DNA of 64,000 nucleotides from a virus (IMGVR_UViG_3300037070_001217:1-64000), one strand, 5' to 3'; shown: positions 1-64,000, numbered from the stretch's first letter. Made by a program: numbers and translations. Notes: generated by a model from the letters alone, not told the origin.

Positions 1-192
1 AAGACGACCACCTTCGCGGCGGGTTCGACCGAAGCGCTTGGCGGCACCGACGCGCTGATCACGTTGGTTGCAGCATCCGGTGGCGTGAAGGGGACGGTGA
101 TCACCTTCACCGATATCGCCCCCAACCTGTGGCTGGTCGACGGCATCGTTGCCGGAACCACGCCCGCAACCGTGGTGGGCGCTTGGGCCTGA
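1..192 (+). CDS. C-terminal fragment of a head/virion protein (cut by window start)
   Basis: The reading frame starting at base 1 runs open to a TGA at 190-192 and gives 63 residues with no internal start required. It is Gly/Thr/Val-rich and ends in GTTPATVVGAWA, the style of small phage head-decoration or adaptor-side proteins. It fits as the C-terminus of the protein that begins at 63697 and runs off the other end of the window: both share the same composition, strand and neighbours. The exact junction is not in the window, so the join is inference. Function unknown. Confidence 0.6.
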   Translation, partial: KTTTFAAGSTEALGGTDALITLVAASGGVKGTVITFTDIAPNLWLVDGIVAGTTPATVVGAWA

Positions 193-251
193 CGAATTAC
201 CCGGGCGGGGAAACTTGTCCGGCCCCCTCAAATCGAACGGAGGAAATTAAC

Positions 252-569
252 ATGGCCAAGAAAGCCAAGACGGTTAAATCGCAGTCCGACATCCACAACG
301 TCGATCCGCCCGACGACGACGACGACATCGAAACCGGCGAACTCAACGAAGACGAGAAGGCGCGGGACGAAAAGGTAAGGGATTACCAAGAGGCCGCTCA
401 AGAGAAGGCCGAAGGTAAGGCTCCTGCTCCTTCCGGGGAGCAGAAAGCAGGGGAGCCAGTTCCTCCTCCCGCTGGCTCCCCCACTCCTCCCGCTGAAACC
501 ACCGTCACCATCAGGGCGGATGGCACGGTTGAAAGCGGCACCACGCCGCCCCCCGCGACAGAGAAGTGA
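252..569 (+). CDS. Acidic, Pro-rich small virion-region protein
   Basis: 105 residues. The start is fixed by a strong GGAGGAAATT ribosome site just upstream of ATG 252; a longer frame from 129 would overlap the preceding gene. The N-terminal half is highly charged, with a run of aspartates near residues 20-25, and the C-terminal half is Pro/Ala/Glu-rich (PPPAGSPTPPAE), so it is probably disordered. It lies between a head protein and the adaptor genes and is presumably co-transcribed with them. No family recognised. Confidence 0.7.
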   Translation: MAKKAKTVKSQSDIHNVDPPDDDDDIETGELNEDEKARDEKVRDYQEAAQEKAEGKAPAPSGEQKAGEPVPPPAGSPTPPAETTVTIRADGTVESGTTPPPATEK

Positions 570-570
570 C

Positions 571-1095
571 ATGACCAAAAAGCAGATACCGATCGACATC
601 ATGAACGCGACGGCGCTGGCAGAACACGTCGTCGCCAACATGGGGTTGGAGGTCAATCCAAGACTGGGTGTGACAGGAATCAAAGCGAAGCTGGCGCAGG
701 CTGGCTTCCCTACTGATTTCATCGAAATCGATGACGGCCGGGAAGACGACGAGCCGGTTCGCGTCGAGCCACCCAAGCAGCGGCACATTCCGGGCAAGCG
801 CAGCGTCCAGTTGCGCATCGAGCCGCAGGAGAAGCCGGGCGGCAACGACAAGGTGTTCACCTCGGTCAACGGTGTCACCTTGCTGATCCCGCGCGCGCAA
901 ACGTGCTGGGTCGACTACCGCTACTACGAGGCGCTGCAGAACGCCGTGGCGCACATCGCAGAGGTCGATGCGGATTCCAACATCACCGGCTACCGCAAGG
1001 TGCCGGAATACCCGGTGTCGGTGTTCACGATCGAGCCCGTACTGACGGCGGAAGAGATACGGGCGGCACAAGACAAAGAGGCTGCTGCAGCATGA
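571..1095 (+). CDS. Conserved-looking structural-region protein, unknown function
   Basis: 174 residues from ATG 571, directly after the preceding stop; the longer frame from 520 would overlap the previous gene. The sequence is mixed alpha/beta with no signal peptide or membrane segment. The C-terminal half (WVDYRYYEALQNAVAHIAEV onward) looks globular. Its stop overlaps the next start in an ATGA arrangement, which implies translational coupling to the adaptor gene. Its place between decoration and adaptor genes suggests a head-completion role, but no family is recognised. Confidence 0.65.
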   Translation: MTKKQIPIDIMNATALAEHVVANMGLEVNPRLGVTGIKAKLAQAGFPTDFIEIDDGREDDEPVRVEPPKQRHIPGKRSVQLRIEPQEKPGGNDKVFTSVNGVTLLIPRAQTCWVDYRYYEALQNAVAHIAEVDADSNITGYRKVPEYPVSVFTIEPVLTAEEIRAAQDKEAAAA

Positions 1096-1802
1096 CCTTC
1101 CTCGAGCTTGCCCGAATGACGGTACAGCAATCCGGCACCATCCAAGGGGTGCTGCCGACCACCGTGACCGGGCAAGCCAACCGCCTGAAGCAGATCGTTG
1201 ATTTCGTTTCCGAAGCCTATCTCGACATCCAGAACGCGCACCGCATGTGGCGTTGGATGACCAGCCGTTTCGTCGGTCAGACTGAAATCGGTGAGCGATA
1301 CTATGAAGCGACCGAGTTCGCGGACGAGCGCGACGGCGGCATGATCACCCGGTTTTCGCAGTGGGGATTCAAGGACGACATGTCCGACATGGGCCTGTCT
1401 CATTACCTCACGACGAGCGGCGCAGTGGAAGAGGGGCCGCTGCGCTGGCTGGATGTCGATCGCTTTTATGAAACGCAGGGACGCGGGGTGCAGACGCCCG
1501 GCAAGCCGCAATTCTTTACCGTGGATAATCAGAATCGTCTGGTGCTGTCGCCAATTCCCGATGCCGAGTACACGCTGCGCGGCAAGTACCGCAAAAGCCC
1601 GCAGATGCTCACCCTCGACGGCGACATTCCTGAAATGCCGGTCGATTTCCACACGCTGATCAAGGATGCGGCGCTGTGTTACCTCGAGGGCTTTGACGAG
1701 GGGCCACGGATTCCGGTCTACCGGCTGCGCATGCTGCCCAACTGGTCGATGCTCGAATTGCATCAGCTTCCCAAGATGCGATGGGGGGCACCACTGGCCT
1801 GA
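1092..1802 (+). CDS. Head-tail adaptor (connector) protein, SU10-adaptor-like
   Basis: 236 residues. The N-terminal helical region (VDFVSEAYLDIQNAHRMWRW) resembles the adaptor family typified by phage SU10, where a subunit ring sits below the portal and joins the capsid to the tail nozzle. The rest has Trp/Tyr-rich segments and a PxPD-type turn common in these adaptors. ATG 1092 overlaps the previous stop (ATGA), and the stop shares a base with the next start. Position directly before the nozzle-like protein supports the call. The family assignment is by pattern, not by search. Confidence 0.65.
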   Translation: MTFLELARMTVQQSGTIQGVLPTTVTGQANRLKQIVDFVSEAYLDIQNAHRMWRWMTSRFVGQTEIGERYYEATEFADERDGGMITRFSQWGFKDDMSDMGLSHYLTTSGAVEEGPLRWLDVDRFYETQGRGVQTPGKPQFFTVDNQNRLVLSPIPDAEYTLRGKYRKSPQMLTLDGDIPEMPVDFHTLIKDAALCYLEGFDEGPRIPVYRLRMLPNWSMLELHQLPKMRWGAPLA

Positions 1803-3673
1803 TGCCGATCCAAGTGCAAACCTCACTGATGGCAGGCGGGCTCGATCTGGCCACGCCGCCGATCGCGTTGCCGTCTGGCCGCGCGATTGCCGCAGCCAAT
1901 TACGAGCCCGACGTCGCAGGCTATACCTCGATGGGTGGCTACGAGCGCTTTGACGGGCGTCCACGGCCTTCCGATACCGACAATCAGACACTGGTCGCAG
2001 AGCGCCGCGATGCCATTGGCGCTGTCCCCGGCACAGGTCCGGTGCGTGGCGTGTGGGTGTTCGATGAGAACATCTATGCCTTTCGCGATCAGGCGAACGG
2101 CACGGCTGGCATGTTTCGGGCCACCGCTGGCGGCTGGACGCAGGTGGTGTTTGGCTCGGTGCTCCAGTTCGCCTCTGGGACGGTCGAGTTCGTCCAGAAC
2201 GAATATGCGATCGGCATGTCCTCGGGCGCGATGGGGCAGATCGACCGCATCATCGTGCGCGAGGGGGCATGGGACGGCACGGCGTCGGGCTATCTGATTG
2301 TCTCCCACGTCGTCGGCACCTTCATCGAGGAGAACATCGCCGGGTCCGAGAGCGGCGGCGCGGCGATCGGCTATCCGCTGCTGCCGATCAACATCGCGGG
2401 CGGTGGCCGCTTTGATTTCTGCACCCACAATTTCTATGGGGCCGCATCCCGCACCCATATGTATTTCGTCAACGGCGTCGATACGGCGTTCGAGTTCAAT
2501 GGCTCGGTGCTGTCTCCGATCCAGACCGGCATCACCGCAGGCACATCGCGCGAGATCGTTTACCTGCTGGCTGACAACGAGGACACCATCCTCGCGGCCA
2601 ATGGCGATTCGATCATCATGTCGGCGCTGTTCGATTCGCCTTCCTTCGTCACCCATTTCCAGAACCATCTGTTCCTCGGCTACACGTCAGGCACAGTCCT
2701 CAACTCGGCGCTTGGCGAGCCGCTGGAATTTCAGACGACGCTGGGCGCGGGCGAGATCGCCTTTGGCAATGCCATCACCGGGCTGCTGACGGCTGCGGTC
2801 ACCTCCTTGGTGATCTTCGGGCAGAACCGCATCGACTACCTGACCGGGCAGGATTCAACGACCTTCACGCTGAACGCCCTTACGGATCAGGCGGGTGCCC
2901 AGCCCTACACCGCGCAGATGCTGGACACGCCGGTCTATCTGGACGATGGCGGCGTCCACTCGATCTCGACGTCGGCAGCGTTTGGCGACTGGCGCATGGG
3001 TTCGCTGACGCAGTTGATCGAGCGGCTGGTGCGACAGAAGCTGCAGTCAGGGGTTCTGGCGACCGCCTCGATGGTGGTCAAGGCCAAGGATCAATACCGG
3101 CTGTTCTGGGAGGATGGGACCGGCGTCACGATGTACGTCGGCCGCAAGAACCCGGAGGCGCTACCGTTCCAGTTGCCGGTCAGGGTCTATTGCGCCTGCT
3201 CGGGCGAGACGGAAAACGGCGAGGGCGATCGCCTGTTCGTCGGCTGTCAGGACGGCTACGTCTACGAAATGAATCGCGGCACTTCCTATGACGGGAATGC
3301 CATCGACAGCTACATCCGGCTTCCGTTCACTGCGGCCGGGTCGCCCATGCAGCACACCCGCTGGCTGAAGGTGAGCTTCGAACTCGACACGCCCGACGAC
3401 ATCACGATGGGGGTGGCCTTTCACACCGACTATGCGCGCGGGGACAACGGTGCGCTGACGAATGTCGATGTCGATGCGGGCACCGCGATCATCACTGCGG
3501 ACAGCTATGGCTCGATCGACTGGGCGCAGCCGATCGAGGGGCGTCTGGAATATCACCTTGCCGGGGTTGGCCCCAACATCGCGGCCACTCTGGTTCACGC
3601 CTCGGCGGTTGCCCGCCAGCACACGCTCTCATCGCAGACTTACAATTTCTCCCGACGCCGCCTGAAGAGGTAA
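1802..3673 (+). CDS. Large beta-rich tail protein, probable tail nozzle
   Basis: 623 residues from ATG 1802, which overlaps the preceding TGA by one base; an upstream ATG at 1781 is also possible. The protein is beta-rich with many Gly/Asp turns and no membrane segment. The N-terminus (GGLDLATPPIALPSGRA) is of a type common in podovirus tail proteins that thread under the adaptor. Size, position between adaptor and fibre genes, and composition match a nozzle subunit comparable to T7 gp12, but sequence similarity to a named nozzle was not established. It could alternatively be another tail-hub component. Confidence 0.5.
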   Translation: MPIQVQTSLMAGGLDLATPPIALPSGRAIAAANYEPDVAGYTSMGGYERFDGRPRPSDTDNQTLVAERRDAIGAVPGTGPVRGVWVFDENIYAFRDQANGTAGMFRATAGGWTQVVFGSVLQFASGTVEFVQNEYAIGMSSGAMGQIDRIIVREGAWDGTASGYLIVSHVVGTFIEENIAGSESGGAAIGYPLLPINIAGGGRFDFCTHNFYGAASRTHMYFVNGVDTAFEFNGSVLSPIQTGITAGTSREIVYLLADNEDTILAANGDSIIMSALFDSPSFVTHFQNHLFLGYTSGTVLNSALGEPLEFQTTLGAGEIAFGNAITGLLTAAVTSLVIFGQNRIDYLTGQDSTTFTLNALTDQAGAQPYTAQMLDTPVYLDDGGVHSISTSAAFGDWRMGSLTQLIERLVRQKLQSGVLATASMVVKAKDQYRLFWEDGTGVTMYVGRKNPEALPFQLPVRVYCACSGETENGEGDRLFVGCQDGYVYEMNRGTSYDGNAIDSYIRLPFTAAGSPMQHTRWLKVSFELDTPDDITMGVAFHTDYARGDNGALTNVDVDAGTAIITADSYGSIDWAQPIEGRLEYHLAGVGPNIAATLVHASAVARQHTLSSQTYNFSRRRLKR

Positions 3674-3677
3674 CGCG

Positions 3678-5447
3678 ATGGCCAACCAATATATCAATGC
3701 GATGACGGCCATCTGGAACTCGGTGGGCACGACCTACGCCGGGATCAAGATGAACGTCACCAACGCGGCAAGTGCCGCCGGGTCGAAGCTGCTGCAGTTG
3801 CAGGTTGGAACGATCGACAAGTTTTCGGTCGACAAGAGCGGCAACGTGGTGAGCGCTGGCACGCTCGCCGGGGCAGGTGTGATTTCCACTGCGGTGATGG
3901 TGCCACTGGTCAATGATGGCGCGGCGCTGGGCACCTCGGTGCTGTCGTGGTCCGACCTGTATCTGGCCACGGGTGGCGTCATCAACTGGAATGCGGGCGA
4001 TGTCACGATCACCCATTCCGCAGACTTGCTGACCTTTGACGGGGCGGCGTCTGGCTACACGTTCAATGGCCCCGTGAATCTGGCGTCGGGCGGCGTCATC
4101 AACTGGGCGTCGGGCGATCTTTTGCTGACCCATTCGGCCGACAAGCTCACGCTGACGGGCGGGTCGTTTTACGGCGACCAGATCGTGGTGAACTCGATCG
4201 CGGGTGGCGGCGGGGCTCTCCACGTCATTGGCACGCTTGATGCGAGCGGCAGCGTCACGTCGAACGGTGGATGGGTCACGTCGGTGAACGGCGCTGCCGG
4301 GGGGCAGCCTGCTGTCGGCGCGTGGTCTACGGATCGTGGCACGGTCGCGGGGTTCTGGAATCCGTCGAACTATACCGGAATTTCATTTGGCAGCTTGAGT
4401 GGCGTTGGAGTGCCAGCCGCATTGTGGGCAACTCTGGATAATGGCGGTACTTTTACTTGCGCATCCGTGTCGTCTAGCGGCCACGTCTACAGCGCGAGCG
4501 GGGGCTTCATCTCTACCGCCGCGAATGTCTACTTGTATACGCATGGCGGAACCTATGCGCCAATACAATGCACTTACAATTCAGTTCATGTCGTCGGAGG
4601 CCTTTCTGCCGATATCTACGTCAATGCTTCAAGTTGCACTTTCACCTCGGCCACCGTTGGCGGTTGCTTGATTAACAGTGGCAACATGAGCATGCCCGGC
4701 AGCATAACGATGAACGGGTCGATCTCCGCTCCGCTGGGAAATATCTCTACCTCTGGCGTCACGGCTAGCTCGGGCGTCTTTGCCGGTACGAACGGAATCT
4801 ATCTCCGCCCCTACGGCTTGGGCAATGACGCATATCAGTCATACGTTGACGGCTCAGGGAATTTTGTTTGCGCTGGCGGAGTGTACGCGGGAGGAATCGT
4901 TTCGGCGACAACTGCTCTATATGCCGTAGGTGGCAATATAGTTGCCGCCAATGGTGGTTCTGGCCGCTACCTGTCGTTTCAAAGCGGTTGGTACTTCGAC
5001 TTTAATACCGCCAACGGAGACTTGTATTGGCGCGGCGCTAGTCATTGGCATATGTTCTTTGCCGATGGCAACTTCCGGATTACCGGCACTGTCGGCACCA
5101 AGGCGGCAGGCACTGCTTGGGCTGTCTTCTCCGATATTCGCATCAAGAACGTTCGCGGAGATTACCAGAAGGGATTAGCCGAAATCCTTCAGGTCAGGCC
5201 GATCAGATACGACCTCAAGGATGACCCTGATCACAAGGAACACGTCAGCGTCGTCGCGCAGGAAATCGAGGGTATCTTTCCCGAGACGATCTCGCTGATC
5301 GAAGGCAAGGTCGACGGGCAGGACGTCAACGATCTCCGCACCTTCGATCCCACGGCAGTCACCTTCGCGCTGATCAACGCGGTCAAGGAATTGAGCGCCA
5401 AGCTCGATGACGCCAATGCCCGCATCGCGGCACTGGAGGCTGTGTGA
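3678..5447 (+). CDS. Tail spike/fibre with C-terminal S74 intramolecular chaperone
   Basis: 589 residues. Residues 1-480 are Gly/Ser/Thr/Asn-rich beta repeats of the kind GGVINW.SGD..ITHSAD.LT, typical of trimeric fibres. From about residue 485 the sequence FSDIRIKNVRGDYQKGL begins a peptidase S74 (endosialidase chaperone) domain, ending in a helical segment. In this family the Ser-Asp pair, here S485-D486, drives autocleavage that releases the chaperone after trimer folding. The gene follows the nozzle candidate by four bases with a GAAGAGG ribosome site. It is the likely host-receptor binding protein. Confidence 0.85.
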   Translation: MANQYINAMTAIWNSVGTTYAGIKMNVTNAASAAGSKLLQLQVGTIDKFSVDKSGNVVSAGTLAGAGVISTAVMVPLVNDGAALGTSVLSWSDLYLATGGVINWNAGDVTITHSADLLTFDGAASGYTFNGPVNLASGGVINWASGDLLLTHSADKLTLTGGSFYGDQIVVNSIAGGGGALHVIGTLDASGSVTSNGGWVTSVNGAAGGQPAVGAWSTDRGTVAGFWNPSNYTGISFGSLSGVGVPAALWATLDNGGTFTCASVSSSGHVYSASGGFISTAANVYLYTHGGTYAPIQCTYNSVHVVGGLSADIYVNASSCTFTSATVGGCLINSGNMSMPGSITMNGSISAPLGNISTSGVTASSGVFAGTNGIYLRPYGLGNDAYQSYVDGSGNFVCAGGVYAGGIVSATTALYAVGGNIVAANGGSGRYLSFQSGWYFDFNTANGDLYWRGASHWHMFFADGNFRITGTVGTKAAGTAWAVFSDIRIKNVRGDYQKGLAEILQVRPIRYDLKDDPDHKEHVSVVAQEIEGIFPETISLIEGKVDGQDVNDLRTFDPTAVTFALINAVKELSAKLDDANARIAALEAV

Positions 5448-6325
5448 TGGCCCTCTCCACTGCTGAACTCAGCGATCCCAGCAAGATACTCGGCAGTCAG
5501 GCGCAGTTGGATGACAGCGTTGCCGCACAGGTCACCAAGCTGGCGTCCAAGGACAGCGCGCTCAACCAGATGGCGCGCACCGAAGGGCTGAAGGCGGCCA
5601 ACCGGCGCGGCCTGCTCAATAGCTCGATGGCCGTTGGTGAATCGCAGGACGCGGTTCTGAAGAACGTGCTGCCGATCGCCAGTCAGGAGGCCAACCAAGC
5701 CTTCCAGAAGAACATGGCGGCCAAGGGCTTTGAATACAGCATGGCCGGGCAGACGCAGCAGCAGGGCTGGCAGTCGGCCGAGAACGTCGCGGCGCGCGGC
5801 TGGCAGACGGCGGAAAACATCGCCCAGCGCAACTTCCTTGGAACGCAGGCTGACCTCGATCGCGACCTCCAGAAGCTGCTCCAGCAGAACCAGATCACCT
5901 CGCAGGAAAAGCTGACCTACGCGCAGATCGCTTCGACCGAAGGCATCGAGGCCGCGAACCGGAAACTGGCCGCTGACCTGCAGGAGAAGGACATCCAGTT
6001 CCGCATGAGTGAGGGCAACCTCAATCGTCAGGCGGCGAAGGAAGCGCAGGACAAGGACATCGCCTTCCGCAAATCGGAAAGCGCGCTCGACCGCAGCCTG
6101 CAGGAGCAGATCGCCAAGTGGAACCTGTCGTCCAGCGATCGCAATTCGGCGTCACAGATGCTGACCAACATGGAGTCGATGTATCAGAATACGTACAGTT
6201 CGATCATGGCCAACACTAATCTCACTTCTGCACAGAGGGATAGTTACCTGAAGGCTGCGAAAAGCATGCGGGATACGCAGATCAACTTGGTTCAACAGAT
6301 GTACAACGTGAAGTTAAGCTGGTGA
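5447..6325 (+). CDS. Coiled-coil virion/ejection-type protein
   Basis: 292 residues from ATG 5447, overlapping the previous TGA; a GTG at 5444 is less likely. It is almost entirely helical and rich in Gln, Ala and Glu, with imperfect internal repeats (GWQSAENVAARGWQTAENIA, then two copies around KDI.FR.SE..L.R). Long charged helices next to fibre and glycine-rich genes are typical of podovirus internal core or ejection proteins. Its stop overlaps the next start (GTGA). No named family recognised. Confidence 0.55.
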   Translation: MALSTAELSDPSKILGSQAQLDDSVAAQVTKLASKDSALNQMARTEGLKAANRRGLLNSSMAVGESQDAVLKNVLPIASQEANQAFQKNMAAKGFEYSMAGQTQQQGWQSAENVAARGWQTAENIAQRNFLGTQADLDRDLQKLLQQNQITSQEKLTYAQIASTEGIEAANRKLAADLQEKDIQFRMSEGNLNRQAAKEAQDKDIAFRKSESALDRSLQEQIAKWNLSSSDRNSASQMLTNMESMYQNTYSSIMANTNLTSAQRDSYLKAAKSMRDTQINLVQQMYNVKLSW

Positions 6326-6840
6326 TCAGAGACGCCAAATACGTCGACATCCATGCCATGACCCTGCTCTTGCAGGAGGGGTATGCCCGTTCGCATTACG
6401 CCAAGTCAGGCATCGTCAAGGTCGACGCCAATGAAACCAAGCGGCTGCTCGGGGCCGGGCTTGGCCGTCACGGTCACAAGGGGATCGGCGCGTGCTGGCT
6501 GCAGGTGGCCGACAATGATGGCTCGGTCGACGGGTTGATGTACGCCACGCTGGCCCGTGTCTACGCGATTGGCGACAGGCTGATGGCGACCGACCTGTTC
6601 TGGACGACCAGCGAACGCGCGCGCCCGACCGACGCGCTGACGCTCATGAAGAACATGATCAACTGGGCGAAGTCCTGCCCGATGGTGATCGAGGTGCGCT
6701 GCGGCGTGACGATGGTTGTCAGCGACAAGCCAGAGGTGACCGGCCGGTTGCTCAAGACGTTGGGCATGCAGGATTACGGGGCGATTCATCGCCTTGATCT
6801 ATCGGGAGAACAGTCATGTCTGGCCTTGTCAGCGGCATAA
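6322..6840 (+). CDS. GNAT-like N-acetyltransferase family protein
   Basis: 172 residues from GTG 6322, overlapping the previous stop as GTGA. The opening MIRDAKYVDIHAMTLLLQEG, the central strand containing GLMYATLARV and the C-terminal LLKTLGMQDYGAIHRLDL match the shape of GNAT-fold proteins often found beside podovirus ejection genes. The usual Q/RxxGxG/A acetyl-CoA loop is not clearly present, so catalytic activity is uncertain. The start of the next gene lies inside its 3' end. A non-catalytic virion role is possible. Confidence 0.5.
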   Translation: MIRDAKYVDIHAMTLLLQEGYARSHYAKSGIVKVDANETKRLLGAGLGRHGHKGIGACWLQVADNDGSVDGLMYATLARVYAIGDRLMATDLFWTTSERARPTDALTLMKNMINWAKSCPMVIEVRCGVTMVVSDKPEVTGRLLKTLGMQDYGAIHRLDLSGEQSCLALSAA

Positions 6841-7637
6841 CCAAAGTCTTCACCTCGCTCGGCACCGGAGCAGCGGCGCTTGGCAATGCGGTTCGTGGCG
6901 TTGGCGCATCCCTGTTCACCGCGAGCGCGGCGACCGGCAGCAGCATGGCCAGCGGCGGCCTGTCCAGCCTGTTCGGGGGTGGCAGCAGCATACTCGGCAA
7001 CATGCTGTCTGGGGCGCTCAAGACAGGCCTTGTCGGAGGGCTGGTTGGGGCGGGCACCAGCGCGCTGACCGGGGGAGACTGGAAGAAGGGGGCTGTCATT
7101 GGAGGGCTCGGCGGGGCTGCTGCTGGCGGATTGGCAGGCGCGTTTACGTCGGCCGGAAGCGCGACGGGTGTCGACTCGATCACCACCGGATCGACCGGGG
7201 GTGGCACGACTGCGGCCAACACGGCGACCGGGGCGACAGGGACTGGCACCAGCTTGGCCAATGCCACGGGATTCGGTGGTGCTAAGGGCATGCGCTACGG
7301 CGGCACGTCAGCGGCGACGACGGCGGGGACTTCTACGGGCGGCGGCGGTGGCTCCAGCGGCGGTGGCACTCTGTTCGGTGGATTCGGCAAATACCTCCAG
7401 ACAGACGCTGGCTCGAACCTAATCGGCAACGTGCTGGCAGGTGCAGGCAATGCCTACTCTGGCTGGGCACAGACGGAGGCATACAAGGAAGCTCAGGAGA
7501 GACAAATCGCTTATCTGGAGAAGAAGCAGAAGGACATCACCGAGGGCTACACGGTTTCCGACGAGGCATTGGTGGGTGGTGACTGGGCCTACAACAGAGA
7601 AACCGGAGAAGTCGAAAAGAAGAGGAAGACGGCGTAG
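6816..7637 (+). CDS. Glycine-rich membrane-active ejection-type protein
   Basis: 273 residues; ATG 6816 has a GGGAGAAC ribosome site and overlaps the previous gene by 25 bases. Residues 1-190 are Gly/Ala/Ser/Thr-rich with glycine-zipper segments (GLVGGLVGAGTSALTGGDWK, GGLGGAAAGGLAGAF) that could span or disturb membranes. The C-terminal 60 residues are charged and helical (EAQERQIAYLEKKQKDI). This layout is common in podovirus proteins ejected with the DNA to form a channel through the envelope. Role inferred from composition and position. Confidence 0.5.
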   Translation: MSGLVSGITKVFTSLGTGAAALGNAVRGVGASLFTASAATGSSMASGGLSSLFGGGSSILGNMLSGALKTGLVGGLVGAGTSALTGGDWKKGAVIGGLGGAAAGGLAGAFTSAGSATGVDSITTGSTGGGTTAANTATGATGTGTSLANATGFGGAKGMRYGGTSAATTAGTSTGGGGGSSGGGTLFGGFGKYLQTDAGSNLIGNVLAGAGNAYSGWAQTEAYKEAQERQIAYLEKKQKDITEGYTVSDEALVGGDWAYNRETGEVEKKRKTA

Positions 7638-7646
7638 GAGCGCGAG

Positions 7647-7991
7647 ATGGCGAGCAGTGGCGACAAGAGCTATGGCCAAACGGCCAGCAAGAGTAGCTCG
7701 GGCAGCAAGGCAGCAAGTACGTCACGCACCCGTGGCATTGGCAGCACTGCCGACTACGAGAAGAAGGGCCGGGTCACGTCCAAGGTGATGGACTACATCC
7801 CGTCCGCTGCGAACTTGGCCGTCGTCGGCAAGTGGACCGCGAGCGAAGCTGAATACAACCAGATGCGGGACATCAAGGATGCCTATCGCGGCTACAAAAA
7901 TTCGCCGCCGTCTGGTGGTGCGCTTCGCGGCCTGAAGAACTCCGAGGTGTCCAAGGGGATGTCCTCGAAATCGTCGGGGAGCCGCAGGTAG
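7647..7991 (+). CDS. Ser/Lys-rich small virion-region protein
   Basis: 114 residues; ATG 7647 follows a GGAGCGCGAG ribosome site. The N-terminus is a low-complexity Ser/Lys/Gly stretch; the middle (SAANLAVVGKWTASEAEYNQ) may form a helix; the end is again Ser/Lys-rich and basic. Its composition matches the N-terminus of the next gene, which starts immediately after this stop, so the two may share a role in the ejected core. No family recognised. Confidence 0.55.
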   Translation: MASSGDKSYGQTASKSSSGSKAASTSRTRGIGSTADYEKKGRVTSKVMDYIPSAANLAVVGKWTASEAEYNQMRDIKDAYRGYKNSPPSGGALRGLKNSEVSKGMSSKSSGSRR

Positions 7992-10583
7992 ATGGCCTAC
8001 GGATTCGGCGGTGGCACCAGTCAATCGCAGGGCTACGGTCAGGCGGCTGCTTCTATGGGAGCGGCGGGTGTCAGCGGCGTTGGCGGCAGATCGAGCAAGA
8101 GCCAGAGCGGCAGCAGCAGCAAGTCGAGCACGGGCAGTCGCGCGGCCGGGGGAACCGCCGATCGGTCATCTGTCTCTGGGTATTCCGGCTCGAGCGCGAG
8201 CAAGAGCAAGTCGAGCAGCGCCAGTCGCGCAGCCGGGGGAACAGCCGATCGCAGTTCCGTCTCCGGGTATTCCGGCTCGAGCGCGAGCAAGAGCAAGTCG
8301 AGCACGGGCACCGATACCGGGCGCTTTGGTGGCAGCACGACCGGCACTATCGGGAAGGGTTTTGGCGGCGATACCGCCAGCAAATATAGCGGCAAGACCT
8401 CGACCGGCTACACGCCTGATCTGAACCGCACCCGCATGGCTTCGACATGGGAGAGCATGCGTGACGACACCTCGACCGGCTACACGCCTGATCTGAGCAA
8501 ACGATCCCGCATCTCGGATCGGATGAAGGATGTGTACGGCATTGATACGAAGCAGAGCAGCTACACGCCTGACCTGAGCAAGCGCACCCGCATGGGTTCG
8601 GTGGGAGCGGACGCCAAGGCACCAAGTGCCTATGCCAAGGTGCCAAGTGCCACGACCACCAAGGCACCAAGTGCCACGGCCGCCGACTACATGACCAGCC
8701 GCACGACGACGACCACCCCCTCAACTTTCAGCACCAGCAACGCCAAGCAGTCGACCGGGTTCAGGGCAGCGGCCGACGCTACGGCCCCGGCTACCGGATT
8801 CAAATCCGACATCGCGGCCCGCACGGAGGTCAACACCGTTGACCAGCAGACCAAGGCTGCGATCGCGGATTCCTATCGCACTGCCATCAAGGGCCGGGAA
8901 ACCGAGGGCGAGGAAGACCCTTACGGAACGGTCCATACGGGCGTGAAGAGAGCAAACGGCTCGATCGATAACGCCCTTGGCGCATTCGGGGTCATGCGAT
9001 CCAATCTCGCCGCTTGGACGAAGGAGGTGTTCGGCAAGGCCGTTGACGAGAAGACATATCTCTCCAGCCCCGCGATTCAGAACGCCCTGTTCGACGCCAA
9101 GTTCGGCCAAGCTGTTGCGAAGTACGGCAGTTTTGAAGCTGCTGCGAGATCGTGGTACGGCGGTGATAAGGGCGTCAAGAATCCAAACCAGAGGCCAAAA
9201 GGTGGCGGGCCCAGCACTGGCGAATATGCGGCCGACGCGGTGGGGCGGCAGATCAATGCCTACAACAAGGCGACGGCCTCGATAGCATCGAACGCGAAGG
9301 CGGCCGGGACTGCGGTGGCGGCTGCTACGAGGGCGGCTGCCACGGCCGCGCCAGCAACGGCGGCGGCCAAGACTACCGCCACGGCCGTGCGGAACGTGCG
9401 GGATGACGTCAACACCTACAACCGCACTAAGGGGTTGGGGGTGGCCAGCGAGGTGCCGACGCCGACCGCTCGCCCCGCGCAGACTTACGATCCGGTGGCT
9501 GGGAGAATTACGAAAAACGGTCAGGAGTTCACGATCAGTGAGTTCCAGCGCATGTCGCCTGCGATACAGGATGTCCTGTCGAACTACGGCAAGCTGAACC
9601 CGAATGGGACGATCAATCTCAATTCGGCCTACCGCGACCCGGCGTCGAACAAGAAGGCAGGCGGCGCTAAAGCGTCCGAGCACCTGATTGCCAACGCCTT
9701 TGACTTCGACATTTCCAACATGACCGACGACCAGAAGGCGAAGGCGGTCGCTGATTGGCGCGCGGCTGGTGCCAAGCGCATTGGTGCCTATGCAGGCCAG
9801 AAGGCCATCCATGTCGACATGAAGGATGTTTCGCCGGATGAGGGGCTCGATGTCAAGACGATGTACAATACGCACTACAAGGACGCCAAAAAGACAACAT
9901 CGACAAAAGATTGGCTGGCAAGTGTACCAAGCTGGTTCAGCGACGGCCTGACCCGCTCGGTCAACCGCACATCAGTTGCCAGCGCGACCGCTGGCTATCC
10001 CAATCCCCCGGCGACGACAACGGCCGCCGACACGGCAGCAGCCTCGACAACGACAACGGATACACCCGCGACAGCGGCGGCAAAGGCAAAGGCGACGGCG
10101 GCGGCCACCGGCCCTGCTACCGGCCCGTGGGGGCGCAAGCCTGAAGGTCCGATCGCCGGGCAGAAATATCCTATGGAGCCGATGACGACAGCCCAGAAAT
10201 GGGGGAGCTTCGCCACCAAGATCGGGCTCAGTGTTTTCGGTGGCATACCGGGGATGGCTGCAACTGGGCTCGACGTTCTCTCTGAACTCGCCACCGGCCG
10301 GGGCGTCATCGATCGCGCATGGGCTTCGACTGACAATCCTCGCGGTGCCGGTGGTACTGCGAGCACGAATGCCGCCAGCACTGGCCAGTCGGGGCGAACG
10401 ACTGGCGGCGGCACGCGCAGTTCTTCGGAACGGGTACAGACGCCGAAGTCGGCGGCGACGAAAACGACGTCGTCGACGTCCTCCAGTTCGACCTTCGAGA
10501 GCAAATATCTCTACGACAACGGACGGCCGACGCCGGAACAGAAGTGGGATTGGCAATCCTCCAAATACATAGGAGTGACGTAA
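7992..10583 (+). CDS. Virion cell-wall hydrolase: transglycosylase-like plus M15A peptidase-like domains
   Basis: 863 residues. Residues 1-290 are Ser/Lys/Thr-rich with tandem repeats. Residues ~295-395 resemble a lytic transglycosylase: ETEGEEDPYG offers a catalytic Glu, then GAFGVMRSN, FGQAVAKYG and WYGG match the typical G.YQ.M, FG and W.GG positions. Residues ~510-615 resemble a peptidase M15A/DD-carboxypeptidase: SAYRDP, then SEHLIANAFDFD and AIHVDM supply the zinc ligands His564, Asp~571 and His607. The two domains would cut glycan and peptide bonds so the DNA can cross the wall. The C-terminus is Ala/Thr-rich. Assigned by motif only. Confidence 0.7.
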   Translation: MAYGFGGGTSQSQGYGQAAASMGAAGVSGVGGRSSKSQSGSSSKSSTGSRAAGGTADRSSVSGYSGSSASKSKSSSASRAAGGTADRSSVSGYSGSSASKSKSSTGTDTGRFGGSTTGTIGKGFGGDTASKYSGKTSTGYTPDLNRTRMASTWESMRDDTSTGYTPDLSKRSRISDRMKDVYGIDTKQSSYTPDLSKRTRMGSVGADAKAPSAYAKVPSATTTKAPSATAADYMTSRTTTTTPSTFSTSNAKQSTGFRAAADATAPATGFKSDIAARTEVNTVDQQTKAAIADSYRTAIKGRETEGEEDPYGTVHTGVKRANGSIDNALGAFGVMRSNLAAWTKEVFGKAVDEKTYLSSPAIQNALFDAKFGQAVAKYGSFEAAARSWYGGDKGVKNPNQRPKGGGPSTGEYAADAVGRQINAYNKATASIASNAKAAGTAVAAATRAAATAAPATAAAKTTATAVRNVRDDVNTYNRTKGLGVASEVPTPTARPAQTYDPVAGRITKNGQEFTISEFQRMSPAIQDVLSNYGKLNPNGTINLNSAYRDPASNKKAGGAKASEHLIANAFDFDISNMTDDQKAKAVADWRAAGAKRIGAYAGQKAIHVDMKDVSPDEGLDVKTMYNTHYKDAKKTTSTKDWLASVPSWFSDGLTRSVNRTSVASATAGYPNPPATTTAADTAAASTTTTDTPATAAAKAKATAAATGPATGPWGRKPEGPIAGQKYPMEPMTTAQKWGSFATKIGLSVFGGIPGMAATGLDVLSELATGRGVIDRAWASTDNPRGAGGTASTNAASTGQSGRTTGGGTRSSSERVQTPKSAATKTTSSTSSSSTFESKYLYDNGRPTPEQKWDWQSSKYIGVT
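8136..8309 (+). repeat. Two 87-bp tandem direct repeats inside the hydrolase gene
   Basis: Bases 8136-8222 and 8223-8309 are near-identical copies, each encoding SRAAGGTADRSSVSGYSGSS followed by a Ser/Lys stretch. Most differences are synonymous third-position changes, which points to protein-level conservation after duplication. Further short repeats follow: three TGYTPDL-type motifs around 8400-8580 and several AK.PSA motifs at 8615-8680. They build the disordered N-terminal arm. Confidence 0.85.
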
Positions 10584-11438
10584 ATGCCCCCGCTCGATCC
10601 CCGCATGCAGCGTCGGCCCGGCGAACCGTTACCGGATGAGGTGCCCCCGGATGAGGTGCCACAGGGTGTGCCACCGGATCAGGGCGGCCCGCCCGGGGGA
10701 GCGCCACCGGAAGAGCCGGTGCCTGATGATCAATTGCCGCCCGATGGCGTGCCGCCTGAAGAGGGGCCGGATGCTGGCGTTCCGCAGGCCGTGGCCGATG
10801 AGGACGAGGCCGTCACTCAAGCCACACCGGAGGAGCAGGCGCAGAAGGATCACTTCGTCAAGAAGGCGTGGGAACTGATCTATTCCGACGAGATGTGGCC
10901 CCAAGTCCTGAAGATGCTCGAGGGCGGGGCCGACGAGACGCAGGATGGCGATCCGGTTCACGGGTTGGCGACGGCGACCGAAATGATCGTCGCGCGCGTC
11001 GGGCAGGCGGCAGAGCAGGCTGGCGAGACGCTGTCGCCGGATGCCGTCTATCACGCGGGTGCCGACATCCTCGAGGAACTCGCTGACGTTTCGGGGATCG
11101 GCAAGATCAAGGATTATTCGAAAGACCCAGACGCGCTGGAAAGGGCATGGTTCACGGCGCTCGACATGTTCCGCCAGCGGCTGGCCGATGCGGGTGAGAT
11201 CGATCAGGAGGGGGCCAAGGGCGATCTCGATCGGCTGGTCAGGATGGATCAGAACGGCACGCTGGAGAAGATCATGCGGGATTTGGCCGCCAGCGATGAA
11301 TCCGGGCAGGCGGGCGGTGATGAAGGACCGGGTGGGCCGAATGCGCCGAAGGGCTTCAAGCCGAAGGGCTTGGGTGTGGCAGCACAGGCGCGGACACCAG
11401 CGCGACCGCCAGAGCGCGCGCGACAGGGAGCACTCTGA
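10584..11438 (+). CDS. Pro/Glu-rich then helical virion-region protein
   Basis: 284 residues starting directly after the hydrolase stop. Residues 1-70 are a disordered Pro/Asp/Glu arm with repeats of PPDEVP type. Residues ~80-230 are helical (KKAWELIYSDEMWPQVLKML). The C-terminus is Gly/Pro/Arg-rich. The stop overlaps the next start (TGATG). It is probably a virion or ejection component because it lies between the hydrolase and the polyvalent protein. No family recognised. Confidence 0.55.
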   Translation: MPPLDPRMQRRPGEPLPDEVPPDEVPQGVPPDQGGPPGGAPPEEPVPDDQLPPDGVPPEEGPDAGVPQAVADEDEAVTQATPEEQAQKDHFVKKAWELIYSDEMWPQVLKMLEGGADETQDGDPVHGLATATEMIVARVGQAAEQAGETLSPDAVYHAGADILEELADVSGIGKIKDYSKDPDALERAWFTALDMFRQRLADAGEIDQEGAKGDLDRLVRMDQNGTLEKIMRDLAASDESGQAGGDEGPGGPNAPKGFKPKGLGVAAQARTPARPPERARQGAL

Positions 11439-12517
11439 TGGCTGGGTTCTTGGGGGCGTTGTTGGCTGGTGCGGTAGGAGGCCTTGGCACAGGCATGGCC
11501 GCCAATGCCCAAAATAGTATTGAAGATAAGCGTCAGGCAAAGAGGGACGCGCTTGCAGCGAGCCTGCAGAAGTCACAGCAGGACTTTTTGGCAGGTCAGG
11601 GCGAGGCCAACCGGCTCAGCCAAAAAGAACTGACGATGGCGCAACTTGCCGTGAGCGAGCGGCTGGGCAAGTTGCAGGCCGAGACGACCAAGGCAGTTAC
11701 CTCTGCCGAGATCGGTTCGAGGAAAGAGCTTTCCGACGATCAGATCAAAGCGCGGATGAAGGAGCTTGAGAAGTCGACCGACTCTGCCGAGCGCATTGCC
11801 AAGATGGAGGTCGACAGCCGAAAGGACATCCAAGCCTTGCAGGCCGAGGCGGCGCAGCAGCTTGGCATCAAGGAGGTGACGGATGCCAAGGGCAACGTCA
11901 TCTTGATGCGGCCGGATGGCACGCGGGTTGAAGGGCCGAAAGACGCTAACGGCAACGAGATCAGTCTCGCTCCCGCTGACGGCGACACCAACGAGATGAA
12001 GAACATCAAATACTTGGTGACGACCGGCGTTGACCCCGCCAAGGCGCAGGACATGGTTCTTGGTCCGAAGAACGCCGATCCAAAGCTGGAGCGGCTGGCT
12101 CTCTTCAGGGCGATGGTTGGCACCACGCTTGTGCCTCCGACCGAAGATGAGTTGCGAATCAAGTGGGATTTGGCAGGGACGTTCCAAGCGAAGATGGACG
12201 CAGACGCAGCGGCGGCGGCGGCTGGAACACCGGCCCCATCAGTGGCCGCACCGGGAGTGACGGCCCCGGCAGCGGATGCGGGCGCGACAACGGCACCGGC
12301 ACAGGCACCGGCAGCGACAGCAGTGGATAATGCAGCCGCCCCGGCGGCGGCGGCACAACCGCAACAACTGACGTCCGAGCAAAGAGCGCAGGCCATCAAG
12401 GATGCCAAGACAGCCATCAAGCCGAAGAGCGAGGGTGGGTTGGGCATCAGTCCAGTAAAGGTTATCCAAGAGTTGCAGGAAAAATATGGGATCAGCCGGG
12501 TAGAGGCAGGGCTGTGA
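11438..12517 (+). CDS. Coiled-coil virion-region protein with Ala/Pro-rich tail
   Basis: 359 residues. A short hydrophobic glycine-rich start (LGALLAGAVGGLGTGM) is followed by a long Lys/Glu/Gln helical region to about residue 150, a small beta segment (KGNVILMRPDGTRVEGP), another helical part, and an Ala/Pro/Thr low-complexity stretch at ~245-310. The C-terminal ISPVKVIQELQEKYGISRVE looks like a folded helix pair. It immediately precedes the giant polyvalent gene and is likely co-ejected with it. Function unknown. Confidence 0.5.
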   Translation: MAGFLGALLAGAVGGLGTGMAANAQNSIEDKRQAKRDALAASLQKSQQDFLAGQGEANRLSQKELTMAQLAVSERLGKLQAETTKAVTSAEIGSRKELSDDQIKARMKELEKSTDSAERIAKMEVDSRKDIQALQAEAAQQLGIKEVTDAKGNVILMRPDGTRVEGPKDANGNEISLAPADGDTNEMKNIKYLVTTGVDPAKAQDMVLGPKNADPKLERLALFRAMVGTTLVPPTEDELRIKWDLAGTFQAKMDADAAAAAAGTPAPSVAAPGVTAPAADAGATTAPAQAPAATAVDNAAAPAAAAQPQQLTSEQRAQAIKDAKTAIKPKSEGGLGISPVKVIQELQEKYGISRVEAGL

Positions 12518-12521
12518 TCCG

Positions 12522-15500
12522 ATGGCAGAAGGGGCCAACCTATTTGCCCACCTAGCGACAGCGGACGAGGAGGATAGCCCCGCCGCGTCCACCAATATGT
12601 TTGCCCATCTTCCGGCAGCGGAAGAAGGCTCATTCATACCGGAGGCGCTGAAGGGTGTCGCAGGCGGCGCAGTCACTGCCGCTGGTACGGCGCTCAAGGG
12701 GCAGGCCGCTGCGCAGGAACTGGCGCTGGCCGATCGCCGCGAAATGCTTTTGACAGCGGGCCGCTACTTCGATCGCATCGACGCTGGCAAGACGATAAAG
12801 CAGGAGGAAATAGCCGACCCGGACGTGTTCAACTACGTCAACGAATATCTGGCCTTGGACCCGGAGCGGCGAGCCGCGATGAAGGAGGGCCTCGCAGCGG
12901 CGGCCAAAGAGCATCCCACCGGGGACGTCACCAAGAGCCCGCTCTTTCAGGCCGGTGAGGCGACACAGAAATGGTCCGCTGAACAATTCAAAGCCGCCGA
13001 GGATTACCAGAACTCGCTGACCCGGACGTTCACCGAGGCGCTCGGCTCGATGGTCACGATGGCAGGCACGTCGCTCATCAGCCGGGGCGCGGGCATTGGC
13101 GTCGGCATCCAGATGTCAGTTGGCGAACAGGTCGACATGGCGCTGCAGCAAGGGGCTTCCAAGGAAGACATCCTGCAGGCGGCCAATCTCGCCTTCTTCC
13201 CGGGCGCGACGGAATACGCCCCGCTGGAGGTCATGTTCAGCAAGATACCTGTCGGCAAGTGGGGCAAGTTCGCTGACGCGCTGATCAAGGTGGGCACTGC
13301 CTATTTAGTTGAGGGCGGGCAAGAGGCGGCCCAGCAAAAGCTGCAAAACGATATTGCTAGATTCACCTACAACCCCGACCAAAAACCGTGGGAGAACGTA
13401 GCACAGAGCGGCTTTATTGGTGGTGCTGTCGGTGGCACGGTGGCGACGGCGGCCCTGCCATTCACACTCGGCGGTGAGCGCGCGGCACCGCCAGCGCCAG
13501 AAGGCCAGCCACGGCCGCGCTACGAGCCGACGCCTGCAGGGGCACAGCCAGCCGATACGGTGCTTCCACCGGAGCCCGGAGCGCCCGGCGCACCGGCTCC
13601 AGTCGACATCAGACCGGCTGTTCTCGACGTCGAGATCATCCCGGCTGATCAGGCCCCGCCCGCGCCTGTGCTACAGACCGCTCCTCAGACGATGGTGGTC
13701 AATGATCCGGCGTACATCGATGAGGATGGCGTCCAGCAACCGGCCGGGCCACTGCACGGCATGACCGTGGACGTGATCAAGCGCGGCGACATCGCTTCCG
13801 AGGTTCGCCTGCGGGACCGGGCTGGCACCGTGATGAGGGTGGGCAACGCCCTGCTCACACCGACAGTGCAGGACGTGACCAAGGGCGCGGTCAAGGAAGC
13901 GCTTGAACCACCGGAAGATGAGCGCGTTGCCAGTCCTCGCTTGACGCCCGCCGATCGCACATCGCCCATTCCCAACGACGTCATCGATGACGGCAAGGCG
14001 TTGCTCGAGGTAGCGACCGGCCAGCCCTCGACGGTCACCGTCGCGACCGAGGTCGACGGCAAGCTGCAACTGACGCAGACCAAGGTGTCCGATCTGCTGG
14101 CGCGGGACCGGGCGCAGACGCAGGCGGTCATCAACCAAATCCTGCAGGGGGTTCCTTCTGCTCCAGCAGTCACGGCAGGGCCACTAGCAGCCCCGCCAAC
14201 GGGCGTTCCCGAGGTGGCCGGTACTGCGGCCCCAACCGAAGCTCCCGCCGCTGTAGGGGCTCCTACGGCCCGCGCTGCAACTGACTATTCCGTTGACACC
14301 GAGGACAATGGGATTTTTCCAGTCCGCGTTGTCCGATCGGCAGACGGCTCCGTCGCTATCTTCGATCTCAGCCCCGATGGCGCTCCTGTCATCAAGCACA
14401 ATGCCGCATTCTCTGAGGGCAAGTCCGATACCGATCTCATTGCCTATTCGTTCGAGCCGCTTGGATATCGAGGGGCGAAGCCGACAGCAAAAACCAGTGA
14501 CATCGCTAGCGATGTCGCAGCCCCGCCCGCTGACACGGCGCTCGAACGGGCAACCGCCGAGCCAGAGCCAGCGCCGATCGATGACGTCAGCGACGATGCG
14601 CATCCGCGCTCCGAGGATACGCAGTCATTCGAGGAGTTCGTCGCCAAGTCGAAGGCCCATCTGGCAGAACGCGAGGCACGGGCCGAGGCGATCGCGGAGA
14701 AGGGTGGCTCGACCCGCATGGAGCATAAGACCCGGGAAGGTCAGCGGGCGCTCGTCGGACCCGACATGGCAGAGCCCGGCAAGTTCCGCATCACCCGGTT
14801 CGATGCGAAGGGACCGTTTGGCCACACTACCTTCAACACGCTGAAGGAGGCAGCGAACGAGGCCTTGCGTGACGGCTATGTTCCGGTCGAGCGGCCGACT
14901 GCGGCGGAACCGCCCAAGCAGGCAGCGTTGAAGGACAAGATCGAGGCCAATCGCGGAGCCGCCGCGCCAGCCCTCGCGCCAAAGCCAGAGACGCGCCCGG
15001 TCAAGGATGACGTCGCCATCACTGCATCAGGCCGTGATGTGCCTGTCACCTACGCCGTCATCGAGGCCGACGATCTGATTGCCTCGCAGCGCGACGAGGG
15101 TGGCACCAACCCGGCCTATCCGGCTGAACTGCAGCCGCGCGATCGCAGTCGCGGCACGTCGGATCAGCAGATCAACAAGATCGCCCAGAATCTCAAGCCG
15201 GAACTGCTCGACCAGAATCCCAACGCCAGCGACGGCGCTCCGATCATTTCCGAGGATGGCGTGGTCGAGAGCGGCAACGGCCGCGTGCTGGCGATCCGTC
15301 GTGCCTTCAGCCAAGGCTTGGCCACGGCAAAGGCCTATGTCGACTATCTGGCATCCAAGGGCTACCCGGTGCAGGGAATGCGCCGTCCCGTGCTTGTGCG
15401 TGTCAGGAAGGGGCAACTGACAGATCGAGCGGCCTTCACCCGGGAGGCCAACGAACGGACAACGCTAGCGATGTCAGCGACGGAGCGGGCGATGGCCGAC

Positions 15501-18500
15501 GCCGCTGCGCTGAAGCCAGAGACGGTCGCGCTTTACCGGGGCGGCGAGGTCAGCGAAGCAGGCAATCGCGATTTCGTCCGCTCCTTCATGAAGTCGGTGG
15601 TCAATCCCAACGAGCAGGCGGCGATGGTCACGCCGGAAGGTGGCCTGTCGCAGGAGGCGATCCGGCGCGTGCAGGGTGCGCTGCTCGCCAAGGCCTATGG
15701 CGATGCCGATCTTGTCGGCTCCCTGCTCGAATCGACGGACACCAACATCAAGGCGATCGGCGGCGCACTGATGGACGTCGCCGGGCCGTGGGCGCAGATG
15801 CGCGACGAGGCCAAGAGCGAGGCCATCGATCCCGACGTGGACGTCACACCTGCCGTACTTGAGGCGGTGCGGCTGGTGCAGCGCGCGCGAAACGAAGGAC
15901 GACCACTTTCCGAGTTCGTTGCGCAGAAGGATATCTTCTCCGGGTCAACGATATCGCCCGAGGCCGAGGCCGTGCTGCGGCTGATGTTTCGTAACACAAC
16001 AAGCTGGACTATGCCTGCCGGTCGTGAGAAGCTGGCGGATGCGTTGCGCTTCTATGCGACGGAGGCGCGCAAGACGACAGCCGGTGTCGATCTGCTGGGT
16101 GAGACGGCACCACCGGCTACCAAGATTCTCGAAACGGCGAAGGCACGGCAATATGGCGCAGAAGAAGTCCAGCAAAAGCTCCCCGGCGGCGATCGAGCTA
16201 CTGGCAAGGACACTGGAGCACCAAGCCAAGAGCGAGCCGTCAAAGCTGAATCGCGACCGCAAGCTGAAGGACGCCCAAGTCCTGCGCCAGAAGCACCTGC
16301 CAAGCCGTCAAAGCTGAAGAAGAAGGTTTCCGCCAAGCGGGCCGAAACGGCGGCGATGCTGGCGCGTCTGCCGAAGAATTTCAATTGGAAGGGTGGGGCT
16401 GGCGATTTCATTTATGGCTATCTCACCGGCTCTGTCGGCGTTCGCAACGTCTGGCAGGTGCGCCGCAGGGATACCGGCGAGGTGGTTCCGGCTGGACGAT
16501 TGGAAAATCTAAGCTCGGCCAGCAATGCAGCGCAGCGGATGAATGAGCAGGCCAAGGCCACAGCCGCCCCAGACGCAAAGCTAACGCCTGCGGAGGCGAT
16601 GAAGGCCGCCATCCGGGCGGATGGGGAAAAGCGCGCGGCTGCGGCCAAAGCGCAGGCGCTGGCAGAGCGGCAAGCGGCAGAGGCCAAGGCCGCCGAAGGC
16701 GCGAAGTTCTCACGGCCGGGGCCGGTGGAGGATGAGCCGCCGCCGCAAAAGCTGGGGGTGGTGGAGAGGCACCGCAGGGCACGGACTCTAAAGAAACTAA
16801 AGACGCCTGAAGCCCTTGCGGAAGTGGCGGCGATGAATGCCGTCCCCGTCACATCTGACGAGCCGGGATTCTGGACGCCTGAGTGGCTGGATGCTCGGCG
16901 GTGGAACGTCAAGGGCGCGAAGGTCAAGCTGCAGGAAACGCTGGAGTATCTGTACGGTGTTGCCCACGGGCTGGCGACCAAGGAAATCAACGAAGGCATC
17001 GATAAGCACAACGCGAAGGTGAGGGAGACAGGGAGGGGGCAACTGCTTGACCACGTCAAGCCGTACAGGGTCGAGAACAATCACCTCGCGATCGTCCTTC
17101 AGGGGCCGCCCGCTTCAGGTAAATCGACCGCTGCTAATGACCTCGCCTATGAGTTCAACGCGGCAATCACCGATGTGGATGAGGCCAAGAAGGTCATCCC
17201 CGGATACGTCGCCCCAGATTCCAAGGGGAAGATGACGCCCGGCATGGGCGCGAACGCAGTCCATAACGAAAGCAGGCTGCTAGGCGATCTGGTAACTGAC
17301 CGGCTTGTTGCCGAGGGTGCCAATCTGATCATCCCCACGGTGGGCGACAAGCACGGCAGCATCGAGTGGTGGCGCACCATGCTGGAGAAGCATGGCTATA
17401 CGGTCCATCTCGCCGTGCTGGACGTCACGCAGGAAACGGCCGCGCGGCGCATGTGGAAGAGGTTCAAGGAAACTGGACGGCTGATCAACCCGGACTTTTT
17501 CATGAAGGTGGTGGCGGCCCCGCCATACATTTTCGAGTACGCGAAATCGAAAGGAAGATTCGCCAGCTATGTCAAAATCAGATCGAACGACCATCTTCAC
17601 GCAAGAGTATCAGAGACTTCGGGAAAAGCACCGCTCTTGGCTCTCGGAGCCCGGTTTGTCCCCGGAGGAAAAATTGGAGCGGCACGACATATTGAGCCAA
17701 GAGGTCGTGGATACCGTCCACCGAAAATACGGCCCGGCGCAGGCACAGCCGCCCGACGCGCAGAAGTAGCGGCAGCACGCGCAGGCGCAAGCCTCCTGCT
17801 GCCACCGACCGGGCGGCAAGAAACTCTCATTACCCCAGCCGAAAACATCACCTACACGACCACGCCAGCGTTCAAGGCCAAGGCTGACGCCTTCCTCAAG
17901 AGCCTCCGCAAAATCCTCGACGGTTACGGCCTGAAGGGCGTCGACCTGAAGGTCTGGGAGGATATCCTAGTCCGACAGGGCGAAGACGAGTTCAACGTCA
18001 ACGGCGTCTATCTCCACGACCTGATCAGTCTTGCGCTGCAGATCGGTTCGAAGTCGGTCGACATAGTGGAGGCGCTTCACCATGAGGTGATGCACGCCAT
18101 CCTCGAACTCGCCGCGACCGACAACGAGAAGGCGATCCTGCGCCGCAAGTCGCGGAAGGAATGGATCACCGACGAGATCAAGCAGAACTATCCGCAGGCG
18201 CAGTGGGTCGAGGAGGGCATCACGCACGCCTTTGTGCGCTGGCTGCAGGGCGAGCGCATGGACGGCATGATCAACCGCTCCTTCAAGAAGTTCAAAACCT
18301 TCCTGAAGGCGCTGTATCAGGCGCTCACCGGCCACGACATTCGCACGGCCGAGGACGTGTTCCGGCAGATTCAGAGCGGCAAGATCGGTGGCCGCACGCA
18401 GGTTGGCGCTGGCATCGAGTTCGCCCCGGTGGCGGAACCGCCAGCGTTCTTTAGCAAGGTCGAGCCGAAGCGCGAAAACTTCCCCAAGAACATTCGGGAC

Positions 18501-21500
18501 AGGATGAATCGCGCCGACCAAGAACTCAACGCTGCCGTTCAGGAGGCGATGGAAGAGTTCACGCGATGGACGCCGGGAGGGGTCAGGATCGAAGGGGGAG
18601 CCATGAGTCCCGCCGTTCGACAGGGGCAGGGCCAGCTTGAAAGGGCGGCACGGGGCGACGACCCTGAATTGCTGGACAAAATCAGGGCGGATGTCGAACC
18701 CATTCTGGAAATCCTGCGGGAGAATTACGGCCCGGTCGTCAAGCTCTACCGCAAGCAGAGGCAGGTCGCGCAGGGCAGCAGGCGGGCCATCCTGTCATGG
18801 AGCGTGAGCTACGACTACGCGATGAGCCACATGCCAGCGCACAAGGAAGGCGTGCCGCAGGAGCATACCCTTCTCAGCGCCGAGGTGCCGCTCGACAGCG
18901 AGCATATTCTGGCGGTCACCGATCGCGGTGGCGAAGGCGAGTTCATCCTCATCAACAAGCCAGAGAATCAGGTGTTCGTGGATGACACCGGCAAGCTGGT
19001 GAGCGGCGGCCGGGTGAACGTCGGCATGTTCTCCAAGCCGCTTCCATCCGAGATAGTCGATCTGTTCGACGGCCCGGCAGAACAGCTTGTCATCCCCGGT
19101 GCCGAGAAGGTCAGCGAGAAAACGCTGGCGCAGCGCCGGGCGGAAGCGCCAATGCGGCCGAGCGTGGGACAGAAGGGCGTCGGTGAACTGCCGCTGTTTG
19201 GCGACGAGAAGAACCAAATGGCGCTGTTCTCGAAGCCGATCAATCTCGGCGGCGACGAGAAGGCGGCGGTAAAAACGCGCATCGATGCGGCGCTCAATGA
19301 GGCCTATGCGACCCTGTTCCCCAACCCCTTGAACAATGCCGAGGTTGGCTTCGCGAACGAGAAGCAAGACGCCGTCATCATGATGCAGTTGGAGAACTAT
19401 GGTGACAGCCTGTACGTGAAATGGCTGTCGGCCTATCCGCAGAAATCCGGAATGGGCACACAGGGCATGAACTACCTGAAGGAGCTTGCCACCAAGCACG
19501 ATGTGCCGCTGTCGCTGACGACATGGGATCGCGGCAATATCGGCGCAAAGAGGCTGACCAAAATCTACGAGAAGTGGGGGTTCAAGGCGGGCAAGCAGGG
19601 GCTGATGTGGTGGCATCCCGCGCCCAAGGCCGAGGACGTCGCCAAGTTCTCGAAGCCGCCCAGCGGGCCGAATGATCCTCGCTTCAGTCTGGTCGCCGCG
19701 CCGCACACCACGCAGCAGGCGGCACAGGTCACACAAGGATTCCTCAATCGCGGCCAGCCGGTCGATCGCGCGATCCGGGTGCCGTGGAGCCTGTTTGGCG
19801 GGCTCGATGAGCAGAACCGCTGGATACCCAGCAAGCGGCTGGATGAGAAAGGCCACAGCACGCCAGCACGCCGAGAGGGCCTTGCCATTGGCGGCATCAT
19901 TGGTGCGGGCATTGGCACATTCGTCGGTGGCCCGGGAGTGGGCACCATCGCTGGCTTTGCCGCTGGCGGCACTGTCGGTGCGACAATCCTTGGCTCGACG
20001 TCATGGCCGACCAACGGGGCATTCGGTTTCTTCCGCAGCTTTGCCGAGAACGCCAAGCGCGGGCTGATCACCAACTATGGGCTCGACCCTGAATACGTCC
20101 AGACGTTCCGCAAGAGCGAGCTTTACAAGGTCATGAGGGAGCGCGAAGGCGCGGAGATTCTGAAGGTGCTGCACAACGCTGGCGTCGGCACGAAGGAAGC
20201 CGAGGTCATCCAGCAAATCCTCAGTGGCGAGCCGGTCAACGATGATGCCATGAAGCGGCTGTCGGGGCCGATCCGCAAGGCGATCGATGACATGGGGGCC
20301 GAGGCCGTCTCGCTCGGGCTGATCTCGGCGGAATCGTTCGAGCGCAATCGCGGCGCTTACCTGCACCGGGTCTATGCCAAGACCGAGGCCGATCAAGGCA
20401 CCATGGCTGGCTGGGTGTCGGGCCAGATGACGAGCCGCCGCAAGAAGATCATTGGCGACGAACTGAAGGGGCGCGGCATCTTCATGGATCAGCCGGTCGA
20501 CCGGATCATGCGCGATGTCGAATCGTTCCAGAAAGGCCAGCGCGGTGCCCCGGTGCTGGGGGAAAAATTCAGGATCATCGATGAGGTGAGTTCTGCCCCT
20601 GACCTGACGGGCGGCAAGCCCAAGGAAAAGGTCATGCGGCGCGTCTATTTGCCAGCTAACGAGGCGGTGCCAGCGAAGTATCAGGGCGCGAACTGGGTCG
20701 ATCGTGGGACGTGGGAGGTGCGCAAGGAAGGCAAGACCACGACGCTATGGCGCGACTACACCAAGGAAGAGCGCGGCAAGATGGGCGAAATCATCGACGC
20801 TCGCTACACGATCGCCAAGACCTTCATGCTGCTTGCCAACGATATCGCCACCGGCAAGTTCTATCACGACGTTTCCGTGAAGGAGGAGTGGACCCAGACG
20901 AAGCCACCACCTGACGGCACATGGAAAGAGGGCAGCGAATACAACGTCATGAACGGCCGCTACTGGGAAGACCCGGATATCCAATGGGTCAAGGTGCCCG
21001 ACACCAACATTGAGAAGTCGGGCGGCAAAAAGAAATGGGGCGCGCTGGCAGGCAAATTCGTCCGGGCCGCGATCTGGCGCGACCTCAACGAGCTACACCT
21101 CGCCAACAATCCCGGCACATGGCGCGCGCTGTTCCGGCAGTGGAAGGCCAACCACACCTTCCGCCTCCCGGTCGTCCACATGAACAACGTCATGTCGAAT
21201 GTGATGTTCATGGACATGGCCGACGTGCGCGCCCAAGACCTCGTCGCCGGGATCAGGGAATATTTCAGCAGCGGGACGCACTATCAGGAAGCGCGCGACA
21301 GCGGTGCATTCGGGGCCGACGTGGTCGACCAAGAGCTTCGCGACAAGGTGCTGAAGCCGATCCTCGATGAGATCACCAAGCAGACGACCGGCAGCGGGGT
21401 GGGCAATCCCCTCCTGAACTGGGCTGGGATTCCATTCCTTGGCAAAGCTCGGCTGGTTGGCATCGTCATCGACAAGCTGTGGTCGTGGGCGAGGATCGCT

Positions 21501-22547
21501 GACAATGGAATGATGAAGGCCTATCGCGCCGAGGACGAAATCTTCCGCATGGCGCTCTACATGCGGCGGCGCTCGCAAGGTGAGAGCCCGCAGGCGGCGG
21601 CGCAGAACGCCCGGGAGCAGTTCCTCGACTACGACATCCGCGCGCCGTGGGTGGTGGCGCTGCGCAACACGCTGCTGCCGTTCGTGAGCTACACCTACCG
21701 GGCGGTGCCCATGATCGCGCACGCCATCCAGCTTCGTCCGTGGAAGATCGCGAAGTACGCGGCGGTCGCCTTTAGCGTGAACGCGCTGTCCTACATGCTC
21801 GATGACTGGGACGACGACGACAAGAAAAAGAAGGACGGCGAGACGCGCGAGCGCGCTGCGCTGCGTGACGAGGAGCAGGGGTACACTTGGATCGGCGTGC
21901 CTCGCATGGTGCGCATGCCGTGGCGGGATCAGCACGGGTTGCCCGTGTTCCTCGACATTCGCCGTTGGATACCGGCAGGCGACGTCTTCGACACGACGCA
22001 GGGATCGAGCGCACTGCCAATGCCGGGGCCGCTGCAGTTCGGCGGGCCGCTGATGCTGGCCTTCGAGTTTGCTCTCAACAAGCAGGCGTTCACGGGCAAG
22101 CAGATCACCGACGACCTGACGATGAACAACGCCGAGAAGTTTACGGCAGTCGCTAACTGGGCATGGAAGGCGTGGGCTCCACCGGCTCTATGGAACCCGG
22201 GCTCTCACTACTGGACGAAGGTCAAGAACGCGATCTACGGCGCGAAAGACACCGCTGACAACGTCTACTCTGTGCCGCAGGCGCTGCTGTCCTCGATCGG
22301 CATCAAGGTCAAGCCGGTCGACGTCACCAATGGAATCTTCTGGCACTACAAGGATTTCCAGAAGGTGCAGGAGGCACTCAAAACAGAGTTGTATTCCAAC
22401 GCCTTTGACCTTCATCGCGGCCTGATCAGTCAGGAGGCGCACGACAAGAGGGCGGCCAACATCATGGAGAAGTTCCAGAATACGTTTACGGGACTGCGGG
22501 CGCTTCAGAAGCTAACCGCGATGCCGAAGAAGGAACCGGCGCAATGA
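12522..22547 (+). CDS. Giant polyvalent protein (ParB/DdrB, zeta-kinase, Zn-peptidase, ART, GNAT, LPD38-like domains)
   Basis: 3341 residues. Domains in order, by motif: two NLFAHL/NMFAHLP motifs (residues ~7-30); helical, partly hydrophobic region (~40-310); DdrB-type ParB-like domain (~840-1000) with GAPIIS and GNGR at ~918; zeta-toxin-like P-loop kinase (~1520-1680) with GPPASGKST, Lys1534; zinc peptidase with His1854-Glu-x-x-His1858 and a later EEGITHAF; ADP-ribosyltransferase-like set LYR (~2075), SWSVS (~2092) and EGE (2138-2140); GNAT-like domain (~2250-2370) with QKSGMGTQG; and a C-terminal helical LPD38-like region (~3000-3200). Phage and plasmid polyvalent proteins carry such effectors into the new host with the DNA. 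The ATG follows an AGGG site; the stop overlaps the endolysin start. Two out-of-frame ORFs lie inside. Confidence 0.8.
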   Translation: MAEGANLFAHLATADEEDSPAASTNMFAHLPAAEEGSFIPEALKGVAGGAVTAAGTALKGQAAAQELALADRREMLLTAGRYFDRIDAGKTIKQEEIADPDVFNYVNEYLALDPERRAAMKEGLAAAAKEHPTGDVTKSPLFQAGEATQKWSAEQFKAAEDYQNSLTRTFTEALGSMVTMAGTSLISRGAGIGVGIQMSVGEQVDMALQQGASKEDILQAANLAFFPGATEYAPLEVMFSKIPVGKWGKFADALIKVGTAYLVEGGQEAAQQKLQNDIARFTYNPDQKPWENVAQSGFIGGAVGGTVATAALPFTLGGERAAPPAPEGQPRPRYEPTPAGAQPADTVLPPEPGAPGAPAPVDIRPAVLDVEIIPADQAPPAPVLQTAPQTMVVNDPAYIDEDGVQQPAGPLHGMTVDVIKRGDIASEVRLRDRAGTVMRVGNALLTPTVQDVTKGAVKEALEPPEDERVASPRLTPADRTSPIPNDVIDDGKALLEVATGQPSTVTVATEVDGKLQLTQTKVSDLLARDRAQTQAVINQILQGVPSAPAVTAGPLAAPPTGVPEVAGTAAPTEAPAAVGAPTARAATDYSVDTEDNGIFPVRVVRSADGSVAIFDLSPDGAPVIKHNAAFSEGKSDTDLIAYSFEPLGYRGAKPTAKTSDIASDVAAPPADTALERATAEPEPAPIDDVSDDAHPRSEDTQSFEEFVAKSKAHLAEREARAEAIAEKGGSTRMEHKTREGQRALVGPDMAEPGKFRITRFDAKGPFGHTTFNTLKEAANEALRDGYVPVERPTAAEPPKQAALKDKIEANRGAAAPALAPKPETRPVKDDVAITASGRDVPVTYAVIEADDLIASQRDEGGTNPAYPAELQPRDRSRGTSDQQINKIAQNLKPELLDQNPNASDGAPIISEDGVVESGNGRVLAIRRAFSQGLATAKAYVDYLASKGYPVQGMRRPVLVRVRKGQLTDRAAFTREANERTTLAMSATERAMADAAALKPETVALYRGGEVSEAGNRDFVRSFMKSVVNPNEQAAMVTPEGGLSQEAIRRVQGALLAKAYGDADLVGSLLESTDTNIKAIGGALMDVAGPWAQMRDEAKSEAIDPDVDVTPAVLEAVRLVQRARNEGRPLSEFVAQKDIFSGSTISPEAEAVLRLMFRNTTSWTMPAGREKLADALRFYATEARKTTAGVDLLGETAPPATKILETAKARQYGAEEVQQKLPGGDRATGKDTGAPSQERAVKAESRPQAEGRPSPAPEAPAKPSKLKKKVSAKRAETAAMLARLPKNFNWKGGAGDFIYGYLTGSVGVRNVWQVRRRDTGEVVPAGRLENLSSASNAAQRMNEQAKATAAPDAKLTPAEAMKAAIRADGEKRAAAAKAQALAERQAAEAKAAEGAKFSRPGPVEDEPPPQKLGVVERHRRARTLKKLKTPEALAEVAAMNAVPVTSDEPGFWTPEWLDARRWNVKGAKVKLQETLEYLYGVAHGLATKEINEGIDKHNAKVRETGRGQLLDHVKPYRVENNHLAIVLQGPPASGKSTAANDLAYEFNAAITDVDEAKKVIPGYVAPDSKGKMTPGMGANAVHNESRLLGDLVTDRLVAEGANLIIPTVGDKHGSIEWWRTMLEKHGYTVHLAVLDVTQETAARRMWKRFKETGRLINPDFFMKVVAAPPYIFEYAKSKGRFASYVKIRSNDHLHARVSETSGKAPLLALGARFVPGGKIGAARHIEPRGRGYRPPKIRPGAGTAARRAEVAAARAGASLLLPPTGRQETLITPAENITYTTTPAFKAKADAFLKSLRKILDGYGLKGVDLKVWEDILVRQGEDEFNVNGVYLHDLISLALQIGSKSVDIVEALHHEVMHAILELAATDNEKAILRRKSRKEWITDEIKQNYPQAQWVEEGITHAFVRWLQGERMDGMINRSFKKFKTFLKALYQALTGHDIRTAEDVFRQIQSGKIGGRTQVGAGIEFAPVAEPPAFFSKVEPKRENFPKNIRDRMNRADQELNAAVQEAMEEFTRWTPGGVRIEGGAMSPAVRQGQGQLERAARGDDPELLDKIRADVEPILEILRENYGPVVKLYRKQRQVAQGSRRAILSWSVSYDYAMSHMPAHKEGVPQEHTLLSAEVPLDSEHILAVTDRGGEGEFILINKPENQVFVDDTGKLVSGGRVNVGMFSKPLPSEIVDLFDGPAEQLVIPGAEKVSEKTLAQRRAEAPMRPSVGQKGVGELPLFGDEKNQMALFSKPINLGGDEKAAVKTRIDAALNEAYATLFPNPLNNAEVGFANEKQDAVIMMQLENYGDSLYVKWLSAYPQKSGMGTQGMNYLKELATKHDVPLSLTTWDRGNIGAKRLTKIYEKWGFKAGKQGLMWWHPAPKAEDVAKFSKPPSGPNDPRFSLVAAPHTTQQAAQVTQGFLNRGQPVDRAIRVPWSLFGGLDEQNRWIPSKRLDEKGHSTPARREGLAIGGIIGAGIGTFVGGPGVGTIAGFAAGGTVGATILGSTSWPTNGAFGFFRSFAENAKRGLITNYGLDPEYVQTFRKSELYKVMREREGAEILKVLHNAGVGTKEAEVIQQILSGEPVNDDAMKRLSGPIRKAIDDMGAEAVSLGLISAESFERNRGAYLHRVYAKTEADQGTMAGWVSGQMTSRRKKIIGDELKGRGIFMDQPVDRIMRDVESFQKGQRGAPVLGEKFRIIDEVSSAPDLTGGKPKEKVMRRVYLPANEAVPAKYQGANWVDRGTWEVRKEGKTTTLWRDYTKEERGKMGEIIDARYTIAKTFMLLANDIATGKFYHDVSVKEEWTQTKPPPDGTWKEGSEYNVMNGRYWEDPDIQWVKVPDTNIEKSGGKKKWGALAGKFVRAAIWRDLNELHLANNPGTWRALFRQWKANHTFRLPVVHMNNVMSNVMFMDMADVRAQDLVAGIREYFSSGTHYQEARDSGAFGADVVDQELRDKVLKPILDEITKQTTGSGVGNPLLNWAGIPFLGKARLVGIVIDKLWSWARIADNGMMKAYRAEDEIFRMALYMRRRSQGESPQAAAQNAREQFLDYDIRAPWVVALRNTLLPFVSYTYRAVPMIAHAIQLRPWKIAKYAAVAFSVNALSYMLDDWDDDDKKKKDGETRERAALRDEEQGYTWIGVPRMVRMPWRDQHGLPVFLDIRRWIPAGDVFDTTQGSSALPMPGPLQFGGPLMLAFEFALNKQAFTGKQITDDLTMNNAEKFTAVANWAWKAWAPPALWNPGSHYWTKVKNAIYGAKDTADNVYSVPQALLSSIGIKVKPVDVTNGIFWHYKDFQKVQEALKTELYSNAFDLHRGLISQEAHDKRAANIMEKFQNTFTGLRALQKLTAMPKKEPAQ
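16153..16317 (+). CDS. Nested out-of-frame ORF 1 inside the polyvalent gene
   Basis: 54 residues in a different frame from the giant gene, starting MAQKKSSKSSPAAIELLA with GAAGG about ten bases upstream. Counting by eye, 43 of 54 codons end in G or C, against 24 of 55 codons of the giant frame over the same bases. The giant frame here is low-complexity (Pro/Ala/Gln/Arg-rich, between domains), whereas the nested frame reads like a basic helical protein. It may be a true overlapping gene or the relic of a gene fused out of phase. Function unknown. Confidence 0.4.
   Translation: MAQKKSSKSSPAAIELLARTLEHQAKSEPSKLNRDRKLKDAQVLRQKHLPSRQS
17569..17769 (+). CDS. Nested out-of-frame ORF 2, directly after the zeta-like kinase domain
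   Basis: 66 residues starting MSKSDRTTIFTQEYQRLREK, out of frame with the giant gene, with AAGGAAG 12-13 bases upstream of the ATG. By eye, 46 of 66 codons end in G/C, against 30 of 70 in the giant frame over the same stretch. The nested product is charged and helical (SPEEKLERHDILSQEVVDTV), while the giant frame is Gly/Arg/Pro-rich. It lies just where the kinase domain ends, so an antitoxin-like or accessory partner is conceivable but unproven. Confidence 0.45.
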   Translation: MSKSDRTTIFTQEYQRLREKHRSWLSEPGLSPEEKLERHDILSQEVVDTVHRKYGPAQAQPPDAQK

Positions 22548-23215
22548 AGTTCGACCGGACCAAATTCTTCGACTCGATTCGCAAGAGCCTCTTCCCGAAG
22601 GGGCTGACGCAACAGCAGGTAGACGGCATGTCATTCAAGCTGGCGGCCTACGAGGCGAACCCGCTGTCCACGGATTTGCGCCACCTCGCCTACCCATTTG
22701 CAACGAGTTACCATGAAACGGCCAAGACCATGTGGCCTATAGAAGAAATAGGCAAAGGTAATGGCAAGAAGTATGGAGTAAAAGATAAAGAAACTGGGCA
22801 GATATATTATGGGAGGGGAGACGTTCAACTTACGTGGCGCGAGAACTACAGAAACGCTTCTAAGGAATTGGATCTGACTGGCGGCACTGATGACTTGGAG
22901 TGGCACGCGGAGCGGGCGCTCGATCCAACCATATCTGCTAACGTGATGTACCACGGGATGGAAGGCGGGTGGTTCACCGGCAAAGCGCTCGATGACTTTT
23001 TCAATGCGACCAAGAACGATCCTGTCGGGGCGCGCATCATCATCAACAACGACGTCAAGACGATGGGTGCGAAGATCGCCAAATACCATGAGAAGTTCCT
23101 CATGGCCCTGCAGTCGTCGGAGATCGCCACAGGCCTGATAACGATCGTCTACCGGGTGCTGGTCACGGTGCCAGATGGAACGCCGGTCGCCGTCAAGGTC
23201 GAGCGGGAGACGTGA
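22544..23215 (+). CDS. Endolysin, glycoside hydrolase family 19 (chitinase-like muramidase)
   Basis: 223 residues. ATSYHETAKTMW (residues 53-64) carries the catalytic Glu58, and YYGRGDVQLTW (88-98) is the signature substrate-cleft segment of GH19 enzymes that in phages cut peptidoglycan. The fold region covers residues ~5-190; the C-terminal ~25 residues include a hydrophobic stretch (LITIVYRVLVTVPDG). No signal peptide is seen, so release would need a holin. Start and stop both overlap neighbours (ATGA, GTGA), placing it at the head of the lysis cassette. Confidence 0.85.
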   Translation: MKFDRTKFFDSIRKSLFPKGLTQQQVDGMSFKLAAYEANPLSTDLRHLAYPFATSYHETAKTMWPIEEIGKGNGKKYGVKDKETGQIYYGRGDVQLTWRENYRNASKELDLTGGTDDLEWHAERALDPTISANVMYHGMEGGWFTGKALDDFFNATKNDPVGARIIINNDVKTMGAKIAKYHEKFLMALQSSEIATGLITIVYRVLVTVPDGTPVAVKVERET

Positions 23216-23682
23216 CCGACCAGCCGCCACCTTCTCAGGAGCCGGGCATCTGGCAGACGATCGTCCGCGCCGTCACCAGCATGAGCCTCACGCAGGCCTT
23301 GGTCATCGCGCTTTTGCTGGCAGTGGTGGTGCCCTCGTATCTGCTCTATCGCGCCGTCAATGATCCGGCGATGCTGGGCCGGTTCTTGTCGTCCTATGAG
23401 GAGATCAGTTCGGACAAGGTGGCCTGCGTCCTGCGCATCGCCAGCCTGCGTGGCGGCGGCGATGAGTATGGCATTTCGACCGGCTTCGCGGCGCAGGGCA
23501 ACGACCGTTACGTGATCTCGGTGCTGATGGACAGGAAGCCTTCTGAAGTCGAAATCCAGTCATACTGCGAGGTGCTGCAGAGAATCGTAGACCACATGCG
23601 GAGGCCAGAGTCGCCATCGCCCACCTTCCCCGGAACCGAAGAGCCATTGATCTGGCACTATCCGCAGGAAGAATCGCCCTGA
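23212..23682 (+). CDS. Single-pass membrane protein of the lysis cassette (holin or spanin candidate)
   Basis: 156 residues from GTG 23212. A short cytoplasmic N-terminus is followed by one strong membrane segment (LTQALVIALLLAVVVPSYLL, residues ~25-44) and a ~110-residue soluble domain with two cysteines. Position right after the endolysin argues for a lysis role. The soluble domain is not an obvious coiled coil, unlike classical inner-membrane spanins, and it is larger than most holins, so the exact function is open. Confidence 0.5.
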   Translation: MTDQPPPSQEPGIWQTIVRAVTSMSLTQALVIALLLAVVVPSYLLYRAVNDPAMLGRFLSSYEEISSDKVACVLRIASLRGGGDEYGISTGFAAQGNDRYVISVLMDRKPSEVEIQSYCEVLQRIVDHMRRPESPSPTFPGTEEPLIWHYPQEESP

Positions 23683-23687
23683 TCGTG

Positions 23688-23822
23688 GTGGCGGCGGCCC
23701 TGCTATGGAGCGCTGATGTCAAGTTTTCCGCCGACCAGTGCCGCGTCTTGCGACAGGTGGGAGCGGACACCAGAGGTATCTGTCCCCAGCCTAAGCCGCC
23801 ACCCAAAAAGAGAGTAGGGTGA
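23688..23822 (+). CDS. Small secreted/anchored Cys-containing peptide in the lysis cassette
   Basis: 44 residues from GTG 23688 (GTG 23685 is also possible), with AGGAAG upstream. A short hydrophobic start (VAAALLWSADVKFSADQC) precedes a small domain with two cysteines and a basic Pro/Lys tail (PKPPPKKRVG). The module ADQCRVLRQVG...GIC closely parallels EAQCRYLQKHR...LLC in the next gene, suggesting an ancient duplication. The stop overlaps the next start. Too short for automatic callers, so an independent check of translation is warranted. Confidence 0.4.
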   Translation: MAAALLWSADVKFSADQCRVLRQVGADTRGICPQPKPPPKKRVG

Positions 23823-24454
23823 AAAAGATGAAAACTGTGGGGATAGTTTTCGTCCTTTTCGTCCTCGCCTCCTGCAGGACGGCCAATGTCGAGTTCGATG
23901 AGGCGCAGTGCCGCTACCTGCAGAAGCACCGGCTGGTGAACACGACGCTCCTGTGCAAGCGCCCGCCGAGCAATACGCCAGCGGCGCAACAGACATCGAA
24001 CACGCCCGGAGGATCAGAGAGTGAATCCCCTCCGACTGCTGGGAGCGCTGCTGGTTCTGGGTCTGGTGGCGGTAATTCTGGTGGAGGTGGCGCTGCTGGT
24101 GGTTCTGGTGGACAGCCTCCTGCAACAAGCGAACCTCCTGCCACCACGCCGCCATCCGTGACGGAGCCGCCCACGACGACGGAGCCACCCACGGAACCGC
24201 AACCACCTGAGCCGCCGACGATCGAGCCACCGACGCGGCCAGAGCCACCCGAGCCACCGACGATCGAACCACCGCCCTGTAGCGGGGATGGCTGCGGCGG
24301 CGGGGAAGGCGGTGGTGGTGGCGAAGGCGGTGGTGGCGGCGGTGAAGGTGGGGGCGGTGGCGGTGAAGGCAGCGGCGGTGGCGGTGAAGGCAGCGGCGGT
24401 GGCGGTGAAGGCAGCGGCGGTGGCGGTGAAGGCAGCGGCGGTGGCGACGGCTAG
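23819..24454 (+). CDS. Lipoprotein with Pro/Thr and GGEGSGG-repeat tail (outer-membrane spanin candidate)
   Basis: 211 residues from GTG 23819 (ATG 23828 is possible). The N-terminus KTVGIVFVLFVLASC is a type II signal with lipobox LASC, the cysteine being residue 19 from the GTG. A short folded part with two cysteines follows, then Gly/Ser, a Pro/Glu/Thr-rich stretch with EPPT repeats, and four 21-bp copies encoding GGEGSGG. As the last gene of the lysis cassette it could be the outer-membrane lysis partner. It ends four bases before the convergent early operon. Confidence 0.6.
   Translation: MKKMKTVGIVFVLFVLASCRTANVEFDEAQCRYLQKHRLVNTTLLCKRPPSNTPAAQQTSNTPGGSESESPPTAGSAAGSGSGGGNSGGGGAAGGSGGQPPATSEPPATTPPSVTEPPTTTEPPTEPQPPEPPTIEPPTRPEPPEPPTIEPPPCSGDGCGGGEGGGGGEGGGGGGEGGGGGGEGSGGGGEGSGGGGEGSGGGGEGSGGGDG
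24359..24446 (+). repeat. 21-bp in-frame tandem repeats encoding GGEGSGG
   Basis: Four head-to-tail copies of a GGC GGT GAA GGC AGC GGC GGT unit close the lipoprotein gene, preceded by degenerate GGGGE copies from about 24295. Spacing is an exact multiple of three, so copy number could vary without a frameshift. Confidence 0.85.
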
Positions 24455-24458
24455 AGCT

Positions 24459-24821
24459 TCAATCGAACAGCTTTCTCGGCGGCAGGCTCTTGCCCGACGT
24501 CGGCTTGGCCTTCGCCTCCTTCGTCCCGGCGATCGTGAGGTCGCCATTGTCGAACCAGTATTTCTGGGTGCGCCGGATGGCATTGAGCACGTAGTCGCTG
24601 ATCTCGCGCGCATCATAGTCGTGCAGGTCGAGCGCGGCGTGGCAGGCGCTGCAGGCGAACACCGCATGGAAGTCATCAGACTTGGTGCCCATACCGCTGA
24701 TAGGGCTCGGCAGGTGGGCTAGCACGGTTGTTGTGGTGTCATGGTTGCAGCGGTCGAAGAACTGCAGGGTGCATTCCTGCCCCTTGGCGCTGTCACGCAG
24801 GCGCTGGCTGACGACGCCCAT
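24459..24821 (-). CDS. YbcO-like (DUF1364) endonuclease
   Basis: 120 residues. The start ATG 24821 overlaps the preceding TGA. The pattern LRDSAKGQECTLQ, CNHDTT, VLAHLPS, GMGTKSDDF and ACSACHAALD matches the YbcO/DUF1364 phage nucleases, whose Cys and His residues bind zinc and support a HNH-type active site. In lambdoid phages this gene sits with recombination functions, as here, downstream of RecT. It is the last gene of the leftward operon. Confidence 0.75.
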   Translation of the reverse strand: MGVVSQRLRDSAKGQECTLQFFDRCNHDTTTTVLAHLPSPISGMGTKSDDFHAVFACSACHAALDLHDYDAREISDYVLNAIRRTQKYWFDNGDLTIAGTKEAKAKPTSGKSLPPRKLFD

Positions 24822-24994
24822 CACGTCTCTCCCGGTTTCTTGCCCTTGGCCAGACGTCTGCGGGCGGCGCGGTTGTTGATCGGAAAATCTTCCGGCTTGA
24901 CCTTGCCCTGCTGACGCATGGCGTTCTGGTAGGCGGCTTGCACTACCTTGGCTTTGCCGGTGCGCGTGGTGTCGACGCGCGTCATCTTCATCAT
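24821..24994 (-). CDS. Small basic protein, unknown
   Basis: 57 residues; ATG 24994 has a clear GGAGG site and overlaps the stop of the upstream gene (ATGA). The sequence is strongly basic, with a conserved-looking NNRAARRRLAKGKK tail, and may bind nucleic acid. It sits between a DUF1367-like gene and the YbcO-like nuclease in the recombination operon. No family recognised. Confidence 0.65.
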   Translation of the reverse strand: MMKMTRVDTTRTGKAKVVQAAYQNAMRQQGKVKPEDFPINNRAARRRLAKGKKPGET

Positions 24995-25884
24995 CGTGCC
25001 TCCGGGCGCAGATCGGCCAGCGTGCAGTGCGCAACATTGGCGACCCATTTCAGATCGAGCGGCCTATTGCCCCTGCAGACAGCTAGGCAGTGACGGTAGA
25101 TCAGGTTACCGACATCCTTGGCTTCTGGAGTGATGGACGCCGGGGTGAGGTTCTCCTTGATCCCCTTCGCCTGATTGTTCAGAATGCCAACGTCGCCACC
25201 CGGCTCTGTTGCGGCCACTAGCATCCGGGCGGTCTGACGTACCCAGTCCCACTCTTGTTGTGAGAGCGGATTACCTCGGGCAGGCGGCGACACGTCGCGA
25301 GGGATGGCTTCGACGCCACCGCCTGCCTCTGGTACACCGGCCGTTGCTACGGGCGGTATTGGCACCCCAGCGCCCACCGGGATAGGGCGTGCGCTGGGGG
25401 CACCGTCATTGGCAGCGCCGTCACCGGCTGCGCCAGACGATACAAATCCTGTATCCGGTGCTTCCCTCCGAAGCGTCCCCGGGTCGATCCCAAACCTCTC
25501 CTGAACAATCCCCTCGAAAATAGAGATGTATTCAGAAAGTTCCTTGTCGGTAAATGTAGCAATGTGGCGGGGGTGCGCACCCCATTCGCCGTTCTTTTTT
25601 TTGTAGGGATTGGCGAACCCGGCGGCCAGCTTCAGCGCATCGTGCGCCGTCTCCGTGTTCGACCACGGCGTATCGGCCTGCAGGAGCAACGTCGACAGCA
25701 TGGCGAAGTACGCCTTCTCGGCGGGCCGCACCTTGACGCGCACGGCATCGACGTTGACCTCGGCCCCTTCGTGCCACTGGTTGACGAGTTCGAGATCGTA
25801 TTGGGAGACAGGCACCAGCCGCCCCTTCTCGACGCGCATGGTGATGGTGGGGTGGTCGTCGCTCTTGCCGCGCAGGACGGTCAT
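24991..25884 (-). CDS. DUF1367-like phage protein with extended C-terminus
   Basis: 297 residues. ATG 25884 overlaps the RecT stop. The N-terminal ~140 residues (AEKAYFAMLSTLLLQADTPW, then AGFANPYKKKNGEW and FTDKELSEYISIFEGIV) follow the pattern of DUF1367 proteins encoded near phage recombination genes. Residues ~150-210 are a Pro/Ala/Gly linker, and the C-terminal ~85 residues form a separate small domain (VRQTARMLVAATEPGGDVG). Function unknown; a recombination accessory role is inferred from context. Confidence 0.5.
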   Translation of the reverse strand: MTVLRGKSDDHPTITMRVEKGRLVPVSQYDLELVNQWHEGAEVNVDAVRVKVRPAEKAYFAMLSTLLLQADTPWSNTETAHDALKLAAGFANPYKKKNGEWGAHPRHIATFTDKELSEYISIFEGIVQERFGIDPGTLRREAPDTGFVSSGAAGDGAANDGAPSARPIPVGAGVPIPPVATAGVPEAGGGVEAIPRDVSPPARGNPLSQQEWDWVRQTARMLVAATEPGGDVGILNNQAKGIKENLTPASITPEAKDVGNLIYRHCLAVCRGNRPLDLKWVANVAHCTLADLRPEAR

Positions 25885-26822
25885 GACGTCACTCGCGTCG
25901 TGTGGCGGCGCTTGATGCCCCATGCTACGCCGATAAACTCGTCGCCCTTGGTCACGCTCTGAAGCTTGGCTTCGAGATCGAAGTCGCTCCAGATTTCATC
26001 GATCTCTGCGGCGCTCGTTGCATTCCCCATCGCATCGTCCATGTCGGACAGCATCTGTCCCGGTGTTACGATCTCCCCGGTGTCGAGATCGGCCATGTCC
26101 AGTTCGTGCAACTCGACCTCGATCGACTTGGCCGGTGGCTTGGGTGGCGTCGGCCTGCGCGACGGTCGCTCGGCGTATGGCGGCATGGGCGCGACCTCGA
26201 TCGGCTGGCTCAGAGATGGCGGCGATACTCGTCCCTTTTTTTCTTCGATTATCGCCTTGACAACCGGCGGCTTTGGTGGGCTCGGCGGCGTGACATCCTT
26301 CATCTGGGCGAAGCGCTCGGCCTCATCCTCGTCGTAGATGCCGCCAAATCCGAAGCAATATCTCGCCGCTTGGATCAACGCCTTGTGGCGCAGCATGCGG
26401 TGCTTCATCTTCCACGGTTCGCTCACGCGGACACATTCGGCAAGGTACTCGGTCACCTCGACCGGGTGGCTGCGATCTTTCCTGTGCATCCTGCAGGTGA
26501 TTGCCACCAGTTCGCCGCCGCTCTCATGGGTGTCGAACTCGAAGCCATCAGCCTGTGGGTGGTTGTTGATGAGGTGAATCCACCCATCGATGCCGACGAC
26601 CGGGATGAGGCCGCCGCCCTTCTTGGGCATGGCGTAGATTTGCCGGGTGATCGGGTTGAGGTTGTATTCCCTGCAGACGCTGACAAATGCAGCGAACTCT
26701 TCCGGGGTGGCGTTGGGCATGCCGCAGGCGGCGCGCACGGTGGCGGAAAACTCCTGCGGGGCGAGGCCGTACTTGGCCGCCATGCCGTCGAGCAGCATCA
26801 GTTGTTTGGTGGGGGCGTTCAT
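25881..26822 (-). CDS. RecT/Bet-family single-strand annealing protein
   Basis: 313 residues from ATG 26822. The core EYNLNPITRQIYAMPKKGGG, VGIDGW and KHRMLRHKALIQAARYCFG is the conserved Bet/RecT annealase region (residues ~40-175). These proteins pair complementary single strands during phage recombination or replication-linked repair. The C-terminal 130 residues are a Pro-rich linker and an acidic helix. Start and stop overlap neighbours by ATGA, so the operon is translationally coupled. No RecE-like exonuclease is obvious beside it; the VRR-NUC protein at 44555 could serve. Confidence 0.85.
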   Translation of the reverse strand: MNAPTKQLMLLDGMAAKYGLAPQEFSATVRAACGMPNATPEEFAAFVSVCREYNLNPITRQIYAMPKKGGGLIPVVGIDGWIHLINNHPQADGFEFDTHESGGELVAITCRMHRKDRSHPVEVTEYLAECVRVSEPWKMKHRMLRHKALIQAARYCFGFGGIYDEDEAERFAQMKDVTPPSPPKPPVVKAIIEEKKGRVSPPSLSQPIEVAPMPPYAERPSRRPTPPKPPAKSIEVELHELDMADLDTGEIVTPGQMLSDMDDAMGNATSAAEIDEIWSDFDLEAKLQSVTKGDEFIGVAWGIKRRHTTRVTS

Positions 26823-27223
26823 TTTTTCATACTCCTCAATGCTTCTAGGCTGGCCTTTCTCTGCGCTTCGTCGTCGTAGACTCTGGCCGTGACCTCTTGC
26901 AGCCACCGCTTGTGGTCCTTGAATTTCCAGTTCTTCCCAAGGGCGCTGGTCATGACGAGATCGATCTTGTGTTCCTTGTAATCCGTGATCACCAGCGTGA
27001 CGGCGCGATCGAGCGACACGTTGAACTCGATAGGCCCGCCATCTTTCCAGACGTCGTATGTGTCATCGATCGGGGAGACGATTTCGTGAGCCCCCTCTAC
27101 GCCAAGCGCTGACAGCGTGGCGACGTCGCCCTGTCTCATCCGGGCAACGCAGTTTACGACGTGTTTCATCGCCGCCTTGGCGATCAGATCGAGCGAATCG
27201 TACTGCTGCTGGGTGCTCTTCAT
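26819..27223 (-). CDS. Small protein of the recombination operon, unknown
   Basis: 134 residues from ATG 27223; ATG 27241 (140 residues) would overlap the upstream gene by 17 bases. The protein is mixed alpha/beta: an N-terminal helix (SLDLIAKAAMKHVVNCVARM), beta strands with VTLVITDYKEHKIDLV, and a C-terminal charged helix. It directly precedes recT with an ATGA overlap. No family recognised. Confidence 0.6.
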   Translation of the reverse strand: MKSTQQQYDSLDLIAKAAMKHVVNCVARMRQGDVATLSALGVEGAHEIVSPIDDTYDVWKDGGPIEFNVSLDRAVTLVITDYKEHKIDLVMTSALGKNWKFKDHKRWLQEVTARVYDDEAQRKASLEALRSMKK

Positions 27224-27224
27224 T

Positions 27225-27647
27225 TCAGTCGCCGCTGTCATAGGTCATGTCGTAGCCGCACTTGACGCAGTGGCCGGGGTGCCAGCCGCGATTGTGGTTC
27301 GCACCCGGGTGGTCGACAACCTCATGCGCACAGATGCGGAAGCGCCTGACATACGGGCCTTCCTTGCGACTGCTGTAGGTCACGGCATAGCCGCCGCCGT
27401 CGCACCCCGACATCATGTAGCTGGTGATGAAAAACTGCGTCCACTGGTTGCTGCCGCTTGGCGTGAGCGCATAGCCCCACACCGGCTGCATCATGTGGCC
27501 GCCAGATGCGATGTGGTTGAGGAACTCGATCGGATCGACATCCTCGGCGTTGGGCAGCGGCTGCAGGCGCTCGTTGCCCAGCCTGCCAATGTACGGGTTG
27601 TAGTCCTCTCGGTCGAATGTGCGGCGTTCTTTGAACTCGATCGTCAT
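27225..27647 (-). CDS. Unknown protein with a C-terminal CxxC-type zinc site
   Basis: 140 residues; ATG 27647 has a GAGAGGG site and overlaps the upstream stop. The middle is aromatic and Gly-rich (QFFITSYMMSGCDGGGYAVT). The end HPGHCVKCGYDMTYDSGD provides Cys-x-x-Cys plus nearby His and Cys residues that could bind zinc. It belongs to the recombination operon. No named family recognised. Confidence 0.6.
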   Translation of the reverse strand: MTIEFKERRTFDREDYNPYIGRLGNERLQPLPNAEDVDPIEFLNHIASGGHMMQPVWGYALTPSGSNQWTQFFITSYMMSGCDGGGYAVTYSSRKEGPYVRRFRICAHEVVDHPGANHNRGWHPGHCVKCGYDMTYDSGD

Positions 27648-28558
27648 GATATTCGTGCCCTCTCTTCTGTCTCGATGCCCGGCACCGTCATGCCTGCCCG
27701 CACCGCCTTCTGCGCCATCGTCAGCAGGAACTGGTTCAAGTCCGGGTTGCCTCGCAGGAAGTGGAACAGGGCGAGATCGTCGGTGATCTTGGTGACGACT
27801 AGCTCGGTGCCGACAGTCGCGGCGCGGCCGTAGTTCCCTTTGATGGTGGTGTCGGCTGGTGGCAGCGGGGGCGGCGCAGCCTCCTCCCCGGACTGTCGCG
27901 CCGCTTCCTCCCGCTGCCGTTCCTCAAGACGACGGGCTAGGAGTTGCGCCGTCTTGAAGCTCTCAATGTATCTGCGTAGCTGGTCCGCGACCGCCTTGGC
28001 TTCCTTGACCAGCGGCATGTACTGCGCATCGACCGCCTTGCCCGCTTCGAGATGTGGCTTCTTGAGCCCCTCGCGAATCTTGTCGGCTTGGCCTGCCAGT
28101 TCGTTCATGCGCGACCGCAACGATTGCGCCTTGGCCGCCTCTTCCTCGGACTGGATGTCCCGATAGACCTCGGCACCAACCTTGGCGTTCTCGATCTGGT
28201 CAGCCAGCACGGCGAGATCGTCGCCAACGTTGTGGCCCATCATCGATGCCACGGTGGGATCGTCGTCTGCCCAGCCTCCACCGGCCAGCGCCTGTTCGTA
28301 GGCCTCGGCCGTGATCGGATGGCGGCAGCAATAGTTCCATGTCTCCATCGCATCGACGCTAATACCGGAGCGCAGCGCGACCCACTTGCCATCCTCATCC
28401 TTCCAGATGGCGACCGGGAGCCACGGCTTGGTGGCGTTGAAGCGCATCTTGAAAAAGCCCTGCTCGGGCGCGTCGACGCTGACCAACAGATGATCGGCCT
28501 TGCCGATTTCCTTGGGGCTGTCGAGAGCCTGCTGCCACCAATGCCATGCGTTGTTCAT
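27644..28558 (-). CDS. Coiled-coil protein of the recombination operon, unknown
   Basis: 304 residues from ATG 28558, with AAAGGAAC upstream; the longer frame from 28609 overlaps the preceding gene. N-terminal ~100 residues are beta-rich (HLLVSVDAPEQGFFKMRF, WKDEDGKWVALRSG). Residues ~130-235 are a long charged helical stretch ending in an Arg/Glu run. The C-terminus is a small domain (ELVVTKITDDLALFHFLRGN). Proteins of this shape sit near RecT in other phages, but I cannot name the family. Confidence 0.55.
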   Translation of the reverse strand: MNNAWHWWQQALDSPKEIGKADHLLVSVDAPEQGFFKMRFNATKPWLPVAIWKDEDGKWVALRSGISVDAMETWNYCCRHPITAEAYEQALAGGGWADDDPTVASMMGHNVGDDLAVLADQIENAKVGAEVYRDIQSEEEAAKAQSLRSRMNELAGQADKIREGLKKPHLEAGKAVDAQYMPLVKEAKAVADQLRRYIESFKTAQLLARRLEERQREEAARQSGEEAAPPPLPPADTTIKGNYGRAATVGTELVVTKITDDLALFHFLRGNPDLNQFLLTMAQKAVRAGMTVPGIETEERARIS

Positions 28559-28559
28559 T

Positions 28560-29000
28560 TCAGTTCCTTTCGTGTGTGCCGGGCCACCCAAGCAGGTGCC
28601 CAATCTCATGTCTCAGCAGGCGCACTGCCAGATCAGGATCGTTCGGATCGCCGTCGCTGTAGACGATGATCGGCTGCGACAGGTCGCTGTAGCGGATCAG
28701 GCAACCGACCAGAAAACTGCCGTCGTTGCCTTCAGGATACCGCACGCCCCAGCGTTCCAAGTTGATCCGGTCGCACTCGGCCTTGGCGCTCCCGTATGGC
28801 ACAGAGATCAGCGGTGCTGCGTCGGGACCGAAGGCCTCGCGATAGTTCTGGATGACCTCGATCTCGGTGTTGCCGCCGATATCGTACTTGGATGGCGGGT
28901 AGCCATCATCGGCCAGCGCCGGTAAAGAGAGGGCGATCGCAGCCCCAATTGCGATCGCCCGGGCCACCCGACCCCGTACCCACAGGGTGGCCCTATTCAT
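28560..29000 (-). CDS. Secreted HExxH metallopeptidase-like protein
   Basis: 146 residues from ATG 29000. A signal peptide is clear: basic RVARA, hydrophobic AIAIGAAIALSLP, then ALA before a likely cleavage near residue 30. The C-terminus LLRHEIGHLLGWPGTH holds a zinc site: His131, Glu132, His135 and probably His143, with Gly138, close to the metzincin HExxHxxG..H pattern. A periplasmic or secreted zinc peptidase in a recombination operon is unusual. It starts within the end of the preceding gene, so expression is early. Confidence 0.7.
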   Translation of the reverse strand: MNRATLWVRGRVARAIAIGAAIALSLPALADDGYPPSKYDIGGNTEIEVIQNYREAFGPDAAPLISVPYGSAKAECDRINLERWGVRYPEGNDGSFLVGCLIRYSDLSQPIIVYSDGDPNDPDLAVRLLRHEIGHLLGWPGTHERN

Positions 29001-29916
29001 GTTCGTTGGCCTTCTCCTCGGCCAGCATCGCTGCCGCCTGCATCCGCAGGTGATCCAGTCCCCAGCGGGGTCCGCAGACCGGGCCGACAACCGCCAGCAC
29101 GCTGACCGGATCGCGCAGGGTCTTGCCGCAGCAGCAGCAGGCCTTGAACTTGCGGGCGTAGGCGATCGCCTCGGCGGTAGGATCGGCGGCCACCTTCTGC
29201 AGCACCTCGGTCACGTCCCGGGTGCCCCACTTGGCGATCCACTTGCCATCCTTCACCATGCCCAGATAGTCGTCGGTGTCGGTGTCGGTGACGTAGAGAG
29301 CGCCGGGGTTCTTGCCAGTCATCGGTGCCTGCTTGATGGTCACCTCGGTCGTCCTGAAGATGGGCTTCTTGACCAGCTTGACCGGGGCCCGATCGAACAG
29401 GGCCTGTATGCCATCAGTGGCGATCACCGGCCGGGCGGCCTCGCGCTTGGCGAAGAACTCGGCATCCTTGGCCATGTCGCGCTCGACCAGAGCCAACTGA
29501 TTGTCGGTCAGCTTGCCCCACTCGGCCAGCTTCGCCAGCATCCCGGTGTAGAAGTTGTTGCCCTTGTTGGCCCGCTTGGTCATGTAGGTGATCTCGGCGG
29601 CGTGGTCCGCTGCCCACTGGGCGATGTTGGCGGCCTTGGTGGCCTTGCCCTTGATGGCGGCGTTCTGCCCCTTGGTGATGTTGCCCTTCCCCTTGCACTT
29701 GAAGCAGGGGCCAGCGTCTCTGCCGGTGTAGGCGATGAAGCGCCCGGTGCCTCTGCAGGCAGGGCACTTGAAGGTGGCCTCACCGCCGTTGGCGATGTGG
29801 GCGTTCTTGCGAATGTCCTCGGGAGTGGTGGGCGTGCCGAAGTCGGCGTCGAAGCCGTCTTCAAACAGGTAGCCACCGGGGGTCCGGGGCTGGGTGGTGG
29901 TGTTCATAATGGTCAT
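28993..29916 (-). CDS. Zinc-finger protein: DnaJ-type CxxCxGxG pair and C-terminal Cys cluster (DUF6011-like)
   Basis: 307 residues. Residues ~50-80 contain two CxxCxGxG motifs (CPACRGTGRF and CFKCKGKGN), as in the DnaJ cysteine-rich domain. The C-terminal region has CCCCGKTLRDP and GPVCG, the pattern of DUF6011-like phage zinc modules. Between them is a mixed alpha/beta domain. It is probably a nucleic-acid or protein-binding early factor. It is the first gene of the recombination operon, directly after promoter P29960. ATG 29907 is an alternative start. Confidence 0.6.
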   Translation of the reverse strand: MTIMNTTTQPRTPGGYLFEDGFDADFGTPTTPEDIRKNAHIANGGEATFKCPACRGTGRFIAYTGRDAGPCFKCKGKGNITKGQNAAIKGKATKAANIAQWAADHAAEITYMTKRANKGNNFYTGMLAKLAEWGKLTDNQLALVERDMAKDAEFFAKREAARPVIATDGIQALFDRAPVKLVKKPIFRTTEVTIKQAPMTGKNPGALYVTDTDTDDYLGMVKDGKWIAKWGTRDVTEVLQKVAADPTAEAIAYARKFKACCCCGKTLRDPVSVLAVVGPVCGPRWGLDHLRMQAAAMLAEEKANEHE

Positions 29917-29939
29917 CTATCCCATGACGAATTGAACTT

Positions 29940-29987
29940 ACGTAGTACAAGTAGGCCTTGGTTTCCCCTCTGTCAACCGTGCTACGA
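29940..29987 (-). promoter_or_regulatory. Leftward early promoter P29960 with two operator boxes
   Basis: Read leftward, TTGACA (29971-29976) and TACTTG (29948-29953) are separated by 17 bases. Palindromic boxes are centred at 29945 (CGTAGTACA, overlapping the -10) and 29982 (CGTGCTACG, upstream of the -35). It would drive the operon from 29916 down to 24459. Confidence 0.65.
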
Positions 29988-29995
29988 AAATAAAT

Positions 29996-30751
29996 TCAGG
30001 ATGCTTTGCGCGCCTGCGTCGTCACGGCGGCGGCTTGCGCGGTCTTCAGTTGCTGGACGGTTGTCGGTGGCGTCTTCGCCTGCCCGGCAATCGGCGGTGT
30101 CACGCCCTCCTCTTGCTGCTTCTCTGCGGCGATCATCGAGTCGGCCAGCTTGAAGCTGTAGTCGGAAATTTTGCCGATCAGGTTGGCGACAACGGCATTG
30201 GAGGCGACGAATCCCTGCATCGCCATCGCGGCATAATACTGCCGCTTGGTTAGGCCGGGGCTGGTGTAAATTTTGCCTTGGAACGGGTAGGCATAGTCGA
30301 AGGTGACCAACTGCCCCGAGATAGTCACATGACCGGAGACGATCGACAGCGCGGGCATGGGGCGAACTTGGTAGGCAATGTCGATGAAAGGAAGATCGAT
30401 CATGATCTTCCCAGCCGATAGGTTTACTCCACCGCCAGCTTGCCAACTGACCGGGTAGTCCCAGTAATCCGTCTGTTTGATCGGCGCGGCCGTGACCACG
30501 AAGTCATGCCACTTGGTCGCATCGTTGAGGTCATGGAGATTGATAACGTCACCGATCTTGACCACGTCCAGAAGGATGCTCGCATCGATACCGTTAGCGG
30601 TGATCTTGTGAATCCGCAGTCGGTTCGCGGCCTTCTGCGACGTCTGGTTCAGCCGCGTCTCCGCAGTCAGCGGCGGCGCTCCGGTTGCCGTGACGAAGTT
30701 CCACTGGCTCAGGAAGGCTGGCTGCTGGGCGGGGATCAGATCGTCAACCAT
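29996..30751 (-). CDS. Unknown protein, last gene of its early operon
   Basis: 251 residues; ATG 30751 overlaps the end of the upstream small gene by eight bases. N-terminal ~170 residues are beta-rich (HKITANGIDASILLDVVKIG, HVTISGQLVTFDYAYPFQGK); the last ~60 are a helix and an Ala/Thr/Gln-rich tail. It has no signal peptide or membrane segment. The beta-sandwich-like make-up resembles a structural protein, but it is encoded with early genes. Function unknown. Confidence 0.55.
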   Translation of the reverse strand: MVDDLIPAQQPAFLSQWNFVTATGAPPLTAETRLNQTSQKAANRLRIHKITANGIDASILLDVVKIGDVINLHDLNDATKWHDFVVTAAPIKQTDYWDYPVSWQAGGGVNLSAGKIMIDLPFIDIAYQVRPMPALSIVSGHVTISGQLVTFDYAYPFQGKIYTSPGLTKRQYYAAMAMQGFVASNAVVANLIGKISDYSFKLADSMIAAEKQQEEGVTPPIAGQAKTPPTTVQQLKTAQAAAVTTQARKAS

Positions 30752-30917
30752 GCTCGGGCTCCTTCACTTCGACCTCGGCCGTCACGATGCGATCGAGGAT
30801 CAGGTGCATGATGGTCGCCAGATCGCGGCGCTCGCCATCCGGTATCCGGGTGGCATCATACAGCCTGTGCAGGATATTGCGCAGGGTGGCGATGTCGGCG
30901 TCGTCAATGTGGTTCAC
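30744..30917 (-). CDS. Small helical protein, unknown
   Basis: 57 residues from GTG 30917, six bases after the preceding stop. The sequence is helical and acidic (ADIATLRNILHRLYDATRIP). Its stop lies inside the start of the next gene, typical of this operon. No ATG is available and the ribosome site (AAGGA) is rather distant, so the start is uncertain. Function unknown. Confidence 0.45.
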   Translation of the reverse strand: MNHIDDADIATLRNILHRLYDATRIPDGERRDLATIMHLILDRIVTAEVEVKEPEHG

Positions 30918-30922
30918 TCGCA

Positions 30923-32011
30923 CTAGACATCTTCCTTGTGTGTGACGTTGTAGGTGTGGTCGACCCAGCCCAGCGTGGCATCGCCGCGCTCATGCTTCTT
31001 GATGTAGGTCTGGCGGCCGTGGCAGAGCGAGCACTCGATGCGATCGGCCCCGTCGTCCATGATTTCCCACAGGTGCCTGCACTGCGTGGCGGGCAGGTGC
31101 CGCCAGTCGTCGCGCCAGTGCGCCCTTACCGGATGCCGCTTGCGGTGAGCAATGGCAATCAACCGCCGCGCCAGCACCCGGGTATCCTTCCGGGCCGGGA
31201 TGTTCAAGGTGAGGGTCGAGTGGCTCAGATACCGCCTGATCTTGCTACCCGCCATGAAGCCCTTGGTCTGGCGCACCGTGCCGATCGTCGTCGGGATGTC
31301 GTTAAGGGTGGCGAGCAGCGCCCAGACGCGGCGCACCACGCCAGCCCATTCGTTGAGCAGGGAATTGTACGCACGGAGTATTCTGGGATCATGGCTCGGA
31401 TCATTGATCAGCGGGCTCACCACGCAGTTGACGTTGTCGCGAACGTAGTTGCTGATGCCGACGATGATCTCCGACGCCGCCGATTGGTTCTCGGTCGTCA
31501 CCGATTTCCACCACGGCAGCGGCGAGTCGTCAGCGCACCAGCCGAAGGCGAACGGGAATGTCCACAGAGCGAAGCCATGTAAATCCGGGGCATCGCTCTG
31601 CGTCCACATGTGCATGATGTAGGCGGTGTCGATGTTCGGATGCTGCTGGATCAGCCAGCCCTCGCGCTGGGGAACTTCACTCTCATCGGGCATCACCGTG
31701 CCGCGAATCTCGTTGGCCCTCTTCTGGTAGGCGCGCAGCGGGTACTCGATCCAGATCGCCTCGTAGGGCAGGCGTGCCTGCACCCGGATCGAATCGGCAA
31801 TGCGCGGACTGAGCGGGTTCGGCGTCCCGGCCTTGATGAAACTCTCGTTGGCCAGATCGGCCATGAACGCGGCCATCGGCTCATCGACAATAAAACGACG
31901 CGCCCTTTCGAGCGCGTGCCTCACCTTGGTGTTGTCCTTCCAGCCGGGGATGGTCTTGTTCCGGCAGGCAAGCCGATAGATTTCGTCCATCAGGGTGGGG
32001 GCGGACTTCAT
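30923..32011 (-). CDS. Unknown 362-residue early protein with C-terminal CxxC motif
   Basis: ATG 32011 overlaps the upstream stop (ATGA). The protein is largely helical with many Trp and Arg residues. It contains WGLH-like aromatic stretches in the middle (GFALWTFPFAFGWCADDSP) and ends with RIECSLCHGRQTYIKKHERG, where Cys-x-x-Cys and His residues could bind zinc. It may be a nucleic-acid-associated early factor, but no family is recognised. Confidence 0.6.
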   Translation of the reverse strand: MKSAPTLMDEIYRLACRNKTIPGWKDNTKVRHALERARRFIVDEPMAAFMADLANESFIKAGTPNPLSPRIADSIRVQARLPYEAIWIEYPLRAYQKRANEIRGTVMPDESEVPQREGWLIQQHPNIDTAYIMHMWTQSDAPDLHGFALWTFPFAFGWCADDSPLPWWKSVTTENQSAASEIIVGISNYVRDNVNCVVSPLINDPSHDPRILRAYNSLLNEWAGVVRRVWALLATLNDIPTTIGTVRQTKGFMAGSKIRRYLSHSTLTLNIPARKDTRVLARRLIAIAHRKRHPVRAHWRDDWRHLPATQCRHLWEIMDDGADRIECSLCHGRQTYIKKHERGDATLGWVDHTYNVTHKEDV

Positions 32012-32217
32012 TCGATCACGCCCTGCTTGCGCAGGCGATCGGCCAGCCGCTCCTGCTCCCGGCGTAGCGCCTTGCGCAGCCGGTCAGCTTGGACCGGGGT
32101 GAACTCATCGCGGTCGACGCCGAAGGCCCCACCAAAGAAGGCGGCGCTCTCGGTGCCGGGCATGACGTTGAGTGCGGCCTCGTACATCAGGTACTTGGCC
32201 ATCTTGGTGTAGTTCAT
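32008..32217 (-). CDS. Small helical protein, unknown
   Basis: 69 residues; ATG 32217 shares its A with the preceding TGA. The C-terminal half is a strongly basic helix (ADRLRKALRREQERLADRLR), and the N-terminus has MNYTKMAKYLMYEAALN. It is likely a coiled coil or nucleic-acid binder. It is coupled to both neighbours in the operon that starts at P32745. No family recognised. Confidence 0.6.
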   Translation of the reverse strand: MNYTKMAKYLMYEAALNVMPGTESAAFFGGAFGVDRDEFTPVQADRLRKALRREQERLADRLRKQGVIE

Positions 32218-32561
32218 CACCGCCCCCTCTTCATGAAGTCGGCAACGGCCTCGTCGGCCTCGTCGGCCTTGAAGTAGTGGCCCCAGTAGGTGCCGGGGAA
32301 CTTGTCGGTGTTGGCCTGCCACGTCACGAACGGGGTGACATCGTTGTGGGGCAGGTAGGCGAGCACGATCTCGGCCGGGACATTCCCCGCTCTGGCCTTC
32401 AGGGTGCGGCGCATCTTGATCTCGCCACCAGATTCGGTGACGCCCAAGGTGGGCATGGTGGTTAGAAGGGCCGGGTCTGCCTTGTTGACGTAGACTGGTC
32501 CGCCTTCCGCGATCGCGCGATTGACGGCGCGCGTCAGTGCTTCTCTTGCCGGGTTGGTCAC
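32217..32561 (-). CDS. Small protein, unknown
   Basis: 114 residues from GTG 32561 with GGGAG upstream. The start overlaps the stop of the tiny preceding gene (GTGA). The N-terminal helix (REALTRAVNRAIAEGGPVYV) is followed by beta strands (EIKMRRTLKARAGNVPAEIV) and a compact C-terminal part. The larger frame from 32810 crosses the promoter and is rejected. Function unknown. Confidence 0.55.
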   Translation of the reverse strand: MTNPAREALTRAVNRAIAEGGPVYVNKADPALLTTMPTLGVTESGGEIKMRRTLKARAGNVPAEIVLAYLPHNDVTPFVTWQANTDKFPGTYWGHYFKADEADEAVADFMKRGR

Positions 32562-32680
32562 GTTGTCATCTCCCTCATTGCGCCGAAGAGCATGTCGAAG
32601 ACCGCCTGCATGATCGCGCGCATCTTCTGCTTGGCTCTGGCTCTGGCTCTGTTCTGCTTCATCATTCTTCTGGTCAGCAT
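32558..32680 (-). CDS. Tiny basic Met-rich protein, first gene of operon P32745
   Basis: 40 residues; ATG 32680 has a strong GGAGG site. The peptide is very basic at the N-terminus (MKQNRARARAKQKMRA) followed by an amphipathic Met/Phe-rich helix (MQAVFDMLFGAMREM). It could be a small nucleic-acid or RNA-polymerase binding peptide, or simply a leader that couples translation of the operon. It lies about 45 bases below the promoter. Confidence 0.55.
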   Translation of the reverse strand: MLTRRMMKQNRARARAKQKMRAIMQAVFDMLFGAMREMTT

Positions 32681-32727
32681 GACTGCCCACCTCCGGGGGC
32701 TTTGCGCTGGTTTCTAGTTCCACCACG

Positions 32728-32771
32728 AACATAGCGATCGTACTACGAAACTGCAAGGGGGTGTGCCACAA
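32728..32771 (-). promoter_or_regulatory. Leftward early promoter P32745 with operator in the spacer
   Basis: Read leftward, TTGCAG (32751-32756) and TATGTT (32728-32733) are 17 bases apart. One palindrome, CGTACTACG, is centred at 32743 inside the spacer. A second, TGTGCCACA, is centred at 32766, 23 bp upstream. This two-box geometry recurs at P37250, P39583 and P40817. Confidence 0.7.
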
Positions 32772-32779
32772 AATAATTT

Positions 32780-32808
32780 GCCGCCGGGAGGTGGCTGGTC
32801 CCGGCGGC
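32780..32808 (-). terminator. Strong hairpin between early operons
   Basis: A perfect 10-bp stem, GCCGCCGGGA paired with TCCCGGCGGC, has a nine-base loop. Leftward it is followed by AAATTATTTT. It lies just after the gene ending at 32832 and just before promoter P32745, as expected for an operon terminator. Confidence 0.65.
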
Positions 32809-32811
32809 ACG

Positions 32812-32829
32812 CCTCCAAAATCTTGGAGG
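32812..32829 (-). repeat. 18-bp palindromic element, copy 1
   Basis: CCTCCAAAATCTTGGAGG forms a 7-bp hairpin with a four-base loop immediately 3' of the gene ending at 32832. An identical copy is at 34508-34525, also right after the last gene of an operon. It contains sequence able to mimic or hide a GGAGG ribosome site. Confidence 0.7.
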
Positions 32830-32831
32830 GG

Positions 32832-33386
32832 TTAGACCTTAGCGATCTTGCGCGGCACCGGGATGCCGGTGACCTTGGCGATCTCGACCACCTTCTCGGT
32901 CTTGCCGCCGTGGATCAACTGCTTGGTGATGGCCTTGCCAAATTCGCCGTTCTGCTTCTTGCGGCCAGCTATATTCTTCTGCGCCATGTCGGCCTTCCAG
33001 AGCGCGAAGCGGCCTTCAGCGAAGGTGCCCATCACCCACCCGGCGGTGCGCTTGCCGTAGCCGTGCGCCATGTACGTTCCGACGAGCAGGGGATCGTCAG
33101 TGATCTGCATTGCCCGCTTCTCTGCCGCCTTGGCCTTGAAGAAGGATTCGGCCACCGGGATCAGGTTGATGCTGCCACCCGGCCATGACTTGTCGTCAAT
33201 GAGCTTCTTGACGATCCAGTCCCAGCGCACGCTGTCGATCAGGAAGCTGTCGTGAACGTCGGCCATGACTTCCTCCTTGCGGAAACAGCCGTCGATCATC
33301 AGCTTGCCAATGCAATCGTTCAGCACCTTCTGGTGGAGGTCGCTGCTGGCAAACAGCGCCTCCGTCATGTTGTGACGATCAGCCAT
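32832..33386 (-). CDS. Unknown early protein, coupled to the ParB-like gene
   Basis: 184 residues; ATG 33386 has GGAGGG upstream and overlaps the end of the ParB-like gene by eight bases. It is helical and charged, with VHDSFLIDSVRWDWIVKKLI in the middle and a C-terminal IAKVTGIPVPRKIAKV. The coupling to a ParB-like gene hints at a shared DNA-related role, but no family is recognised. A hairpin and promoter follow its stop. Confidence 0.6.
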   Translation of the reverse strand: MADRHNMTEALFASSDLHQKVLNDCIGKLMIDGCFRKEEVMADVHDSFLIDSVRWDWIVKKLIDDKSWPGGSINLIPVAESFFKAKAAEKRAMQITDDPLLVGTYMAHGYGKRTAGWVMGTFAEGRFALWKADMAQKNIAGRKKQNGEFGKAITKQLIHGGKTEKVVEIAKVTGIPVPRKIAKV

Positions 33387-34413
33387 TGCGCGGCCCTCCG
33401 ATCTGCGACTGTGCGGGGAACGACTGGATGTTTTTTGGCGTCAGCCGCTTGCGCCAGCGATCGGCGCGGGCACCCAGTTCCGACAGTTCGTAATCGATGC
33501 GGCGCAGGATGACCTTGTCGCCCTCGTCGGTCACGTACTTGAGCGCCTTGGCGATCTCGTTGAGCCGATCGGCCGCACCGTCACTCTCCAGCACCTTGCG
33601 GAGGTCCGTCGCCAGCTTGTGGCCGAAGGCGTCGAACAGAGGTGTGGCCTTCTCCTTCGAGCGACCGGCAGCGCGCATCGTGTTGACGTCAACGCGACTG
33701 CCGATCTGACTGGCTGGCACGGTTCCCTTCTTGGCCTCCTTGACAGTCTCCTTGACGCCCCTCCCGACCATCGTCTTGGCATGCTCGATATCTTTGGCCT
33801 CGGCCCCGGATAGCTTGCCCATCTTGCTGATGCTATCCATGCGGGACAGCGCGCGTTCGACAATATGACGGGCGGCGCTCACGGTCAGACCGTCGAGGTC
33901 TTTCCGCTCGATATAGCCGCCTTCAATCAGAGCGACAGCGCCAGCGCAGGCGCGAGCGATCTGGTTCATCTGATCCTGTCCGGTAGAGCCTTTCATCTCC
34001 ATCCATCCAAGAAGTCTAGCAATATCAACGGCTTTCAGATTTTTCCGGACTGATCCGGAAAATTTTACGCCAGCCTCCCACGTATTGAGCATGACGAGGA
34101 AGTCGGCGCTGTAGTCCTCGCCGTTCTCGCGGCCCATGAACTGCACCATCTGCTCGTCGGTGAGGTCGCGGACGATGACCGGCACCTCCGTGAGCTTCAT
34201 TTCCTTGGCGGCGGTGAGGCGCTGGTGACCGAAGGCCTGTTCGTAATGGTTGTCTTTGGGGCGGGCGATGATGCTCTCCCACATTCCGACCGTGGCGATG
34301 GACGCCTTGAGAGTGTCCACCTTCGATCGGATGACCGGATAGTTGGCCAGATCGCGGAACGGATTGGCGACGATCTTGTCGATCGGCACCATTTTGATTT
34401 CAGATGGTTTCAT
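33379..34413 (-). CDS. ParB/Spo0J-like DNA-binding protein
   Basis: 344 residues. The N-terminal domain shows the ParB pattern: IDKIVANPFRD, IATVGMWESIIARP, GHQRLTAAKEM (residues ~62-72) and VPVIVRDLTDEQMVQFMGRE, where ParB proteins bind CTP. A helical middle (LKAVDIARLLGWMEMKGSTG) could provide the DNA-binding helices. No parA partner is nearby, so this may be a phage regulator or nucleoid-type protein rather than a partition factor. It is the first gene of the operon downstream of the promoter near 34480. Confidence 0.8.
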   Translation of the reverse strand: MKPSEIKMVPIDKIVANPFRDLANYPVIRSKVDTLKASIATVGMWESIIARPKDNHYEQAFGHQRLTAAKEMKLTEVPVIVRDLTDEQMVQFMGRENGEDYSADFLVMLNTWEAGVKFSGSVRKNLKAVDIARLLGWMEMKGSTGQDQMNQIARACAGAVALIEGGYIERKDLDGLTVSAARHIVERALSRMDSISKMGKLSGAEAKDIEHAKTMVGRGVKETVKEAKKGTVPASQIGSRVDVNTMRAAGRSKEKATPLFDAFGHKLATDLRKVLESDGAADRLNEIAKALKYVTDEGDKVILRRIDYELSELGARADRWRKRLTPKNIQSFPAQSQIGGPRNG

Positions 34414-34469
34414 TACGTTGCTCCTTTCTGAAGCGTTGTGGCTAAGCGCTCATAAAGGGCACAGTCAAC

Positions 34470-34497
34470 AAAGCCTGTCAAACGAAATGTATTACGA
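34470..34497 (-). promoter_or_regulatory. Leftward early promoter near 34480 with one operator box
   Basis: TTGACA is present leftward at 34476-34481 with TTTATG-like sequence 18-19 bases on. One palindrome, TGTATTACG, is centred at 34492, upstream of the -35. The -10 is weak, so the exact start is uncertain. It would serve the ParB-like operon. Confidence 0.5.
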
Positions 34498-34507
34498 AAC
34501 TTTCCGG

Positions 34508-34525
34508 CCTCCAAAATCTTGGAGG
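34508..34525 (-). repeat. 18-bp palindromic element, copy 2
   Basis: Identical in all 18 bases to the element at 32812-32829, and again placed directly after the last gene of an operon (stop at 34531) and before the next promoter. Confidence 0.7.
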
Positions 34526-34530
34526 TCGCG

Positions 34531-34878
34531 CTAGCTGACCACCCTCGGCAACCAGCGCCTCGTCCCGATTCCCCGCTTGCGGATCGCCCGCACCATCTTG
34601 TCTGGCGGGGTGCTGGTCCGATCGGTCATGGCGCACCAGTAGTCGCCATCGATCTCAAGGTAGGTGGCGGCGATGTCGCCGGTCAGACGCTCGATCATGC
34701 GGAACCCGTGGTCGACGGTTTCCGGGGGCAGCATCTCGAGGAAGTGCCAGTAAATGGCCTCATCGATCTGCCAGTATTTGCCCAGCATCCAGCGGGCGGG
34801 AAACCCGTTGCGGGTGTAGTCATTCAGGTTGGCGTAGTGCTGGGCGGGATCGCCCTTGGCTGATCTCAACATCATCAT
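34531..34878 (-). CDS. Unknown small early protein
   Basis: 115 residues; ATG 34878 has a strong GGAGG site. The sequence is aromatic-rich (GFPARWMLGKYWQIDEAIYW), with a beta hairpin around YLEIDGDYWCAM and a basic C-terminus. It is the last gene of the operon that starts at 37212. No family recognised. Confidence 0.65.
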   Translation of the reverse strand: MMMLRSAKGDPAQHYANLNDYTRNGFPARWMLGKYWQIDEAIYWHFLEMLPPETVDHGFRMIERLTGDIAATYLEIDGDYWCAMTDRTSTPPDKMVRAIRKRGIGTRRWLPRVVS

Positions 34879-34929
34879 GCTAGTCCTCCTTCAGGGTGGT
34901 TAACTTGGACTGGTCTAAGTTGCGGGCGG

Positions 34930-35235
34930 CTAATCCATCCTCGCCATCTCGAACGTGTCGTCTGGCTGCAGGACCAGCACGTAGGCGTGCGGGTAGAACA
35001 GGACGCGCTCGTCACGCAGCATGGTCATGGCGAACGGGTAGAGCGGCGGGTCGCCGGGGTATCTGGCGCGCATCGTGGCCGGGGCGTATTCCCAGCCGGG
35101 CTGTGGTCGCCAGCCGCCGACGTAGTTGTTGTCGTACTGCTCTGCGGCCGGGCGCGGATCATCCTCGGACAGGAAGCCCGGCAGGTAGCCTAACTGCTCC
35201 ATGTCGAAGCGGCGGTCGAGGCCGACGTAGATCAT
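34930..35235 (-). CDS. Unknown small acidic protein
   Basis: 101 residues from ATG 35235, overlapping the upstream stop (ATGA). The sequence is rich in Pro, Tyr and Asp (GWRPQPGWEYAPATMRARYP) with a C-terminal beta segment (VLFYPHAYVLVLQPDD). It is probably a compact single-domain protein. No family recognised; it sits in a run of coupled accessory genes. Confidence 0.6.
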   Translation of the reverse strand: MIYVGLDRRFDMEQLGYLPGFLSEDDPRPAAEQYDNNYVGGWRPQPGWEYAPATMRARYPGDPPLYPFAMTMLRDERVLFYPHAYVLVLQPDDTFEMARMD

Positions 35236-35369
35236 GGCAGCACCTTGCAGTCGTAGCTTTCCACCTTCACCGTCTTGCCCGTGTCGAGCTTGACGATGAA
35301 GCTGTGGTAATCTGGCGCGCTCACGATGAAGCCAAGGCCGTAGGGGGTTTTGATACGGAAGCGGGTCAT
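35232..35369 (-). CDS. Small SH3-barrel-like protein
   Basis: 45 residues; ATG 35369 has GGAGGC upstream. It begins MTRFRIKTPYGLGFIVSAP and continues with alternating beta strands (SFIVKLDTGKTVKVESYDCK), a pattern of tiny SH3-like barrels that bind nucleic acid or protein. Similar small barrel-like sequences are encoded at 36147 and 36771 in the same operon, so they may be distant paralogues. Function unknown. Confidence 0.55.
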   Translation of the reverse strand: MTRFRIKTPYGLGFIVSAPDYHSFIVKLDTGKTVKVESYDCKVLP

Positions 35370-35641
35370 GCCGCCTCCTCCTTGGGCCGGTGGAAGCGCG
35401 GCACGAAGTGGTGGTCGAGCTTGCCAGTCTCGCGGTTGATGTTGGCGCGGATGCCGAAGAAGTCGTGGACGAAGTTGCTGTCGTCGGCGGCCAGCCACGC
35501 ATCGAGATCGAGCGGGTACTGCTTGTCGGCGTTGTCGATATCCATGATCGAGGTCAGCCGATCGAGGTGGATGTTGTGCTTGCGGGCGATCGGCTCCGCG
35601 CGCTGGATGATCTTGACGATCGTGTCGAACTTGTCGGTCAT
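35366..35641 (-). CDS. DUF6874-like phage protein
   Basis: 91 residues; ATG 35641 has GGAGAG upstream. The pattern TIVKIIQRAEPIARKHNIHL, LDLDAWLAADDSNFVHDFFG and HHFVPRF matches a small family found in early regions of alphaproteobacterial phages. It is acidic and mostly helical. Start and stop overlap neighbours by ATGA. Function unknown. Confidence 0.6.
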   Translation of the reverse strand: MTDKFDTIVKIIQRAEPIARKHNIHLDRLTSIMDIDNADKQYPLDLDAWLAADDSNFVHDFFGIRANINRETGKLDHHFVPRFHRPKEEAA

Positions 35642-36147
35642 TGGACTCTCCTTCTCTTTCTCATGTGGCTGCGCATCTTCGCGGCGAACTTCATGCCGCT
35701 CGGACCCAGTGCGTACTTTTGCGCGGCGGGATCGATGCTCTTAGCGCCGCTTGCATTGGCCTGATCGATCTTGTGCAGGACGTTGCGGCGGGCGTGCTCA
35801 GTCATCTTGCGTGGCACCGGAATGCCGTGGGCACGCATCACACCGTGTGCCCAGACCTCGGCCTCGTACTCTTTGACGTGGCTCGGCTTGCGGTTGCGCG
35901 GGCCATGCAAGTGGGCGTGGGCGCATTCGTGCAGCCAGATGTAAAGGGACTTGCGGGTCACTGGGCGCGGCGCGTCGATGTGCTTCTTGTCGGTCCAGCA
36001 CAGGCCGGTCAGGGACTTCCTGAAAGCGAACGTCCATCCGGCTGGCAGGGAGTTCATCCCGATCTCATAGAACCGCTTGGCGGCCTCGCGCTTGGCGCGC
36101 TGCAGGGCTTCGCCGTCCTGTCGAGCGAATGATCTGAGGTCAGCCAT
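35638..36147 (-). CDS. HExxH zinc-peptidase-like protein
   Basis: 169 residues from ATG 36147, sharing its A with the upstream TGA. LYIWLHECAHAHLHG holds His73-Glu74-x-x-His77, and KEYEAEVWAHG about 20 residues later offers Glu97 as third zinc ligand, the layout of gluzincin or ImmA/IrrE-like peptidases. There is no signal peptide, so it acts in the cytoplasm. ImmA-like peptidases often cleave repressors; that role here is speculative. The C-terminus is basic. Confidence 0.65.
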   Translation of the reverse strand: MADLRSFARQDGEALQRAKREAAKRFYEIGMNSLPAGWTFAFRKSLTGLCWTDKKHIDAPRPVTRKSLYIWLHECAHAHLHGPRNRKPSHVKEYEAEVWAHGVMRAHGIPVPRKMTEHARRNVLHKIDQANASGAKSIDPAAQKYALGPSGMKFAAKMRSHMRKRRRVQ

Positions 36148-36350
36148 CAGATCACCTCGCAGTCTGCGAGCACGAACATCTTGGTCTTGCCGCTCTTGTC
36201 GAGCTTGACGTAAGCGATCTCGATCTCGTCGTCGGGGCGGTGCTGCCCCTTCTCTTTGGTCGCTCGCTGGGTGACGATCTTGACGATCTCGCCGTAGCGA
36301 TCGCCGCGCATCCAAGAGTCGGTGAAGGCGGGGATTTGCACGCGGGTCAT
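36147..36350 (-). CDS. Small SH3-barrel-like protein
   Basis: 67 residues; ATG 36350 overlaps the upstream stop (ATGA). The sequence MTRVQIPAFTDSWMRGDRYG followed by EIVKIV and IAYVKLDKSGKTKMFVLADC is a series of short beta strands typical of an SH3-like or KOW-like barrel. It resembles the products at 35232 and 36771 in layout and opening residues. Function unknown. Confidence 0.55.
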   Translation of the reverse strand: MTRVQIPAFTDSWMRGDRYGEIVKIVTQRATKEKGQHRPDDEIEIAYVKLDKSGKTKMFVLADCEVI

Positions 36351-36625
36351 CTCAACTCCTCCCATGCGGCCTGCTGATCGGCAGCGACCGCGTTCAACTT
36401 GATCTGCTGCTCGGGGGTGAACTCGCCCCAGAAGTCGGTGACGGCGTTGATGCCGATCACGTCGTGCGGGCCGATGTCCTCGATGTTCTCGCGGTAGGCG
36501 TTGTCGTACTTGCCAACGCAGGCCCAGAGCGCCGTGTAGAGGTCGTCTTCGACGCCGTCCCAGCATTCGGCCACCGTGTCAGGGGTGACGTACTTGAGGG
36601 CGGGGTGCGGGATGAGGGTGGTCAT
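36347..36625 (-). CDS. Unknown small acidic early protein
   Basis: 92 residues; ATG 36625 has AAAGGA upstream and overlaps the preceding stop. It is acidic and mostly helical (CWDGVEDDLYTALWACVGKY; TPEQQIKLNAVAADQQAAWE). No motif or membrane segment is seen. It is coupled to both neighbours. Confidence 0.6.
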   Translation of the reverse strand: MTTLIPHPALKYVTPDTVAECWDGVEDDLYTALWACVGKYDNAYRENIEDIGPHDVIGINAVTDFWGEFTPEQQIKLNAVAADQQAAWEELR

Positions 36626-36774
36626 GTCAGTTCCTTTCTGTTGGCCGCCTTAGCCATTGCCTGCTCGGCGGCGTAGCGGCTGCGGTAGTAGCCGCCGATC
36701 TGTCGCTTCTCATGCCGGTCCCAAAGCATCCAAGCCTTGGCGGTGCGGAGCACGATGTAGCGGGGGAGGGTCAT
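36622..36774 (-). CDS. Tiny basic protein, unknown
   Basis: 50 residues; ATG 36774 has a strong GGAGG site. The sequence is basic and compact (YIVLRTAKAWMLWDRHEKRQ; GGYYRSRYAAEQAMAKA), with a beta-beta-helix look similar to phage peptides that decorate nucleic-acid enzymes. The stop overlaps the next start (ATGA). Function unknown. Confidence 0.6.
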   Translation of the reverse strand: MTLPRYIVLRTAKAWMLWDRHEKRQIGGYYRSRYAAEQAMAKAANRKELT

Positions 36775-37010
36775 GCCACCCTCCTGTCTCTGCCCACCCG
36801 GTCCATCAGCAAGCCGCCGGGTATGCGGTATGTGTAGCCAAGGAACATGAGGTTGACGGCGTCCTGCCCGGTTGCCCGGTCGACGTTCCAGAGCGCGGTG
36901 ACGGTGTAGGTGTCGTCGCGGTGAACCTTGTCCACCCGGGCGCGGACGGGATGGCGCGGGTCGCCCTGCGCGAAGTAGAAGACGGTGTCGCCCTTCTTGA
37001 AGCGGGTCAT
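36771..37010 (-). CDS. Small SH3-barrel-like protein
   Basis: 79 residues; ATG 37010 has GGAGC upstream. It begins MTRFKKGDTVFYFAQGDP, then VRARVDKVHRDDTYTVTALW, the strand-turn-strand pattern of a small SH3/KOW-type barrel. It is the third member of a loose set with 35232 and 36147 in one operon. Function unknown. Confidence 0.55.
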   Translation of the reverse strand: MTRFKKGDTVFYFAQGDPRHPVRARVDKVHRDDTYTVTALWNVDRATGQDAVNLMFLGYTYRIPGGLLMDRVGRDRRVA

Positions 37011-37011
37011 G

Positions 37012-37212
37012 TTAGGCTCCTTTCATCTTGGCCAAGCAGGCGGCGGCGCACATGGCGTCAGCGTAGCGCTGCAGGGCGGTGGGCTGCTCGATCGTCTCTG
37101 CGACGGTCTGGAGCCCTAACTGAAGCTGGTGCTGGCACATCCAGTCGATGGCCTGCCTCTCTTCAAAGACGCGCTCTGTCGCGCGGCCGGGGCACTGGTA
37201 TTCGTGGCGCAT
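37012..37212 (-). CDS. Small Cys-containing protein, first gene of operon P37250
   Basis: 66 residues; ATG 37212 has GGAGAAC upstream. Three cysteines are scattered (EYQCPG, WMCQHQ, AMCAAACLA), and the rest is helical. The longer frame from 37263 would start inside the promoter and is rejected. Function unknown. Confidence 0.6.
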   Translation of the reverse strand: MRHEYQCPGRATERVFEERQAIDWMCQHQLQLGLQTVAETIEQPTALQRYADAMCAAACLAKMKGA

Positions 37213-37234
37213 GACGTTCTCCTTTCCTATCCCG

Positions 37235-37279
37235 AATGTGGAGCGTCGTACTACGAAAGTCAAGGGGGTGTACTACAAT
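37235..37279 (-). promoter_or_regulatory. Leftward early promoter P37250 with operator in the spacer
   Basis: Leftward TTGACT (37258-37263) and CACATT (37235-37240) are 17 bases apart. CGTACTACG is centred at 37251 within the spacer, and TGTACTACA is centred at 37273, 22 bp upstream, overlapping the stop codon of the next operon's last gene. Confidence 0.7.
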
Positions 37280-37503
37280 TCCTTTGGCTTGAGGATGGCG
37301 ACGATCTCGCTCCCGGCTGACCAGCCGCCGCCCTGCGTGTTGAGGATGTAGATGAGGTTCTTCTTGGTCAGCGGCGAAACCACATGCCGCTCGACCTCGA
37401 TCTCGCACTGGAACTCGATGGCCAGCGCGCGGGCAATCTTGACTGCCTCGCGCTTGGTGGCAATGACGTCACCATCAGAGCCGTAGACCGTGTAGACGAT
37501 CAT
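37273..37503 (-). CDS. Small unknown protein, last gene of operon P39583
   Basis: 76 residues; ATG 37503 has GGAGAATC upstream. The alternating beta/helix pattern (MIVYTVYGSDGDVIATKREA; VKIARALAIEFQCEIEVERH; NLIYILNTQGG) suggests a small alpha/beta sandwich. Its stop overlaps operator box 37273. No family recognised. Confidence 0.6.
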   Translation of the reverse strand: MIVYTVYGSDGDVIATKREAVKIARALAIEFQCEIEVERHVVSPLTKKNLIYILNTQGGGWSAGSEIVAILKPKEL

Positions 37504-37685
37504 GCTCGATTCTCCTTTGCCATCTGGTCGAGCCGGATCGCGGTGAACAGGGCGAGCACCTGCTCACGATCCTTGCCGTACAGGCCTTGGTAGCTCTGCA
37601 GGTTGCCCAGCAGTTCCTCGGCCAGCTTGCGGTCATCCATCGTCTGGATGATCTGGAACCATTCCTGAACGGAGCGGTGTTTCAC
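37500..37685 (-). CDS. Small helical protein, unknown
   Basis: 61 residues from GTG 37685, overlapping the upstream stop (GTGA). The protein is all helical (SVQEWFQIIQTMDDRKLAEE; DREQVLALFTAIRLDQMAKE). No motif is seen. It is coupled to its neighbours on both sides. Confidence 0.6.
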   Translation of the reverse strand: MKHRSVQEWFQIIQTMDDRKLAEELLGNLQSYQGLYGKDREQVLALFTAIRLDQMAKENRA

Positions 37686-37954
37686 TGGCTGGCCTCATCC
37701 AAGCTGGACAGGGCGTCGTCCATGCTGCTGACGGCCGCGTCGGCGTTGTCATAAGCGAACTGCAGGTTTTCGATCGCTGCCTCGATGACGGTGCCGCGCT
37801 CGCCGCTCTGGAAGGATTCGGGCAGGTTGTCGTAGGATTCCTGCTCCTCATCCTTCAGGGTGTCGATCTGGTCGCGGATGTCCTCGGCCCTGCTCTTGAG
37901 TTCATCCAGTTCCGTGTGCAGTGCAGTCAAGGCCTTGCGTCTGAGGGCGTTCAT
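37682..37954 (-). CDS. Small coiled-coil protein, unknown
   Basis: 90 residues; ATG 37954 has AAGGAG upstream. Nearly the whole protein is an acidic coiled coil (LHTELDELKSRAEDIRDQID; IEAAIENLQFAYDNADAAVS). Such proteins are frequent in phage early operons, with no assigned role. Both ends overlap neighbours. Confidence 0.65.
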   Translation of the reverse strand: MNALRRKALTALHTELDELKSRAEDIRDQIDTLKDEEQESYDNLPESFQSGERGTVIEAAIENLQFAYDNADAAVSSMDDALSSLDEASQ

Positions 37955-38232
37955 GCGATTTCTCCTTCTGGCTTGAGTGACTTGATGGTGGCCTCGATGG
38001 TGATGTCGACGTCGTTCCGGTTGGTTGGCACGACGTAGACGCTCCAGCCGTCATCCATGAATGTCTCCACGATCATGGTGCCGAAGCTGCCATCAGGGTG
38101 GCTGGCGACGAGGTGCTCGATCCAAGCGATCTCGGTGTTCTTGGGGCCCTTCAGTTGCCAGTTGCACTGGACGCGGAATCCGCGTGCCCGCAGGGCCTTC
38201 TCAAGGGTGTTGTCCGGGTAGCGGTGGGTCAT
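37951..38232 (-). CDS. Small unknown early protein
   Basis: 93 residues; ATG 38232 has a strong AGGAGG site. An N-terminal MTHRYPDNTLEKALRARGF leads into beta strands (FRVQCNWQLKGPKNTEIAWI; MIVETFMDDGWSVYVVPTNR), giving an alpha/beta fold. No family recognised. Start and stop are coupled to neighbours. Confidence 0.6.
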   Translation of the reverse strand: MTHRYPDNTLEKALRARGFRVQCNWQLKGPKNTEIAWIEHLVASHPDGSFGTMIVETFMDDGWSVYVVPTNRNDVDITIEATIKSLKPEGEIA

Positions 38233-38597
38233 GCGAGTTCCTCCTTGTTGTCCATCAGGACGCAGACGATGCTGGGCTTGTGGGGCTGCTTGCGGGTGTC
38301 TAGCTGGATCGGCACATGCTTCTTCCCAGTCTCGCCAAACAGGACCGCATCGAACTCGGGGATGTGGATGCCGTTCTTGAAGTGGGTGTGGCCGCTGTCG
38401 TGGTACTGGATGTCCACGCACTTGGCCGGGCCGTCGTGCTTGTAGGGCAGGAAGCTGAAGGTGATGCGCTTGCCCTCGCTGGTCTTGGCGGTGATGGTGA
38501 AGCTGCCGTCAGGGACGTCGACGCAGAGGTGAGGGTTGCGGTTGAACTCGGCGTAGCCATAGGCCACGGCCTCCTCGGCGGTGCAGATTTTGGTCAT
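38229..38597 (-). CDS. Unknown beta-rich early protein
   Basis: 122 residues from ATG 38597, two bases inside the gap after the preceding TAA, with GGAGCC upstream. The protein is beta-rich (DGSFTITAKTSEGKRITFSF; CVDIQYHDSGHTHFKNGIHI) and contains several His residues in its centre, but no recognised metal motif. Function unknown. Confidence 0.6.
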   Translation of the reverse strand: MTKICTAEEAVAYGYAEFNRNPHLCVDVPDGSFTITAKTSEGKRITFSFLPYKHDGPAKCVDIQYHDSGHTHFKNGIHIPEFDAVLFGETGKKHVPIQLDTRKQPHKPSIVCVLMDNKEELA

Positions 38598-38598
38598 G

Positions 38599-38784
38599 TT
38601 AGGCTCCAACTAGCTTGAGGAAATCGTGGAAGGGGCGATCGACCGTCCGGTAGATTCCGGGGGCGATCTGGATGAACGTCATCTTCTTGCCATCTCGCTC
38701 CTCGGGCGTGGCCAGCAGGATCGTGTCCATGTTGATCAGCAGCGGCTGATCGTTGTGATCTCTGAATTGCAGCAAGCGGCTCAT
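38599..38784 (-). CDS. Small beta-rich protein, unknown
   Basis: 61 residues; ATG 38784 has a strong AGGAGG site and overlaps the upstream stop (ATGA). Sequence: MSRLLQFRDHNDQPLLINMD, then MTFIQIAPGIYRTVDRP, a small beta sheet with a terminal helix. No family recognised. Confidence 0.6.
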   Translation of the reverse strand: MSRLLQFRDHNDQPLLINMDTILLATPEERDGKKMTFIQIAPGIYRTVDRPFHDFLKLVGA

Positions 38785-39068
38785 TTCAGTCCTCCTAGAT
38801 CGGTGTTGCATCCCCCGCGCTGCATGCCGTCAGCCCATGAGCGGCTGGTGCTCTTGGCGCGATTGCTGTCGTAAGCACCCATGATCACCGTCTGGGTGAA
38901 GAGCATCTCGCTCATGATGTCGAACTCGCCGTCGACCATGCGGTCGTGGTCCCAGAAGGTGACCGTGCCACCCTCATCTTCCGCCTCGTTGTGCGGGCGG
39001 TAGGTGGCGACGATGCGCTGGCCTGCAGCGGTGTACAGGCGGCCGGTGTTGAAGCGGATGGTGTTCAT
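38781..39068 (-). CDS. Unknown small early protein
   Basis: 95 residues; ATG 39068 has AAGGGAAG upstream. It begins with a beta hairpin (IRFNTGRLYTAAGQRIVATY), followed by a loop and a helical part, and ends in a Gly-rich tail. There is no recognisable motif. It lies one base after the preceding stop. Confidence 0.6.
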   Translation of the reverse strand: MNTIRFNTGRLYTAAGQRIVATYRPHNEAEDEGGTVTFWDHDRMVDGEFDIMSEMLFTQTVIMGAYDSNRAKSTSRSWADGMQRGGCNTDLGGLK

Positions 39069-39069
39069 G

Positions 39070-39285
39070 TCAGTCTTCCCTTTCGATTGCGTAAATCTGA
39101 AGCTGGCCGCCGCCGCCCCTGTGGCGGTGCAGCGCTGCGTCGGCAGCGTCGTGCTCGGGGTCCAGATCGAAGGCGACCAGTTCGCCCCAGCGGGCGAGGA
39201 AGGCGCGGCCGTCCTCGATGGTGGCGAGGTTCTTCGCCACGGTGCGGCGGATGAGCCCGTCGTGCTCGAAGATGCGGTAGGTCAT
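39070..39285 (-). CDS. Unknown small early protein
   Basis: 71 residues; ATG 39285 follows a GAGGGAG site. A short beta start (MTYRIFEHDGLIRRTVAKNL) is followed by a helix, a loop with HRHRGGGG, and a final strand (QLQIYAIERED). No family recognised. Confidence 0.6.
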   Translation of the reverse strand: MTYRIFEHDGLIRRTVAKNLATIEDGRAFLARWGELVAFDLDPEHDAADAALHRHRGGGGQLQIYAIERED

Positions 39286-39286
39286 G

Positions 39287-39544
39287 TCAGTACTCCCTCT
39301 TGGGCTGGACGATCTCCAGCCCCTTCAGAGCGCGCGCCGTGGCGGTGGGATTGAACACGCCGCCGTCCCGGGTCTTCTGGCCTTCGAGGCCGGTGATCCC
39401 GAAAAACACGTTGGTCGCGTGCTTGATGGTGTGGGTGCTGTTCAGCGCCTCGACGGCAGCGCGGTAGAGAAATTCGTCGTTGCCGATCCAGAGGGCGATG
39501 TTCCAAGCGTTCCAGCTTGGGTGGCCGTTGTATTCCTTGCGCAT
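39287..39544 (-). CDS. DUF7249-like small phage protein, first gene of operon P39583
   Basis: 85 residues; ATG 39544 has AAAGGAG upstream. NGHPSWNAWNIALWIGNDEF is the hallmark of a small family common in phages that begins with N/GH.SWN..N..LW..ND. Its biochemical role is unknown. The longer frame from 39595 starts inside the promoter and is rejected. Confidence 0.65.
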   Translation of the reverse strand: MRKEYNGHPSWNAWNIALWIGNDEFLYRAAVEALNSTHTIKHATNVFFGITGLEGQKTRDGGVFNPTATARALKGLEIVQPKREY

Positions 39545-39566
39545 GATGGGGGCTCCTTTCCCCCTT

Positions 39567-39612
39567 GACTTAGGCGATCGTACTACGAAAGTCAAGGGGT
39601 TCGTGCTACGAA
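39567..39612 (-). promoter_or_regulatory. Leftward early promoter P39583 with operator in the spacer
   Basis: Leftward TTGACT (39590-39595) and TAAGTC (39567-39572) are 17 bases apart. CGTACTACG is centred at 39583 in the spacer and CGTGCTACG at 39606, 23 bp upstream, overlapping the stop codon of the gene ending at 39606. Confidence 0.7.
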
Positions 39613-39806
39613 ATTAATTGCTGCAGGATGGTGCGGGCCTCGTCGCGGGTCTTGACCCGGAGCAGGTTGGTGAACCTGCGGCGCGGCACCCAGCAGCCGG
39701 TGTAGTGGGTCAGCAGCCAGCCGTTGGGGCTACGGTCCCGGGCGACCGCAATGCTGCGGCCACCCTCCATCACGGTCATGCCATTCTTGTATTCGTGGAA
39801 GGTCAC
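39606..39806 (-). CDS. Small basic protein, unknown
   Basis: 66 residues from GTG 39806, overlapping the upstream stop (GTGA), with AGGGAG upstream. Sequence: beta strands (FHEYKNGMTVMEGGRSIAVA), WLLTHYTGCWVPRRRFTNLL, then a C-terminal helix. It may bind nucleic acid given its basic charge. No family recognised. Confidence 0.55.
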   Translation of the reverse strand: MTFHEYKNGMTVMEGGRSIAVARDRSPNGWLLTHYTGCWVPRRRFTNLLRVKTRDEARTILQQLIS

Positions 39807-40108
39807 GTCTCGATCTCCCTGTGGTACTTGGCAGGGACGATCGCCCCGCCGTCCTCGCCGCCGCCCCAGTCGAAGCGTTCGGGCAGCTTGCCGTGGTCGA
39901 CGTATGCCCACTGCCGATCGACCAGCCCTTCGACGTCGTTGCCCCGGTCGCGGACCAGACCAATGCTGGTCTTGACGTCGCGCTCGGCCCGGCAGAAGCG
40001 GGCGTGTTCGAGCGCCTCGGCGTAGCTGTCGAGGTGGTGGACATCGATGATGTCCCCGTCGCGGTCGATCTCCTCGACCAGCCACTCGATGCTGACGATG
40101 GTCTTCAC
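39803..40108 (-). CDS. Unknown small early protein
   Basis: 101 residues from GTG 40108, overlapping the preceding stop (GTGA), with GGAGGT ten bases upstream. The protein is acidic with alternating strands and helices (TIVSIEWLVEEIDRDGDIID; YAEALEHARFCRAERDVKTS). No motif recognised. Confidence 0.55.
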   Translation of the reverse strand: MKTIVSIEWLVEEIDRDGDIIDVHHLDSYAEALEHARFCRAERDVKTSIGLVRDRGNDVEGLVDRQWAYVDHGKLPERFDWGGGEDGGAIVPAKYHREIET

Positions 40109-40341
40109 GGGATGCAGACCTCCCACAGGCCCTTGTGCTCACCGACGACCATCTTCTGGATCGCGCCGGGGGCGCAGAAGCCGAAGTCGTAGCCAAGCCC
40201 TTCGTTAATGCGGGCGTTGTGCTTGGCGGCGCGGGCACAGACGTTGGCGGCCTCGCGCTCGGCGTAGTAGTACCAGCCCACCTTGGCACCGCCGCGCGTA
40301 GCGTCGGGCGCGGGGTAGGCGCGATAGTCGAGCTTCTTCAT
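40105..40341 (-). CDS. Unknown small aromatic-rich protein
   Basis: 78 residues; ATG 40341 has AAAGGAG upstream. The sequence has a Tyr cluster (KVGWYYYAEREAANVCARAA) and two cysteines, and ends in a strand (GLWEVCIP). No family recognised. Confidence 0.6.
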   Translation of the reverse strand: MKKLDYRAYPAPDATRGGAKVGWYYYAEREAANVCARAAKHNARINEGLGYDFGFCAPGAIQKMVVGEHKGLWEVCIP

Positions 40342-40353
40342 GAGCTTCTCCTT

Positions 40354-40557
40354 TCAATAGTCGATGGCCATGCGGCCGGTGTCCTCGTCGTAGTGGTCGA
40401 CTCGGGTGAGGCGGTAGCCGCGCGCCTGCTCGCCGTTGAACTCGGCCTTGGCGGCCTTGATCGCAGCGGCAACGCCAGCGGCATTGACGGTGACCATGCG
40501 GAGCGCGCGAGCGCCGACGCGGGTGCCCTTCTGGAAGTGGACGGTGAACTCGGTCAT
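40354..40557 (-). CDS. Small alpha/beta protein, unknown
   Basis: 67 residues; ATG 40557 has AAAGGAG upstream. The pattern strand-helix-strand (MTEFTVHFQKGTRVGARALR; NAAGVAAAIKAAKAEFNGEQ; YRLTRVDHYDEDTG) is that of a small ferredoxin-like or RNA-binding-type fold. No family recognised. A hairpin at 40586-40601 precedes it. Confidence 0.6.
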   Translation of the reverse strand: MTEFTVHFQKGTRVGARALRMVTVNAAGVAAAIKAAKAEFNGEQARGYRLTRVDHYDEDTGRMAIDY

Positions 40558-40585
40558 GGACCTCTCCTTTCCTGAGATTGGGAAA

Positions 40586-40601
40586 CCCGCCCGGAGGCGG
40601 G
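40586..40601 (-). terminator. Short GC hairpin between two early genes
   Basis: CCCGCC and GGCGGG pair around a four-base loop, followed leftward by TTTCCC. It could attenuate transcription between the genes at 40612 and 40557; weak U-tract, so low confidence. Confidence 0.35.
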
Positions 40602-40611
40602 AAACCAAATG

Positions 40612-40779
40612 TCAGAAGCCGCAGGCGATCATGAAGCGCTCCATGTCGAAGGCGGGGTTCAACTTCTTGAAGGTGCGGCAGAGAGCGGCGGCGACCGCGT
40701 ACAGGGTGGCGGCATCAGCGCCCCCGTCCTTCTGGTACTTGATGGTGGCGGCGATTTCGATGAAGTGTTTCTTGGTCAT
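40612..40779 (-). CDS. Small helical protein, first gene of operon P40817
   Basis: 55 residues; ATG 40779 has AAAGGAG upstream. Two helices are evident (KKHFIEIAATIKYQKDGGAD; ATLYAVAAALCRTFKKLNPA) with a C-terminal FDMERFMIACGF. Similar short sequences occur in other phage early regions. Function unknown. Confidence 0.6.
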   Translation of the reverse strand: MTKKHFIEIAATIKYQKDGGADAATLYAVAAALCRTFKKLNPAFDMERFMIACGF

Positions 40780-40800
40780 GGGGTAGCTCCTTTCCCCCTC

Positions 40801-40845
40801 AATATCGGGTTTCGTAGTACGGCAGTCAAGAGGGGTGTACCACAA
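40801..40845 (-). promoter_or_regulatory. Leftward early promoter P40817 with operator in the spacer
   Basis: Leftward TTGACT (40824-40829) and GATATT (40801-40806) are 17 bases apart. CGTAGTACG is centred at 40817 in the spacer and TGTACCACA at 40840, 23 bp upstream. Confidence 0.7.
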
Positions 40846-40847
40846 AT

Positions 40848-41036
40848 TTATTTGGCCCTGCCGTTTTTCCATTCGAGGAACATGCCGAGCGCGAGGAAAA
40901 GCACCGGGCCGAGCCACAGCCATGACGGCTCGTACCAATGGCCGACGTCGGGCTGGGTGCCGCTGAGAAAGCAGGCCAGCGACTGGTTGGTGTCGTATTG
41001 CCAGTTGCAGAAGTGTTCCCATTCGAGCCGGGTCAT
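40848..41036 (-). CDS. Small single-pass membrane protein
   Basis: 62 residues; ATG 41036 overlaps the preceding stop (ATGA). The N-terminal half is soluble and contains two cysteines; the C-terminal half is a membrane segment (WLWLGPVLFLALGMFLEW) with a short basic tail. An early membrane peptide could act in superinfection exclusion or host modulation, but nothing in the sequence shows which. Confidence 0.55.
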   Translation of the reverse strand: MTRLEWEHFCNWQYDTNQSLACFLSGTQPDVGHWYEPSWLWLGPVLFLALGMFLEWKNGRAK

Positions 41037-41242
41037 GGCTTGATCTCCTCGATCGAAAAGTGGGTGAGTTCCTCGGCGGTCAGCGGGCGCTCGGTGGCAA
41101 AGGTGCCGTAGCGGTGGCGTGACACCGGCATCTCAGGCCGGTTCATCGAGAACTCGGCCGGGATTTCGACGTACCACCACCCGCCGATGTCGGCGGGCAG
41201 GGTGAAGGTCGAGACGGGGCGAAGCAGGCTGCGGTAGGTCAT
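41033..41242 (-). CDS. Small unknown early protein
   Basis: 69 residues; ATG 41242 shares its A with the preceding TGA. Sequence: MTYRSLLRPVSTFTLPADIG, then GWWYVEIPAEFSMNR and a C-terminal LTAEELTHFSIEEI. It appears beta-rich. No family recognised. Confidence 0.6.
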   Translation of the reverse strand: MTYRSLLRPVSTFTLPADIGGWWYVEIPAEFSMNRPEMPVSRHRYGTFATERPLTAEELTHFSIEEIKP

Positions 41243-41634
41243 CAGCCAACGGCCTCCATGCAGAGCTTGTCGCTCAAGGGCTGCAGCACCTCGTTCCAGA
41301 TCGCATCGCAAACCTTGTTGGCGGTGAAGTCAGCGACCAAGTCCCAGCCGTCGTTGCCGTAGACCAAAAAGAACCAGCCCCGGCAGACGCCCTCGGTGTC
41401 GTAGATCAGGATGCTCTCCTCGTCGGTCTGCCAGAGGTTGTCCATGATCTCGCGGTAGCCGGTGCCCTTGACGACCGGCTTGTCTTCGCCGTTGTCGATC
41501 GTGATGGCGAAGCCCCGGGCGAGGCAGGCCTTGACCAGCCCGCTCGCCATGCGCTTTTCCATGCGCATGCGCTTGGCACCGGCCGTCCAGCCCTTGGCTG
41601 TGGCGCGGGCGATTGCGTCGTTGAAAGCGTTCAT
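41242..41634 (-). CDS. Unknown early protein, first gene of operon P41690
   Basis: 130 residues from ATG 41634, with AAGGAGAA upstream. It has a basic N-terminal helix (NDAIARATAKGWTAGAKRMR), then a helix and strands (FAITIDNGEDKPVVKGTGYR; RGWFFLVYGNDGWDLVADFT), an alpha/beta domain. It is divergently arranged with the ribbon-helix-helix gene. Function unknown. Confidence 0.6.
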   Translation of the reverse strand: MNAFNDAIARATAKGWTAGAKRMRMEKRMASGLVKACLARGFAITIDNGEDKPVVKGTGYREIMDNLWQTDEESILIYDTEGVCRGWFFLVYGNDGWDLVADFTANKVCDAIWNEVLQPLSDKLCMEAVG

Positions 41635-41668
41635 GGCTGGTTTCTCCTTGATTCCGTTGGGTACATGC

Positions 41669-41717
41669 ATTATGTAGTACGAACCACGGAAACCGTCAAG
41701 GAGTTCCGTAGTACATT
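41669..41717 (-). promoter_or_regulatory. Early promoter P41690 and operators at the repressor divergence
   Basis: Leftward TTGACG (41694-41699) and TACATA (41671-41676) are 17 bases apart, giving a ~30-base leader to ATG 41634. Palindromes are centred at 41677 (TGTAGTACG, overlapping the -10) and 41711 (CGTAGTACA, close to the rightward regulator gene). Rightward promoter elements for 41735 are not clear. Confidence 0.65.
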
Positions 41718-41734
41718 TTTGCGAGGAGAAACGC

Positions 41735-41950
41735 ATGGACGTAGCAGTGGAAAAGAAGAAAGTCGGCCGCCCGCCGTCGAGGAAGAAGCTCCTGACGCTG
41801 CGGCTCGAACCGGAGATCGTGGATTTCTACCGGGAGCTAGGCGGCAAGGGCTGGCTGCAGGGTGTCAACGATACCCTCAAGCGAGCCATGAATAAGCGGC
41901 TGGCCCGGATGACTAGCCGCGCAACCCCCGCTGCCGCAAAGCGGAAATGA
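41735..41950 (+). CDS. BrnA-like ribbon-helix-helix DNA-binding protein, candidate early repressor
   Basis: 71 residues; ATG 41735 has GGAGAAACGC upstream. Residues 9-17 (KVGRPPSRK) resemble an AT-hook arm. LLTLRLEPEIVDFYRELGGK (19-38) gives the beta strand and first helix, and GWLQGVNDTLKRAM the second, matching the antitoxin/repressor RHH fold (Arc, CopG, BrnA). No BrnT toxin partner is adjacent. It is the only rightward gene in the early block, starts next to two operator palindromes, and its 3' end overlaps the convergent DnaA-like gene by 38 bases. Control of the shared operators is inference. Confidence 0.75.
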   Translation: MDVAVEKKKVGRPPSRKKLLTLRLEPEIVDFYRELGGKGWLQGVNDTLKRAMNKRLARMTSRATPAAAKRK

Positions 41951-42347
41951 TCGTCGTGTGATCCCGCTTGAACTGCCGGGCCAAGTCCATCAGGCCCGGC
42001 CGCCTGCCTGCAATCCGACAGTTGATCCGCACTGCGGCGATCGCGTCAAAGCGTGCCTCCACGATCGGGATCAGGCGGCTGTCGCTCATAACCTCATTCA
42101 CCGAAACGCCGTGCCAGAATGCCACCTGTTGGATGATGGTGATCGGGCTGGTGTATGGCAGGATCGGGATGTTGACCCTTTTGTGGATGACGATCGGCTT
42201 GCGCCTTCGGGGCTTCATCTCGCGCGGGTGTTCTCTATTCCACCGCTGCGCCAGTGCGATCACCCGGTCGCGTCTTGGCGTTGGCGTCTTGGGCTCGACC
42301 AGCCGCTTGGCACCGGCCATCGTGCGCTTCCACGGAACCACCATCAT
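41913..42347 (-). CDS. DnaA domain IV-like (DnaA-box-binding) protein
   Basis: 144 residues; ATG 42347 overlaps the methyltransferase stop (ATGA). After a basic N-terminus, residues ~65-140 resemble the bacterial DnaA C-terminal domain: IIQQVAFWHGVSVNEVMSDS, then LMDLARQFKRDHTTIISALR, where RDHTT (128-132) matches the DnaA signature that contacts the DnaA box. There is no AAA+ domain. It may mark or block the host origin or act at the phage origin. Its 3' end overlaps that of the RHH gene. Confidence 0.75.
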   Translation of the reverse strand: MMVVPWKRTMAGAKRLVEPKTPTPRRDRVIALAQRWNREHPREMKPRRRKPIVIHKRVNIPILPYTSPITIIQQVAFWHGVSVNEVMSDSRLIPIVEARFDAIAAVRINCRIAGRRPGLMDLARQFKRDHTTIISALRQRGLRG

Positions 42348-42964
42348 AGCAGTTTCCCCTGTTTGACCTCCCGGTCGAGCATTCGCAGGATGGTTTCGCC
42401 GCGATGACCTCGGTCCCAGCAAAACCACGCATTGTTCTGCGGCGGCGCTCCCTGTCCCGTAAAGTCCACTTTCCAGCGCAGCAGGTAGACCACGGCTGGC
42501 GGGTGGTATCTCCAGAGCGTTCCCAGTCCAGCGGCTGCAGGCCACGTCCACGGCAGCAGCAGCGCCATATACTCGATGTCGAGCACATGCAGGGCATGGC
42601 TGATCCATCTGGCTTTGCCATCGCGCCAATTCACCAGTGAGAACGGCGGATTGGTGACGATCGCCCGAGCCGGGGCCACGCTGAAGTCGAAGAACGATTG
42701 CACCTTGACGCCGGGACAGCCTCGATCAGCAATGTCGGAGGGAATGACTACGTGGCGGGGCTGCAGCACCCTGACGATCGCGCCATCCCCGGCTGCAGGC
42801 TCCCAGATCGTCCTGAAGGCATCCAGTCGACCGCACTCGGCGCGTACCAGCGCCCGGGTCACCTCGGCCGGGGTGGCATAGTAGTCCTGCGACACCCGCT
42901 CGATCGGCAGCGCGATCTTGCCAGTGGCCGCGAACAGGCCGCGCGCGGATCGCAGTTCAGTCAT
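42344..42964 (-). CDS. DNA N6-adenine methyltransferase-like protein
   Basis: 206 residues from ATG 42964, overlapping the upstream gene by eight bases. WEPAAGDGAI (residues ~54-63) is the SAM-binding motif I, and IVTNPPFSL holds the catalytic NPPF at 105-108, the signature of N6-adenine methyltransferases. The protein is small and has no obvious target-recognition domain. No cognate restriction enzyme is nearby, so protection of phage DNA or a regulatory mark for the adjacent DnaA-like protein are both possible. Confidence 0.75.
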   Translation of the reverse strand: MTELRSARGLFAATGKIALPIERVSQDYYATPAEVTRALVRAECGRLDAFRTIWEPAAGDGAIVRVLQPRHVVIPSDIADRGCPGVKVQSFFDFSVAPARAIVTNPPFSLVNWRDGKARWISHALHVLDIEYMALLLPWTWPAAAGLGTLWRYHPPAVVYLLRWKVDFTGQGAPPQNNAWFCWDRGHRGETILRMLDREVKQGKLL

Positions 42965-43157
42965 CCTTGTACAGCCTCGCTCGCACCGCTGCGTCCTTGG
43001 CCTCCAGCAGCTTACGCAGTGCCACCGTGCGTTCCGGATTGCGCGGCAGATCGCGCACGGTCGCCTCGGCAAGCTGGGCGAACGATTTGGAAATCACCTG
43101 CAGTTCGGCAGGCAGGTGCGCGTAGGCGAAGAATTGCATGATCGGTTCGTTGGCCAT
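42957..43157 (-). CDS. Acb2/Tad1-hairpin-like protein, candidate anti-CBASS/anti-Thoeris sponge
   Basis: 66 residues from ATG 43157, with GGAGCTTGAG upstream; the frame is open further up to GTG 43250 (97 residues). The pattern MQFFAYAHLPAELQ, VISKSFAQLAEA and LPRNPERTVALRKLLEAKDA, AAVRARL matches small helical-hairpin phage proteins I associate with the Acb2/Tad1 superfamily, whose characterised members sequester cyclic nucleotide signals made by CBASS or Thoeris. Ligand residues cannot be judged here and many relatives are untested, so this is a candidate only. Confidence 0.5.
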   Translation of the reverse strand: MANEPIMQFFAYAHLPAELQVISKSFAQLAEATVRDLPRNPERTVALRKLLEAKDAAVRARLYKDD

Positions 43158-43246
43158 CTCAAGCTCCTCTGGCGGGTTGTCCATGCCTGCGTCAGCCGGG
43201 TCGTGCGCGTCACTGAGAAGGGAATCTTGGTAAAGATGGTATCGCA

Positions 43247-43639
43247 TCACTCATAGCCCAGCGCCGCCACCGCTAGCTCGACCGCTGCGCGCAGCGTCTT
43301 GATCTGGTACATGTCGCGCTGATGCTCCTGCATGCGCTCCCTGTGCAGGTTTTCGGCCATCAGGATCGCCTCGTCTCGCGCCTTGATCGACTGGGCGATC
43401 TCGTCGTTGACCGCATCGATACGCACCTGCAGCGATTCAAGCTGCCGCTCGAACGCCGCCCGGCTCTTGTTGATCAGCGTGCTGTGCGATGCCTTCTGAT
43501 GGACCTCACGCTGATCCAAGCGCGGCGTTTCGCCCTGCACATGCAGCGCGTCTTTCATCGGCTCCGGTTCGAGCTTCAGGCTGTCCAGCGCCGTCTCGAC
43601 CGCAGATTCGAAGTCGGTGTCCACCGTGGGTTTGTTCAT
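43247..43639 (-). CDS. Coiled-coil early protein, unknown
   Basis: 130 residues from ATG 43639, with AAGGAGATGAC upstream. The N-terminal ~50 residues are acidic and loosely structured; residues ~50-125 form a long charged coiled coil (LESLQVRIDAVNDEIAQSIK; HRERMQEHQRDMYQIKTLRA). There is no motif beyond that. It lies between the P44010 leader gene and the Acb2/Tad1-like gene. Confidence 0.6.
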   Translation of the reverse strand: MNKPTVDTDFESAVETALDSLKLEPEPMKDALHVQGETPRLDQREVHQKASHSTLINKSRAAFERQLESLQVRIDAVNDEIAQSIKARDEAILMAENLHRERMQEHQRDMYQIKTLRAAVELAVAALGYE

Positions 43640-43640
43640 G

Positions 43641-43997
43641 TCATCTCCTTGCATGGTGAAATTGCTCAACCAGTCTTTCATGGTGCTCTTGTGAAATCCT
43701 CTCGAGCCGGTAACGCTCATGGCGATCGGTGATCTTCCACCCGGTCAGCGGCAGCGTGTCGTTGATGCGCATCAGCAGCCACTCGAAGCTGGCCGCAAAG
43801 CGTGGCTCTTGGCCGTCCGTGTTGCTGATCCGGCGCATCGTGGCGCGGGTGATGGTGCGCGGATGCTGCATGGCCATGAACGACACCAGTCTGGCCCCGG
43901 GATGCTCGCTGTTGAGCCGCTTCAGGATGTCGCCAGCGCGCTCCAGCATCTGTGGATCGCCCTCGACCAGCGGCTTGTGCATTGGGATGACGGTCAT
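43641..43997 (-). CDS. Unknown early protein with probable leaderless start
   Basis: 118 residues. A second internal ATG at residue 6 exists, but neither start has a ribosome site. ATG 43997 lies only about eight bases below the -10 of promoter P44010, so the transcript may be leaderless. The sequence is basic and alpha/beta (HPGARLVSFMAMQHPRTITR; SFEWLLMRINDTLPLTGWKI) and could be a winged-helix type fold, but no family is recognised. Confidence 0.55.
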   Translation of the reverse strand: MTVIPMHKPLVEGDPQMLERAGDILKRLNSEHPGARLVSFMAMQHPRTITRATMRRISNTDGQEPRFAASFEWLLMRINDTLPLTGWKITDRHERYRLERISQEHHERLVEQFHHARR

Positions 43998-44002
43998 GAC
44001 TA

Positions 44003-44034
44003 CCGTAGTACGATCGCAGCTTGTACTACGTCAA
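44003..44034 (-). promoter_or_regulatory. Leftward early promoter P44010 with two operator boxes
   Basis: Leftward TTGACG (44029-44034) and GTACTA (44006-44011) are 17 bases apart. CGTAGTACG centred at 44008 overlaps the -10, and TGTACTACG centred at 44026 lies beside the -35, an 18-bp spacing. The first gene begins almost at the predicted transcription start. Confidence 0.6.
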
Positions 44035-44274
44035 CCCCTTAACCGCCAGCGAGGAGCCAAAACCACGCAGCGCCTTCAACTGCTTCTGCTTGAGCAGGTC
44101 GGGAATGCCCGCCGTCAGCAGCTTGGTTTCCGCAACCTTGGCGGCGGCGTTGGTGGCCGTCGTCGCGCCGCTCTGGGCCCCCGTGGTTTGGGCGCTCATG
44201 AGCGCCGTGGCCAGCGGGGACTGGTTGGTGGCAGTCGGCTGCTTCGGCAGCGTCGGATCGGCAATCTTGGCCAT
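44026..44274 (-). CDS. Small Ala/Thr-rich protein, unknown
   Basis: 82 residues; ATG 44274 has AGGGGAAC upstream. The N-terminus is Pro/Thr/Gln-rich and probably disordered; the C-terminus is a helix (IPDLLKQKQLKALRGFGSSL). Its 3' end overlaps operator box 44026, so transcription through it would cross promoter P44010. Function unknown. Confidence 0.55.
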   Translation of the reverse strand: MAKIADPTLPKQPTATNQSPLATALMSAQTTGAQSGATTATNAAAKVAETKLLTAGIPDLLKQKQLKALRGFGSSLAVKGLT

Positions 44275-44275
44275 C

Positions 44276-44443
44276 TCAGTTCCCCTTCATCGCTCTCTTG
44301 AAACCCGTGTGCTTGTATTCCGGGCTCTTGCGCGCTTCCGTCAGCGCTGCCGCAACGGCCTGCTCTTGAGGATAGCCAGCTTTCTTCATCTCGCTGATGT
44401 TCTTGCTGATCGTTTTCTGGGTTCCACCTTTGGCAAGAGGCAT
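44276..44443 (-). CDS. DUF7218-like small phage protein
   Basis: 55 residues; ATG 44443 has AGGAGACTT upstream. The sequence MPLAKGGTQKTISKNISEMK followed by GYPQEQAVAAALTEARKS fits a widespread small phage family with the pattern G....TIS.NI....GYPQ.QAVA.AL..AR. The role is unknown; the protein is basic and helical. It is the most upstream leftward gene, divergent from the VRR-NUC gene. Confidence 0.7.
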   Translation of the reverse strand: MPLAKGGTQKTISKNISEMKKAGYPQEQAVAAALTEARKSPEYKHTGFKRAMKGN

Positions 44444-44518
44444 GGCAAGTCTCCTATGTCCTCGACATTAACCCCCAGCGTCTGCAGAACCAACATCGAT
44501 TCTTCCCCCCGATCGCCT

Positions 44519-44533
44519 GTCGTACTATAAAAG
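44519..44533 (+). promoter_or_regulatory. Rightward promoter -10 region with operator-like box
   Basis: CGTACTATA, centred at 44525, overlaps a good TATAAA (-10, 44526-44531) facing the VRR-NUC gene. No convincing -35 lies 17 bases upstream (the region is C-rich), so activation or a different sigma contact may be needed. Confidence 0.5.
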
Positions 44534-44554
44534 CTGGACATGGGGAAGAATCAA

Positions 44555-44983
44555 ATGGTAGAGCGCCAACTCGATCTGCTGAAGGGCAAGCGGCAAAAGG
44601 GGATTACTCCCCCCGGACCAACCGAGTTCGAGATTCATTGCACCGTCGCAGACTACCTGCGCAATGGGCTGGCACCGGGCTGGATGTGGTTCCACCCGGC
44701 CAACGGCGAACTGCGCAACAAGGCGACGGGCGGCAGACTCAAGCGCATGGGCGTCAAGCCCGGCGCGAGCGACATCCTGCTTGCCTGCGCCCCGTTCGCG
44801 CGGCTGCATGCCTTGGAATTGAAGCGCAAGGGCGAGAAGTTGCGCGCCGATCAGCGGGAGTGGATGGCAGAGGTGGTGTTCATTGGCGGCGAGGCCGCTT
44901 GGGCCGACAGTGTCGAGGGGGCCATCCAGATTCTGACAGACTGGGGGGCGGTTTCGACTCGCATTCATTTGCAAGACGGCTAA
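44555..44983 (+). CDS. VRR-NUC family nuclease
   Basis: 142 residues. ATG 44555 is preferred because GGGGAAG lies seven bases upstream; ATG 44540 falls at the predicted transcription start. The order TEFEIHCTVADYLR, then GASDILLACAPFARLHALEL and LKRKGEKLRADQREW gives the PD-(D/E)xK core: acidic GxxD, then E-x-K. VRR-NUC proteins cut branched or flap DNA in recombination and repair. It heads the middle operon before the helicase and may partner the RecT-like annealase. Confidence 0.8.
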   Translation: MVERQLDLLKGKRQKGITPPGPTEFEIHCTVADYLRNGLAPGWMWFHPANGELRNKATGGRLKRMGVKPGASDILLACAPFARLHALELKRKGEKLRADQREWMAEVVFIGGEAAWADSVEGAIQILTDWGAVSTRIHLQDG

Positions 44984-44990
44984 AGATAGA

Positions 44991-45023
44991 AAGGCCCGGG
45001 CGTTGGTCGCGCCACGGGCCCTT
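44991..45023 (+). terminator. Possible hairpin after the VRR-NUC gene
   Basis: GGCCCG (44993-44998) can pair with CGGGCC (45015-45020) over a 16-base loop, in the 158-base gap before the helicase gene. There is no U-tract, so it may be an RNA structure rather than a terminator. Confidence 0.3.
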
Positions 45024-45141
45024 AATCCATCCCTCGATCACCGTGCCTGCATCCGTGCGAAGGAAGACGACCTGAAAGGTCATGCACAATGTCGTGTCAC
45101 AATAGCGCAAAGCCCCAGAGAATCAACGGGCGAGGTGTGTT

Positions 45142-46347
45142 GTGAGTGACGCACCCCGGCATTTCCCCGACATTTCCGCCCAGCAAGAGCAATGGTTCAA
45201 GGAGATTCGCGAGGAGGAGAACCGTCGCGGTCGACCCAACGGCGAGTGGCGTGAGAAGCAAGAGAAGGCGATTGAGCCGTTCGCCACCATCCGGGCGTCG
45301 AGCTTTGAAGGCTTGCCGGTGCCAGAGGTCGAGTTCCTCGATGCGCGCAAGCTGCTTCCCCTTGGCCATGCATCGCTGCTCACCGGGGCCACCAAGGTAG
45401 GCAAGACCTACGTTGCGCTGCAGGCTGCAGTTTCCTGCGTCACTGGCACCAACTGGCTCAACGAGCCCATCAAACCGGGGCCGGTGATCTTCTACTCGGC
45501 TGAAGAAACCATCGATGTCCTGCACCTACGCCTCGACAAGATATGCATGGCCGAGCAGCTACACCTGCACCAACTGGGCGATCTTCACCTCATCGACCTG
45601 TCCAAGATCGTCAACGCCGCGCTGATCACCGGGGATAATCGCACCGAAAGCATCACCGAAACGGCTCTCTACAAGGCCCTCGACGTGACGATGAAGCTGA
45701 TCAGGCCGGTCCTGTTGTGGGTGGACAACAAGGGGCTGGCTGTCACCGGCAGCGAGATCAGCCGATCGATGGCGGCTGCAGGAGCGCGGGCTTTCCAAGT
45801 GCTGGCTCACAGGCATCACACCGCGATCGGGATGTTGATGCACCCATCCAACGCTGGCGAGCAGAACGATACAGGCGCATCCGGCTCGACTGCGAACTTC
45901 GCTGGCTATCGCTCCGTGATCTACATGAAGAAGCCCAAGGATGGCGCGGCAGGCGTGCGCACGCTGGAGAACAACCTGACCAACTACAGCGAGGGCGGTA
46001 CGCTGGTGAACCTGCTGTGGGATTTCGGGCGCTATCTCTGCACCGACAAGCCATCGCGCGCCGGGGATGACATAGGCAAGGGTGACAAGGCCGAGCGTGT
46101 GTTCATGAAGCTCCTGCGCTGGCATGACGCGAATGGATTGGGGGATACCCTGTCGCCAATGTCGAGGACAGGATCAGGCTATGCACCAAGCGTCTTTGCC
46201 GCCCATCAGGACTGCGAAAAGGTTACGCCCGGCCAGTTCAAAAGGGCCATGCAAAACCTGCTCGATCGCAAGACCATCGAGATCGCGGAGCGCGGTCCAC
46301 CATCTAAGCGCGTGAAGTTCATTCGCGAGGTGAAATACAACTTGTAG
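45142..46347 (+). CDS. RepA/DnaB-like AAA ATPase (replicative helicase candidate)
   Basis: 401 residues from GTG 45142, with GAGGTG upstream. LLTGATKVGKTYVALQAAVS contains the Walker A motif (GATKVGKT, residues ~83-90); IFYSAEETIDVLHLRL is the conserved strand after it; LLWVDNKGLAV (~191) is Walker B; and HHTAIGMLMHPSN is the sensor-like His strand. This is the RecA-type AAA_25/RepA hexameric helicase family. No primase or polymerase is encoded nearby, so host replication enzymes would be recruited. The C-terminal ~100 residues look like a winged-helix region. Confidence 0.75.
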   Translation: MSDAPRHFPDISAQQEQWFKEIREEENRRGRPNGEWREKQEKAIEPFATIRASSFEGLPVPEVEFLDARKLLPLGHASLLTGATKVGKTYVALQAAVSCVTGTNWLNEPIKPGPVIFYSAEETIDVLHLRLDKICMAEQLHLHQLGDLHLIDLSKIVNAALITGDNRTESITETALYKALDVTMKLIRPVLLWVDNKGLAVTGSEISRSMAAAGARAFQVLAHRHHTAIGMLMHPSNAGEQNDTGASGSTANFAGYRSVIYMKKPKDGAAGVRTLENNLTNYSEGGTLVNLLWDFGRYLCTDKPSRAGDDIGKGDKAERVFMKLLRWHDANGLGDTLSPMSRTGSGYAPSVFAAHQDCEKVTPGQFKRAMQNLLDRKTIEIAERGPPSKRVKFIREVKYNL

Positions 46348-46443
46348 GGGCTGTTCGCTCCCCAGTTAGCGACCCTGTTCTAGCAAACCTGTTTTTGTAA
46401 TGATTTCAACGTTTCGCAGCCTTCGCTCTCCCCAGTCCCCCCT

Positions 46444-46484
46444 ACGGGGGATATACGGCCCTCTCGGGCGGCCGTTATCCCCGT
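46444..46484 (+). other. Long imperfect hairpin in the 46348-46525 intergenic region
   Basis: ACGGGGGATATACGGCC (46444-46460) pairs with GGCCGTTATCCCCGT (46470-46484), a roughly 15-bp stem with two single-base bulges and a nine-base loop. An alternative nests CCCCC/GGGGG at 46438-46450. It lies between the helicase and a tiny membrane protein; there is no U-tract. Possible regulatory RNA element. Confidence 0.5.
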
Positions 46485-46525
46485 GGGGGTTCAATCGGCG
46501 CTACAACCTGAAATGGGAGGAAACC

Positions 46526-46615
46526 ATGATCGACCTCATCGCGGACTACGCTCTCGCCATCGCCATCGTCGCTTGTCTCGCCATCGCGACCGTCTGGTGG
46601 ATGATCTCGTCTTGA
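46526..46615 (+). CDS. 29-residue membrane peptide
   Basis: ATG 46526 has an excellent GGGAGGAAACC ribosome site. The product begins MIDLIADYALAIAIVACLAI and ends TVWWMISS, one complete membrane span with almost nothing else. Such micro-proteins can act as toxins, exclusion factors or holin modulators; the sequence does not say which. It follows a strong hairpin. Confidence 0.5.
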   Translation: MIDLIADYALAIAIVACLAIATVWWMISS

Positions 46616-46803
46616 CCTCGCCCCTTCCCAAGCCCATCTTCATCCAGCCCTCATGGGCCTCGACCCCATACCCTCATCGTCGGCCCATGGCTCACACAAA
46701 GCGCCTCGACCGTTCCCCCGGCCGGGGCGTTTCCATTCCACGCAACCTTCACCGCCTCGCCTCGTTACCAGTCCGTGGCAGTCCGCCACACAAGGAAACT
46801 CCC

Positions 46804-46983
46804 ATGGGAAATGGCGATGAAAAACGTCCGCAGTCAGAAAAAAAGCCAGACGACCCCGGCCAAAAACCCCCGCAGCCAGAAGTCGGCAAGCCCGGCGGCG
46901 AAGGCCCGTCCAAATCAAGCAAGCCCGGCCCGCACACCATCGACCCGGACAACCTCACCAGCCCGGTGAAGCCAAGACCGTAG
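46804..46983 (+). CDS. Small Pro/Lys/Gly-rich disordered protein
   Basis: 59 residues; ATG 46804 has AAGGAAAC upstream. The sequence is low-complexity (DEKRPQSEKKPDDPGQKPPQ) with no predicted fold, and ends near a short HTIDPDNLTSP. It precedes the terminase small subunit by about 75 bases. The 188 bases upstream hold no gene I can support but contain a CCCCGGCCGGGG palindrome. Function unknown. Confidence 0.55.
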   Translation: MGNGDEKRPQSEKKPDDPGQKPPQPEVGKPGGEGPSKSSKPGPHTIDPDNLTSPVKPRP

Positions 46984-47059
46984 CTGATCAGCCCCGCTTC
47001 GACCGCCGTTTTCATCCCGCCCCGTGGTCGAGGCGGCGCTTTCGTGCTAGAGCGGCTGC

Positions 47060-47491
47060 ATGCCAGCCCTGCCAAACCCAAAACACGAAGCCTTCTGCCA
47101 AGCCCGAGCCTTGGGCAAAACGTGGGCGCAGGCCTATGTCGACGCTGGCTACAAGCCTGATGACGGTGCGGCCTCACGCCTGTCAGGGAATGTCAGGATT
47201 CAGGTTCGCCTCATGGAATTGCAGGAGGTCCGAGCCGAAAGACATGAGGTCACCGTCGACTCGATGGCCGCCCAACTCGATGCCGATCGGGCCTTTGCAT
47301 ACCAGTGCAAGAACCCGGCTGCGGCTGTCTCGGCCACACTCGCCAAGGCCAAGCTTTTCGGCTTGCTGACCGATCGAAGCGTGGTTAACGTAACACACAA
47401 CTACGCCGCCATGACTGAGGAGGAACTCCGATTCGAGATCGCCGCAATCCACGCAGAGGCGCGCGCATTGAAGGCAGGCGTGCAGCACTAG
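47060..47491 (+). CDS. terS: Terminase small subunit
   Basis: 143 residues. NPKHEAFCQARALGKTWAQA (residues ~6-25) is the terminase_2-type N-terminal helix-turn-helix: the P.HE.F...R..G....AY..AGY pattern continuing to AGYKPDDGAASRLSGN. The middle is helical and the C-terminus (TEEELRFEIAAIHAEARALK) a coiled coil that would oligomerise. Small subunits recognise phage DNA and recruit the large subunit. The ATPase half of the large subunit follows about 500 bases later, supporting the call. Confidence 0.8.
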   Translation: MPALPNPKHEAFCQARALGKTWAQAYVDAGYKPDDGAASRLSGNVRIQVRLMELQEVRAERHEVTVDSMAAQLDADRAFAYQCKNPAAAVSATLAKAKLFGLLTDRSVVNVTHNYAAMTEEELRFEIAAIHAEARALKAGVQH

Positions 47492-47505
47492 AAGCTCCGC
47501 TCGTC

Positions 47506-47763
47506 ATGCCAGCCTACGAGGTCGAGTTCGAGGAAAAGCCCGGCGACATGGCGCTGTTCGTCAGCGACGGCGTGCCGGTCATCCGCGCCCCACAGCATGA
47601 GGATGGCCCGGTGCCGGAAGACTTTCTCGTCCTGCTCGGCGTGGCCACCGCCTTCAACGACGATCGCTTCCGTGCCATGATGCTGGGCATCTGCCGGGAC
47701 GCGCACGACAACGGCTACCTCACCGGCATCATCCACGGCCCCGACGAGGGACGGCCCAACTAG
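47506..47763 (+). CDS. Small acidic protein between the terminase genes
   Basis: 85 residues from ATG 47506, 14 bases after the small subunit. Sequence is mixed (VEFEEKPGDMALFVSDGVPV; DFLVLLGVATAFNDDRFRAM), acidic, and without motif. Its position between the terminase subunits suggests a packaging accessory role, but that is inference only. Confidence 0.6.
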   Translation: MPAYEVEFEEKPGDMALFVSDGVPVIRAPQHEDGPVPEDFLVLLGVATAFNDDRFRAMMLGICRDAHDNGYLTGIIHGPDEGRPN

Positions 47764-47771
47764 GAGGCACC

Positions 47772-47972
47772 ATGCCAGAGCCGACCGATCCACCCATGCT
47801 GCCACCTGCGCCTCCCCCTCCCCCTGTCACGGTCCCGCTCGTCTCGCATGAGGAACTGCAGCAGCAGGTCGCGGCCGACATGGCCGCTGTGCAGGCCGAG
47901 ATCGACGCCTATGAGCCGCCGCCGCCACCAATGCCGGTCGAGCCGCCCGATCCCGTGCCTCCCATGCCATGA
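47772..47972 (+). CDS. Small Pro-rich protein between the terminase genes
   Basis: 66 residues; ATG 47772 has GGAGGC upstream. Two polyproline arms (PPMLPPAPPPPPVTVP and YEPPPPPMPVEPPDP) flank a short helix (HEELQQQVAADMAAVQAEID). It is probably a disordered linker-type protein that binds a partner through the helix. Function unknown. Confidence 0.55.
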   Translation: MPEPTDPPMLPPAPPPPPVTVPLVSHEELQQQVAADMAAVQAEIDAYEPPPPPMPVEPPDPVPPMP

Positions 47973-48013
47973 GGCCGGATTGAGGGGAAACATCCCGGGA
48001 TGTTCCCTGCCAG

Positions 48014-48808
48014 ATGAGCGATGTCGACGTCATCGAACTTGACTTGCTGCACCGCCTGCCGCTGCCGACGCAGGCGCGCTATGCGGCGCTCACACAGACG
48101 CTGGTCGAGAAGCTTAAGCAGCGCCTGTTCTTCGACCTATTCCCCGACGCGGATCGCTTGGGCGATGACGGTGCCGTACTCATCTATGCCCGCAGTCGTT
48201 ATCCTAAACATCTCGAGTTCTTTGGAGCCGGGTCGCAGTATCGGGAGCGATGTTTTCTCGCAGCCAATCGAGTCGGGAAAACCACATGCGGCTCCTTCGA
48301 GCTTACGGCTCACCTCACGGGTTTATATCCTGCGTGGTGGAGCGGTAAGCGCTTTGCTCACCCTGTGCGGGCTTGGGCCTGCGGCCGACGCAACGAAACC
48401 ACCCGCGACATCGTCCAAGCCTCCCTGCTCGGCCCCGTGGCTTACGACGGCCTACGCAAGACACTGCAGGGCACCGGCATGGTCCCCGGCAACCTGATCG
48501 GCAGGGTGACGTGGAAGCGCGGCGTTGACGACCTCACCGACACGGTGAGGATCAGGCACGCCAGCGGCGGCTGGAGCACATTAGGATTTAAAAGCTATGA
48601 ACAAGGACGCGGTTCCTTTGAAGGTACTTCGCAGCATGTAGTATGGTTAGACGAAGAATGTCCCATAGACATCTATGGGGAGTGTCTCATTAGACTGATG
48701 ACAACGGGTGGCATCATCCTTTTAACCTTCACGCCGCTCACCGGGCTCTCCGAAACAGTCATGCAGTTCCAGCTAGCGGGCGATCGGGCGCGGCTCGGCC
48801 AGTACTAG
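48014..48808 (+). CDS. Terminase large subunit, ATPase half (split gene)
   Basis: 264 residues. ERCFLAANRVGKTTCGSFEL contains the terminase Walker A-like motif (NRVGKTT, around residue 85), VVWLDEECP the Walker B (~209), and ILLTFTPLTGLSETV the conserved motif III region, all of the packaging ATPase. It stops after QFQLAGDRARLGQY, exactly where a normal large terminase would continue into the nuclease domain. That domain is found as a separate gene at 57569..58321, about 8.8 kb away. No intein or splice-like residues are visible. An HNH endonuclease gene follows 31 bases later. Confidence 0.85.
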   Translation: MSDVDVIELDLLHRLPLPTQARYAALTQTLVEKLKQRLFFDLFPDADRLGDDGAVLIYARSRYPKHLEFFGAGSQYRERCFLAANRVGKTTCGSFELTAHLTGLYPAWWSGKRFAHPVRAWACGRRNETTRDIVQASLLGPVAYDGLRKTLQGTGMVPGNLIGRVTWKRGVDDLTDTVRIRHASGGWSTLGFKSYEQGRGSFEGTSQHVVWLDEECPIDIYGECLIRLMTTGGIILLTFTPLTGLSETVMQFQLAGDRARLGQY

Positions 48809-48839
48809 ACACCAGCTTGTTCTGTGGTACGCTGATGGA

Positions 48840-49343
48840 ATGGAATGGCGCATCTGCCCACGGTTCCCAGAGTACGAAGTGAGCGAGTACGGTCAGCTTC
48901 GACGCTGCGTGCAAGCGAAGGGTGGCGTTGTTGGTCGCCTGCTTAAGGGGCATGTGCGACCAGACGGCTACCTGATGTACATCGTTCGCCGCGATGGCCG
49001 GTCGTGGTATCCGCGAGCCCACCAGCTTGTGCTTGAGGCGTTCGTCGGTCCCAAGCCCTTTCCCAAGGCGGAAGCGCGGCACAAGGATGGCAAGCGTGTT
49101 CTCGACCACTACAGCAACCTCGAATGGGGATCGAGCGCCGACAACAAGGCCGACATGGTGAGGCATGGCACGCGCATAAGCGGCGAGAAGCACCACCGCG
49201 CCAAGCTGACGGCGGCTGATGTCAAGGCGATCCGCAAGGCTGCGGCGGCAGGTGAAGTGCATCGAGTGATTGGTGAGCGGTATGGTGTCCAGCAACCGGC
49301 TGTCTCACGCATCGTGCGCGGTGAGCGATGGGGGCACATGTAG
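48840..49343 (+). CDS. HNH homing-type endonuclease with NUMOD4-like and HTH segments
   Basis: 167 residues from ATG 48840. The opening WRICPRFPEYEVSEYGQLRR is a NUMOD4-like DNA-binding motif. The HNH nuclease core follows: HQLVLEAFVG, ARHKDGKRVLDHYSNLEWGS with catalytic and structural His/Asn residues. The C-terminal LTAADVKAIRKAAAAGEVHR leading to YGVQQPAVSRIVRG is a helix-turn-helix. Free-standing endonucleases of this type invade phage genes; here it sits at the break of the terminase gene. Confidence 0.85.
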   Translation: MEWRICPRFPEYEVSEYGQLRRCVQAKGGVVGRLLKGHVRPDGYLMYIVRRDGRSWYPRAHQLVLEAFVGPKPFPKAEARHKDGKRVLDHYSNLEWGSSADNKADMVRHGTRISGEKHHRAKLTAADVKAIRKAAAAGEVHRVIGERYGVQQPAVSRIVRGERWGHM

Positions 49344-49592
49344 ATGATTGAACAGATTTTGGTCCCGGCCGAGTTCTGGGGGACGGTGTCGGTGGAGGAG
49401 TTCGCTGAGATCATCAAGAACGACGGTTGCTTGGACGCTGACCAGTGCGCTCGGCTGTGGGAGATGGCGAACTGGGAAGACCCGGTGCCGGATACGGTTC
49501 AGGTGATGGTGGAGCGGGAGCAGTTCGAGCAATGGCTCACCGCTATCGGCCCCAAGCCCCAGCCCAGACGACGGGGGCGGGTGAGGCGATGA
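49344..49592 (+). CDS. Small unknown protein after the HNH gene
   Basis: 82 residues from ATG 49344, immediately after the HNH stop. The sequence is acidic and helical (EEFAEIIKNDGCLDADQCAR; VMVEREQFEQWLTAIGPKPQ) with a basic Arg-rich tail. There is no recognised motif. It begins a run of overlapping small genes within the terminase split. Confidence 0.6.
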   Translation: MIEQILVPAEFWGTVSVEEFAEIIKNDGCLDADQCARLWEMANWEDPVPDTVQVMVEREQFEQWLTAIGPKPQPRRRGRVRR

Positions 49593-49762
49593 GCGCTGTC
49601 CCTGAACGCTTCTGCAAGAAGTGCCTTGGTTTTGGTTACGTCGATAGCAAGGAACGTCACAGCGACGGCAGCGGGCATCCGGCGTGGGCCGTCCGGTGTT
49701 CCGAATGCCAGCCAGATAACCTTATGGAGACAGACGACAGGGGGAAGCCAGATGAGCGATGA
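49589..49762 (+). CDS. Small zinc-ribbon-like protein
   Basis: 57 residues; ATG 49589 overlaps the preceding stop (ATGA). ERFCKKCLGFGYVD and VRCSECQP form two Cys-x-x-Cys pairs about 25 residues apart, the arrangement of a zinc ribbon or rubredoxin-like knuckle. Probably binds nucleic acid or a protein partner. Its 3' end overlaps the next start. Confidence 0.65.
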   Translation: MSAVPERFCKKCLGFGYVDSKERHSDGSGHPAWAVRCSECQPDNLMETDDRGKPDER

Positions 49763-50153
49763 TGACGACGACCTGTTCAGCTATCACGCCCGATCAAGCG
49801 ACCCGGACACCAGCCACGAAGCAGTGCCACACAACATCAGCCAACAGGCGTGGCGTGTACTGCACGCCTATCGCAGCGGGCTGGCACTGCTCGATGAGCA
49901 CGCCTACGAGCTTGTCGGCATGGACGGCCACCAGCGTTGCAGTGACCTACGCCGCTGGAAGTTCATCGAGCGCTGCGGACGGGGTAGGACAGCCAAGGGC
50001 AAGGCAGGCTACCTGTGCAGGATCACGCCAGCGGGACACGCCTTCCTCACGGCAGGGGGTGGAGAGCCGATCCCGATGGGGCCAGCGCCCAAGCCCGACG
50101 CCAACGAGGTCGCCTTCTCCTTCGACTACGCCTACGATGACGATGAACACTGA
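49752..50153 (+). CDS. Winged-helix-like small protein
   Basis: 133 residues from ATG 49752, within the end of the previous gene. After an acidic start (DDDDDLFSYHARSSDPDTSH), residues ~30-100 look like a winged helix: QQAWRVLHAYRSGLALLDEH, GMDGHQRCSDLRRWKFIERC, then a basic hairpin (GRTAKGKAGYLCRITPAG). It may be a DNA-binding regulator. No named family. Confidence 0.6.
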   Translation: MSDDDDDLFSYHARSSDPDTSHEAVPHNISQQAWRVLHAYRSGLALLDEHAYELVGMDGHQRCSDLRRWKFIERCGRGRTAKGKAGYLCRITPAGHAFLTAGGGEPIPMGPAPKPDANEVAFSFDYAYDDDEH

Positions 50154-50532
50154 GATAGACTGGCGCGATCGGCTGCTGCAGCGCCTGAACCGTCGCCTGC
50201 ATCCGGGGCCACCAGTGGTCAATGCGGCCCGCGACGAGGAGATCGTGGCACGCAGCAAGGCGGGCGTTCCGCTCGAAGCGCTTGCCAAGGAGCACTACCT
50301 GACGCGGGTGCGGATATACCAGATATGCCGCAAGGCCTACGTGAAGGAGCACGGGACACCGCCGCCGCGACGGCCGCCGCCGACGCTGGAGCGCAACACC
50401 GAGATTTACCGGCGCTTCGTGGCTGGTGAGCGCCCCGCCGATCTTGCTCGGGCATTCAAGTTGTCACGCGGCATGATCAGCATCATTGTCTGGAAGCGTG
50501 GGCGATATGAACAGGAGAGGAGAACGACATGA
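50137..50532 (+). CDS. Small protein with two helix-turn-helix segments
   Basis: 131 residues from ATG 50137 (ATG 50143 is equally possible; neither has a clear ribosome site). Two HTH-like units occur: VPLEALAKEHYLTRVRIYQI at mid-protein and RPADLARAFKLSRGMISIIV near the end, both like sigma-factor region 4 or resolvase HTHs. The protein is very basic. Likely a DNA-binding regulator; target unknown. Confidence 0.6.
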   Translation: MTMNTEIDWRDRLLQRLNRRLHPGPPVVNAARDEEIVARSKAGVPLEALAKEHYLTRVRIYQICRKAYVKEHGTPPPRRPPPTLERNTEIYRRFVAGERPADLARAFKLSRGMISIIVWKRGRYEQERRTT

Positions 50533-50735
50533 ACGCAGTAGCAGACAACGTAAGGGCACGCCTCGCTCAGGTTCGGGCGGCAATAGACGAGGTCGTTAAC
50601 GATCTTGAGATCGCTGGCGACGACCTGAAGGACCGGGTGGCGGCCAAGCTCAAGGACGTCCACTCGGAACTGGGCGAGGTGATCGAGGAGCTTGAGGCGG
50701 CAACCGAGGAAGAGGACGACGAGCCCGCCGAATGA
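50529..50735 (+). CDS. Small acidic coiled-coil protein
   Basis: 68 residues; ATG 50529 has AGGAGAGGAG upstream. Entirely helical (VRARLAQVRAAIDEVVNDLE; DVHSELGEVIEELEAATEEE) with an acidic tail. It overlaps both neighbours by ATGA. Function unknown. Confidence 0.6.
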   Translation: MNAVADNVRARLAQVRAAIDEVVNDLEIAGDDLKDRVAAKLKDVHSELGEVIEELEAATEEEDDEPAE

Positions 50736-50959
50736 GCGAATACTCCTACCAGAACAGCTTGGTGATGGAGCACCTAATAGCGCGAGGCTCGATCACGCCT
50801 CGCACGGCGCTCGACCAATACGGCTGCTTCCGGCTGGCGGCGCGCATCTACGATCTGCGGCAGGCGGGGCACGACATCATCACCACCCGGATACGCAACA
50901 GCGAGGGCAACCCGTATGCTCAGTACGTGTTGCTCAAGCAGGCGCAGAGGGCGGCGTGA
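50732..50959 (+). CDS. Small helix-turn-helix protein (HTH_39-like)
   Basis: 75 residues. VMEHLIARGSITPRTALDQY followed by GCFRLAARIYDLRQAGHDII is the winged helix-turn-helix pattern of small phage proteins that start with N..ML..L..G..IT..EAL..G..RL..RI..LR..G. It probably binds DNA. Start and stop overlap neighbours (ATGA, GTGA). Confidence 0.7.
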   Translation: MSEYSYQNSLVMEHLIARGSITPRTALDQYGCFRLAARIYDLRQAGHDIITTRIRNSEGNPYAQYVLLKQAQRAA

Positions 50960-51225
50960 GGCGCGAATGGATCGCGGACCTCAATCCGGATGCGCTGTTC
51001 GCGGACGGCTACGACGCGGCTCTGATTGGGATAGCCGAGCGCTGCGGCCAGCCGACGCTGGCGGTGTACTCGGTCCCGGCCATGATCAACGTACTGGTCG
51101 AGCGTGATGGCATGAGCGAGGAGGAAGCGGCTGAGTTCATTAGCTTCAACACGCTCGGCTGCTGGGCCGGTGAGAACACACCGCTGTTCTTCTGGCCGCT
51201 GAAGGATGACGATGCACCCGGGTAG
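50956..51225 (+). CDS. Small unknown acidic protein
   Basis: 89 residues from GTG 50956, overlapping the previous stop. Sequence LNPDALFADGYDAALIGIAE, then VYSVPAMINVLVERDGMSEE and EAAEFISFNTLGCWAGENTP. This pattern is common in phage hypothetical proteins that begin by predicting whether a target is large. No function known. The next gene starts within its end. Confidence 0.6.
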   Translation: MRREWIADLNPDALFADGYDAALIGIAERCGQPTLAVYSVPAMINVLVERDGMSEEEAAEFISFNTLGCWAGENTPLFFWPLKDDDAPG

Positions 51226-51487
51226 CCTGTACGACGAGCGGGACGCCAAGATCGTGGCCAAGCGCAAGCGGGGCTTCACGTTGTCGGCGCTGGCCTCCGA
51301 GTTCGGCCTGTCGAAGTCACGCATCCGGCAGATCGAATACCGGGCCAAGCTGGATATCGAGATCGCGGCGCTCGGCCTGACGCGGAAGGAATACCTGACG
51401 CTGATGCGCAAGCGCCGGGTAAGCGTTGGCAACTACGAGTTTGCGGTCGCCTTGCTTGCGTTTGCTGACCACAAGGCGAAGCGATGA
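51206..51487 (+). CDS. Small sigma-region-4-like HTH protein
   Basis: 93 residues from ATG 51206 (ATG 51212 possible). RKRGFTLSALASEFGLSKSR followed by IRQIEYRAKLDIEIA is a sigma70 region 4-type helix-turn-helix. The C-terminus is helical and basic. With the proteins at 49752, 50137 and 50732 it forms a cluster of small DNA-binding proteins inside the terminase split. Target unknown. Confidence 0.65.
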   Translation: MTMHPGSLYDERDAKIVAKRKRGFTLSALASEFGLSKSRIRQIEYRAKLDIEIAALGLTRKEYLTLMRKRRVSVGNYEFAVALLAFADHKAKR

Positions 51488-51579
51488 GCCTGACGACTCG
51501 CGGCCTTGGCGGGTGGCTGCTCGCGTCGATCCTGTTCTGGCTGGTGCTTGGCTTTGTGGTGTGGGTGCTGTTCTGGTAG
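51484..51579 (+). CDS. 31-residue Trp-rich membrane peptide
   Basis: ATG 51484 overlaps the preceding stop (ATGA). The product MSLTTRGLGGWLLASILFWL continues as a single membrane span with four Trp residues in all and ends LFW. Comparable in style to the 29-residue peptide at 46526. Role unknown. Confidence 0.5.
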   Translation: MSLTTRGLGGWLLASILFWLVLGFVVWVLFW

Positions 51580-51652
51580 GCTGTTTGCGGGGCTCTCGAT
51601 CGCGCCCTTCCCGTGGATGACTGCCTTCCGAGCCCCCCGCAAAGATGCAGCC
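51579..51652 (+). other. Long inverted repeat in the 51580-51697 gap
   Basis: GGCTG TTTGCGGGGCTC (51579-51595) pairs with GAGCCCCCCGCAAA GATG CAGCC (51630-51652), a ~17-bp interrupted stem with two extra C bases. The loop is about 34 bases. It may be a structured RNA element or attenuator; it is followed by a short gene. Confidence 0.45.
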
Positions 51653-51697
51653 ACGGATGCGACCGGGAGCCCCACCGACTGGACAGGGACGACTGAA

Positions 51698-51805
51698 ATG
51701 ACGAAGCGCATCAAGGTTGCGCACCTGCCGGGCAATAAGGGCGCGGTGGTCAATCGCAAGGGCCGGATTACACTGGCGAAGGTGGGGAAGAAGCATCATG
51801 TCTGA
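51698..51805 (+). CDS. 35-residue basic peptide
   Basis: ATG 51698 has CAGGGAC upstream. The peptide MTKRIKVAHLPGNKGAVVNR is strongly basic, followed by KGRITLAKVGKKHHV, with alternating strands. It resembles a miniature nucleic-acid-binding beta motif. Its 3' end overlaps the next start. Function unknown. Confidence 0.5.
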   Translation: MTKRIKVAHLPGNKGAVVNRKGRITLAKVGKKHHV

Positions 51806-51995
51806 GAGCGCACCGTCCGCGATCCCGACCGACTTCTTCACGGAGGCCGGGTTCGTGAAGTCCTGCGGGATGAGTTCGCATCCGCGCCCCGGCGACACGG
51901 TGGTGATTGACGCCAAGATGTACAGGGTCAAGGAACTGTCATGGGACTTTGACAGCGGCGGCATGGCGCTGCTGGTGCGCATCAATGTCGAGTAA
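51798..51995 (+). CDS. Small unknown protein
   Basis: 65 residues from ATG 51798, within the end of the previous gene. After an N-terminal helix (IPTDFFTEAGFVKSCGMSSH), it has beta strands (PGDTVVIDAKMYRVKELSWD; GGMALLVRINVE). It looks like a small beta-rich domain. No family recognised. Confidence 0.55.
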   Translation: MSESAPSAIPTDFFTEAGFVKSCGMSSHPRPGDTVVIDAKMYRVKELSWDFDSGGMALLVRINVE

Positions 51996-52149
51996 GGGTG
52001 GCGTCGACATCTCGGCGGTGCGAGGCAATACGGGCCTGATCAAGGTGACGCTGGCTGGCCAGACCGACGACATCGCGATCACCTTCAAGATCACGGACGA
52101 AGAGGCGCGCAAGCTGGTCAAGGTGCTGGAAGGCCAGATCAAGCGTTGA
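51985..52149 (+). CDS. Small alpha/beta protein
   Basis: 54 residues from ATG 51985, overlapping the previous gene by 11 bases. Sequence: GLIKVTLAGQTDDIAITFKI, then TDEEARKLVKVLEGQIKR, a beta hairpin with a helix. It is the last gene before the structured RNA candidate at 52150. No family recognised. Confidence 0.55.
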   Translation: MSSKGGVDISAVRGNTGLIKVTLAGQTDDIAITFKITDEEARKLVKVLEGQIKR

Positions 52150-52332
52150 GGAAAGGGCCGCTCATACCGGCCCGCAATCGCAGGAGCCTAGCGCCTGCGT
52201 GCTGCCGGTTCACCCCGGCACAAAGGGACGGCGGTGCGACAAGGTTTCGGCCTTCCGGGCTAGGCTTCGATCGGGCCGCCGTCCTGCCAGAACAAAGCCG
52301 GATTTTTGATCAGTGGGGGGACTGATCAGTCG
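52150..52332 (+). ncRNA. Candidate structured RNA: five consecutive stem-loops
   Basis: Within 180 bases without a gene, five hairpins follow in order: GGGCCG/CGGCCC (52155-52173), CGCAGG/CCTGCG (52179-52199), TGCCGG/CCGGCA (52203-52220), GGACGGCGG/CCGCCGTCC (52226-52284, with AAGG/CCTT inside) and TGATCAGT/ACTGATCA around six Gs (52307-52328). Closely spaced GC stems are expected by chance in GC-rich DNA, but five in series is unusual. A packaging RNA, small RNA or leader for the gene at 52351 are all possible. Confidence 0.4.
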
Positions 52333-52350
52333 GAACAGGAGCAGAACGAA

Positions 52351-52749
52351 ATGCCAATGAAGTACGACCCGGACACCGGGATACCGCGCTATGTGCCTGA
52401 TATTGGTGAGGAATTGGAGGAAGGCGTTACACCTGCCCCCACGGTTGTAACGTCAAAGTCCGACTTGTTCAAAGGCGACAAGCCGCTGACCAAGGAGATG
52501 TACGAGCGGCTGCGTGATGGGCCGACTGTCGCCAATTCCGAATCCTATACGGTTGGCGTGCCCACTGACGAAGCGGACAAGATGCTGTCCGACGCGATCA
52601 AGAGCGCCAAGCCAGCCAAGCTCGACAAGGACGTTGCCACCGACGAGGAGGTGGACGTGCTCGAGAAGTTCGCCCGCGAGCACACGGTCAGGCACTGGCC
52701 CGAGCTACTGCGGCTGATCAATAGGTTGCGGCAGGCCGAGGCCAAATAG
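52351..52749 (+). CDS. Unknown protein downstream of the structured RNA
   Basis: 132 residues from ATG 52351, with AGGAGCAGAAC upstream. The N-terminus is loosely structured (MKYDPDTGIPRYVPDIGEEL); the C-terminal ~50 residues are helical (LDKDVATDEEVDVLEKFARE; HWPELLRLINRLRQAEAK). Possibly a virion or packaging accessory. A clear terminator follows. No family recognised. Confidence 0.6.
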   Translation: MPMKYDPDTGIPRYVPDIGEELEEGVTPAPTVVTSKSDLFKGDKPLTKEMYERLRDGPTVANSESYTVGVPTDEADKMLSDAIKSAKPAKLDKDVATDEEVDVLEKFAREHTVRHWPELLRLINRLRQAEAK

Positions 52750-52815
52750 CCGCCTGTTGTGTTTTCCGGCCGCTTGGCGGATATTCTCGCGCCAACGGCC
52801 TTCGACACTACGTCC

Positions 52816-52845
52816 ATGCCCGCCCCTCACCCGGCGGGCATTTTG
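52816..52845 (+). terminator. Rho-independent terminator
   Basis: ATGCCCGCC (52816-52824) and GGCGGGCAT (52833-52841) form a perfect nine-base stem with an eight-base loop, followed by TTTT. It separates the small-gene cluster from the virion-type genes starting at 52864. Confidence 0.8.
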
Positions 52846-52863
52846 CTTATCTGAGGGATGCTG

Positions 52864-53169
52864 ATGCCGCTGTTCATCACTGAATACCGCGACCTTGCGC
52901 GCGATATCGGCTCGAACTTCATCGCCGCTGGCATGGAGCCATCGATCGCTGAACAGGCGATGACGCTATCGGGCACGACGGCGCAGTCTGCCGTCTTCAA
53001 TGCCCAGACCGCCTTCGTGATGGTGCATGCGCAGGAGGCGGCCTGTGTGGCATGGGGCACCAATCCAACTGCGACCACGGTCAAGCAGCGCATGGCGGCG
53101 GGTGAAACGCGCTATGTCGGGGTGCCGTCTGGCAGGAGCTTCCGGCTCGCTGCGATCTTAGGAGTTTGA
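52864..53169 (+). CDS. Probable minor virion protein
   Basis: 101 residues from ATG 52864, with GAGGG six bases upstream; ATG 52858 lacks a spaced ribosome site. The sequence (LFITEYRDLARDIGSNFIAA; VKQRMAAGETRYVGVPSGRS; FRLAAILGV) resembles short beta proteins found among phage head/tail decoration genes. It starts the virion-type set after the terminator. Function unknown. Confidence 0.55.
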   Translation: MPLFITEYRDLARDIGSNFIAAGMEPSIAEQAMTLSGTTAQSAVFNAQTAFVMVHAQEAACVAWGTNPTATTVKQRMAAGETRYVGVPSGRSFRLAAILGV

Positions 53170-53172
53170 GCC

Positions 53173-53724
53173 ATGATGAGCGGTTCTCGCGGGGCGGCCG
53201 GTCCCGATCCTTTCACCAGCCTGCTTGGCATTGTCGGTGATCCGAAGGGTACGAAGGAACGCATCGAGCAGTTGCAGAAGGCGACGGCAGCGAACGAGGA
53301 ATCGCTGGAGGCGCTGGCCATCAAGCGGGCGGAACTCGATGCGCTGGCGATCAAGCTGGACAACCGCGAGGCCGACATCGAGAAGGCGCAGGGCAAGGTG
53401 GACGACCAGATCGCGGCGCTTGATGCGCGGGAGAGGGTGGTCGCCCGCAACGAGCAGGATCAGGGCGACATCGTGCGCAAGCTTGCGGCCGATCGGAGCG
53501 ATGCGGCCAAGACGCTTGCCGACAGTCAGGCGACGGCGAGCGAACTGCATAAGGCGCTGGCGGCGCGCGAGGCGGAATTGAACGCGCGGGCTGCCGACCT
53601 CGAGACGAAGGCCCATGCGCTGGAGTCGGAGCGCGCCAAGATTGCGGAGTATGAGGCCGACGTGACCAAGCGTGCGGCCGATCTCGACAAGCGGATAGCA
53701 GCGATGCGGGAACTGGTTGGCTGA
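53173..53724 (+). CDS. Coiled-coil protein, possible virion or tail protein
   Basis: 183 residues; ATG 53173 or 53176 follow TTAGGAG. Residues ~30-180 are a continuous charged coiled coil (ELDALAIKLDNREADIEKAQ; ADRSDAAKTLADSQATASEL). It could be a tail, scaffold or fibre-assembly protein. The stop overlaps the next start (TGATG). No named family. Confidence 0.55.
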   Translation: MMSGSRGAAGPDPFTSLLGIVGDPKGTKERIEQLQKATAANEESLEALAIKRAELDALAIKLDNREADIEKAQGKVDDQIAALDARERVVARNEQDQGDIVRKLAADRSDAAKTLADSQATASELHKALAAREAELNARAADLETKAHALESERAKIAEYEADVTKRAADLDKRIAAMRELVG

Positions 53725-53960
53725 TGGGGGATGGCAGCGCCGGTCTGGCCGTAGGCACCGTCAAGGTAGTCACCACCAGCAATGGCGGGCGGCCACCTGA
53801 GTTCTTCGCGGAACGCATCATGGATCGGCTGATGTACGTCAGCGACAACATCCCAGAGCCGCTCAAGGATCAGGTGCTGTCGTATCAGGTTCAGATGCAC
53901 CAGATCATTCTTGCGGGGATCAAGGCAGCGATCGAGAGCGATCGCATCTACCGCAAATAG
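53724..53960 (+). CDS. Small unknown virion-region protein
   Basis: 78 residues from ATG 53724. A Gly-rich start with beta strands (GLAVGTVKVVTTSNGGRPPE) leads into a helix pair (MDRLMYVSDNIPEPLKDQVL; HQIILAGIKAAIESDRIY). Short helical proteins with this pattern are common between virion genes. Function unknown. Confidence 0.55.
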   Translation: MGDGSAGLAVGTVKVVTTSNGGRPPEFFAERIMDRLMYVSDNIPEPLKDQVLSYQVQMHQIILAGIKAAIESDRIYRK

Positions 53961-53973
53961 GAAGGACTTCAGG

Positions 53974-54423
53974 ATGGCTCCGACTCAAGCGATATGCACG
54001 ACGTTCAAGCAGGAATTGATGACGGGCCTGCACAACTTCACGATCAGCACGGGCCACGCCTTCAAGATCGCACTGGTGACGAGCGCCAGCACGATCTCGG
54101 GTGCGACGGACCACTACAGCGGCGGCACCAACAACATCAGTTCCGAGGTGGCGAACGGCGGTGGCTACACGACAGGCGGCACGGCGCTGACCAACGTGAC
54201 GCCCACGGTGTCGAGCACGACGGCGCTGACCGATTTCAGCCCTGACCCGGTGTGGACGACGTCAACGATCACGGCCAGAGGCGCGCTGATCTACAACACG
54301 ACGAGCACCAACCGCTCGGTGCTTGTGCTGGATTTCACCAGCGACAAAAGCTCGAGCGCAGGTGATTTCACTGTGGTCTTCCCGGCTGCGGATGCGTCCA
54401 ACGCGATCATCCGAATTGTCTGA
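53974..54423 (+). CDS. Beta-rich minor virion protein
   Basis: 149 residues; ATG 53974 has GGAAGG upstream. The opening CTTFKQELMTGLHNFTISTG and the following KIALVTSASTISGATDHYSG, then Thr/Ser/Gly-rich strands, match small phage proteins found beside tail-fibre genes across several phage groups. It is probably a virion decoration or fibre-associated protein. Function not established. Confidence 0.6.
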   Translation: MAPTQAICTTFKQELMTGLHNFTISTGHAFKIALVTSASTISGATDHYSGGTNNISSEVANGGGYTTGGTALTNVTPTVSSTTALTDFSPDPVWTTSTITARGALIYNTTSTNRSVLVLDFTSDKSSSAGDFTVVFPAADASNAIIRIV

Positions 54424-54496
54424 TTGGTCATGATGTGCCGATCGATGAAGGGGCTCATGGCATAAGGCTCCCCGTCAGCGAGAGGGCGGGCGAGCC

Positions 54497-57337
54497 GTGA
54501 GCACGGCACCCGTAGTCCTCGTCGCCGGAACCGGCGCGGCTGCGGCCACGCACACCACGGCATCGTTCTCGCCAGCGGCCGACCGGCGGCTGGTAGCATA
54601 CATCGCGTCGTTCAAGGCGACGGTGGGTGTAGCTACGCCCACGATATCTGACACTGGCGGCCTCACATGGACGCTGCTGGCCAGCTACGTGATGTCGACG
54701 TTCAGCAATCCCGACACACGCGGCGATTGGTACATTTCATCTGACACGGGCGGCGGCACGCCAGCCGCGAGGACCGTCACGGTCACCTCGACCGGAGCCG
54801 CCTCGATCGGCGTTATGGTCGCGTCGGTCCTGACGTCGGACGTGTCGGGGTCGATCGTCCAGTTTGCGACTGGGGAAGACCTCAGCGCGGGCGATCCGCA
54901 GATAACGTTCGGCTCTGCTCCGGGCGCGACGAACATCGTGCTGCTCGGTACGTCGCATGTCGGTGGCAGCACGGTCACTGGCCCGACTGGCTACACGTCG
55001 CTCTGCAACTCCGTCCACTCTGCCTCGCGCAAAATTGCGTGTGCGTATGACATCACGTCGGCAAGTCAAAGCCCGCAGTACACGTCGCTCAACGCCCGCG
55101 TGATCATGCTCGGCATCGAGCTAGCGCCGCCATCCGCTGGCGCTGTCAACGTCAACGCGACGACAAATAGCGCCACCATCACCTGCGGCGACGTCACGGT
55201 CACCGCGAACCAGACCGTCAGCGTCGATGCCGCGACCAATCTGGCAACGGTTAGCGTCGGGGATGTCACCGTCACTGCCGGGGCTGGGGCGGTCAACGTC
55301 AGTGTCGACGCCACCGGCAACAGCGTCACGGCCACGCTTGGCGATGAATCGATAGTCGGCAAAGCAAATACCGATGCGGCCACTAACCTCGCCACTGTCA
55401 GCGCCGGGGATGTGACGGTCACCGGCAAGGCCAGCGTCGACGCCACTGGCAATCAAGCGACGATCAGTGTCGGCAACGTCACGGTCAGCACCGTCTCTGC
55501 CGTCAACGTCAGCGTCAACGCGACGGGCAATTCGCTGGCGATCGGCACCCAGACTGCGACGGTTGTCGGCAAGGCCAGCGTCAGCGCCACGACGAATCTG
55601 CTGACGGTGACAGCCGGTAGCGTTTCGTTCCCGGTCCCGGTCAGCGTCAATGTGACGGGTGAGTTCCTTGGCGTTGGGCAGGGCACGGTCACGGTCACGG
55701 CGGGCGGCGCGCTTACTGGCAATGCCGCCACCATTTCAGTCGGCACCGCGACCGTCACTGCGGTGACCACCGTCACCGTCTCTGCCATGACGGCGCTCAC
55801 CGCCAGCAGCGGTCGCGGCACGGTCAGGCTTGTCTTTGGCAATCCGCTCGGTCCAACGCTGGTGGCGAATCTTGCCTCGATCACCAACCCGTTCGTGGCT
55901 GTGAATGTCGCGGTGGACGTGCAGGCTGGTGACCTGATCTACGCCGTCCTGTCGGAGCAGACCAACATCACCGTGACGGCGATGTCGGACAATCTCGGCA
56001 ACACCTACACGGCGCTGAGTGCGGGATCGGATTGCGGGGCATCTACCAGTCGGGCGTTCTATGCGCCGGTCACTGTTGCCGGGATGCTGACGCAGGTATC
56101 GGCCGCCTGCACGTCGAGCGGCGACAATGCCGTCATGCTGGCGCAGGCCTTCCAAGGGCCGTTCACGACGCCGTCGCTCGATGCCAATCCCGGCAATGCT
56201 GTCAACGCCGACATCGTGTCGCCCTATGTCGGTCCATCGACCGGCACGCTGACACAAGCCGACGAACTGCTGGTCGCATGGCTAACTCGGCCCGACAGCA
56301 CCGGCATAGTCCCTGTCGCGCCGCTGCTTGTGCTTGCGCAATTCAACTCCGGAACGGTCATTCGCACCGCCCTGTCCTATCGGGTGCTGGCCTCGACCAG
56401 CAGTGTTGCGCCGTCGTGGACGTCCGCCACCGATCCGACCCAGACCATAATGGGGGCGACCAGCTTCAAGAAGAGCACGGGCGGCGGCCTCAACGTCAAC
56501 GTCGATGCAACGGGCAGCAGCGTCACGGCGAGCGTCGGCACGGCTACGGTCACGGCGGTCCAGAACGTCACTACGAATGCTGCGACCAATCTGGCCACGG
56601 TGAGCGCGGGCACGGTGACGATCGTCGGCAAGGCGCGGGCCTTGGCCGATACCAACCTGCTGACGACCGCAATCGGTGACGAAACGGTCACCGGCACGGC
56701 CAATGTCACGACGGCCAGCACTGGGCTGACGATCTCGCTCGGCAACGTCACGGTTGGCGAGGTCACTGGCGTTTCGGTCGACATCGTCGCCAGCCCTGCT
56801 CTTGCGATAAGTGCAGGCACGGTCAGCGTCACGCAAGGTTTTGGCGTTTCCGTCTCGACGTCGATGACGTTCAGCCTGATTTCGATCGGCAACGAGACGG
56901 TGCAGTACGGCGCGGGCGCATCTCCCGCCGCCATGCCTGAGCTGACGATGCCGGTTGCGGGCACGCTCGCGGTCAACACCAAGGTCAACTACACGGTCTT
57001 CAACGTCCCGCAGATGACGATCGCGGCGGGCATGGTGACGGTTGTCGGCACGGCCAACACGACGATCGCGGCCGTCCCCGGCATGACGATCAGCGGCGGC
57101 GACGAGACGATCGGGCTCGGTGTGCAGGTCACTGTGACGGCCATGCCAGCGCTGGTCGCATCGACCGCTTTGGCTGACGGTGTGACGATAACCGGCAGCG
57201 CGAGTATCATGGTGACCGGCAACCAGATGAATTTGCAGTTGGGGAATGTGTTTGTTTCGATAAGTGGAGGTGGAGTGGTGGCCGAAACGCGCGGCGAGGG
57301 GCAGATGCTTGTCATGTCGCGGCTGATGGGCAATTAG
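54497..57337 (+). CDS. Large repetitive beta virion protein, two globular domains each followed by a repeat array
   Basis: 946 residues from GTG 54497. Residues 1-215 and ~430-660 look like two copies of one beta-sandwich type domain (SFSPAADRRLVAYIASFKAT against VAVDVQAGDLIYAVLSEQ). Each is followed by an array of ~20-residue beta repeats of the form V.V.ATGN..T.S.GDVTV.GKA (residues ~215-420 and ~665-930). Such arrays occur in phage appendage proteins and probably build a fibre or capsid/tail decoration. The gene lies between the two halves of the terminase. Ends in a short helical tail (GEGQMLVMSRLMGN). Confidence 0.6.
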   Translation: MSTAPVVLVAGTGAAAATHTTASFSPAADRRLVAYIASFKATVGVATPTISDTGGLTWTLLASYVMSTFSNPDTRGDWYISSDTGGGTPAARTVTVTSTGAASIGVMVASVLTSDVSGSIVQFATGEDLSAGDPQITFGSAPGATNIVLLGTSHVGGSTVTGPTGYTSLCNSVHSASRKIACAYDITSASQSPQYTSLNARVIMLGIELAPPSAGAVNVNATTNSATITCGDVTVTANQTVSVDAATNLATVSVGDVTVTAGAGAVNVSVDATGNSVTATLGDESIVGKANTDAATNLATVSAGDVTVTGKASVDATGNQATISVGNVTVSTVSAVNVSVNATGNSLAIGTQTATVVGKASVSATTNLLTVTAGSVSFPVPVSVNVTGEFLGVGQGTVTVTAGGALTGNAATISVGTATVTAVTTVTVSAMTALTASSGRGTVRLVFGNPLGPTLVANLASITNPFVAVNVAVDVQAGDLIYAVLSEQTNITVTAMSDNLGNTYTALSAGSDCGASTSRAFYAPVTVAGMLTQVSAACTSSGDNAVMLAQAFQGPFTTPSLDANPGNAVNADIVSPYVGPSTGTLTQADELLVAWLTRPDSTGIVPVAPLLVLAQFNSGTVIRTALSYRVLASTSSVAPSWTSATDPTQTIMGATSFKKSTGGGLNVNVDATGSSVTASVGTATVTAVQNVTTNAATNLATVSAGTVTIVGKARALADTNLLTTAIGDETVTGTANVTTASTGLTISLGNVTVGEVTGVSVDIVASPALAISAGTVSVTQGFGVSVSTSMTFSLISIGNETVQYGAGASPAAMPELTMPVAGTLAVNTKVNYTVFNVPQMTIAAGMVTVVGTANTTIAAVPGMTISGGDETIGLGVQVTVTAMPALVASTALADGVTITGSASIMVTGNQMNLQLGNVFVSISGGGVVAETRGEGQMLVMSRLMGN

Positions 57338-57353
57338 CGAAGGGAACTGTACT

Positions 57354-57572
57354 ATGATAGGCCTAATCATAAACCTGATCATATACCTGCTGATTCTCGG
57401 AATCTTGTACTACTTATTTGTGTACGTAGTGGACAGCTTTATCCCAGAGCCGCCCCAGAGAATCCTGAAGGTGGCGGCCATAGTTGTACTATGTATCATC
57501 GTGATCCTGCTTTTGCTGGACTTGATAGGCGGGAGCGGCAGCTTCCACCTGCCTAAGATCACGACGCAATGA
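57354..57572 (+). CDS. Thivi_2564-like small two-pass membrane protein
   Basis: 72 residues; ATG 57354 has AAGGGAAC upstream. Two hydrophobic segments (GLIINLIIYLLILGILYYLF and LKVAAIVVLCIIVILLLLDL) flank a short PEPPQRI loop, the pattern of a small membrane family seen in phages. The gene is AT-rich compared with its neighbours and contains three TGTACT-type sequences like the early operators. It might be a holin or exclusion protein. Its stop overlaps the terminase nuclease start. Confidence 0.55.
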   Translation: MIGLIINLIIYLLILGILYYLFVYVVDSFIPEPPQRILKVAAIVVLCIIVILLLLDLIGGSGSFHLPKITTQ

Positions 57573-58321
57573 TGGGCGAGGTTTCTCCATCACGCTACGT
57601 CGTGCAGGCCGGATGGGATTCGGTCCCGCATCTGGACGAGAAGACCAAGAAGGAGCTTCTCGACTCGACGCCGGAATACCTGCGCGATGCGCGCTCGAAG
57701 GGCGAGCCGACGATGGGCTCGGGTGTGATCTACCCGATCCCGATCGGCGACATCGAGGTCAAGCCGTTCGCCATCCCGTTTGGCTGGAAGAAGGGCTATG
57801 CGCTCGATGTCGGCTGGAACCGGACGGCCGCGCTGTGGGGCGCGCAGAACCCGGTCGACGGCACGATTTACTTCTACAGCGAGCACTACAAGGGGCAGCA
57901 ACTGCCGGTCGTCCATGCCTCGGCCATCAAGACCCGGGGCGAATGGATTCGCGGCGCGATCGATCCGGCCTCGAAGGGCTCGAGCCAGAAGGACGGCAAG
58001 CAGCTAAAGGCCGAGTACCAGAGCTTGGGGCTGATCCTGATCGACGCCAACAACGAACTCGAGGCGGGGCTGATCGCCTGCTGGCAGGCGCTGGCGCTCG
58101 GGCAGATCAAGATTTTCTCCACGCTGCAGTCCTTCAAGGCGGAATACCGCGTGTACCAGCGCGACGAGCGTGGCCGCATCGTGGATGGGCAGGCCGATCA
58201 CCTGATGGACTGCATGCGCTACCTCTGGCGCACATGGGACAGGGTGGCGGGATTGCCGTCGCTGAAGCACAGGCAAGGCGGTGCTGGCATTGGCACTGCC
58301 GACAAGAGAGCAGGGTACTGA
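57569..58321 (+). CDS. Terminase large subunit, nuclease half (split gene)
   Basis: 250 residues from ATG 57569, overlapping the previous stop (ATGA). The sequence begins GEVSPSRYVVQAGWDSVPHL, the linker that in an intact large terminase follows the ATPase motif III, and continues into the RNase H-like nuclease: YALDVGWNRTAALWG (Asp80), GAIDPASKGSSQKDG (Asp132) and ADHLMDCMRYLW (Asp210, Asp214), which supply the metal-binding acids. It is separated from its ATPase half (48014..48808) by ~8.8 kb and would have to associate in trans. It leads the portal and capsid genes. Confidence 0.85.
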   Translation: MMGEVSPSRYVVQAGWDSVPHLDEKTKKELLDSTPEYLRDARSKGEPTMGSGVIYPIPIGDIEVKPFAIPFGWKKGYALDVGWNRTAALWGAQNPVDGTIYFYSEHYKGQQLPVVHASAIKTRGEWIRGAIDPASKGSSQKDGKQLKAEYQSLGLILIDANNELEAGLIACWQALALGQIKIFSTLQSFKAEYRVYQRDERGRIVDGQADHLMDCMRYLWRTWDRVAGLPSLKHRQGGAGIGTADKRAGY

Positions 58322-58322
58322 G

Positions 58323-60836
58323 ATGGCTGACCTGATGGTAATGAACCCGCCGCAGCAGGGGCAGCAACTGCCGGAATCCCTGCAGCAACGGCCACGGCCG
58401 CCATCGAGGGAGAGGCTGAAAGAGATCATTGGCCGCATGGAAGCGGAGGTGACGAGCCGGATCGGCAAGCGCACCAACTTGGAGGATCGCTGGATCGCGG
58501 CGCTCGAGCAGTATCACGGCCGCTATGACCCGGCGACGGCGAAGGTGCTGTTCGAGGAGCAGCGATCGGGGCTGTTCATCAATGCGACCCGGCCCAAGAC
58601 CGACGCGCTGGCGGCCCGCCTGAAAGACCTGCTGTTCCCGACCGACGAAAAGAACTGGGGCATTTCCCCGACGCCGGTTCCGCAACTGGCCGACAGTGCG
58701 GAGCGCGCGGCGGCTGACTTCCGTCAGAAGCAGGAGGCGGCGACGGCTGCCGCAGAGCAGGCGCAGCAGCAACCGATGGCACCGGCCGGGCCACCGCCAC
58801 CGCCACAGGGGGCACCAGCGCCAGAGGGGGCCCCAGCGCCACAGGGAGAGCCGCCACAGGGGCTCGGAGGTCCGCCGCCACCACAACAGCCGGGACCGCC
58901 GCAAGGCGCTCCTCCAATGGCGCAGCAGGCCGCAGCGCTGCAGCAGCAGGCCGACGAAGCCAAGGAAGCGGCGGTCGCGCTCAACGCTCGGCTCGAGGAA
59001 GGCCGCAAGCGCGCCGACCTGATGGAGAAGGAGATCGATGATCAATTGACGGAATGCCGCTATCAGTCCGTCAAGCGCGAGCAGATCGATTGCGCGGTCA
59101 AGCTCGGCACCGGGGTGACCAAGGGTCCGGTGACAGGCGACAAGGTGCGGCGCGGCTGGAAGCAGGACGACCAGACCGGCGAGCACAAGCTTGACGTCTC
59201 CACCGGCCAGCAACCCGCGTTCAGATACGTCGACCTGTGGGGGTTCTTCCCCGACATGGACGCCACCTGCATCGAGGAGTCGAACGGCACCTTCGAGCGC
59301 CATTTGATGAATCGCAAGCGGCTGCGCGATCTGCAGCATCTCGAGGGGTTCGACAAGGACGCCATTCGCCGGTTGCTGCAACTGGCCCCATCGACTGCGG
59401 CCCCGGCCTACCTTGCGCAGTTGCGCAACATCCGCGCGGCCACGCAGCAGGTGACGGGCGATCTTTATCATGTGTTCGAATATTACGGCCCATTGGAACC
59501 GGCCGACATGCAGGACATCGCGCTGACGATGCTGCAGAGCCGGGACCAGACCCTCACCGGGATTGCCGACGAGGCGCTGAAGCAGGTGGACGAGATCGAT
59601 CCGCTGACCTCGGTCAATGCCTGCATCTGGTTCTGTCAGGGCGAGATTCTGAAGTTCGCGCTGTACCCCTACGACAGTGGCGAGTGCATCTATTCGGTGT
59701 TCAATCTGGTCAAGGACGAAGCCTCGATCTTTGGCTACGGCATGCCCGACATCATCCGTGATCCGCAGTCGGCCATGAATGGGGCGTTTCGCGCGATGAT
59801 GGACAACGCTGGCGTGTCGTCAGGTCCGCAAATTGTCATCGACATGCAGAACATCGAACCGGAGGACGGCGACTACCGGCTCAAGCCGCGCAAGATTTGG
59901 ACGGCCAAGAACGGGCTGCAGAAAGAGAACCCGCCATTCCAGCTATTCCACATCGAAACCCGGCAGGAGGAACTGACCAACATCATCATGCTATGCAGCC
60001 AGTTCATCGACATGATGAGTTCGATGCCGCAGATCATCCAAGGCCAGATGGGCGAGGTTGGCGCGCACCAGATTCAGCAGACGGCGACCGGGATGGCGCT
60101 GCTGCACAATTCGGCCAACACGGTGTTTCGCGCGATCGTCAAGAACTTCGATGACGATGTGACGACGCCCGACATCCGGCGTTCCTACGACTGGAACATG
60201 CAGTTCAACGAGAAGCCCGAGATCAAGGGCGACTACGAGGTCGACGCGCGCGGCAGTTCTGTCCTGCTGATGCGCGAGATGCAGGCGCAGAACCTGATGG
60301 TGATCGCCGTCCAGCTAGGCGGGCATCCGATCTTCGGGCCGATGCTGCGCAATCGCGAACTGCTGCGCAAGATATTCCAGAGCTACATGATCCCGGCCGA
60401 CGAGGTGATGCTGTCGGACGACGAGATCGACGCCGTGCTGGCGGCATCCGCGCAGGACAACGAGGCGGCGGCAGCGGCGCAGGCGGCGATGCAGGTGGAG
60501 CAGGCCAAGGCTGCGCTCGAGAAGGAGAAGATGCAGATGCAGGCGGCGCTGGCCAATCAGGCCAACCACTCGAAGGAAGTGATCGCCCAGAAGCAGTACG
60601 ACGCGCAGATGAACTTGATGGCGGCCAAGCTCAACATGAGCCTGCAGGAATTGCAGGCGATGCTGGCTGGCAAGCAGATGGATCATCAGTCGAAGGAGCG
60701 CATTTTCGCGAGCGAGGTGGCGATCGAGCAGCGCAATGCGGAGGCGGCTCGGGCGCGCGGCGAAGTGCCGAAAGGCTCGGGCGGGTACGTCTCGGCGGGA
60801 GGTAAACCCAACGGCAAGAAGGCGACCGCGAAATGA
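58323..60836 (+). CDS. Portal protein
   Basis: 837 residues from ATG 58323, two bases after the terminase stop; the frame upstream to 58281 overlaps that gene. N-terminal helical domain (RLKEIIGRMEAEVTSRIGKR; FEEQRSGLFINATRPKTDAL), a Pro/Gln-rich disordered insertion at residues ~155-210, then the portal core (YVDLWGFFPDMDATCIEESN; VFNLVKDEASIFGYGMPDII) and a C-terminal Gln/Ala/Lys-rich coiled coil of about 130 residues. The portal ring forms the DNA channel and docks terminase. Position after terminase and before scaffold and capsid supports the call. Confidence 0.85.
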   Translation: MADLMVMNPPQQGQQLPESLQQRPRPPSRERLKEIIGRMEAEVTSRIGKRTNLEDRWIAALEQYHGRYDPATAKVLFEEQRSGLFINATRPKTDALAARLKDLLFPTDEKNWGISPTPVPQLADSAERAAADFRQKQEAATAAAEQAQQQPMAPAGPPPPPQGAPAPEGAPAPQGEPPQGLGGPPPPQQPGPPQGAPPMAQQAAALQQQADEAKEAAVALNARLEEGRKRADLMEKEIDDQLTECRYQSVKREQIDCAVKLGTGVTKGPVTGDKVRRGWKQDDQTGEHKLDVSTGQQPAFRYVDLWGFFPDMDATCIEESNGTFERHLMNRKRLRDLQHLEGFDKDAIRRLLQLAPSTAAPAYLAQLRNIRAATQQVTGDLYHVFEYYGPLEPADMQDIALTMLQSRDQTLTGIADEALKQVDEIDPLTSVNACIWFCQGEILKFALYPYDSGECIYSVFNLVKDEASIFGYGMPDIIRDPQSAMNGAFRAMMDNAGVSSGPQIVIDMQNIEPEDGDYRLKPRKIWTAKNGLQKENPPFQLFHIETRQEELTNIIMLCSQFIDMMSSMPQIIQGQMGEVGAHQIQQTATGMALLHNSANTVFRAIVKNFDDDVTTPDIRRSYDWNMQFNEKPEIKGDYEVDARGSSVLLMREMQAQNLMVIAVQLGGHPIFGPMLRNRELLRKIFQSYMIPADEVMLSDDEIDAVLAASAQDNEAAAAAQAAMQVEQAKAALEKEKMQMQAALANQANHSKEVIAQKQYDAQMNLMAAKLNMSLQELQAMLAGKQMDHQSKERIFASEVAIEQRNAEAARARGEVPKGSGGYVSAGGKPNGKKATAK

Positions 60837-61063
60837 TCGACGCTTACACCGATACGTGGCGGGAGGTGGCCGCCAAGGCAAACGAAACCATCGAGCAGTG
60901 CCGTTGGCGGCTGGAGCAGAACGACCAGAGCTATGGCGAGAGCCAGTTTCTTCGCGGCCGTATCACGGCCATGCGCGAGATACTGGAGATGGTCAAGCCA
61001 GCGGTGGTCGCCTCGACCAACCCGCCACATGAACTTAGGCCCCGCGATCGCAGCGGGATTTGA
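60833..61063 (+). CDS. Small helical protein between portal and scaffold
   Basis: 76 residues from ATG 60833, overlapping the portal stop (ATGA). Mostly helical (YTDTWREVAAKANETIEQCR; FLRGRITAMREILEMVKPAV) with a disordered basic tail. Possibly an assembly accessory. No family recognised. Confidence 0.55.
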   Translation: MIDAYTDTWREVAAKANETIEQCRWRLEQNDQSYGESQFLRGRITAMREILEMVKPAVVASTNPPHELRPRDRSGI

Positions 61064-61078
61064 CGAGGGATGGAAGCC

Positions 61079-62023
61079 ATGACCGACCAGACAAAGACTG
61101 CACCGGCAGAGCCGACCGAAGAGGAAATGTGGGCCGAGTTCGAGAAAGAGGAGGCCCCGAAAGAAGAGGACGACGACACCAAATTTGCGGAAAAGCCTGA
61201 AAGTGGTAATGATACGCCCGCTGACGGAGCCGCTCCTGCGCAGGACGCCGCTCCCAAGCAAGAAGCGCCCGACATATGGGACAACGCGCCGCCTGATCTG
61301 AAGGCCGCACACGACGCCCAAGTACGAGCGCTGGAATCTGCAACGTCTGAGCACTCCCGCCGATCGATCGAAGGCCGGATAGTTGCTTATACGCGCAGGT
61401 TGAAAGAGCGGAACGACGCTGCCGCGCAACAGCCCGCCTCCGCTGAAGAAGAAGCCGCCGATACCCTTGGGGAACTGGCCGCTGAATATCCCGAGATCGC
61501 GGAGCCTCTTAAAAAGACGCTCGCTCCGATCTCCGAAAAGCTTTCACAGTTCGACGCCCAGATGAGAAGCCGCCAAGAGGCCGCCGATCTCGAGATGGAC
61601 GCCGATCTCAAGGCCAACGAACATTTGCTGGAAACCCGGCATCCCGGTTGGGATAGTTACTTGCGTGATAACGGAGCCGCCTTCGGCGCATGGATTGTCG
61701 ATCAGCCGCTCTATTTACGTCAAGCCTTCGTCACCAATCAGGACGCGATCATCGATCCGCATAGCGCGATCGAGACGCTGGATGCCTTCAAGCAATTCGT
61801 TGCGTCGAGTCAACCGCCGCAGCAGGCTGCACCACAGCCTGCAGCGGTTCAAACGCAAAGGCTCAATCCACGGCGCGCGGCGCAACTAGCAGGTTCGGCA
61901 TCACCGCAGATCGCAGGCTCGAGGCCGACCGTGAGCGGGATTCCAGAAGACGGTGATCCACAGATGTTATGGAACGGTTTCAGGGATATAGACCCGGACG
62001 AGAAGAAGTATCGCAGCGCGTGA
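61079..62023 (+). CDS. Capsid scaffold-like protein
   Basis: 314 residues; ATG 61079 has GAGGG with proper spacing, whereas ATG 61070 directly abuts it. The N-terminus is acidic and disordered (EEEMWAEFEKEEAPKEEDDD), the middle is helical with a coiled coil (ISEKLSQFDAQMRSRQEAAD), and the C-terminus is a Gln/Pro/Ala linker ending in a basic-acidic motif (RDIDPDEKKYRSA). The charge pattern and location immediately before the major capsid gene are typical of podovirus scaffolds. Confidence 0.7.
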   Translation: MTDQTKTAPAEPTEEEMWAEFEKEEAPKEEDDDTKFAEKPESGNDTPADGAAPAQDAAPKQEAPDIWDNAPPDLKAAHDAQVRALESATSEHSRRSIEGRIVAYTRRLKERNDAAAQQPASAEEEAADTLGELAAEYPEIAEPLKKTLAPISEKLSQFDAQMRSRQEAADLEMDADLKANEHLLETRHPGWDSYLRDNGAAFGAWIVDQPLYLRQAFVTNQDAIIDPHSAIETLDAFKQFVASSQPPQQAAPQPAAVQTQRLNPRRAAQLAGSASPQIAGSRPTVSGIPEDGDPQMLWNGFRDIDPDEKKYRSA

Positions 62024-62057
62024 GGGGTTGAGCGGTCACAGGTAAAGGACCGCTCCG

Positions 62058-63056
62058 ATGACCATCACCGCATATGCCGATGGCGGCGTATCGCCACGAA
62101 CTAACGTCTATGCGGAGCGGCAAATGCTCCGCTATGCCAAGCCCGTCATGGTCTTGGAGAAGCTCGGCCTGACCAAGCCGATGCCGAAGAACAAGACGGA
62201 CACGATCAAGTTCCGTCGCCCGAAAGTGTTCTCTGCCGCCACGACCCCGTTGGTCGAGGGCGTCACCCCGACCGAAACGCAGTTCTCCTATGAGGACGTC
62301 TCCGCGACCTTGCGCCAGTATGGCCAAGTCGTTGTCGTTACTGACAAAATAGAAGACCTTCATGAAGACCCGGTGCTAAACGATGCATCGATGCAGGCGG
62401 GCGAGAATATCGGCCGCACTATCGAGGCGCTGAACTACGGCATCGTCCGCGCAGGCACCTCCGTCTACTATGCGAACGGCACCCAGCGCACTGACGTCAA
62501 CACCCCGATCACGCTGTCCAAGCAGCGCGCGGTGCTGCGTTCCCTGAAGGCGCTCAAGGCGCAGAAGATCACCCGAAGCCTGTCACCCTCCAGTGACTAC
62601 GGCACAAGGGCGGTCGAAGCGGCTTACGTCGCGGTGGCCCACACCGACGTCGAAAGCGATATCCGCAATCTTCCGGGCTTCAAGACGGTGTCCGAGTACG
62701 GCACCCGCAATCCGGTTTCGGAATACGAGATCGGCTCGGTCGAGGACGTTCGCTACATCCTGTCGCCAGACCTCAACCCGTTCCTCGATGCCGGTGGCGC
62801 GAGGGGCACGATGGTGTCGACGTCTGGCACCAGCGCCGACGTCTACCCGATCATCTATTTCGGGCAGGACGCTTGGGGAATGGTGGCGCTTCGCGGCCAA
62901 GGCGCTGTGTCTCCTACGATTATTCCGGTTGGACAGAAGACCAAGGACGATCCGCTCGGCCAGCGTGGGTACGTCGGCTGGAAAACGTGGCACGCCGCCC
63001 TGATCCTCAATCAGGCTTGGATGTCCCGGCTCGAGGTCGCGGTGACCTTGCTCTAA
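62058..63056 (+). CDS. Major capsid protein, N4-gp56 family
   Basis: 332 residues; ATG 62058 follows a 34-base gap after the scaffold gene. The family pattern is clear: ERQMLRYAKPVMVLEKLGL near the N-terminus, KTDTIKFRRPKVFSA and LVEGVTPTETQFSYEDVSAT, GQVVVVTDKIEDLHEDPVLN, ALNYGIVRAGTSVYYANG and the C-terminal YVGWKTWHAALILNQAWMSR. These proteins adopt the HK97-type fold and build the icosahedral shell. A terminator follows the gene, as often seen after highly expressed capsid genes. Confidence 0.9.
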   Translation: MTITAYADGGVSPRTNVYAERQMLRYAKPVMVLEKLGLTKPMPKNKTDTIKFRRPKVFSAATTPLVEGVTPTETQFSYEDVSATLRQYGQVVVVTDKIEDLHEDPVLNDASMQAGENIGRTIEALNYGIVRAGTSVYYANGTQRTDVNTPITLSKQRAVLRSLKALKAQKITRSLSPSSDYGTRAVEAAYVAVAHTDVESDIRNLPGFKTVSEYGTRNPVSEYEIGSVEDVRYILSPDLNPFLDAGGARGTMVSTSGTSADVYPIIYFGQDAWGMVALRGQGAVSPTIIPVGQKTKDDPLGQRGYVGWKTWHAALILNQAWMSRLEVAVTLL

Positions 63057-63066
63057 CCCACTTGGC

Positions 63067-63093
63067 GGCGGGCACATCCCGCCGTCTTTTTTT
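63067..63093 (+). terminator. Rho-independent terminator after the major capsid gene
   Basis: GGCGGG (63067-63072) and CCCGCC (63078-63083) pair over a five-base loop, then GTC and seven Ts. It lies ten bases after the capsid stop and before the next head gene, and likely sets the high capsid-to-decoration ratio. Confidence 0.8.
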
Positions 63094-63118
63094 CAATCTG
63101 GAATAAGGAGCCTTCACC

Positions 63119-63685
63119 ATGAAAGGCACAGCGAGAAGCGGAGCGTTCACTGGAACTGGCGCGACCGTCAATGTCGAACTCGGCTGGATACCAAATTCAG
63201 TCGAACTCTTTAACTCAACGGACGGCACGATCGCCACGATCGCCTACCTGATCCCGTTGGTGGTGGCGTTTACTTCTGGCGGCACGGCCACGATCTCCTC
63301 CGGGTCGACCATTCGCGGCGCGACCTCGGGTGCTACGGCCACCGTGGCTGACGTGCAGATTGCTTCCGGCACCTTTGCCGCTGGCACTGCCGCCGGGAAC
63401 CTCACCCTTGTCGAAGGCACGCTCACCGGCACCTTCGGCTCGGAAAACATCGTCGTCACCAACCTTGCTTCCGGCACGATCGGCACCGATGACGCCACCG
63501 TCACCGCCCCCACCGTCACTTGCTATTCCAACAACAGCGCGGCGGTAGCGACAGCGAGCGGCACGTCAGCGATTAGCCGTTACGAGGGCGCGACGGCATC
63601 GACCGGGAAGGGCTTCACCGTTGGATCGGTTGCCGCGACTGCAGGCAAGCTGTTCCGGTGGCGTGCCCTCCGCGACGACGCATAA
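63119..63685 (+). CDS. Beta-rich head protein (decoration candidate)
   Basis: 188 residues; ATG 63119 has AAGGAGCC upstream. It begins TARSGAFTGTGATVNVELGW and is Gly/Thr/Ala-rich throughout, made of short beta strands with a repeat feel (TISSGSTIRGATSGATATVA), ending KLFRWRALRDDA. Small beta proteins right after the capsid gene are usually decoration or spike-like head proteins. Assigned by composition and position. Confidence 0.6.
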   Translation: MKGTARSGAFTGTGATVNVELGWIPNSVELFNSTDGTIATIAYLIPLVVAFTSGGTATISSGSTIRGATSGATATVADVQIASGTFAAGTAAGNLTLVEGTLTGTFGSENIVVTNLASGTIGTDDATVTAPTVTCYSNNSAAVATASGTSAISRYEGATASTGKGFTVGSVAATAGKLFRWRALRDDA

Positions 63686-63696
63686 GGAGAACGCAC

Positions 63697-64000
63697 ATGC
63701 CATACACCACACTGGACGCCGCCGCTGCGCGGAGGGCGATCTATCACGGCGACGACGCTACGCTCGAGCGCTACCTGCGCGAGGGCGGGCAGAGTCCGAC
63801 AACGCCCATGTCGACAACGGCGACGACTGGCCTCCTGTCGCCCGGCACCAACCTGATCAACAAGGCGACAGGCGGGTTCACGTACACCCTGCCTCCCGCC
63901 ACCGGCAGTCAGACCGTCGTCAGGGCGGTCGTGCAGACGGCGATCACCAGCGGCAACGGCATCATTAAGACGGCGACGGTCGCTGACTTCATGGTGGGCA
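63697..64000 (+). CDS. N-terminal part of a head/virion protein (cut by window end)
   Basis: At least 101 residues from ATG 63697, with AAGGAGAAC upstream, running open to the window end. The start has a short charged helix (AAAARRAIYHGDDATLERYL), then TGLLSPGTNLINKATGGFTY and beta strands TVVRAVVQTAITSGNG. It probably continues as the fragment at 1..192 if the molecule is circular or permuted. Likely a head decoration or adaptor-side protein. Confidence 0.6.
   Translation, partial: MPYTTLDAAAARRAIYHGDDATLERYLREGGQSPTTPMSTTATTGLLSPGTNLINKATGGFTYTLPPATGSQTVVRAVVQTAITSGNGIIKTATVADFMVG

What the first reader, a model, noticed from the sequence alone, without database searches (positions are those of the whole stretch)
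48014..58321. Large terminase encoded as two separate genes 8.8 kb apart
The ATPase half (Walker A, Walker B, motif III) is complete at 48014..48808 and stops exactly at the domain linker. The nuclease half, starting with the linker and carrying all expected acidic residues, is at 57569..58321. Nothing appears to be missing, so the two proteins could assemble in trans into a working packaging motor. Split terminases with ~20 genes inserted between the halves are rare. The insert carries its own DNA-binding genes, RNA candidate and virion protein.
Basis: partly seen in the sequence, partly recalled or inferred. Interest (0 to 1): 0.8.

Follow-up and report, generated by a model that had tools for sequence, protein, structure and literature searches.

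The report
Phage packaging motor in two genes
This phage makes its DNA-packaging motor (large terminase) as two separate proteins from genes 8.8 kb apart, and 81 of the 148 distinct relatives compared do so too; the cut falls between the motor's ATP-burning engine and its lid (transmission) plus nuclease, not at the domain linker, so it is a natural test of how such motors couple ATP to DNA movement.

Summary
Window 48014-48808 and 57569-58321 match consecutive parts of one TerL profile (PHROG 2, 266-404 then 419-624), and the 64.1-kb record has no other terL. It is neither unique nor an assembly error: of 148 distinct rows compared (window included) 81 are split at the same point, 67 fused. 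Gaps run from ATGA overlaps to 12.2 kb and include isolate genomes. Both halves keep their catalytic residues and are under purifying selection. No intron was found.

One correction: the cut is not at the ATPase-nuclease linker. It follows motif III, inside Pfam's ATPase domain, so the C-half carries lid (transmission), linker and nuclease. T4 TerL split at the linker loses translocation (PMC3012670); this family is cut elsewhere.

Best reading: two independently translated proteins assemble into one motor subunit, ATP-driven lid motion crossing a non-covalent interface (assembly inferred, not shown). The junction is also an island for virion, HNH, anti-defence and lipase genes; the window's HNH gene is a bystander. 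Split TerL has precedents (PhiPDS1; a GenBank podovirus); this split point, breadth and island appear undescribed in what I could search.

The parts
47060..47491 (+). small terminase (TerS)
   Evidence: PHROG 51 terminase small subunit E 5.9e-11
48014..48808 (+). TerL N-half (264 aa): ASCE ATPase core with Walker A (NRVGKT, R86/K89), Walker B/catalytic Glu (D213 E214), motif III (TFTPL, 238-242), then a 22-residue tail and stop
   Evidence: Pfam Terminase_6N profile 1-145 of 215 only; PHROG 31467 E 3e-80; catalytic columns conserved in fused and split rows
48840..49343 (+). HNH (NUMOD4-type) endonuclease gene; occasional passenger, not the cause of the split
   Evidence: PHROG 59/1492/959 E to 1e-31, Pfam HNH_3 2.4e-5 just under cut-off; other gap homologs only in L045 and a weak one in L090
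49344..52749 (+). variable small-ORF cargo (sigma-70 region-4/HTH-like ORF at 51206-51487 and others), differs between close relatives
   Evidence: Pfam Sigma70_r4 1.2e-5 for 51206-51487; few homologs in relatives' gaps
52816..52841 (+). terminator-like hairpin before the conserved virion-type module
   Evidence: pattern scan, 9 pairs; the total number of such sites is not above shuffles
52858..53169 (+). 103-aa protein, the most conserved insert gene: in 14 gaps, including the 302-bp gap of L119, which it nearly fills
   Evidence: clusters and HMM search; never found outside the gap
53173..53724 (+). 183-aa coiled-coil protein of the conserved insert module
   Evidence: 9 gaps (window included), found nowhere else
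53724..53960 (+). 78-aa protein of the conserved insert module
   Evidence: 7 gaps; after the C-half in L094
53911..54423 (+). protein of PHROG 644, conserved insert module
   Evidence: PHROG 644 E 8.6e-20
54497..57337 (+). 946-aa repetitive protein, virion-like by appearance; C-terminus conserved, body variable
   Evidence: PHROG 38872 4.3e-6; C-terminal conservation in L085 and L091
57354..57572 (+). 72-aa predicted membrane protein (hydrophobic by eye); its TGA overlaps the ATG of the C-half (ATGA)
   Evidence: sequence; conserved just upstream of the C-half in 8 gaps
57569..58321 (+). TerL C-half (250 aa): lid ~1-46, linker ~47-58, RNase H-like nuclease ~59-230 (D80, D132, D210/D214)
   Evidence: PHROG 2 421-596; D6E alignment; model and Foldseek
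58281..60836 (+). portal / head-to-tail connector
   Evidence: PHROG 332 4.7e-25, PHROG 1216 portal 1.8e-11

Best explanation
The phage encodes a two-subunit large terminase. Protein 1 (48014-48808) is the ASCE ATPase core: it binds and hydrolyses ATP. Protein 2 (57569-58321) is the lid/transmission subdomain, the linker and the RNase H-like nuclease, which in other terminases closes over the nucleotide and moves or cuts DNA. Each has its own start and stop and is translated separately. They bind each other, the lid docking on the ATPase core where it would normally be tethered, to form one functional TerL protomer on the portal; ATP-driven movement crosses the core-lid interface without a peptide bond. 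The split probably began as two overlapping, translationally coupled genes at the motif III/lid junction. Once the covalent link was dispensable, virion genes and passengers accumulated between them (up to 12.2 kb in relatives), and the halves were sometimes exchanged between lineages. Shown here: the split, its exact place, completeness, conservation, selection and the spread of gap sizes. Inferred: physical assembly, motor function in trans, order of events.
For: Collinear complementary matches and no other terL in the record. Fused relatives match Pfam Terminase_6N through positions 212-214 of 215 plus Terminase_6C; split N-halves stop at 6N position 145-153, and C-halves carry 6N 165-212 (L137, E 0.27) or 169-212 above the curated cut-off (L055, 22.4 bits, E 1.1e-4) followed by 6C. 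D6E TerL residues of the lid align to the C-half (lid residues and linker 230-241 from PMC5727402). The isolated C-half model has a confident nuclease (residues 59-230, mostly 82-96) and a low-confidence lid (1-50, pLDDT 31-67), as for a lid lacking its partner. Split in 81 of 148 distinct rows, including isolate genomes. Dedicated C-half start M/V-P-[EA]-[IV]-x-x-S-[KR] and ATGA overlaps with the N-half stop in adjacent forms. dN/dS about 0.15 (N) and 0.11 (C), window against M511. Walker, motif III, lid R42 and nuclease D80/D210 columns conserved in split rows. N and C distance matrices correlate in the 32-row split set (r 0.68, 0 of 500 permutations).
Against: No direct evidence that the proteins bind or that the motor works. 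Splitting T4 gp17 at the linker abolishes translocation although each domain stays active (PMC3012670), so trans assembly cannot be taken for granted. Adjacent overlapping forms could make some fusion product by frameshifting (impossible for kilobase gaps). The N-half model was poor (mean pLDDT 64.5, no significant Foldseek hit). The 32-row split set has SH-aLRT of only 86; the inner 8-row clade has 100.
Confidence: 0.82

Rival explanations
1. The halves are exons of one gene rejoined by RNA splicing (an 8.8-kb intron, or trans-splicing), as in ICP1 and Jug-phage terL.
For: Spliced terL genes exist in phages (PMC10448857, PMC12363816). An HNH gene lies next to the break.
Against: No group I/II intron by covariance model in the window region or in eight split relatives. 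Each half has its own stop or start at the junction; adjacent forms overlap by ATGA with no room for an intron. Gaps contain conserved coding modules on the same strand.
Confidence: 0.05
2. The halves do not rejoin into one protomer: the N-half is a free-standing ring ATPase (phi29-like) and the C-half a separate DNA-cutting nuclease recruited only at initiation and termination.
For: phi29-type motors work with a vestigial nuclease (literature, PMC7672431 abstract); separate genes allow different dosage.
Against: The lid needed to close the ATP site is on the C-half, and its conserved residues (W16, H21, R42, G45, P47) are kept in split rows as in fused ones.
Confidence: 0.1
3. The terminase is broken (decaying prophage or defective phage) and packaging depends on an intact TerL elsewhere.
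For: The record is linear and may be incomplete.
Against: Purifying selection on both halves, catalytic residues kept, same architecture in 81 distinct rows, and in complete circular record MW202785; no other terL in 64.1 kb.
Confidence: 0.03
4. A homing endonuclease insertion split the gene (genes-in-pieces by HEG), and the HNH gene that begins 32 bp after the N-half is its footprint.
For: HNH gene at 48840; HNH or endonuclease VII-like genes in the gaps of five other relatives.
Against: The window's closest relative M511 is split without this HNH; many relatives are split with no insert at all. The endonucleases are of different families, as expected for repeated later colonisation.
Confidence: 0.08
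5. Mis-assembly or sequencing error.
For: PhiPDS1's authors raised assembly or codon table as an explanation for their split TerL.
Against: Same break point in independent metagenomes and isolate genomes (Azospirillum, Aminobacter, Sphingopyxis, Halomonas, Acidovorax and others).
Confidence: 0.01

Closest known systems
Two-domain TerL of tailed phages (T4 gp17, D6E, P22, Sf6)
   Same: Same motifs, same order of core, lid, linker and nuclease; collinear with single profiles
   Different: One chain there; here two genes cut between ASCE core and lid. T4 split at the linker loses translocation (PMC3012670)
Parabacteroides phage PhiPDS1, TerL 'split into two CDS' (PMC10773633)
   Same: TerL as two coding sequences
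   Different: Described as the two domains and put down to codon table or assembly; no insert island or family described
Podovirus ct2G2228 (MW202785)
   Same: Two adjacent CDS, both annotated 'large terminase protein', 133 bp apart
   Different: No comment in the record; short gap
ICP1 and Jug-phage terL interrupted by introns (PMC10448857, PMC12363816)
   Same: terL in pieces, homing endonucleases nearby
   Different: Rejoined by RNA splicing to one protein; no intron found here
Ribonucleotide reductase split by a homing endonuclease, genes-in-pieces (cited in PMC10448857)
   Same: An essential enzyme works as two polypeptides
   Different: There the HEG made the split; here the split occurs without a HEG and need not have one
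Herpesvirus UL15 (two exons around other genes; from general knowledge, not tested)
   Same: TerL parts encoded apart with genes in between
   Different: Spliced mRNA gives one protein

Membership tests
Phage large terminase (TerL), PF03237/PF17289 | ASCE ATPase motifs: Walker A, Walker B with catalytic Glu, motif III | tested here: met
Phage large terminase (TerL), PF03237/PF17289 | RNase H-like nuclease with acidic triad | tested here: met
   D80 and D210 near-universal, D132 in most
Phage large terminase (TerL), PF03237/PF17289 | lid subdomain between core and nuclease | tested here: met
   on the C-half:
Phage large terminase (TerL), PF03237/PF17289 | all domains on one polypeptide | tested here: not met
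   two ORFs 8,760 bp apart
Phage large terminase (TerL), PF03237/PF17289 | packaging motor activity | not testable with these tools
   needs biochemistry
Intron-interrupted terL | group I or II intron between the parts | tested here: not met
Split by homing endonuclease (genes-in-pieces) | HEG occupying the split site across the family | tested here: not met
Split intein | intein fragments at the junction ends | tested here: not met
   Pfam on both window halves finds no Hint/intein domain; the tail GDRARLGQY* and start MMGEVSPSRY show none by eye

The most novel reading that the evidence does not exclude
A widespread two-subunit class of phage packaging motors in which the ATPase engine and the lid-plus-nuclease are separate proteins that assemble in trans and have been exchanged between lineages; so the core-lid peptide bond is dispensable, and the gap has become an accessory-gene island (including Tad2-like anti-defence genes).
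Probability: 0.6. Interest if true: 0.85.

Novelty: new variant of a known kind. Interest (0 to 1): 0.74.

Why it matters
TerL models say that ATP hydrolysis in the core moves the lid ('transmission'), which moves the nuclease/DNA-grip domain. T4 TerL split at the linker keeps ATPase and nuclease activity but loses translocation (PMC3012670). Nature has split this motor, apparently several times, at the other joint, between engine and transmission, without losing the genes. That makes covalent versus non-covalent coupling directly testable with natural proteins: the ATPase core can be swapped, titrated or left out. It also warns annotators: the N-half family is listed as 'unknown function' in PHROG 31467, NCBIfam names neither window half, and the C-half alone can be miscounted as a whole TerL in marker-gene surveys.

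Tried and rejected
N-half AlphaFold model: mean pLDDT 64.5, no significant PDB hit, not used. Profile of the N-half alone against PDB: nothing. Rfam on the window region and eight relatives: no intron. NCBIfam: no model for either window half. Promoter scan: one site against 2.2 expected. HEG-caused split considered and rejected as general cause. Mirror-tree on the adjacent-split set gave only r 0.15; I put this down to two C-half types occurring there, so I do not claim strict co-inheritance of halves across the whole family. Paper searches for 'split terL' phrases found only the Jug-phage preprint; wider searches gave PhiPDS1. Most subscription journals are not held.

Full report
OBSERVATION. 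PHROG 2 (terminase large subunit, 807 positions) searched over the whole 64,139-base record gives exactly two matches: positions 266-404 at 48194-48742 and 419-624 at 57518-58456. PF03237 and PF17289 each match once. The halves are therefore collinear and complementary, and no second terL is in the record. Gene order is TerS (47060-47491), N-half, ~8.8 kb insert, C-half, portal (58281).

NOT A ONE-OFF. Scans of IMG/VR and of GTDB species genomes gave relatives in which I located both halves. After removing near-copies, 148 rows (window included) hold both: 67 with one ORF, 36 split with a gap under 150 bp, 45 split with a gap of 150 bp or more. Gaps are measured from the N stop to the start of the C match. 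They run from overlap (-19) through 302, 388, 1,161, 1,796, 2,861, 4,721, 7,492, 8,761 (window), 9,180, 11,174 and 11,471 to 12,239 bp. M511, M3206 and M1407 are overlapping loci of one contig joined end to end: L008+L082, L002+L099 and L006+L086. Split forms occur in isolate genomes (Aminobacter aganoensis DSM 7051, Metarhizobium album, Azospirillum agricola and A. cavernae, Sphingopyxis flava, Acidovorax, Halomonas, Chromohalobacter) and in complete circular record MW202785 with two adjacent 'large terminase protein' CDS. Mis-assembly is excluded as a general cause. On a tree of both halves the window lies in an 8-row clade, all split by 4.7-12.2 kb (SH-aLRT 100), inside a 32-row all-split set (SH-aLRT 86). 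Fused versus split needs 19 changes overall, at least 8 forced by well-supported branches.

WHERE THE CUT IS. It is not. (a) In fused relatives Pfam Terminase_6N (ATPase domain) matches from position 1-2 to 212-214 of 215, followed by Terminase_6C. In split N-halves it stops at 145 (window), 150 or 153. C-halves carry 6N 165-212 (L137, weak, E 0.27) or 169-212 above the curated cut-off (L055, 22.4 bits) ahead of 6C. (b) A profile of fused relatives aligned to the D6E TerL crystal sequence starts in the segment that opens the C-half, at chain residue 199, and runs on into the nuclease. The D6E paper gives the linker as 230-241, and names Y213 and R224 as lid residues (PMC5727402). Chain numbering is 3 higher than paper numbering (inferred because the residue letters then agree). 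So residues ~1-46 of the C-half are lid, ~47-58 linker, and the rest nuclease. The P22 nuclease-domain construct 4dkw starts at C-half residue ~49. (c) The C-half model is confident for residues 59-230 and poor for 1-50; Foldseek hits P22 nuclease (1.2e-14) and full-length D6E over 232 columns. The natural cut is thus between engine (ASCE core, after motif III TFTPL) and transmission (lid). T4 gp17 cut at the linker keeps ATPase and nuclease but loses translocation entirely (PMC3012670).

BOTH HALVES ARE KEPT. Walker A K89, Walker B D213/E214, motif III T240/P241, lid R42/G45/P47 and nuclease D80/D210 are as conserved in split as in fused rows (the few rows with a gap or N at Walker A include those with inteins there). 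Window against M511: dN 0.107, dS 0.70 (N-half); dN 0.044, dS 0.40 (C-half). C-halves of the window's set have a dedicated start, M/V-P-[EA]-[IV]-x-x-S-[KR] (M-G-E-V in the window), and in adjacent forms (L137, L161, L132, L185, L184, L170) the C-half ATG overlaps the N-half TGA as ATGA. In the window the C-half ATG overlaps, in the same way, the stop of the 72-aa gene upstream (57354-57572). This argues for separate, coupled translation. No intron was found.

THE INSERT. A conserved module (103-aa, 183-aa, 78-aa, PHROG 644, ~946-aa and 72-aa proteins, 52858-57572) lies in the gap of the closest relatives. The 103-aa gene alone is shared by 14 gaps, including the 302-bp gap of L119. Of the five tested by HMM (all but the 946-aa one), these genes were found only in the gap, with one exception (L094: 78-aa and PHROG 644 genes after the C-half). 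Upstream of it (48840-52749) is variable cargo. The HNH gene at 48840 has only two other gap homologs, one of them weak, so it is a passenger. Other gaps hold unrelated HNH/endonuclease VII-like genes (L020, L026, L075, L131, L134), a Tad2-like anti-Thoeris domain (L121, with homologs in L072 and L091), a Phage_gp49_66 protein (L124, with homologs in L085 and M511) and a GDSL lipase (L005, homolog in L014). The split site behaves as an accessory-gene island inside the packaging module.

HALF-EXCHANGE. Twenty-six rows share one C-half type (one clade, 100) whose N-halves are scattered in the N-half tree (9 changes, at least 4 forced). In the 32-row split set the halves track each other (r 0.68, 0 of 500). 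Halves mostly travel together but seem to have been recombined at this junction. These are quick trees, so I treat this as likely, not proven.

MECHANISM AND STATUS. Shown: split, position, completeness, conservation, selection, separate start signals, breadth. Inferred: that the two proteins bind, that the lid docks on the ATPase core in trans, that the complex packages DNA, and the historical order (overlap first, cargo later).

PRIOR KNOWLEDGE. PhiPDS1 has TerL in two CDS, ascribed to codon table or assembly (PMC10773633). Jug phages and ICP1 have intron-interrupted terL (PMC12363816, PMC10448857). I found no description of the engine/lid split, its breadth or its insert island in the literature held here. 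I therefore rate it a new variant of a known kind.

Noticed in passing
L027 577-2523, L072 8606-10561, L055 2523-4742, L134 8879-10498: N-halves with an insertion at Walker A carrying LAGLIDADG/Hint or intein-splicing domains (probable inteins); the L055 C-half (5178-6884) also holds an intein-splicing domain, so that TerL is split and twice intein-bearing.
   Followed up: partly
L121 10705-11298 (homologs L072 10653-11225, L091 2569-2850): Tad2-like (Thoeris anti-defence) domain gene between the terminase halves (Pfam 4.6e-23 in L121).
   Followed up: partly
window 12522-22547: 3,341-aa ORF with a ddrB-ParB domain (7.5e-37): a large polyvalent-type protein.
   Followed up: no
L005 11461-12897, L014 3557-4894: GDSL lipase-type gene between the terminase halves, possibly a tail-associated surface-degrading enzyme.
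   Followed up: no
window 48585-48730: By eye an AT-richer stretch inside the N-half in an otherwise GC-rich region; possible recombination tract.
   Followed up: no
window 52816-52841: Terminator-like hairpin (9 pairs) separating the variable cargo from the conserved module.
   Followed up: no
window 48014-48808 and 57569-58321 (PHROG 31467, PHROG 5653): PHROGs holds an N-half-sized TerL family as 'unknown function' (261 positions), and PHROG 5653 (199 positions, terminase large subunit) covers only the nuclease part: split TerLs are probably under-annotated.
   Followed up: no
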